DNA of 20,019 nt from a virus, in the IMG/VR virus record IMGVR_UViG_3300005915_000173, positions 1 to 20,019 of that record, one strand, 5' to 3'. This document shows, one piece after another, positions 1 through 20,019 of this stretch. The position numbers and the translations under genes are program-made. The notes under the pieces were generated by a model that worked only from the letters and a program-made list of their open reading frames with translations, made no database searches and was not told the DNA's origin. How positions within the stretch are numbered: the stretch's first letter is position 1; each line of letters starts with the position of its first letter.

Positions 1-303
1 TTCATTACTCTTTTTGAATTGCTCAAGCATTAAGTCAGATACTTTGTTTGGCCTATGCGCCACCCCAATTAATTTAGACGGCGCCCCAAATACAGCGCCA
101 GCTATATCCAGAGCTTTTCCAACTTTAGTGGATTCAAACTTCTTTGCCTGTTCTACCCTGGCTATCTGCTCTTCATCTAACCCCTCAAATTCATTACCTT
201 GAACTTCCCAGCCTGTTTGATCAGGAGTTACAACGGTATTATCATCTAAGAATTTTATCGTTCCAGGGGCTGTTAAATCTTCATCTAAATATTTAATCTC
301 CAT
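1..303 (-). CDS. Virion protein of the tail/ejection module, N-terminal part (runs off the left edge)
   Basis: An open frame begins with ATG at 303 and stays open for 101 codons to the window edge, so only the N-terminus is visible. The ATG overlaps the stop of the upstream gene by one base (TAATG), a typical translational-coupling junction. The peptide starts MEIKYLDEDL, is acidic over its first 60 residues, then has a small-residue hydrophobic stretch (about residues 64-80, GKALDIAGAVFGAPSKLIG) resembling membrane-active segments of ejected proteins. I do not recognise a family. Position, last in a run of nozzle and internal virion genes, suggests a large internal virion or ejection protein, possibly with a lytic domain beyond the edge; that is inference only. 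Confidence 0.7.
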   Translation of the reverse strand, partial: MEIKYLDEDLTAPGTIKFLDDNTVVTPDQTGWEVQGNEFEGLDEEQIARVEQAKKFESTKVGKALDIAGAVFGAPSKLIGVAHRPNKVSDLMLEQFKKSNE

Positions 304-1823
304 TAGTAGATAACAGCTCTCCTTCCCTTAATAATGACTCTTGACCCTGTCGCTAAGTCGGCTGCTTTAGCTTCCTCTAAGCTATTAAAGTTTCTATTAC
401 CAAAACCGAAGTCTATTAAAGAGCCCTCATAGTTTTGCATTTCATTCTTCTTAGCATTATTGACAATAGCCCTATTAAAGATATTCTGAGCCTGCATAAA
501 GCTACCTTTTCTTTCAGATAGCGATTGACCTGGCCTTGCAAGTAGTTCCTTGACCCGTATAATATCTTGCTCTGTTAGAACTCCCACATTACCCAAGGCT
601 TTTGCTAGCCTGGACGTTTCTGCTAATGCTGCGTCATACCTACCTATAAGCTCGGCCTCTTTACTCTCAACTCCGACCCTGGATAGGTATTTGGCTATTT
701 GTAATTTACTAGCACCGATAATACCTGGTGGTACTTGAACCAATATGTTTTTAATGTCTTTCACTAAACCAGCCGAATTCCTCGAGCCCTCTAACACATC
801 CTCAAATTGCTCTCTATCGATTATCGCTTCTTTTACGTTCTGCTTTCTCTCTGTTGTCCTCACTTGGATATCCGCTGCCTGTTGAGGGGTAACTTTAGGC
901 TTTATACTTGTTACCCTTAAATTCCCTGTATTAGGATCAACGATAGTATTTGCCACTCCAATATAGTCTTTTGGGGTTTCTGCTATTTGGGCACCAGTTA
1001 AAACTTTGTTAGTCCTTAAATCGACAACTGCCTCCTGAACTCTGTTTGTCGCTTTCCCTTGGGTTTGTTGTAAGTCTGCCAAGTCCCTTGTCTTTGCATA
1101 TTTTTTTGCGGATTCTTGAGTAAACTGGCCATTACCAGCGACCTTTTTGAGTACATTAGCGACAAAATCCTCTTCAGGCATATCCGCTGGCCCTGCTTTT
1201 TTAAAGTAACCTGTAGTCCCGCCTTGTAAATTCAAAAGATACGAGCCCAGATCTCCTTCTTTGGCCGGAATGAACTGCCCTTTTATTAATTCTTCATTTG
1301 TTGTCGTTTCGGGTGGTGATACACCAGCGCCTTTAAAAAACGTTTTCTTGTTGTCGATATTAAACGCCATAGAACCGGGAGTTCCCTCGGGGACTTGTCC
1401 TGCATCCGATTCTAATAATGATAATTTAAAGTTCCTATCTTGAGCTGCTTGGTTTGATGATAGTTGATCTTGCTGGAACTTAGCTCCAGCTCCACTCATT
1501 ATTCCACTTACCACAGGCTGAGCATTACCAGTCATTACTCCAGCCCCTATTTGAGAACCTGCCCCTGCTCCAGCCATTACCCCAATACCTAACGGCCCTC
1601 CCAGAAGCGCACCACCAACAGCACCAAGAACACTTCCGAGCATTCCTTGATTGGCTTGTTTTCTTCTTTTCTCTTCTTCTTCTTTTTGTTTCTCTATCGC
1701 ATAACCTTGCTGAAGTGCGTCCCTTAAACCTTCAGATTCACGCTGCCTACTCATAACAGCGTCTTTTAAACCCAGGAGTTGGGTCGGTGATTGAGAAAAC
1801 CTGCCTGTACCGCTAAAGCTCAT
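303..1823 (-). CDS. Putative internal virion / DNA ejection protein with Gly-Ala-rich hydrophobic segment
   Basis: The 506-residue product starts MSFSGTGRFS, followed by a charged helix rich in Glu, Lys and Arg (about residues 25-58). A long Gly/Ala/Met/Val segment lacking charge follows (about 60-114, with repeated GAG, GGA and GVMAG motifs). The rest is hydrophilic, with a helical region around 320-450. Uncharged Gly-Ala segments of this kind are common in podovirus ejection proteins that enter the host envelope. Its place directly after the nozzle and another virion gene supports that role. SD-like AAGG lies just upstream, 16 bases after the previous gene. No enzymatic motif is evident. 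The family is not identified; virion location is likely, ejection is inferred. Confidence 0.75.
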   Translation of the reverse strand: MSFSGTGRFSQSPTQLLGLKDAVMSRQRESEGLRDALQQGYAIEKQKEEEEKRRKQANQGMLGSVLGAVGGALLGGPLGIGVMAGAGAGSQIGAGVMTGNAQPVVSGIMSGAGAKFQQDQLSSNQAAQDRNFKLSLLESDAGQVPEGTPGSMAFNIDNKKTFFKGAGVSPPETTTNEELIKGQFIPAKEGDLGSYLLNLQGGTTGYFKKAGPADMPEEDFVANVLKKVAGNGQFTQESAKKYAKTRDLADLQQTQGKATNRVQEAVVDLRTNKVLTGAQIAETPKDYIGVANTIVDPNTGNLRVTSIKPKVTPQQAADIQVRTTERKQNVKEAIIDREQFEDVLEGSRNSAGLVKDIKNILVQVPPGIIGASKLQIAKYLSRVGVESKEAELIGRYDAALAETSRLAKALGNVGVLTEQDIIRVKELLARPGQSLSERKGSFMQAQNIFNRAIVNNAKKNEMQNYEGSLIDFGFGNRNFNSLEEAKAADLATGSRVIIKGRRAVIY

Positions 1824-1839
1824 AATTCACACCAGCCTT

Positions 1840-2586
1840 TCATGTTGTATATAAATTCCCGTCCTTAGGCGCAAAGAAATCATTTAATTTTTTGTCTCCA
1901 CCACCAAAGATTCTTTCCCACATTGTCGGCTCTTTACCCATTTTTATACCTAACTGATCGAGTAAAGGAGCAGCTTCATTGACCTTGTCAGAGGATATTA
2001 ACCCTAACGCCACTTGGAATTGTTGAGCCCTCATTGGATCATCAATAAATAATTCAGGGTTACTTAGTATTAGCTGCATTTGCTCACTGCCGATAACACC
2101 TTTAATCTTTGAAAATTCCTCCGGAGATAAACCTGCTGCCTGAGCTGCTTGCTCTAACTCCACCTGACCAAAGGTCTTAACATTCGCTCCCTGACCAAAT
2201 AATTGGCCTGCTAGATTCTGCGTTGAACCCTGATCTAATAGCCCCTGCATCCCCATATTTAAGCCAGTATTCTGTGATTGAAACTGCCTTGATTTAGCTG
2301 CTTCCGATGCCTGGAACGCTTGGTCCAGTAGCGATGCGTTAATGTTTCCGGCTAGAGTTGATTCCTGCCTGGTTAAATCCTGTAAGGCATTACCATAAGC
2401 CTTTTGCCCTAAACCGCCAAAAGAGATACCTCTACCAGCCAAATGTTCGGTTAATCTTGGCATTGACTCTTCAAAGAACTCATTCCTAAGTGGGGTTACC
2501 GCAGTATTAAAAGCCTCACTTGCAAAAGCCTTTTGCTGTGGATTTAATTGCTGGTTAGTTTGCATAGTATTTTGTAATCCGTTCAT
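1840..2586 (-). CDS. Putative virion-associated protein, Gln-rich, unknown family
   Basis: A 248-residue protein rich in Gln, Asn and Ala, mainly helical, starting MNGLQNTMQT. It has no Cys, no membrane segment and no catalytic motif. The N-terminal 130 residues contain repeated amphipathic helices with AEQ-type composition, as in small internal virion proteins next to podovirus nozzle genes. The C-terminal part is a short hydrophilic domain ending in KDGNLYTT. The SD site is excellent: AAGGAGG is encoded by the last codons of the nozzle gene, and the ATG follows the nozzle stop by only three bases, so the two are translationally linked. Function is inferred only from position (between nozzle and the Gly-Ala-rich ejection candidate). 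Confidence 0.72.
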   Translation of the reverse strand: MNGLQNTMQTNQQLNPQQKAFASEAFNTAVTPLRNEFFEESMPRLTEHLAGRGISFGGLGQKAYGNALQDLTRQESTLAGNINASLLDQAFQASEAAKSRQFQSQNTGLNMGMQGLLDQGSTQNLAGQLFGQGANVKTFGQVELEQAAQAAGLSPEEFSKIKGVIGSEQMQLILSNPELFIDDPMRAQQFQVALGLISSDKVNEAAPLLDQLGIKMGKEPTMWERIFGGGDKKLNDFFAPKDGNLYTT

Positions 2587-2589
2587 TAA

Positions 2590-4167
2590 TTAATTCCTCC
2601 TTATTGGTCTATATGTGAAACCTACACTGAATATCCGTGTAAATTGGTTAGCATTTAAGTTAGATATCTCCGCCTTAAACCAGTTACCCTTAAGCCTAAC
2701 ATTGTACTCACTAGATTTAATTGTAGAACCCGAGCCAATTACCGCCCCGATTAGGGTAGCTCCATCCACATAAATCTCTGAGCTGTCGCTAGCAGTAAAT
2801 GTCTTTACTTCCCCATCGCCATCATTAGGTAATAGCTTCCCTCTCTTATAAGCATTAAAGATTAAAGACATACTCCAACCTTCGGTTTCACCATAGAAAA
2901 AAGCTTTTCTGAACGACTTATATACAGCATCATCATCCGGTGCGAACCAGGCCACATTAGCCCTTGATTCAATAGCCTCGCCATCATCAGCATGGAGACT
3001 ATCATCTAATGTTGTATATAACTCACCCGTTTGACCTCTTATCCCATAAAGAATCTGAGTGGTTCCAAGTTGAGAAACAGCCCAGTAATCAAACTTTAGA
3101 CCGGTAAATTCACCATAAAAGGGCTGGTTAAGTTCGCTAGTTTTTGATTTTAAGAATTTCTTGGTATCTGCAAAATAGATAATATCGTGATAACCTTGCG
3201 CATTTGTTAGCGATCTAAAGGATAATATATACTTATCTTTATAACTAACACCCGAAGCTTTAGCTAAGTTATCACTAGTTAACCTTGAGTCAATATCATC
3301 TTCAATATACTCACTTACAACCGGGCTTCCAGAACCACCCAAAGTATACTCACCAGATGAAAATGTTACTGCCGGAGATATCACCCTTACCTTTTTATCT
3401 GAACTCAAATACATAATCCCAATCCGTGTCCGGACAACTGTTCTTGGTGATGTCGTCCCTTGAGATGCATCTGTTTTCAATATTAACCAAGTAGTTGTGG
3501 GGCTAGCATCAGCTGCGTTAGGTAGGACGTAAACGGCCTCTTCTTTAAAGATAAATAAAGCATCACCCCAGACAGCAAACCCTTTTATATACCCATCCAA
3601 GCCAGGGGCTACAACAATTGAATTAGTACCAAGATTCCAATCAGTAAAAGCTAATGCTTCAGTGAAATACAGGGTATCTCTACCATCTGTTGTGAAAAGC
3701 CTATTCTTATGAAGTATAAGATAAGTTGAGCTGTCCGGAGATGTAACAGTTGATGCTGCCGGCACCGAACCAGACATCTTTATTTCAACTATTGAGTTTG
3801 AGCCATTAGCTGCGTACATGGCACGATTAGCACCGTAACCTGCTTGCTCAAAATACACCTCTAGGCTTGGTGTCATGGACAATCCAAAAGCTACCCACGC
3901 TGAAGAGTAATAATAATAATCAGTCCCTTGCGCCGTTATCGGATATCTAGAATTAGCATTGTTCTCATAAACTCCAAGTCCGAAACATCTGCCTGTAGTT
4001 GGTGGATCACTCACTTTAGCCGAGCCACCTCTCTCTGTTAAGCCACCATTATCCTCATACAAATAATTGGTGTTAAGTGACAATTGGCCAGGGATAGCGT
4101 TAAGTTTATTCTTATTCTTATTCACGCCTAAAAATTTGTTAATAGTAACCGATGGAAAATTACTCAT
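2590..4167 (-). CDS. Tail nozzle / stabilisation protein, beta-propeller type
   Basis: This 525-residue protein resembles the hexameric nozzle proteins that close short tails (P22 gp10 or T7 gp12 role). Seen directly: an N-terminus with a GGLTERGG motif (residues 41-48) after an asparagine-rich stretch, blade-like beta repeats with the pattern hydrophobic-x-hydrophobic plus aromatic (for example FAVWGDALFIFKEEAVYVL, residues 197-215, and YKDKYILSF further on), and a C-terminus ending in an aromatic strand (VGFTYRPIRRN). No membrane or enzyme motif is present. The ATG overlaps the adaptor stop by four bases (ATGA), so it is coupled to the adaptor, its expected structural partner beneath the portal. 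A fibre-attachment role is likely. The family call rests on pattern and context, not on a search. Confidence 0.78.
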   Translation of the reverse strand: MSNFPSVTINKFLGVNKNKNKLNAIPGQLSLNTNYLYEDNGGLTERGGSAKVSDPPTTGRCFGLGVYENNANSRYPITAQGTDYYYYSSAWVAFGLSMTPSLEVYFEQAGYGANRAMYAANGSNSIVEIKMSGSVPAASTVTSPDSSTYLILHKNRLFTTDGRDTLYFTEALAFTDWNLGTNSIVVAPGLDGYIKGFAVWGDALFIFKEEAVYVLPNAADASPTTTWLILKTDASQGTTSPRTVVRTRIGIMYLSSDKKVRVISPAVTFSSGEYTLGGSGSPVVSEYIEDDIDSRLTSDNLAKASGVSYKDKYILSFRSLTNAQGYHDIIYFADTKKFLKSKTSELNQPFYGEFTGLKFDYWAVSQLGTTQILYGIRGQTGELYTTLDDSLHADDGEAIESRANVAWFAPDDDAVYKSFRKAFFYGETEGWSMSLIFNAYKRGKLLPNDGDGEVKTFTASDSSEIYVDGATLIGAVIGSGSTIKSSEYNVRLKGNWFKAEISNLNANQFTRIFSVGFTYRPIRRN

Positions 4168-4877
4168 AAGCTATATAGAACCTCATTTTGGTTATAGCCC
4201 GTACTTCCGGCATATATATTAGGGTCCAGAACCATCCGATTGTCATAATTAGGCTCCATAAACGTCTTTAATTCAGCCTTTTCAGCATTTGCTAATTGAA
4301 AATATTTCTGCATATTGTTGTCATCTTCATCACCCTGATAGAAGAACTGGGCTGCATAATAAGCAATAAGGAGGTCATAATCAGTAACTAAATCGCAGGC
4401 TGTAGCATCTAGAGTTAGGCTGGTTGGTACATTTATACCATATACCTTTATTGCTCCGGTTGCTGACCTATTGAAGTATTTATTCACAACTATTTCAGTG
4501 CTTCTTATTGCATAAAAGCCGGGATCGCCGGTATTAGAACTATTAAAGAAATTCGTTTGACCCTCAATATCAATTAATCTTGTCAGCGATACCGGCTGTA
4601 ATTCTCTATAACTACCACCTGATCCTTGATAATAAACTCCTTCAGGGACTATCAGGGTTGTTGGATACGTTGCAGTATTTTGACCACTAACTATATCCAC
4701 CGAAGCTACGGTACTATTCCTTAATTCTCTTGGCCTTACTTCCCTAGCTATCTTAGATATAGCCTTGTTTATATAAGTGTTTAATAAGGTTGATGATGGA
4801 TCAGTAGATGTTGTGCTAACCCCTGATCTAATAAACCCTTCGGTCAAAGTTCTTAAAACCGCTAATGTTGATCCCAT
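4164..4877 (-). CDS. Head-tail adaptor (tail tubular A-like / P22 gp4-like)
   Basis: A 237-residue protein with the layout of podovirus adaptors. The N-terminal helix resembles those that insert into the portal (TLTEGFIRSG), then comes LLNTYINKAISKIAREV (residues 31-47), matching the usual pattern of a helix that begins the adaptor fold. A beta-rich centre follows (residues 55-150, ending in a strand that pairs with the next subunit in known adaptors), then a C-terminal helix pair with DYDLLIAYYAAQFFYQGDED and LANAEKAELKTFM. It lies directly upstream of, and overlaps, the nozzle gene. An AAGG-type SD site precedes ATG 4877. Length is close to that of known adaptors (about 170-240). The fold was judged by eye; a structure prediction would settle it. 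Confidence 0.75.
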   Translation of the reverse strand: MGSTLAVLRTLTEGFIRSGVSTTSTDPSSTLLNTYINKAISKIAREVRPRELRNSTVASVDIVSGQNTATYPTTLIVPEGVYYQGSGGSYRELQPVSLTRLIDIEGQTNFFNSSNTGDPGFYAIRSTEIVVNKYFNRSATGAIKVYGINVPTSLTLDATACDLVTDYDLLIAYYAAQFFYQGDEDDNNMQKYFQLANAEKAELKTFMEPNYDNRMVLDPNIYAGSTGYNQNEVLYSL

Positions 4878-4893
4878 TTTATAATCCTTCCCT

Positions 4894-6639
4894 TTATGGA
4901 GCTATTCTAAACACAGATAAATTCATATGCGCTACAGTGGGATTGCTTGTATCCGCTGTGTTTTCAATAACCGCACTTATAGTATCTGAAGCCGCCAAAG
5001 TCCTAATCCCTCCGGCACTGACCGAGCCTTCATCTGCGGATGCTCCGATAGCCCTATTCCATTCCATATCACCGTCAGGATCGGTTCCGTTTATTGCTAT
5101 TCCACCATGGAAATCTTTATTAGCTGCAGAGGAAACAGAAAGAGACAAAGCTAATCTATATACTCCTGCTTTGGTAACCGTAATTACACCATCGGTAATA
5201 CTGGCATTTTTAGCTGGTCCATACCCTTGCACATTAGGTGTGACGACATAATAAATATCAGCTGTAGCTATTCCTACAGCAACCACATTATATGAGCAAC
5301 CCATATCGATATAAGTCATGTTATCTTCCGTTATATCTCCTGCAACATGTAACTTTGTTGCCGGGGTCGCAGTTCCTATCCCCACTCTATTATTCCCAGC
5401 CTCAACATAAAGCAAATTAGCATCACCAGAGCCTTCAACCCTCGAATCCAAATCATCGGCATTTTCATTTATTATCATATTTCCAGATACATGAAGCCTT
5501 ACTGTGGGGGTTTGCAGTCCCAAACCAACACAGCCGGTACCTTTGACTACGAACGCATAGTCCCTTGGTGATCCATGATTAATACTAAACTCACATAAGG
5601 TGCCCGTTATCTCTTGTACCTCCGCAGAAAAGCCATAGGTTTCTGTTTGAACGACTGCAAAAGCCCAGTTACCAGCATCACTTGATAAAACCCTTAATGC
5701 TTGGGCAGGGCTCGCATCTCCTATCCCTATCTGCTTTGCGCTCAATACCCCGTCTACATCAAATAATGCGCCAGGGTTATTCATCCCTATACCAACTCTA
5801 TTGTTCCCACCATCAACATAAAGAAGATTAGTATCAGTATCTCCTTCCATTCTGATATTTACCGCATCACCATCTTCATTAATTACAGCCCCACTAGCAA
5901 CGCTCAAGACTCCTCCAACATCCAATAAAGCTCCAGGGCTATTGGTTCCAATTCCTACCCTATCTGCACTTGCATCAACGAATAATAAGTTTGCGTTAGT
6001 GTTTCCTTCTACCCTCGTATCCACACTATCACCAGACTCATTAATAATGGCATTTCCAGACACAGTTAAGACACCTGCCACATCAAACAATGTTGCTGGG
6101 GTTGAAGTCCCAATTCCGACTCTATCAGTACTTGCATCAACAAAGACTAAGCTTGTATTTGTATCACCTTCTATCCTTGTATCACTATCCCCACCAGCTT
6201 GATTTAATACGGTTGTAGTATTTACAACCAAACTCGAAGCAGTTACATCGCCTAAATCTGAAACTGACAAGCCGGAGGTTAACGTTATATTTCCGTCAAA
6301 CGTTACCTCGCTCCCTTGAGTATTTGTTATCTTTACATCTATAAATGAATACCCCTCTGTACCAACCGTTGCAGAGGAGGCTAAATTGGCCGTGGCCATA
6401 ACTGTACCATCAGATAATAAATAACTTACCAGAGCTGCTGTCTCTGCAGTTTCTGCGAACTGTATAATTGTATAATCAGCAGCTTCAGAAAACGTCCAGC
6501 TGATATGGCTGCCGGTAGCTACCGTCTCATCAGTAAACTGAATTTGTTTATAATCCTCACCCTTGAATGGGGTAAATGTAGCAAGTAATAATGTGGGAAA
6601 TAGGAATAATACTAAAACAGATGTAAGAAACTTTTTCAT
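4894..6639 (-). CDS. Fibre-like repeat protein with signal peptide and C1q-like C-terminal domain
   Basis: I choose ATG 6639 (581 residues) because GGAGG at 6650-6654 is 10 bases away; a TTG at 6645 in the same frame would add two residues but sits only 4 bases from the SD. The N-terminus is a textbook signal peptide: MKKF, then a run of Leu, Val and Phe, then a LLLA-T cleavage-like site at about residue 20, with no lipobox Cys. Residues about 150-300 hold three tandem 54-residue repeats (xDTRVEG...NLLFVD...DRVGIGT..P...LDV.G). A fourth full copy at about 390-436 and two partial copies also occur. Such RVGIGT repeats occur in fibre or adhesin stalks. The last 140 residues (TYIDMGC onward, with AGVYRLALSLSV and a terminal strand LSVFRIAP) resemble C1q/TNF-like jelly-roll trimer heads. 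A fibre or receptor-binding role is likely from repeats and context; the signal peptide is odd for a virion protein. Confidence 0.8.
   Translation of the reverse strand: MKKFLTSVLVLFLFPTLLLATFTPFKGEDYKQIQFTDETVATGSHISWTFSEAADYTIIQFAETAETAALVSYLLSDGTVMATANLASSATVGTEGYSFIDVKITNTQGSEVTFDGNITLTSGLSVSDLGDVTASSLVVNTTTVLNQAGGDSDTRIEGDTNTSLVFVDASTDRVGIGTSTPATLFDVAGVLTVSGNAIINESGDSVDTRVEGNTNANLLFVDASADRVGIGTNSPGALLDVGGVLSVASGAVINEDGDAVNIRMEGDTDTNLLYVDGGNNRVGIGMNNPGALFDVDGVLSAKQIGIGDASPAQALRVLSSDAGNWAFAVVQTETYGFSAEVQEITGTLCEFSINHGSPRDYAFVVKGTGCVGLGLQTPTVRLHVSGNMIINENADDLDSRVEGSGDANLLYVEAGNNRVGIGTATPATKLHVAGDITEDNMTYIDMGCSYNVVAVGIATADIYYVVTPNVQGYGPAKNASITDGVITVTKAGVYRLALSLSVSSAANKDFHGGIAINGTDPDGDMEWNRAIGASADEGSVSAGGIRTLAASDTISAVIENTADTSNPTVAHMNLSVFRIAP
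5737..6201 (-). repeat. Three tandem 162-bp coding repeats in the fibre-like gene
   Basis: The protein positions of the motif R-x-EG and of VGIG recur exactly 54 residues apart over three copies, so the DNA period is 162 bp. The copies are clearly diverged at the DNA level, so this is old duplication. A fourth separated copy lies at about 5332-5475 and half copies (GIGDASP, GLGLQTP) lie between. Confidence 0.85.
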
Positions 6640-6645
6640 AGTCAA

Positions 6646-6720
6646 TAAACCTCCATAATTTAAAAGGGTAAGCCCCCTTGTTGTTAGAGAACTTTCCCCT
6701 TAGTAAGGGCTTAAGTCTAT
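6646..6720 (-). promoter_or_regulatory. 5' leader of the fibre-like gene with two competing hairpins
   Basis: On the minus strand, CCCTTAcTAAGGG (6697-6709) forms a compact local hairpin. A longer-range pairing, AAGCCC (6707-6712 on the plus strand as GGGCTT) with GGGCTT (6670-6675), uses some of the same bases and so competes with it. Neither is followed by a T-run. The SD GGAGG (6650-6654) lies 15 bases below the outer arm. The structure could modulate translation or be fortuitous. Confidence 0.35.
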
Positions 6721-6729
6721 TTATTAACT

Positions 6730-6735
6730 ATTATA
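6730..6735 (-). promoter_or_regulatory. Candidate promoter -10 (TATAAT) ahead of the fibre-like gene
   Basis: A perfect TATAAT lies 6-11 bases past the stop of the last cassette gene, about 85 bases upstream of the fibre ATG. No good -35 is present at 16-18 bases. It could restart transcription of the tail genes after the sugar cassette. Weak evidence. Confidence 0.3.
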
Positions 6736-6740
6736 CATTA

Positions 6741-7844
6741 TCAGGTGCTTACCTTTATAGGAGTTTCTACATCAAATAGGATAAATGATAGCAATTTATC
6801 AGTCTCTTTTTTAATATTATAGTTCTTGAAGCAGTCTTTGCTCAATAAACCTTCCCGAACCAAATGATAACTATCTACCAACTCCCTAAGCTTGTCTATA
6901 AATTCCGGCCTATCATAAAGCCATATCTTACCCGCCGTATTTCTATAAGGAACCACATTACTAGCCAAAAGAGGAACATCAATTGAACTCCATTCTATCC
7001 ATTTTAGGTTAGATTTACATCTATTGAACTCGGTATCTCTAAGCGGGGCTAGGGCAATGTCAGCTTCGGTGTTATATAGTGATTGAGGGTATTTTAGGAT
7101 ATGCCAGGCTACCTGGACAAACTGGAATCGCTTATCCGCCTTGAACCAATCAGGTAAATATCCGCCACTATACCAAGTGAAATAGATATCCTTATGGGTA
7201 GTCACATATAACCTTAATCTGGAATATATGGTCTTGAAATCCTCGTCATGGCCACCACCACCGACATAAACTATATTAGTCCTACCCTTAAGCTTCTTTT
7301 TCTTCTTGTCTATTTTCCAGGTATGGGGGCTTATACAGTTTGGTGCTACATGGACATTTAAATTGAATTTCAACATAGAATCAGCTAGATAGCGACAAGA
7401 ACAAATCACGCCATCGCTTATGCTCGCATGTTCCGCTGCTATTGTATTATGTTCTCTAAACTCAGCTACATTCCTGTTTGATGGAGTTACATCGCCTATA
7501 GAATCGTCGCATTCCATGAATATCTTAGTGGTCGGATACTGTTCATGATACATCTTAACCAGCGCCAAACCCTCTTTATTTTGTAACTTTTGGATTATCA
7601 GAACATCAAAGAACTGAAATGCGCCCTCTAGTGTACTCTGGATTTGTCTTGCATATTCAGTGGCATCCAAGCATATCTTTGACCATGGTATCTCCTTAAA
7701 AGGATCAAAAAATGGCTCAACATGCAAGGCATACTTAGTGTCATATTCCTTAGCTATTGTTTGCGCATAATTCTCTATCCGCCAATAAATAGGCCCTAGA
7801 TTGAGGGTTGGCAAATAACAGATGGCATACCTTTGTCCTTTCAA
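6741..7844 (-). CDS. Glycosyltransferase, GT-B fold, GT4-like
   Basis: A 367-residue protein. The frame opens with TTG at 7844; AAAGGAC sits 6-7 bases upstream and no in-frame ATG is nearby, so TTG is the likely start. Two Rossmann-like halves are visible: an acceptor half (residues 1-175, with VLIIQKLQ and a DGVICSCRYLAD segment) and a donor half starting at NIVYVGGGGHDEDF (190-203). The nucleotide-sugar site pattern is IALAPLRDTEFNRCKSNLKW (263-282), followed by PLLAS, the usual GT4 arrangement in phage and capsule clusters. It closes the sugar cassette, a few bases after the methyltransferase. Likely transfers a sugar onto a glycan or protein; donor and acceptor are unknown. A hydrophilic tail ends at residue 367. 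Confidence 0.87.
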   Translation of the reverse strand: MKGQRYAICYLPTLNLGPIYWRIENYAQTIAKEYDTKYALHVEPFFDPFKEIPWSKICLDATEYARQIQSTLEGAFQFFDVLIIQKLQNKEGLALVKMYHEQYPTTKIFMECDDSIGDVTPSNRNVAEFREHNTIAAEHASISDGVICSCRYLADSMLKFNLNVHVAPNCISPHTWKIDKKKKKLKGRTNIVYVGGGGHDEDFKTIYSRLRLYVTTHKDIYFTWYSGGYLPDWFKADKRFQFVQVAWHILKYPQSLYNTEADIALAPLRDTEFNRCKSNLKWIEWSSIDVPLLASNVVPYRNTAGKIWLYDRPEFIDKLRELVDSYHLVREGLLSKDCFKNYNIKKETDKLLSFILFDVETPIKVST

Positions 7845-7847
7845 TTA

Positions 7848-8495
7848 TTAGTCCTTTCGTTTAACTGCCACAAGCGCCAGCCATTGAGCCGCATTAGGGT
7901 TTAGGTTGTTTGTTGCACAGTACTCCTCTATATACGGGAGATTCCAGAACTGGACATCACCTTTTTTGAATACAGAATGAAATAAGGTGTTCACTATCTC
8001 GATACTGTAGTTCATCTGATGATAATCCCCTACCTTCTTACACATCTCTGATGCCGGATGCGGGATTGTAACGATATAAGTACCGCCAGGCGATAATACT
8101 CGATACGCTTCCTTTATTGCTACTAATGGATCATATAAATGCTCTAACACCTCACAACAAATGACAACCCCAAAAGATTCATCTTTAAACCGACTCAAAT
8201 CCTCGGCTTCCCCAACTTCAGCAAACACACCCCTCTTTTTTGCCTTTTCAACCAACTCCACAACCACGTCTAACCCCTTAACATAACAGCCACGTTCAGC
8301 CATTAAACGGATAGCTATGGTTCCACCATTACATCCGATATCAAGCACCCGTGATCCCTTTGGTGTTTTCTGGACTACGAAATCAACTCTATGAAAATCA
8401 GAGCTGTATCTCGTACCTTTACCTTTAACAACACCATCTGATCTATAGTTATCCACATGCGCTTTTATAGCTTCATCTTTACTCTCATATCGCAT
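7848..8495 (-). CDS. Class I SAM-dependent methyltransferase
   Basis: A 215-residue protein with the standard order of class I motifs: motif I VLDIGCNGG (50-58) binding SAM, the acidic end of strand 2 at GLDVV (74-78), the strand-4 motif FGVVICCEVLEHL (108-120), and LSPGGTYIVTIP (134-145). This is the Methyltransf_11/UbiE-COQ3-like pattern used for small molecules and sugars, not for DNA: there is no DPPY-type motif. The ATG directly abuts the stop of the membrane-protein gene (TAAATG). Between glycosyltransferases, it most likely methylates a sugar or polysaccharide end, altering a glycan made by the cassette; the substrate is inferred. Confidence 0.87.
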   Translation of the reverse strand: MRYESKDEAIKAHVDNYRSDGVVKGKGTRYSSDFHRVDFVVQKTPKGSRVLDIGCNGGTIAIRLMAERGCYVKGLDVVVELVEKAKKRGVFAEVGEAEDLSRFKDESFGVVICCEVLEHLYDPLVAIKEAYRVLSPGGTYIVTIPHPASEMCKKVGDYHQMNYSIEIVNTLFHSVFKKGDVQFWNLPYIEEYCATNNLNPNAAQWLALVAVKRKD

Positions 8496-8963
8496 TTAAT
8501 TAAGTTTTCTCCATATGCCATCAGCCAAGAAACCAACCGAAAAAGCTAACAAGTAAGATATCTGAACATCTTTTATGCAGGCCTTAATTAACATGGTGCC
8601 GCCAATAAGGATTAATGGGTAATTGACTACATAAGAGATTAACCTTAATACTCTTTGTTTCTCTACGATTTCCATTGCATAATGATCTTTAAGTCTTTGC
8701 TTGGTCCATAAAATCAAAAACCCTAATGATCCGGCCGTTAGTAAACTCGCATATGGTTCTTTGCTCAATATCGCTATAATCCCCAGAATTCCTATAGTAA
8801 GAATAATACCCAGCAAATTATAGAAGTAATTATCTCTCCTTACCTCTAGCCGTTTTTGCTCAAGCAAGGTTTCCCTGATCTGATTTTTAACATATTCAGC
8901 ATCTTGACCATCTAAGCACGCTTCATTTTCATTTACCTTTTCATTTACCTTTTCTTCACCCAT
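8496..8963 (-). CDS. Four-helix integral membrane protein, unknown function
   Basis: A 155-residue protein with a charged N-terminal region (residues 1-47, including a KVNEKVNENE repeat and a helix rich in Glu, Lys and Arg). Four hydrophobic segments follow at about 49-66, 71-87, 107-128 and 134-150, the second and third joined by a basic-acidic loop (TKQRLKDHYAMEIVEKQR). No enzyme motif is visible. Candidates are a holin, a membrane anchor or flippase-like partner for the glycosyltransferases, or a superinfection-exclusion factor. Its place inside the sugar cassette favours a glycan-related role, but the length and small helical hairpins are also holin-like. SD AAAGGG precedes the ATG. Confidence 0.75.
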   Translation of the reverse strand: MGEEKVNEKVNENEACLDGQDAEYVKNQIRETLLEQKRLEVRRDNYFYNLLGIILTIGILGIIAILSKEPYASLLTAGSLGFLILWTKQRLKDHYAMEIVEKQRVLRLISYVVNYPLILIGGTMLIKACIKDVQISYLLAFSVGFLADGIWRKLN

Positions 8964-8984
8964 AACTTTTCATCCCTTTCTTTT

Positions 8985-9767
8985 TTACCTATCTTGGATC
9001 TCTTTTTTTTCTAGGACGCCAAGATCAATACCGAACTTCTTATAATACTCCTTTTTCAAAGCCCAAGCTTTACTCTTGTTTCTTACTGTATCACCCTCTG
9101 TCTTGGTCATCATAAGATTCGAGCATATGCCAAATTTCTTTCCTTCCCTTAATAATTTTAACAAGAAAAACTCGTATAAATCAGTATCTTTAGAAACTTC
9201 TAAGTACGGCGATTCTAACGCCACCTTTCTCCTATATGCTACCGTTGGATGCGCAATAGGGCATTTGGTATTACCGTCCCAGATATGTGCAGGTTGATCC
9301 CAGATATGGTTAGGATTAATTGAGGATCTACACCTAACGCCCGTACTAAACACATCAAAGTCAGGCTTTTCAGTAAAGAATTTCACAATAGACTCGCCTC
9401 TGTCAGGTTCGTATTCATCAGCATCGCAAACCGCTATGATATCGCCATCGGCTATCTTATTTCCTATGTTCCTGGCAACGGCAGCTCCCCTTCTAGTTAA
9501 GAAACTAACTACTATTATCTCATCTTTATATGTCTTTAATATATTAGCAGTATTATCAGTAGAGCTATCATTAATGACTATTATCTGACCCGGAACGGTT
9601 TGTTTTAATAAACTGTTTATTGTTGAAGCTATATTTACTTGGCCGTTATAGACCGGCAATACATATGAGACACTCAATACTATCTCTGCAATGGGTTCGT
9701 CATTTATTGGGTCAGGCTGTTCAATCTCTTCTAATATATCCTCAACATTAATTTTCTCTTCATCCAT
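8985..9767 (-). CDS. Glycosyltransferase family 2 (GT-A fold)
   Basis: A 260-residue protein. After an acidic N-terminal extension (1-28), the GT2 fold begins at SVSYVLPVYNGQ (32-43). Next come IIVINDSSTDNT (62-73), the RRGAAVARNIG nucleotide-binding loop (92-102) and the metal-binding DXD motif as DAD (115-117) within AVCDADEYEPDRGE. These are the canonical GT2 elements for UDP- or dTDP-sugar use. No membrane segment, so the enzyme is probably cytoplasmic. It follows the two-domain transferase with a one-base gap, with an AGGAG SD inside that gene's end. Substrate unknown; the tail after 220 is basic and may bind the acceptor. Confidence 0.88.
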   Translation of the reverse strand: MDEEKINVEDILEEIEQPDPINDEPIAEIVLSVSYVLPVYNGQVNIASTINSLLKQTVPGQIIVINDSSTDNTANILKTYKDEIIVVSFLTRRGAAVARNIGNKIADGDIIAVCDADEYEPDRGESIVKFFTEKPDFDVFSTGVRCRSSINPNHIWDQPAHIWDGNTKCPIAHPTVAYRRKVALESPYLEVSKDTDLYEFFLLKLLREGKKFGICSNLMMTKTEGDTVRNKSKAWALKKEYYKKFGIDLGVLEKKEIQDR

Positions 9768-9768
9768 A

Positions 9769-11436
9769 TTACTTAAAACTCCTAACTATCTCATAGATGC
9801 GTTTCTTATATTTACTAAGACTCATTAACCGCTGATAATAATCTTTAACCTTTATAGCGTCAGGGTAATTATTCGTATTTACCATGGTATATATCTTATC
9901 CATTAACCAACCCTTATCCTCTCCATAATTATTCAATGCCTCAAATGGTATTTTCTCTGCAAACTTAAACTCCGGATCAGGGACCGATACCAACGCCTTC
10001 CTGCCACAGGCCATGAACTGGATCGGTAGATGCGGAAACCCATCGTGACGAGTAAATCTTAAGTACATATTACAGCTGTTAATGAAGGTGGGCATATCCT
10101 CGCTCTTAACTTTACCTTCAAATATTAAGTTTTTTGACCTGAATTTAACTGAATCATCTTTCTTTAGAAACGCCCTCTTATCATCACCAAAGAACACGAA
10201 ATCGATATCGGGCATGGACCTAGCGATATCTAATATGAATGGTAAATGGGATAACCCGTCAGCACCGTCAATGGCGTTCATGTTAGGTGTATTAGAAAAG
10301 TAGACTGCCACCCTCTTCTTTTTTGGTGTCTCTTTCAAGGGGACAAACCTCTCAATGTCGTAAATAGGGCTATATAATAACTCTGCTTTTATACCTAAGC
10401 CGGCCAACTCGTCTACCATTCTGGGCGAGTTTGCCAGTAACACTGTCTTTGACATCTTAAATATATTCCTTATTTCTTCAACCTCTGCTATTGAATGCAT
10501 GTTTCTTAGCTGCCAAACATCAGTGCCGATGAAATGGTAAATACTCTTCTTGTAGCCGGCACTGTAATGATTTGTTAGTGCCTCTACCGGCGCATTAAAG
10601 CAGCCAATGAAATAGGTGGCCTTCCAATTGGTATAACAAAGGTTCGATGGTACTATTTGGCGTCTACTATTAGGGATTGGACCAATATAATCGGCATCTA
10701 ACATTAATGCCCGCTGCCTGGCCTGAAGTGGAGCTGCAAATGTCGTTACTACCAGTTCCCGATCAGGGATTCCCTGCTTTTCTCTAAATATCTTTGATTT
10801 TTCTGATAGACTTAAACCTTTTGTGCCTGATATTGAAGCTTCAGTTGGGTAGGTTGTACTAAAGATGAACTCATTTATATATTTACCCTTAAACCCTGCC
10901 TTTGCCACTCGATAGAATAATGACCAATCTTGAAAGAACTCCTCATCCTCTCTAAAACCCTTAACAAATTCAAATACGTTTCTTCTTATAGGTGACATGG
11001 TACAAACATAATTCATTGTGGATAATGCGTCTTTGTCAAAAGGTTGAGAAAAGAACTCGTATTTTTGGTCAAACCTATAATTACCATAAACAAACATGAT
11101 GTCCGGATTATCATCCAGCTGGTCCATGCACTCTGTTATCATCCCCGGATATAGTTGGCAATCGCCATCAATGAAAAATAAAATATCATTATTTCCAGCC
11201 CTAGCACCAACATTTCGCGCATGTGCAGCCCCCTTATTCTCCGGTAATACTATTAAATCAAAATCAACTATATTTGAAAGGGAGTGTAAGTAATTTATGT
11301 CTTCAATATTTTCCTCTTTACCATCCACAACAATTACAACGGTATAATCTTTAGTGTCTTGATCTGCAATCGAGTTTAGGAGTTTATCTATTGTGTCTTT
11401 GTTCTTGAAATATGAAATTACGATGTCAAATGTCAT
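9769..11436 (-). CDS. Two-domain glycosyltransferase: GT2 fused to GT4-like domain
   Basis: I favour ATG 11436 (555 residues), since MTFDIVISYF is the normal beginning of a GT2 domain and GGGGG lies 11 bases upstream; ATG 11457 would add seven residues but has no SD. In the shorter numbering, the GT2 half (about 1-225) has the ENKGAAHARNVG loop (66-77), the metal-binding DGD (90-92) and the acceptor-side motif EEFFQDWSLFYR (165-176). The C-terminal half (about 245-500) is GT-B/GT4-like: FIGTDVWQLR (302-311), VFFGDD, and HDGFPHLPIQFMACGRKALV (464-483), the sugar-phosphate site. Two transferase activities in one chain suggest sequential sugar addition. It is the first gene after the cassette promoter. 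Confidence 0.87.
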   Translation of the reverse strand: MTFDIVISYFKNKDTIDKLLNSIADQDTKDYTVVIVVDGKEENIEDINYLHSLSNIVDFDLIVLPENKGAAHARNVGARAGNNDILFFIDGDCQLYPGMITECMDQLDDNPDIMFVYGNYRFDQKYEFFSQPFDKDALSTMNYVCTMSPIRRNVFEFVKGFREDEEFFQDWSLFYRVAKAGFKGKYINEFIFSTTYPTEASISGTKGLSLSEKSKIFREKQGIPDRELVVTTFAAPLQARQRALMLDADYIGPIPNSRRQIVPSNLCYTNWKATYFIGCFNAPVEALTNHYSAGYKKSIYHFIGTDVWQLRNMHSIAEVEEIRNIFKMSKTVLLANSPRMVDELAGLGIKAELLYSPIYDIERFVPLKETPKKKRVAVYFSNTPNMNAIDGADGLSHLPFILDIARSMPDIDFVFFGDDKRAFLKKDDSVKFRSKNLIFEGKVKSEDMPTFINSCNMYLRFTRHDGFPHLPIQFMACGRKALVSVPDPEFKFAEKIPFEALNNYGEDKGWLMDKIYTMVNTNNYPDAIKVKDYYQRLMSLSKYKKRIYEIVRSFK

Positions 11437-11489
11437 TAATGTTAGTACCCCCATCATATTTTGATTAACTAATCACTTTATAACATATT

Positions 11490-11517
11490 ATTATACACCG
11501 ATTTATTTTTATAACAA
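11490..11517 (-). promoter_or_regulatory. Promoter of the glycosyltransferase cassette
   Basis: On the minus strand, -35 TTGTTA (11512-11517) and a perfect -10 TATAAT (11490-11495) are separated by 16 bases. The predicted start is near 11483, giving a leader of roughly 25-45 bases for the two-domain glycosyltransferase. The -35 overlaps the T-run of the capsid-gene terminator, so termination and re-initiation are packed back to back. Confidence 0.6.
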
Positions 11518-11551
11518 AAAGGCGGACAAGTGTGTGTGTCACTCATCCGCC
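11514..11551 (-). terminator. Rho-independent terminator after the capsid gene
   Basis: On the minus strand GGCGGA pairs with TCCGCC and, inside a TG/TG internal loop, AGTG pairs with CACT, closing a 7-base ACACACA loop. It is followed immediately by TTTTT. It lies 27 bases past the capsid stop. There is no T-run on the plus strand side, so it serves leftward transcription. Confidence 0.85.
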
Positions 11552-11578
11552 TCAATTGTTATTTAACTGCTAGATATC

Positions 11579-12679
11579 TTATGCAGTTACTTCAGTTGAT
11601 AGTATCCAAAGTCCGGCTGACTTATTCAATACTTTACCTACTGCTGTAATAGCAAAAGACGCAATTCTCTTTTTGTTACATGGGTCAGATACAGTTTGTG
11701 ATCCAGGCTCTTTAATGAAGAACTCAAACCCTTTTCTGCCTCCACCCATACCTGTTACTTCAGATACACCGTATGCCTCATCACCAAATAGTAATGAACA
11801 GAACACAGCTCCGGAACCGGTTGATAACGTATCACCGGATACAGGGAACCTGTAACCAAGAGTTGTGGATGTAAATCTGATTCCTGATAGGATATCGACT
11901 TCATCAGTCATCATGGCTATCTTATCCGGAGATGTCGGCGCAAACCAACCTTTATACCCCGCACTGGTTTTCACCTGGAATATAACAGTTGGATATGTGA
12001 TACATGCATATCGTCCATCAGGTAGTGGATCAATATTCTTGCCTCTAAGCACATTTACACCAGCTTGGAATGTCTTAACTGTGGCTCCGGTTTTCGCAAC
12101 AGCGACAACAGTTGAAGATTGGGCAATCCTGGTCTTATTATGGTACATCGGGAACCTATCTCCACTAGTAGATGCATCATGCGACCAGAATTTTGCTGTG
12201 ATACTAGATGAATTTAATGAACCACCGTCAATAGCAAGATTGTTCATATTAACACCACTCGCATTAGCCGTATCAGCCACACACATACCAATATCATTCC
12301 TGATTAAAACGTCCAGGGTCTTAGTTGCTGCCTGTTCTACTTTATTAGCAACTTTAGCGAATGGCGCAATTTGAGTTGTTTTTAGGAACCTGGAAAATTG
12401 GACATAGCCATTCCTCTCATGCAAAGTAGCGCTAACAACAGTTGAAGATTGATACATTTGTTGTGCTGTAAATTCGTCAGTGTCATCGGCATATAAATAA
12501 CCAATTGCATTTAGGCGTGTAAATTCAATAGAACTACCACCATTTTGAGGAATGTCCTCTCTAGTTGGTGCTAACCTATAAAAAGCTGTCTTTGGCTCAA
12601 ACGCCTTTAAAATTCGTTTACTATAAACTGTTTTGACCGCATCGGTCATTGAAGCATGTGATGATTGTTGATCTGTCAT
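11579..12679 (-). CDS. Major capsid protein, N4 gp56-like HK97 fold
   Basis: A 366-residue protein placed right after the scaffold gene and followed by a strong terminator, as expected for the most abundant virion protein. The start, VYSKRILKAFEPKTAFYRLA followed by PQNGGSSIEFTR (residues 44-55), matches the N4 gp56-type capsid pattern (helix, then a GxxIxFxR strand). The segment PDGRYACITYPTVIFQV also matches the P-domain signature seen in that group. It is rich in Thr, Ser and Ala with few Cys. AAGGAG precedes the ATG. No protease gene is visible, so a prohead protease is either outside the window or absent. The fold call is by pattern only. Confidence 0.85.
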   Translation of the reverse strand: MTDQQSSHASMTDAVKTVYSKRILKAFEPKTAFYRLAPTREDIPQNGGSSIEFTRLNAIGYLYADDTDEFTAQQMYQSSTVVSATLHERNGYVQFSRFLKTTQIAPFAKVANKVEQAATKTLDVLIRNDIGMCVADTANASGVNMNNLAIDGGSLNSSSITAKFWSHDASTSGDRFPMYHNKTRIAQSSTVVAVAKTGATVKTFQAGVNVLRGKNIDPLPDGRYACITYPTVIFQVKTSAGYKGWFAPTSPDKIAMMTDEVDILSGIRFTSTTLGYRFPVSGDTLSTGSGAVFCSLLFGDEAYGVSEVTGMGGGRKGFEFFIKEPGSQTVSDPCNKKRIASFAITAVGKVLNKSAGLWILSTEVTA

Positions 12680-12706
12680 CTTTACTTCACTCTCCTTATA
12701 TGAAAT

Positions 12707-13603
12707 TTAGGCGATAGGTAAACCCTCCACCTTAATTGCATATTCTAGGTATTCATCTGCTGACATATCGTCAATTGACTTTCGTGGCTTTTTTGATGCA
12801 GTACTACTTGCAGCCGTATTTGTTGTCGCTGCCCTTTTAGACCGTTCAAGTGACCCCTTATTACTCACCTTTGCCGAGTTTTCTTGCTTCAATATATCAA
12901 GTGTTTTTGCCATTACCCATCCTTGAGTTCGGATAGTTTTTGCTACACGTTCATCATTAGTAGCTCCAGCTCGTGAAAATTCGGCTTGCAGCTCCGGATT
13001 AACAACATTGAATATCTCTGGATGAGTTTTCAAATTCTCATAGAATGTTGAATTCTCTTTCTCGATATTCGCCAATTGCGATTCGGCTGCCTCTCTCCGT
13101 TTACTTTCCCTTAGCTCAATCTCTGATGAAATTAGCTTCCTAACCACTTCCCGCTCTGCTTCCGGGTAATCGTCTAAAAGAGCATCTTCAGCTTCCCTCT
13201 CTTTGGCCTTAGATATGTTTGTTACCTTGCCATCAAGTGTCTCTAAACTCTTTCTCACCTGATATAGTTCATTGTTCTGCCTAGAAATATACTTGTTCTT
13301 TTCCTCTAACAGCGCAATTAAATCTTCTCTTTCCTTTTTCTTGTAGTATGCGCTCTCTGTATCATCTTTCTCTGCTTCCTTTTCTACTTCAGTATTTTTT
13401 CCTGTTTCAGCCTTTTCGCTAACTTCATTAGAACTCTCACTTGGAGCTTGTTCTTCTTTGGTCTCGAGTGCTTCCTCGTGCTCGGTTTCTCCGGCACTTT
13501 CAGTATTACCATTAGTAGACGCTTCAACCTGATCCAGGTACTCAGCGATTTCACTTTCGGTCTTACCGTCCAGTTCGGATTCCGACAATAATTTTATAGA
13601 CAT
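12707..13603 (-). CDS. Capsid scaffolding protein
   Basis: A 298-residue, very acidic and helical protein between portal-side genes and the capsid gene, the usual place of a scaffold. Residues 1-85 are Glu/Ser/Thr-rich and probably disordered. A coiled coil covers about 86-190 (heptad-like Leu/Ile/Val with many Lys and Glu). The linker 243-275 is basic and Ser/Thr/Ala-rich. The C-terminus ends in a short helix SIDDMSADEYLEYAI, typical of scaffold C-termini that touch the capsid shell. Its ATG follows the preceding stop directly (TAGATG) with AAGGAG upstream. The composition resembles scaffolds of N4-like and related podoviruses. Confidence 0.8.
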   Translation of the reverse strand: MSIKLLSESELDGKTESEIAEYLDQVEASTNGNTESAGETEHEEALETKEEQAPSESSNEVSEKAETGKNTEVEKEAEKDDTESAYYKKKEREDLIALLEEKNKYISRQNNELYQVRKSLETLDGKVTNISKAKEREAEDALLDDYPEAEREVVRKLISSEIELRESKRREAAESQLANIEKENSTFYENLKTHPEIFNVVNPELQAEFSRAGATNDERVAKTIRTQGWVMAKTLDILKQENSAKVSNKGSLERSKRAATTNTAASSTASKKPRKSIDDMSADEYLEYAIKVEGLPIA

Positions 13604-14140
13604 CTATTCTCCTTCATCCACTTTTTCAGATATTTTTCTATCTTCTTCTTTTCTAAGTATATCAATATAACTTTGATACCCCTTTATTGGATCAGCTTGT
13701 AACAGTATCCCAGCAAACTTACCATCAGCAACTTCAACTTGGAATGAACCTGTTTTGTATTTCGCCGCAACATCTGCCCTGCTTACCTGGGATCCGTCAT
13801 AGAATCCTTGCCTGCCTAGTAAATCATTAACATAAATACCGTCAATCTTTCTCCCATTCAGATTATTAGCAGCTTTTTCCATATGCTCAAGATTGACACC
13901 GTACTTCTTGCAGCATTTGTATTTACATCTAGCTATATGAGAAGCCACTTTTTTCTGGTAAACAACATCCTTAAATTTTAGCTTGGAATTAACAAGGTAC
14001 TGCACCTTCTTAACTAATGTTACTGTCTCATTTATCTTAGGAAATGCTTCCTCTTTGAATAAATGCCTTGGTGGCTGTCTCCTTGGAGCCGGAGCCCTCT
14101 TAACCGGTTCATTACTAATTATATTTGTTTCATTATCCAT
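13604..14140 (-). CDS. Unknown small basic head-module protein with a CKYKCC motif
   Basis: A 178-residue protein starting MDNETNIISN with a Pro/Arg-rich N-terminal segment (KRAPAPRRQPPR, residues 14-25). Mixed helix follows, and a cysteine cluster CKYKCC at 72-77 ahead of a KKYGVNLEHMEKA helix could bind a metal or be redox-active. The last 40 residues are acidic and lysine-rich. I recognise no family. It is cotranscribed between portal and scaffold genes, so a head-assembly or minor capsid role is possible. AAGGAGG lies 10 bases upstream of the ATG, so expression is likely strong. Confidence 0.7.
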   Translation of the reverse strand: MDNETNIISNEPVKRAPAPRRQPPRHLFKEEAFPKINETVTLVKKVQYLVNSKLKFKDVVYQKKVASHIARCKYKCCKKYGVNLEHMEKAANNLNGRKIDGIYVNDLLGRQGFYDGSQVSRADVAAKYKTGSFQVEVADGKFAGILLQADPIKGYQSYIDILRKEEDRKISEKVDEGE

Positions 14141-14155
14141 GCTTATTTATCCTCC

Positions 14156-14344
14156 TTAAAATGTGTAGTCCCTAATTATATCTTCGCCAAATATCTCTAT
14201 AGTCTTAATCTCAATTGCCATTTTCTCTATTAATTGAGGGTTCCTGTCCTCGCTAACTAGATTTTCTCTTAAGATCGCTAGACGCTCACCTATAAATATC
14301 TCGCATGCTGCCTCAAATGTTTGCCTATCCAGCTTTTTTGTCAT
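14156..14344 (-). CDS. Small helical protein overlapping the portal gene, unknown
   Basis: A 62-residue protein, MTKKLDRQTF onward, with alternating hydrophobic and charged helices and one Cys. Its ATG lies inside the 3' end of the portal gene, giving a 20-base overlap in another frame, with GGGGG in the portal coding sequence as SD. Such short genes after portal in podoviruses are often uncharacterised. A chaperone or portal-associated role is a guess. Confidence 0.6.
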   Translation of the reverse strand: MTKKLDRQTFEAACEIFIGERLAILRENLVSEDRNPQLIEKMAIEIKTIEIFGEDIIRDYTF

Positions 14345-16301
14345 TTTTACCCCCTGCCACCTCTAAACTGGCTTCAGCTACGAGTTTCTCCATCTCGATT
14401 CTACCCTTATTATTGTCCTCTGCTATCTGGCCTTCCACATCAGTCTTTACCTTCTGGCCATATTCCTCTTTAGCTTTGGCCTCTGCTTCCGTCTGTGCCT
14501 TGGCCTGCTCTTGCTGAACTTTCATCACCTCTTCCTCATCTAACCAAAGATCAGTTGCATCATCACTTATCCCGTAACACTTCAACACCTTTTCACCCAT
14601 AACCCGCCAGTCAATTCTCCTTGCTATCGGCGGTACTTGAATCGCATATTGAGTGAATTGGGTATACCCTTGCTGGTGTGCAACCTCGTTTGCCAACTCC
14701 ATTGTTCCTAATATATTGTACTTAACATTGACTACCAAATCCTTCATTGACATATTAGGGTCAATCCCTAACTTCTGTACCTCTTCTTCACTATAGATAT
14801 CTAGTAAATCTTCAGTGTCTTTGAATACTAAGTTCCGCTCATATAGCATCTCCAGAAATGGCCGGAGCTCGTCATTACTAACTTGCGCTATTAAATCGTT
14901 TAACGGTAAATCGTTTTGTTGGATAATTGCCATTGTTCCTGCTGCTGTCTTTGGTATTAATCTACTATCCGACGTCCCTTGCTGGACCGGAGCTAAACTC
15001 CATAACTGGTCTAGGTCTTGCCCGATTAGGACACTATCTTGCATCTTTACATTAGATAGGTTTGGATTGATTATCGGTGTTATCCCGTTACTGCCAACAC
15101 CAGTGATCCTTCCCATGGGTCGCCATACCCCGTCCCATCTAACACTCTTCGATTTATCTTCATACATCATTGGAAAATTGCTGTAAGTTCTCGCATCAGT
15201 TGATTGGGAACGACTTGCATTTAACTCATATAAAAGAGGCAATCCCAAAATTACCTTGGATAATCCGTAAAACGTGTTGGCTAGCTTTATATACCTACCA
15301 ACTATGAACGGACGAACGTACCTTTTATGCCGGAACGGCGTTGGCTCTTTTCTGATTACCACATCACCATTAGCGATTGTTACGATCACTTCTTCGGGTA
15401 CGCCATCTCCATCAAGATCGTACCTTCCGTAACACTCGTCAATCTCTACATAACCACTCTTTTTTGTGGCTTTTAGCTTGCGCTGAAACACCGCTTCCGA
15501 TTTACTTGATAAACCCAGAATAGATGCATATTCCTTTTGAGCGTCAGTCATATTTCCAGTATCACCTGGTTTTATTAGATCTAGGTTTTCGTATACCCCT
15601 ACCGTAGTTGTCTTTTCTTCTATTATTGGATTGCCTTTTTTGTCCGCACTCTCTATTTCTTCAGTAACTGTCCTTTTCTCAAGTGCTAGCAAATCCTCTA
15701 GCCGTTCCTTTGTGAAATGGATACAGGCTTTGCTCTTATTGATATCTGATATACTTGCGTCGGTATAGAAGTCTTGGATCAATAGTGGCCTGAAATACGT
15801 GTTCTTTCTTATTATCAGTTCTGGTTCCTCATCCTCGAAATAACTAAACTCACGCTCCTCATACTCTTGAGGTATCTTGGCAATTGATGTCCCATAGATA
15901 CATCGGTTCTTGTTGTGTTCTTTGAAATTGGACTTGAAATCGATCTCCGGTAACTGGTGACCGAAAATATATTCGTTGAGTAAATCTAGGATATTCTTCT
16001 TTTGTGGTTCTTCTTTTTTAGATTCAATCCTACCCCATGGATCTCGGTTGAATAGTATCCGGTTGATCCGAGATTCAATACCCTCAACCTTCATAAGTGT
16101 CACCGGTACATTGACCTTGGCCCTGCCCTCATAAGTGCGACTTAAACCCTCATCAACTTTATACGCCTTTAGCGCCTGATCCCATAATTCCTCTAGCCCT
16201 TCCCGCTGTGTAGCGTAGGTCGTCTTTAGTGCCATGAAATAATCTATGATTTCTTTATCTTGGTTCAAGTGTCGGGTTTCTTCTTTTATGCTGTCATCCA
16301 T
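14325..16301 (-). CDS. Portal protein
   Basis: A 658-residue protein directly downstream of terL. Seen directly: an acidic-basic N-terminus, a LEELWDQALKAY segment (37-47), the RINRILFNRDPWGRIE helix-loop (78-93) typical of podovirus portals, a DLDGDG segment (295-300), GRYIKLANTFYGLSKVI (335-351, the YG-containing core found in many portals), and a C-terminal Lys/Glu/Ala-rich coiled coil (about 590-650) forming the barrel-like end. The role is to form the dodecameric DNA-entry ring and bind the terminase and adaptor. SD AAGGAAG is 7 bases before the ATG. Length is comparable to P22-like portals. Confidence 0.93.
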   Translation of the reverse strand: MDDSIKEETRHLNQDKEIIDYFMALKTTYATQREGLEELWDQALKAYKVDEGLSRTYEGRAKVNVPVTLMKVEGIESRINRILFNRDPWGRIESKKEEPQKKNILDLLNEYIFGHQLPEIDFKSNFKEHNKNRCIYGTSIAKIPQEYEEREFSYFEDEEPELIIRKNTYFRPLLIQDFYTDASISDINKSKACIHFTKERLEDLLALEKRTVTEEIESADKKGNPIIEEKTTTVGVYENLDLIKPGDTGNMTDAQKEYASILGLSSKSEAVFQRKLKATKKSGYVEIDECYGRYDLDGDGVPEEVIVTIANGDVVIRKEPTPFRHKRYVRPFIVGRYIKLANTFYGLSKVILGLPLLYELNASRSQSTDARTYSNFPMMYEDKSKSVRWDGVWRPMGRITGVGSNGITPIINPNLSNVKMQDSVLIGQDLDQLWSLAPVQQGTSDSRLIPKTAAGTMAIIQQNDLPLNDLIAQVSNDELRPFLEMLYERNLVFKDTEDLLDIYSEEEVQKLGIDPNMSMKDLVVNVKYNILGTMELANEVAHQQGYTQFTQYAIQVPPIARRIDWRVMGEKVLKCYGISDDATDLWLDEEEVMKVQQEQAKAQTEAEAKAKEEYGQKVKTDVEGQIAEDNNKGRIEMEKLVAEASLEVAGGKNDKKAG

Positions 16302-16323
16302 TTTAACTTCCTTTTTTACATTA

Positions 16324-16329
16324 ATTATA
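16324..16329 (-). promoter_or_regulatory. Candidate extended -10 promoter ahead of portal
   Basis: TGtTATAAT on the minus strand, a perfect extended -10, sits in the 38-base gap between terL and portal, with a predicted start about 16 bases before the portal ATG. No clear -35 is present, as extended -10 promoters tolerate. It may boost head-gene transcription. Confidence 0.4.
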
Positions 16330-16339
16330 ACATTTGAGA

Positions 16340-17830
16340 TTAATAGCCCATCCCGCTGAACAGCTCAACATGCCCTGCTTCTTCATAATCTATTGGCCGA
16401 TAATCGAGTAACAACTTAATGCATTGGTATTTGATTATATCCATAAAATGATCATTCTTCTTTTTAGGCCGATTCAGTGTCTCATTCCTTTCGCTTATCC
16501 GTGCGCTGGCGTAACTATCCCAGCTATACCGAACTATTTCCCAGTTGATACCGGCAAGATCATCAAAGAAATATAACTTTGGCTTCCTCTTTATTGTGCC
16601 GTCTAGTGTCTTAACAACCTTCAATCTCCGCTTCACCTCACCAATACCAAGCGCATTATCTTTGGTTACCAAAACGCATTCGATGCCTGCCTTATAGAAC
16701 TCTCTGCGGATGGTGTGGACTTCCTCTTGTTCTTCGCCCGTGGCCTTATTTATCACATCAGGGATCATTGAACTTGTGTCAATTTGTGTGTATAGAGGGA
16801 CAATTTTATTTCGTTTGATGTGTATCATCTTTGCGAAATCACCAATATACAGTGACTCTTTTGGTGCTTTTAACTCATCAACTACGTACAACGTATCAGT
16901 GTTTATGTGATACGCAAACCGTAACCAGTGATGGGGAACCCGTGGATGAGGATCAATTCCCTCGAGAATTAGCCAGTTCAGTGGATCGTTTCTTGCGTTT
17001 AGTTGGTAATTAAATCTTGGTATTCGGTGTAGTTTTTGGCTGAACTCTTTGTATATTAGACCTTCTTTCATGTGAGGTCGTCCTTCGATCCGGGACTCGT
17101 ACTCGTCAGCGTCCACTTTGCGCTTAAATGCTGCCTTTCTTTCGGTGGCAATAAACGGGTTCATATCTAGTGTTAGAACAGTCGAGCTCACGTCCTCGCT
17201 ATTAGAATCCCATAGGAAATTAACTAGCCTGGTGAATCCTGATAGACTTGTAAACGTAAACAGTATTATCCCACCAGTATCAGTAACACGGGCAATGCAT
17301 TCCTGGAATATATCCCAGGGCGGTTCCTCATCCAACCAAATCAGATCTATTTTGTCGCCCTGGTACGAGCCAGATCCCTGTTCGTACGTTTTGAAATGGC
17401 AAGTGCTTTTGTTTTTGCCTACTATTATCCCGTTTTTCCAGCCTCTGATTTCGTTGTACTCGCCATACTCTAGGTCCTGCTTCCTGATTAGAGTTGATAG
17501 TTTCTTTTGTTGGACTTTTATTGATAGATCAGAGATCGTGCCACACCAGATCCGTTTTGGTTCTGCTCGTTTAAATATCTCACCAACGATACCTGCGCCA
17601 CTCTCGGTTTTCCCCGACCTGTTACCACCAAATATAACGTATATTGATTTACCTGTTTTCAGGTATATTGAGGTTAGAACTGCCTCTCTGATTTCGTTTT
17701 GTTCGGGATACGCACACCAGTCCATATAATCTAGGCGGTTATCAGTCTCGTCTACTAACCTCTGTGTCAGTAGTTGTTTTAGCTGCTGGAGTTGATGAGA
17801 GTCTAGGCTAGTCAAATCATTTTTTTTCAT
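16340..17830 (-). CDS. terL: Terminase large subunit (ATPase and nuclease)
   Basis: A 496-residue DNA-packaging motor. Walker A is GGNRSGKT (68-75), Walker B IDLIWLDEE (161-169) with D167 and the catalytic E168, and a probable coupling motif FTFTSLSG at 191-198. The nuclease domain (about 285-480) has acidic metal ligands at D293 (EGIDPH), D351 (TQIDTSS) and D460/D464 (NDHFMDIIKY). This layout is that of phage large terminases that cut and pump DNA at the portal vertex. Start ATG 17830 has no good SD; the upstream run of TATATA and CACACA is unusual for this gene set, so translation may depend on the upstream 54-residue ORF. Confidence 0.96.
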   Translation of the reverse strand: MKKNDLTSLDSHQLQQLKQLLTQRLVDETDNRLDYMDWCAYPEQNEIREAVLTSIYLKTGKSIYVIFGGNRSGKTESGAGIVGEIFKRAEPKRIWCGTISDLSIKVQQKKLSTLIRKQDLEYGEYNEIRGWKNGIIVGKNKSTCHFKTYEQGSGSYQGDKIDLIWLDEEPPWDIFQECIARVTDTGGIILFTFTSLSGFTRLVNFLWDSNSEDVSSTVLTLDMNPFIATERKAAFKRKVDADEYESRIEGRPHMKEGLIYKEFSQKLHRIPRFNYQLNARNDPLNWLILEGIDPHPRVPHHWLRFAYHINTDTLYVVDELKAPKESLYIGDFAKMIHIKRNKIVPLYTQIDTSSMIPDVINKATGEEQEEVHTIRREFYKAGIECVLVTKDNALGIGEVKRRLKVVKTLDGTIKRKPKLYFFDDLAGINWEIVRYSWDSYASARISERNETLNRPKKKNDHFMDIIKYQCIKLLLDYRPIDYEEAGHVELFSGMGY

Positions 17831-17849
17831 TCACGTGTGTGTATATATA

Positions 17850-18014
17850 TTAACGGGCGTGTTTTCGGCCGTCGTCAGGTAGCCAGGCTCTGATTTTTGG
17901 TGGGATTTTCTTCTTGGCTTCAGCCGATTCTGAGAGCCATCTCTTTTTCTCTTTTTCAATTAGTTTCTTTGATTCTTTTCTGTGTTTTCTATAGGCGTCT
18001 AATAGTGTGGTCAT
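17850..18014 (-). CDS. Basic 54-residue protein between terS and terL
   Basis: ATG at 18014 overlaps the terS stop by one base (TAATG) and the frame runs 54 codons to a TAA at 17850-17852, 19 bases before the terL ATG. The product starts MTTLLDAYRK, has a Lys/Arg-rich helix (residues 9-25, KHRKESKKLIEKEKKRW), then a PPKIRAWLPDDG segment. It is very basic and soluble. Coupling to terS, and the lack of an SD before terL, support that it is translated. No family recognised; a packaging accessory or DNA-binding role is only suggested by position and charge. Confidence 0.6.
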   Translation of the reverse strand: MTTLLDAYRKHRKESKKLIEKEKKRWLSESAEAKKKIPPKIRAWLPDDGRKHAR

Positions 18015-18496
18015 TAGCTTTCCCCCAATTCCTCACGTTTGGTTTTTGGTTTCTTCTTTAGTTCCCAGCCTAGTTTAGATACAAGCCCCTCTATATTATT
18101 AAGAAGTTCTGCCCGGTTTGGATCCGGAGTGTCATCCACAGGTGCATCCGGGTTATCTTTCCAATAGAGGTTATTTTTTAGGTAGAATATGAGGCCGGTA
18201 ACATGCCGTTGCGTTACGAGTCGGTCAATCAGGTTCGATTCTATTAATTGTCGCGCGCCGTTAACAATTTGTCGGTATTCAGCCTTTTTAGAATAAGCCC
18301 ACAGTGTTTGATATTCAATTCCGAGGTAGACAGCTAATCCCTGCCAGGTAACGGGTTCGGTGGCATATTCCAATATTTCAAAATCTTTACCGCTTTTACG
18401 ATGAGTCAAAATAACCCCTCTTTTAGCTCTTGAAGCCAAGTATTTATCAATATTGATTTTCAATTCCAGAGGTGTATATTTACAGGGGTTGGCCAT
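18014..18496 (-). CDS. terS: Terminase small subunit (gp3-like DNA packaging protein)
   Basis: A 160-residue protein. An N-terminal segment KYTPLELKINIDKYLASR (6-23) fits the start of P22 gp3-like small terminases. The region TWQGLAVYLGIEYQTLWAYS (49-68) is the helix-turn-helix DNA-binding part. The helix pair ending IFYLKNNLYWKDN (103-115) matches the family hallmark LKN..gW.D. The C-terminal 30 residues are basic, ready to contact DNA or TerL. ATG 18496 is the first codon and agrees with family N-termini. It has no SD, and a -10 element lies 7 bases upstream, so the mRNA may be leaderless (see promoter). Recognises the packaging site and recruits TerL. Confidence 0.87.
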   Translation of the reverse strand: MANPCKYTPLELKINIDKYLASRAKRGVILTHRKSGKDFEILEYATEPVTWQGLAVYLGIEYQTLWAYSKKAEYRQIVNGARQLIESNLIDRLVTQRHVTGLIFYLKNNLYWKDNPDAPVDDTPDPNRAELLNNIEGLVSKLGWELKKKPKTKREELGES

Positions 18497-18503
18497 AAGG
18501 TTT

Positions 18504-18509
18504 ATTATA
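18504..18509 (-). promoter_or_regulatory. Leftward late promoter at terS (extended -10)
   Basis: TGaTATAAT on the minus strand is a perfect extended -10; a -35 is weak. Its predicted transcription start, about 18497, coincides with the A of the terS ATG (18496) within a base or two, so the mRNA would carry no 5' untranslated region. No SD lies between. The whole late operon could start here. Confidence 0.55.
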
Positions 18510-18554
18510 TCACAATCATTTAAGTTAACACATTTGAATGATTATGCGACATGT

Positions 18555-18614
18555 GGGGGGTGAGCGCCATGGGGGGTAAGATAAATTCAAATACAATTTC
18601 TATTTAGGGGTAAG
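18555..18614 (+). promoter_or_regulatory. Three G-run repeats, candidate protein-binding sites
   Basis: GGGGGGTGAG (18555-18564), GGGGGGTAAG (18571-18580, 16 bases start to start) and GGGGTAAG (18607-18614) share GGGGTRAG; a looser GGGGTGTT follows at about 18643. They lie between the leftward late promoter and the rightward promoter, a natural place for a switch operator or a packaging-recognition (cosB- or pac-like) site. Function is inferred. Confidence 0.45.
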
Positions 18615-18648
18615 TTTTCTAAAAGAAAAATTATAACTTATAGGGGTG

Positions 18649-18677
18649 TTTACAAGGAAAAAAAAGTATGGTAAAAT
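18649..18677 (+). promoter_or_regulatory. Rightward sigma-70-type promoter before the hairpin array
   Basis: TTTACA (18649-18654), 17-base spacer, TAAAAT (18672-18677), with the extended -10 TGg directly before it. Five of six bases match consensus in each hexamer and spacing is ideal. Predicted start near 18684, within the first ACTAGT palindrome. No gene follows for at least 1.3 kb, so it would transcribe the structured array. Confidence 0.6.
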
Positions 18678-18693
18678 CTCCTACTAGTAAATA

Positions 18694-18720
18694 GTAACCC
18701 GATCCACTGTATAGGGTTAC
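18694..18720 (+). repeat. Stem-loop A (GTAACCC/GGGTTAC), variant loop
   Basis: GTAACCC at 18694-18700 pairs perfectly with GGGTTAC at 18714-18720 around a 13-base loop. It shares stem and 3' flank (GAGGTA) with copies B and C at 18862-18921, but the loop differs (GATCCACTGTATA here). Its tail CGAGG (18720-18724) can alternatively pair with CCTCG (18731-18735) of the next hairpin. Confidence 0.75.
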
Positions 18721-18730
18721 GAGGTACTAT

Positions 18731-18759
18731 CCTCGCTAATTTGCTACTACCTAGCGAGG
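18731..18759 (+). repeat. Stem-loop E (CCTCGCTA/TAGCGAGG)
   Basis: An 8-bp perfect stem (18731-18738 with 18752-18759) and a 13-base loop. It has no T-run downstream, so it is not a standard terminator. Formation competes with the pairing of the preceding CGAGG tail, giving an attenuator-like geometry. Confidence 0.7.
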
Positions 18760-18788
18760 AAGATCATGTAACTTTTCTTACTCGTGTA

Positions 18789-18858
18789 ATAAATTTTTTT
18801 TCACTTCGTTAAAATTTATAAGAACTAGTGACTAGTGACTAGTAACTAGTACTAGTAA
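18789..18858. repeat. 70-bp direct repeat, copy R1
   Basis: Identical over 70 bases to 19076-19145, offset 287. Each copy begins with a hairpin ATAAATTTT / AAAATTTAT (9 bp, 13-base loop; 18789-18797 and 18811-18819) and ends in five ACTAGT palindromes. Perfect identity in non-coding DNA implies recent duplication or selection or conversion. Confidence 0.92.
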
Positions 18859-18925
18859 AGAGTAACCCGACCAACGGAGAGGGTTACGAGGAAGAGTAAC
18901 CCGACCAACGGAGAGGGTTACGAGG
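18858..18925. repeat. 34-bp tandem duplication carrying stem-loops B and C
   Basis: Two identical 34-base units, 18858-18891 and 18892-18925, each holding AGTAACCCGA, a 12-base loop and AGGGTTACGAGG. The stem is 7 bp; CC and GG inside the loop could add two pairs around AAC. No spacer lies between the units, so this is not a CRISPR. The loop carries ACGGA, resembling a CsrA-type site, but this is speculative. Confidence 0.9.
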
Positions 18926-18955
18926 TATTCTCTTTTCTTTTTTGTTACTACGTGT

Positions 18956-18988
18956 ATTAAAAATAATATATATTATATATTTTTTAAT
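18956..18988. repeat. AT-only near-palindrome
   Basis: ATTAAAAA (18956-18963) pairs with TTTTTAAT (18981-18988); the 17 bases between are all A or T. A likely easily melted segment, as expected at an origin or in a cruciform, lying between stem-loops C and D. Confidence 0.7.
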
Positions 18989-19009
18989 CAAAGAAGCGAG
19001 TAATTCCAC

Positions 19010-19038
19010 GAGCCGTCCGGCGAGAGGATGAACGGCTC
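19010..19038 (+). repeat. Stem-loop D (GAGCCGT/ACGGCTC)
   Basis: GAGCCGT (19010-19016) pairs with ACGGCTC (19032-19038) around a 15-base purine-rich loop (CCGGCGAGAGGATGA). GC-rich in an AT-rich region, so likely a maintained structure. No T-run follows. Confidence 0.7.
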
Positions 19039-19049
19039 TAGCCCTAGTT

Positions 19050-19077
19050 ACTAGTACTAGTAACTAGTACTAGTGAT
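19050..19077. repeat. 28-bp direct repeat, left copy
   Basis: Identical to 19132-19159. It is made of four ACTAGT palindromes plus GAT. The two copies bracket the second 70-bp repeat, overlapping its ends, which suggests stepwise growth by unequal recombination. Confidence 0.88.
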
Positions 19078-19145
19078 AAATTTTTTTTCACTTCGTTAAA
19101 ATTTATAAGAACTAGTGACTAGTGACTAGTAACTAGTACTAGTAA
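19076..19145. repeat. 70-bp direct repeat, copy R2
   Basis: Second copy of the 70-base unit described at 18789-18858, with the same 9-bp hairpin (19076-19084 with 19098-19106). It is followed by two further ACTAGT palindromes (19145, 19151). Confidence 0.92.
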
Positions 19146-19662
19146 CTAGTACTAGTGATCCAAAAAAAAGAGAAATAAAAAGACTTATAAAGGCCATTAA
19201 ACAAAGAATAAAAGCCATTAAAAGAAGAAACACAAGTACTACTCCCCTTAATAAATATACGTATCACACTCGAGCATTGGGTTCCCATTCGGGAATGTAT
19301 GGGGGCTAGCCATAAACTTAATACCTATAATAATAGACACAAATAAACGAGGTTAATAAGGGGTATTTAAACTATTTAATAGAAAAATACAATAGAGGAT
19401 TTAGGTATATTAAGGGTAAAATAATAGGTTTTAGGCACGTAAGGTACGTATTAGATAAATTAAATACCTGACTAAGGCCAGAACGAGGCTAGGTATATGA
19501 TATAGGTAATATATTACTAGCTCAAGTAGACCTATTGACGTTATACTACCTATATGAGCTAATTATATATATTACTAGAGTAACATAGGCTAAGGTGGTT
19601 TAAACACTCTATTTTAGATAATTAATTAGATAAGGGATAAGTAACTCTCTTTATATGAGATA

Positions 19663-19687
19663 TAGCTTGCTAATCTAATTCAAGCTA
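19663..19687. repeat. Stem-loop TAGCTTG/CAAGCTA
   Basis: A perfect 7-bp stem (19663-19669 with 19681-19687) and an 11-base AT-rich loop; same architecture as the array further left. No T-run follows on either strand. Confidence 0.55.
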
Positions 19688-19823
19688 CTTGATTTAGTTA
19701 GGTATGAGCTATTAACAAGGGTATGTTGATACACTTCGTCATTAATCAATCCCACGCATTGGCTGTTTAACTAGTAAATAATGAGTAATTAAGGCTATGT
19801 GAGTATATTCAAAGAATTAAAAT

Positions 19824-19853
19824 AAAAAAAAATCAGTGGCTATTCTAATAGCC
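19824..19853 (-). terminator. Candidate leftward terminator
   Basis: On the minus strand GGCTAT-TAGA-ATAGCC forms a 6-bp stem with a tetraloop; ACTGA follows, then nine T. The five-base gap before the T-run makes it weaker than the capsid terminator. It would stop leftward transcripts entering from beyond the right edge and shield the control region. Confidence 0.4.
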
Positions 19854-20019
19854 TTAGCAGTTATTTAATAGGGAGTAAAATATACCAGTAGAAATTGATA
19901 CGTTTAGAGGTATATTATTATGATTTAATTTATAGGTGGGTATACGGCTATTAACGAGGTAATTAATAATAACTTGAGAGCTCACATATGTATTTATATA
20001 GATATGAGGGGTCTCTTAC

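Follow-up and report, generated by a model that had tools for sequence, protein, structure and literature searches.

A repeat array of hairpins and ACTAGT palindromes upstream of terS in an uncultured virus of bacteria: a candidate transcribed control or origin-like region

Introduction

What is the role of a dense array of ACTAGT palindromes and hairpins that lies next to the late operon of a bacterial virus? The array was found in IMG/VR record IMGVR_UViG_3300005915_000173, a 20,019-base sequence of an uncultured virus of bacteria, classed as linear, which often denotes a fragment. The whole of this record was analyzed and is called the window here. No known family fits the array fully. The favored reading, which is given a probability of about 0.35, is that the array is a block of repeats that is transcribed and works in cis as an origin-type or control site, at the point where the late operon meets a long conserved non-coding stretch. 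The region probably changes fast and serves for control or the start of replication, and is less likely to be a machine of a new kind.

Gene setting of the array

All the large genes of the window (terS, terL, portal, MCP and the tail-side genes) are transcribed leftward, and the late operon runs left from terS. The terS gene (18014-18496, minus strand) encodes a P22 gp3-like small terminase (phrog_606, E 1.4e-13; PF16677 GP3_package, E 2e-10). The initial annotation had placed the array directly behind terS. Since the gene is on the minus strand with its start codon at 18496, the array is instead upstream, 187 bp from the start codon. The stretch from 18497 to the contig end at 20019 has no ORF of 65 or more amino acids and its G+C content falls to 0.28-0.34. 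With the contig ending here, the early genes and any initiator would lie outside the window. No end repeats were seen in the record.

The nearest relative is L024 (also L068, L107 and L108; contig IMGVR_UViG_3300035698_019684), with identities of 65% for TerL, 64% for portal, 78% for MCP and 51% for TerS. The GC skew turns at the array junction in both the window and L024, a feature that gene orientation alone may produce. In L024, the ORF-free stretch at the junction leads to an oppositely oriented gene set.

Elsewhere in the window, at 6741-11457, at least two glycosyltransferase-like proteins and a methyltransferase are encoded between the MCP and the tail-side genes, an arrangement that is syntenic in L024. 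A 4.6-kb contig from another sample (3300025669), L067, is 99.98% identical over its positions 1-4603 to positions 10336-14937 of the window. It is this virus as recovered in another data set, and does not extend to the array.

Structure of the array

The array contains 17 ACTAGT hexamers within 474 bp (18683-19156), arranged in clusters of 1, 5, 4 and 7. The single first hexamer is at 18683-18688, the cluster of five at 18824-18856 (steps of 7, 7, 7 and 6), the cluster of four at 19050-19074 (steps of 6, 7 and 6) and the cluster of seven at 19111-19156 (steps of 7, 7, 7, 6, 7 and 6). The whole window has 20 copies against 5.3 expected from dinucleotide-preserving shuffles, and the largest number found per 474 bp in 200 such shuffles was three.

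Between the clusters are the hairpins, located by an inverted-repeat search. Hairpin A (18694-18720; GTAACCC / GGGTTAC, 7 bp stem, 13-nt loop) is followed by GAGG. Next come hairpin E (18730-18760; TCCTCGCTA / TAGCGAGGA) and hairpin R1 (18789-18819; ATAAATTTT / AAAATTTAT), each with a 9 bp stem and a 13-nt loop. Hairpins B (18862-18887) and C (18896-18921), with 7 bp stems and loops of 12, are contained in an exact 34-bp tandem duplication (18858-18925). These are followed by an AT palindrome (18956-18988; 8 bp, loop of 17) in the region 18939-18988, which has the lowest stability of any 50 bp in the 20-kb record. Hairpin D (19010-19038; GAGCCGT / ACGGCTC, 7 bp, 15-nt loop) and hairpin R2 (19076-19106; 9 bp, 13-nt loop, identical to R1) complete the set. 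A recount thus bears out the initial annotation, both in the 17 hexamers at 6-7-base steps alternating with eight inverted repeats and in the order and the stem and loop sizes of the repeats, the AT palindrome having the loop of 17.

The array is exceptional within the window by two measures. Perfect hairpins with stems of at least 7 bp number 11 in it, compared with a mean of 0.34 and a maximum of two in stretches of equal length elsewhere in the window. Its folding z-scores against shuffles are -7.8 for the plus strand and -9.0 for the minus strand, and when the window was tiled in 200-nt segments, the two lowest of the 100 tiles together covered most of the array. There is no ORF in it.

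A composite module is present in two copies that have diverged, with a spacing of 287 from R1 to R2. Each copy opens with ACTAGT-AAA(T/G)AGTAACCCGA-loop-GGGTTACGAGG, which forms hairpin A in the first copy and hairpins B and C in the second. A variable insert follows, consisting of E in the first copy and of the AT palindrome and D in the second, and then the R hairpin and a run of ACTAGT. A and B share their arms and flanks, and the differences between them are confined to the central ~12 positions, in the loop, a pattern that, judged from these two copies, hints that the arms are kept. R1 and R2 are each part of a 79-nt block whose copies are 96% identical; thus part of the growth of the array is recent.

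A promoter shared with the nearest relative

A conserved promoter region precedes the array (18631-18677, plus strand). It consists of a ATAACTTATA box, a -35 element TTTACA (18649-18654), a 17-nt spacer and an extended -10 element TATGGTAAAAT, a 10/12 match to the sigma-70 consensus with the TG. The core, TTTACA-17-TATGGTAAAAT (18649-18677, plus strand), points into the array and ends 6 nt ahead of the first ACTAGT, which places this hexamer at the predicted transcription start.

The promoter region is 77% identical to that of L024 over 62 bp (E 5.7e-7), in surroundings that are otherwise unalignable, and in L024 it is found in the same direction and at nearly equal distance from terS. With at most one mismatch allowed, AGTATGGTAAAAT has a single occurrence in the window and a single one in each L024 locus, and is absent from every other relative searched, leaving L024 as the sole relative that shares the promoter. 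A scan of viral contigs also matched the promoter pattern in an unrelated contig, present in two near-identical copies, which have neither a terminase nor other homology to the window; this match was attributed to chance. The array had been described as lying between opposing promoters. The conserved plus-strand promoter upholds one half of this description, but the other half is unsupported, as the minus-strand promoter-like site (18991-18963) is inside the array and is a 9/12 match, a level that shuffles also give.

What lies behind the promoter in L024 is different. The ACTAGT array is absent, and its place is taken by a hairpin block of 237 nt with a folding energy of -102 kcal/mol (z -6.65, and -8.2 in a second run) and three perfect hairpins where the background is 0.16. 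The block has no sequence or design in common with the array, being made of longer, G+C-rich hairpins as against stems of 7-9 bp and loops of 12-15 nt. It extends as far as the stop codon of a gene that converges on it, and among its hairpins there may be terminators of the converging gene or genes. Because of these terminator-like hairpins the analogy with L024 is not proof. A second strongly folding 200-nt tile in L024 (L107 8401-8600, z -5.5) lies within an ORF oriented opposite to terS.

In more distant relatives (L026, L029, L075, L078, L081, L090, L094 and L101; TerL identity to the window ~47-53% where matched), the ORF-free stretches upstream of terL or portal contain no comparable block, with at most one such hairpin each and z never below -3.4. 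In L071 (3415-4456), ~0.8 kb of sequence interrupts TerL near the Walker A motif, with an intein-like downstream junction, HNSGKTE, and the TerL of L094 is split at about the same site.

The absence of a homologous array from related phages had been set beforehand as refuting. The array itself indeed has no homolog in these phages, but a hairpin block does stand at the same position in L024. The window and L024 thus have in common the position, the promoter, a hairpin block and a long non-coding neighbor, whereas the sequence and shape of the hairpins differ. Such a combination argues against both a specific RNA acting in trans and a single ACTAGT-reading protein common to the clade, and favors an element that uses general properties or is loosely constrained. 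On this comparison the repeat block is best read as a recently duplicated, lineage-specific filling of the early/late junction region.

A transcribed control or origin-like region

The favored mechanism would work as follows. Host RNA polymerase would transcribe the array from about 18683, and the AT palindrome would melt, helped by the folding of hairpins in the RNA or in the displaced strand. Melting, and the R-loop that would form with it, could then make the region an origin-type or regulatory control site. The ACTAGT runs may be sites, specific to this lineage, for a protein whose gene lies beyond the fragment, or mere repeat units by which the block grew.

Among the roles first proposed, that of a transcribed structured element gains support, as judged from sequence, from the L024-conserved promoter that reads into the array and from the hairpin block that L024 has of its own. 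A replication origin is plausible from the promoter, the position at the junction and the presence of the least stable 50 bp in the array; against it, no DnaA box was found, at up to one mismatch, in 18497-20019, the array included. The closest parallel is with the T4 origins oriF and oriG, which depend on a promoter with an unwinding element downstream of it, share little homology and need no specific sequence at the unwinding element (PMC3016281). The array likewise has a promoter, predicted from its sequence, reading into an element with an A+T-rich site of low stability. This AT element is however farther from its promoter, ~260 bp as compared with ~100 bp in the minimal T4 origins (PMC3016281). 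Also unlike oriF and oriG, the promoter of the array is of the host type and the element is a dense array of palindromes and hairpins.

A broader version of this reading is that a hairpin-rich transcribed cis element recurs at the early/late junction of the clade, its promoter and position conserved and its sequence freely replaced, with selection acting on it as a hairpin array, for example as a sequence-independent origin or a transcription barrier. This broader version is considered distinctly unlikely. If the shared promoter and exchanged hairpin blocks did reflect a real rule, the control element would be one selected for structure and not for sequence. Homology searches would miss all elements so selected, and this clade has no cultured relatives. 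The junction is in any case a compact place to look for the origin and the early promoter of the uncultured clade.

Alternative explanations

The same promoter could also serve a lineage-specific non-coding RNA that starts at about 18683, consists of the ordered hairpins and acts in trans as a decoy, anti-defence or regulatory RNA. A conserved promoter that reads into the array, a very stable fold, the lack of an ORF and the occurrence of a hairpin block in L024 as well are what such an RNA would predict, but the L024 block shares neither the sequence nor the hairpin design, and both strands of the array fold equally well. Rfam gave no match at the gathering threshold, the weak hits being microRNA models on the palindromes, far below gathering, and the stems, identical among A, B and C and between R1 and R2, leave no compensatory changes to compare. 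An RNA of this type appears unlikely.

The cis-acting block favored above could, as another possibility, be a neutral or weakly selected satellite, in which ACTAGTN heptamers and hairpin duplications piled up by slippage in tolerant intergenic DNA. The exact 34-bp tandem duplication and the 79-nt repeat at 96% identity are signs of such growth. So is the distribution of the repeats. Neither the exact B-hairpin pattern nor a relaxed A/B/C pattern had a match in viral contigs, ACTAGTNACTAGTACTAGTNACTAGT had none in genome contigs, and comparison of the array with phage and plasmid records gave AT-rich or chance matches only. Aligning the MCP to genome contigs revealed no prophage or host. Blastn with pure heptamer queries found no match in phage records, though these queries were possibly masked. 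A pattern scan for three or more tandem ACTAGTN units, on the other hand, returned 20 stretches of viral contigs in varied, unrelated gene contexts. The strong novelty first implied for the design is weakened accordingly, as no homologous array was found in any related phage and runs of ACTAGTN turn up in numerous viral contigs that are unrelated. Direct repeats of heptamers, TAACTGA for instance, are known as a sporadic feature of the intergenic DNA of Beggiatoaceae and cyanobacteria (PMC4679880). These, like the ACTAGTN runs, are tandem head-to-tail heptamers in the intergenic DNA of unrelated genomes; the array differs in the sequence of the heptamer and in its ordered, distinct hairpins. 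Slippage would not be expected to give five different hairpin sequences with near-uniform stem and loop sizes, or to keep the arms and flanks of A and B while the central positions diverged, and the independent hairpin block behind the same promoter in L024 also speaks against it. A satellite origin likewise appears unlikely. If the array were only a satellite, it would be an example of repeats accumulating beside phage control regions.

The transcribed control or origin-like site is favored also over a purely protein-binding one. The ACTAGT clusters could be an operator or centromere-like array that binds a small dimeric protein of the ribbon-helix-helix type and thereby controls the promoter that ends at 18677. 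The contiguous 6-7-bp steps in runs of four, five and seven, with the first site at the predicted start, fit this. The run that most resembles the window is in L006 (7032-7205), with 11 ACTAGT in 174 bp and z -6.8. It is located at a divergent junction between packaging-side and oppositely oriented genes of an unrelated phage with another terminase type, and an 11/12 promoter match has its -10 element 7 nt ahead of the first unit. Another contig, L014 (4445-4503), has two runs of three ACTAGT, ~18-20 bp apart, between oppositely oriented ORFs. In the plasmid pSM19035, parS is bound by the omega protein and consists of runs of 7-10 contiguous 7-bp units that overlap promoters, with at least four units needed for function (PMC9499535). 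The array has runs of four, five and seven units, but the omega heptads follow one another without gaps as 7-bp repeats that are not palindromic, whereas here ACTAGT is palindromic, the steps are of 6 and 7 and hairpins are interleaved. No ParA or omega genes were seen in the window, which ends before the early region. The lack of an ACTAGT site in L024 despite the conserved promoter, and the hairpins, which an operator leaves unexplained, make this explanation distinctly unlikely.

A pac region, recognized by the adjacent P22-like small terminase, was another of the roles first proposed. The array is close to terS, its TerS is of the gp3-like family of headful packagers, and several other ACTAGT runs lie near terminase genes. 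The pac site of P22 is likewise near or in terS, but it is a 22-bp asymmetric sequence inside the gene (PMC9611059), and the array is repetitive and outside terS. In nine contigs with both an ACTAGT array and an identified terminase gene, the closeness of the two, striking at first sight, did not reach significance when compared with random positions in the same contigs (Fisher p 0.15 with ORF-free positions and 0.12 with any), and closeness to the terminase was thus not used as evidence for a packaging site. L024, with a TerS of 51% identity, does without the array, and a packaging site is quite improbable.

ACTAGT pairs 8 bp apart form the TrpR operator trpO, and heptamer arrays occur alongside the terminal repeats of T7-like phages; both were rejected, as no 8-bp-spaced pair exists among all the ACTAGT of the window, and the TerS is P22-like in a record without end repeats.

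The ORF-free neighbor

Beyond the array the AT-rich ORF-free stretch (19160-20019, plus strand) has a homologous, collinear and likewise ORF-free counterpart in L024 (L107 10032-10814). The alignment score was 183, compared with 102 +/- 12 for shuffles (z 8 on repeat), and in the other orientation the scores fell to chance level, so that the homology is in the expected orientation. In L024 an HNH-type gene and a second ORF sit between this stretch and the hairpin block. In the scan of viral contigs, L024 was the only match to the conserved block of the stretch. Rfam gave no match to the stretch, and covariation between the two sequences was no better than in column shuffles on either strand. 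In both viruses the strand directed away from terS has a slight folding advantage over shuffles (z -2.1 in the window and -1.6 in L024), compared with -0.6 and -0.1 for the opposite strands. The stretch is possibly a leader or a non-coding RNA region, and within the junction it is perhaps of more interest than the array.
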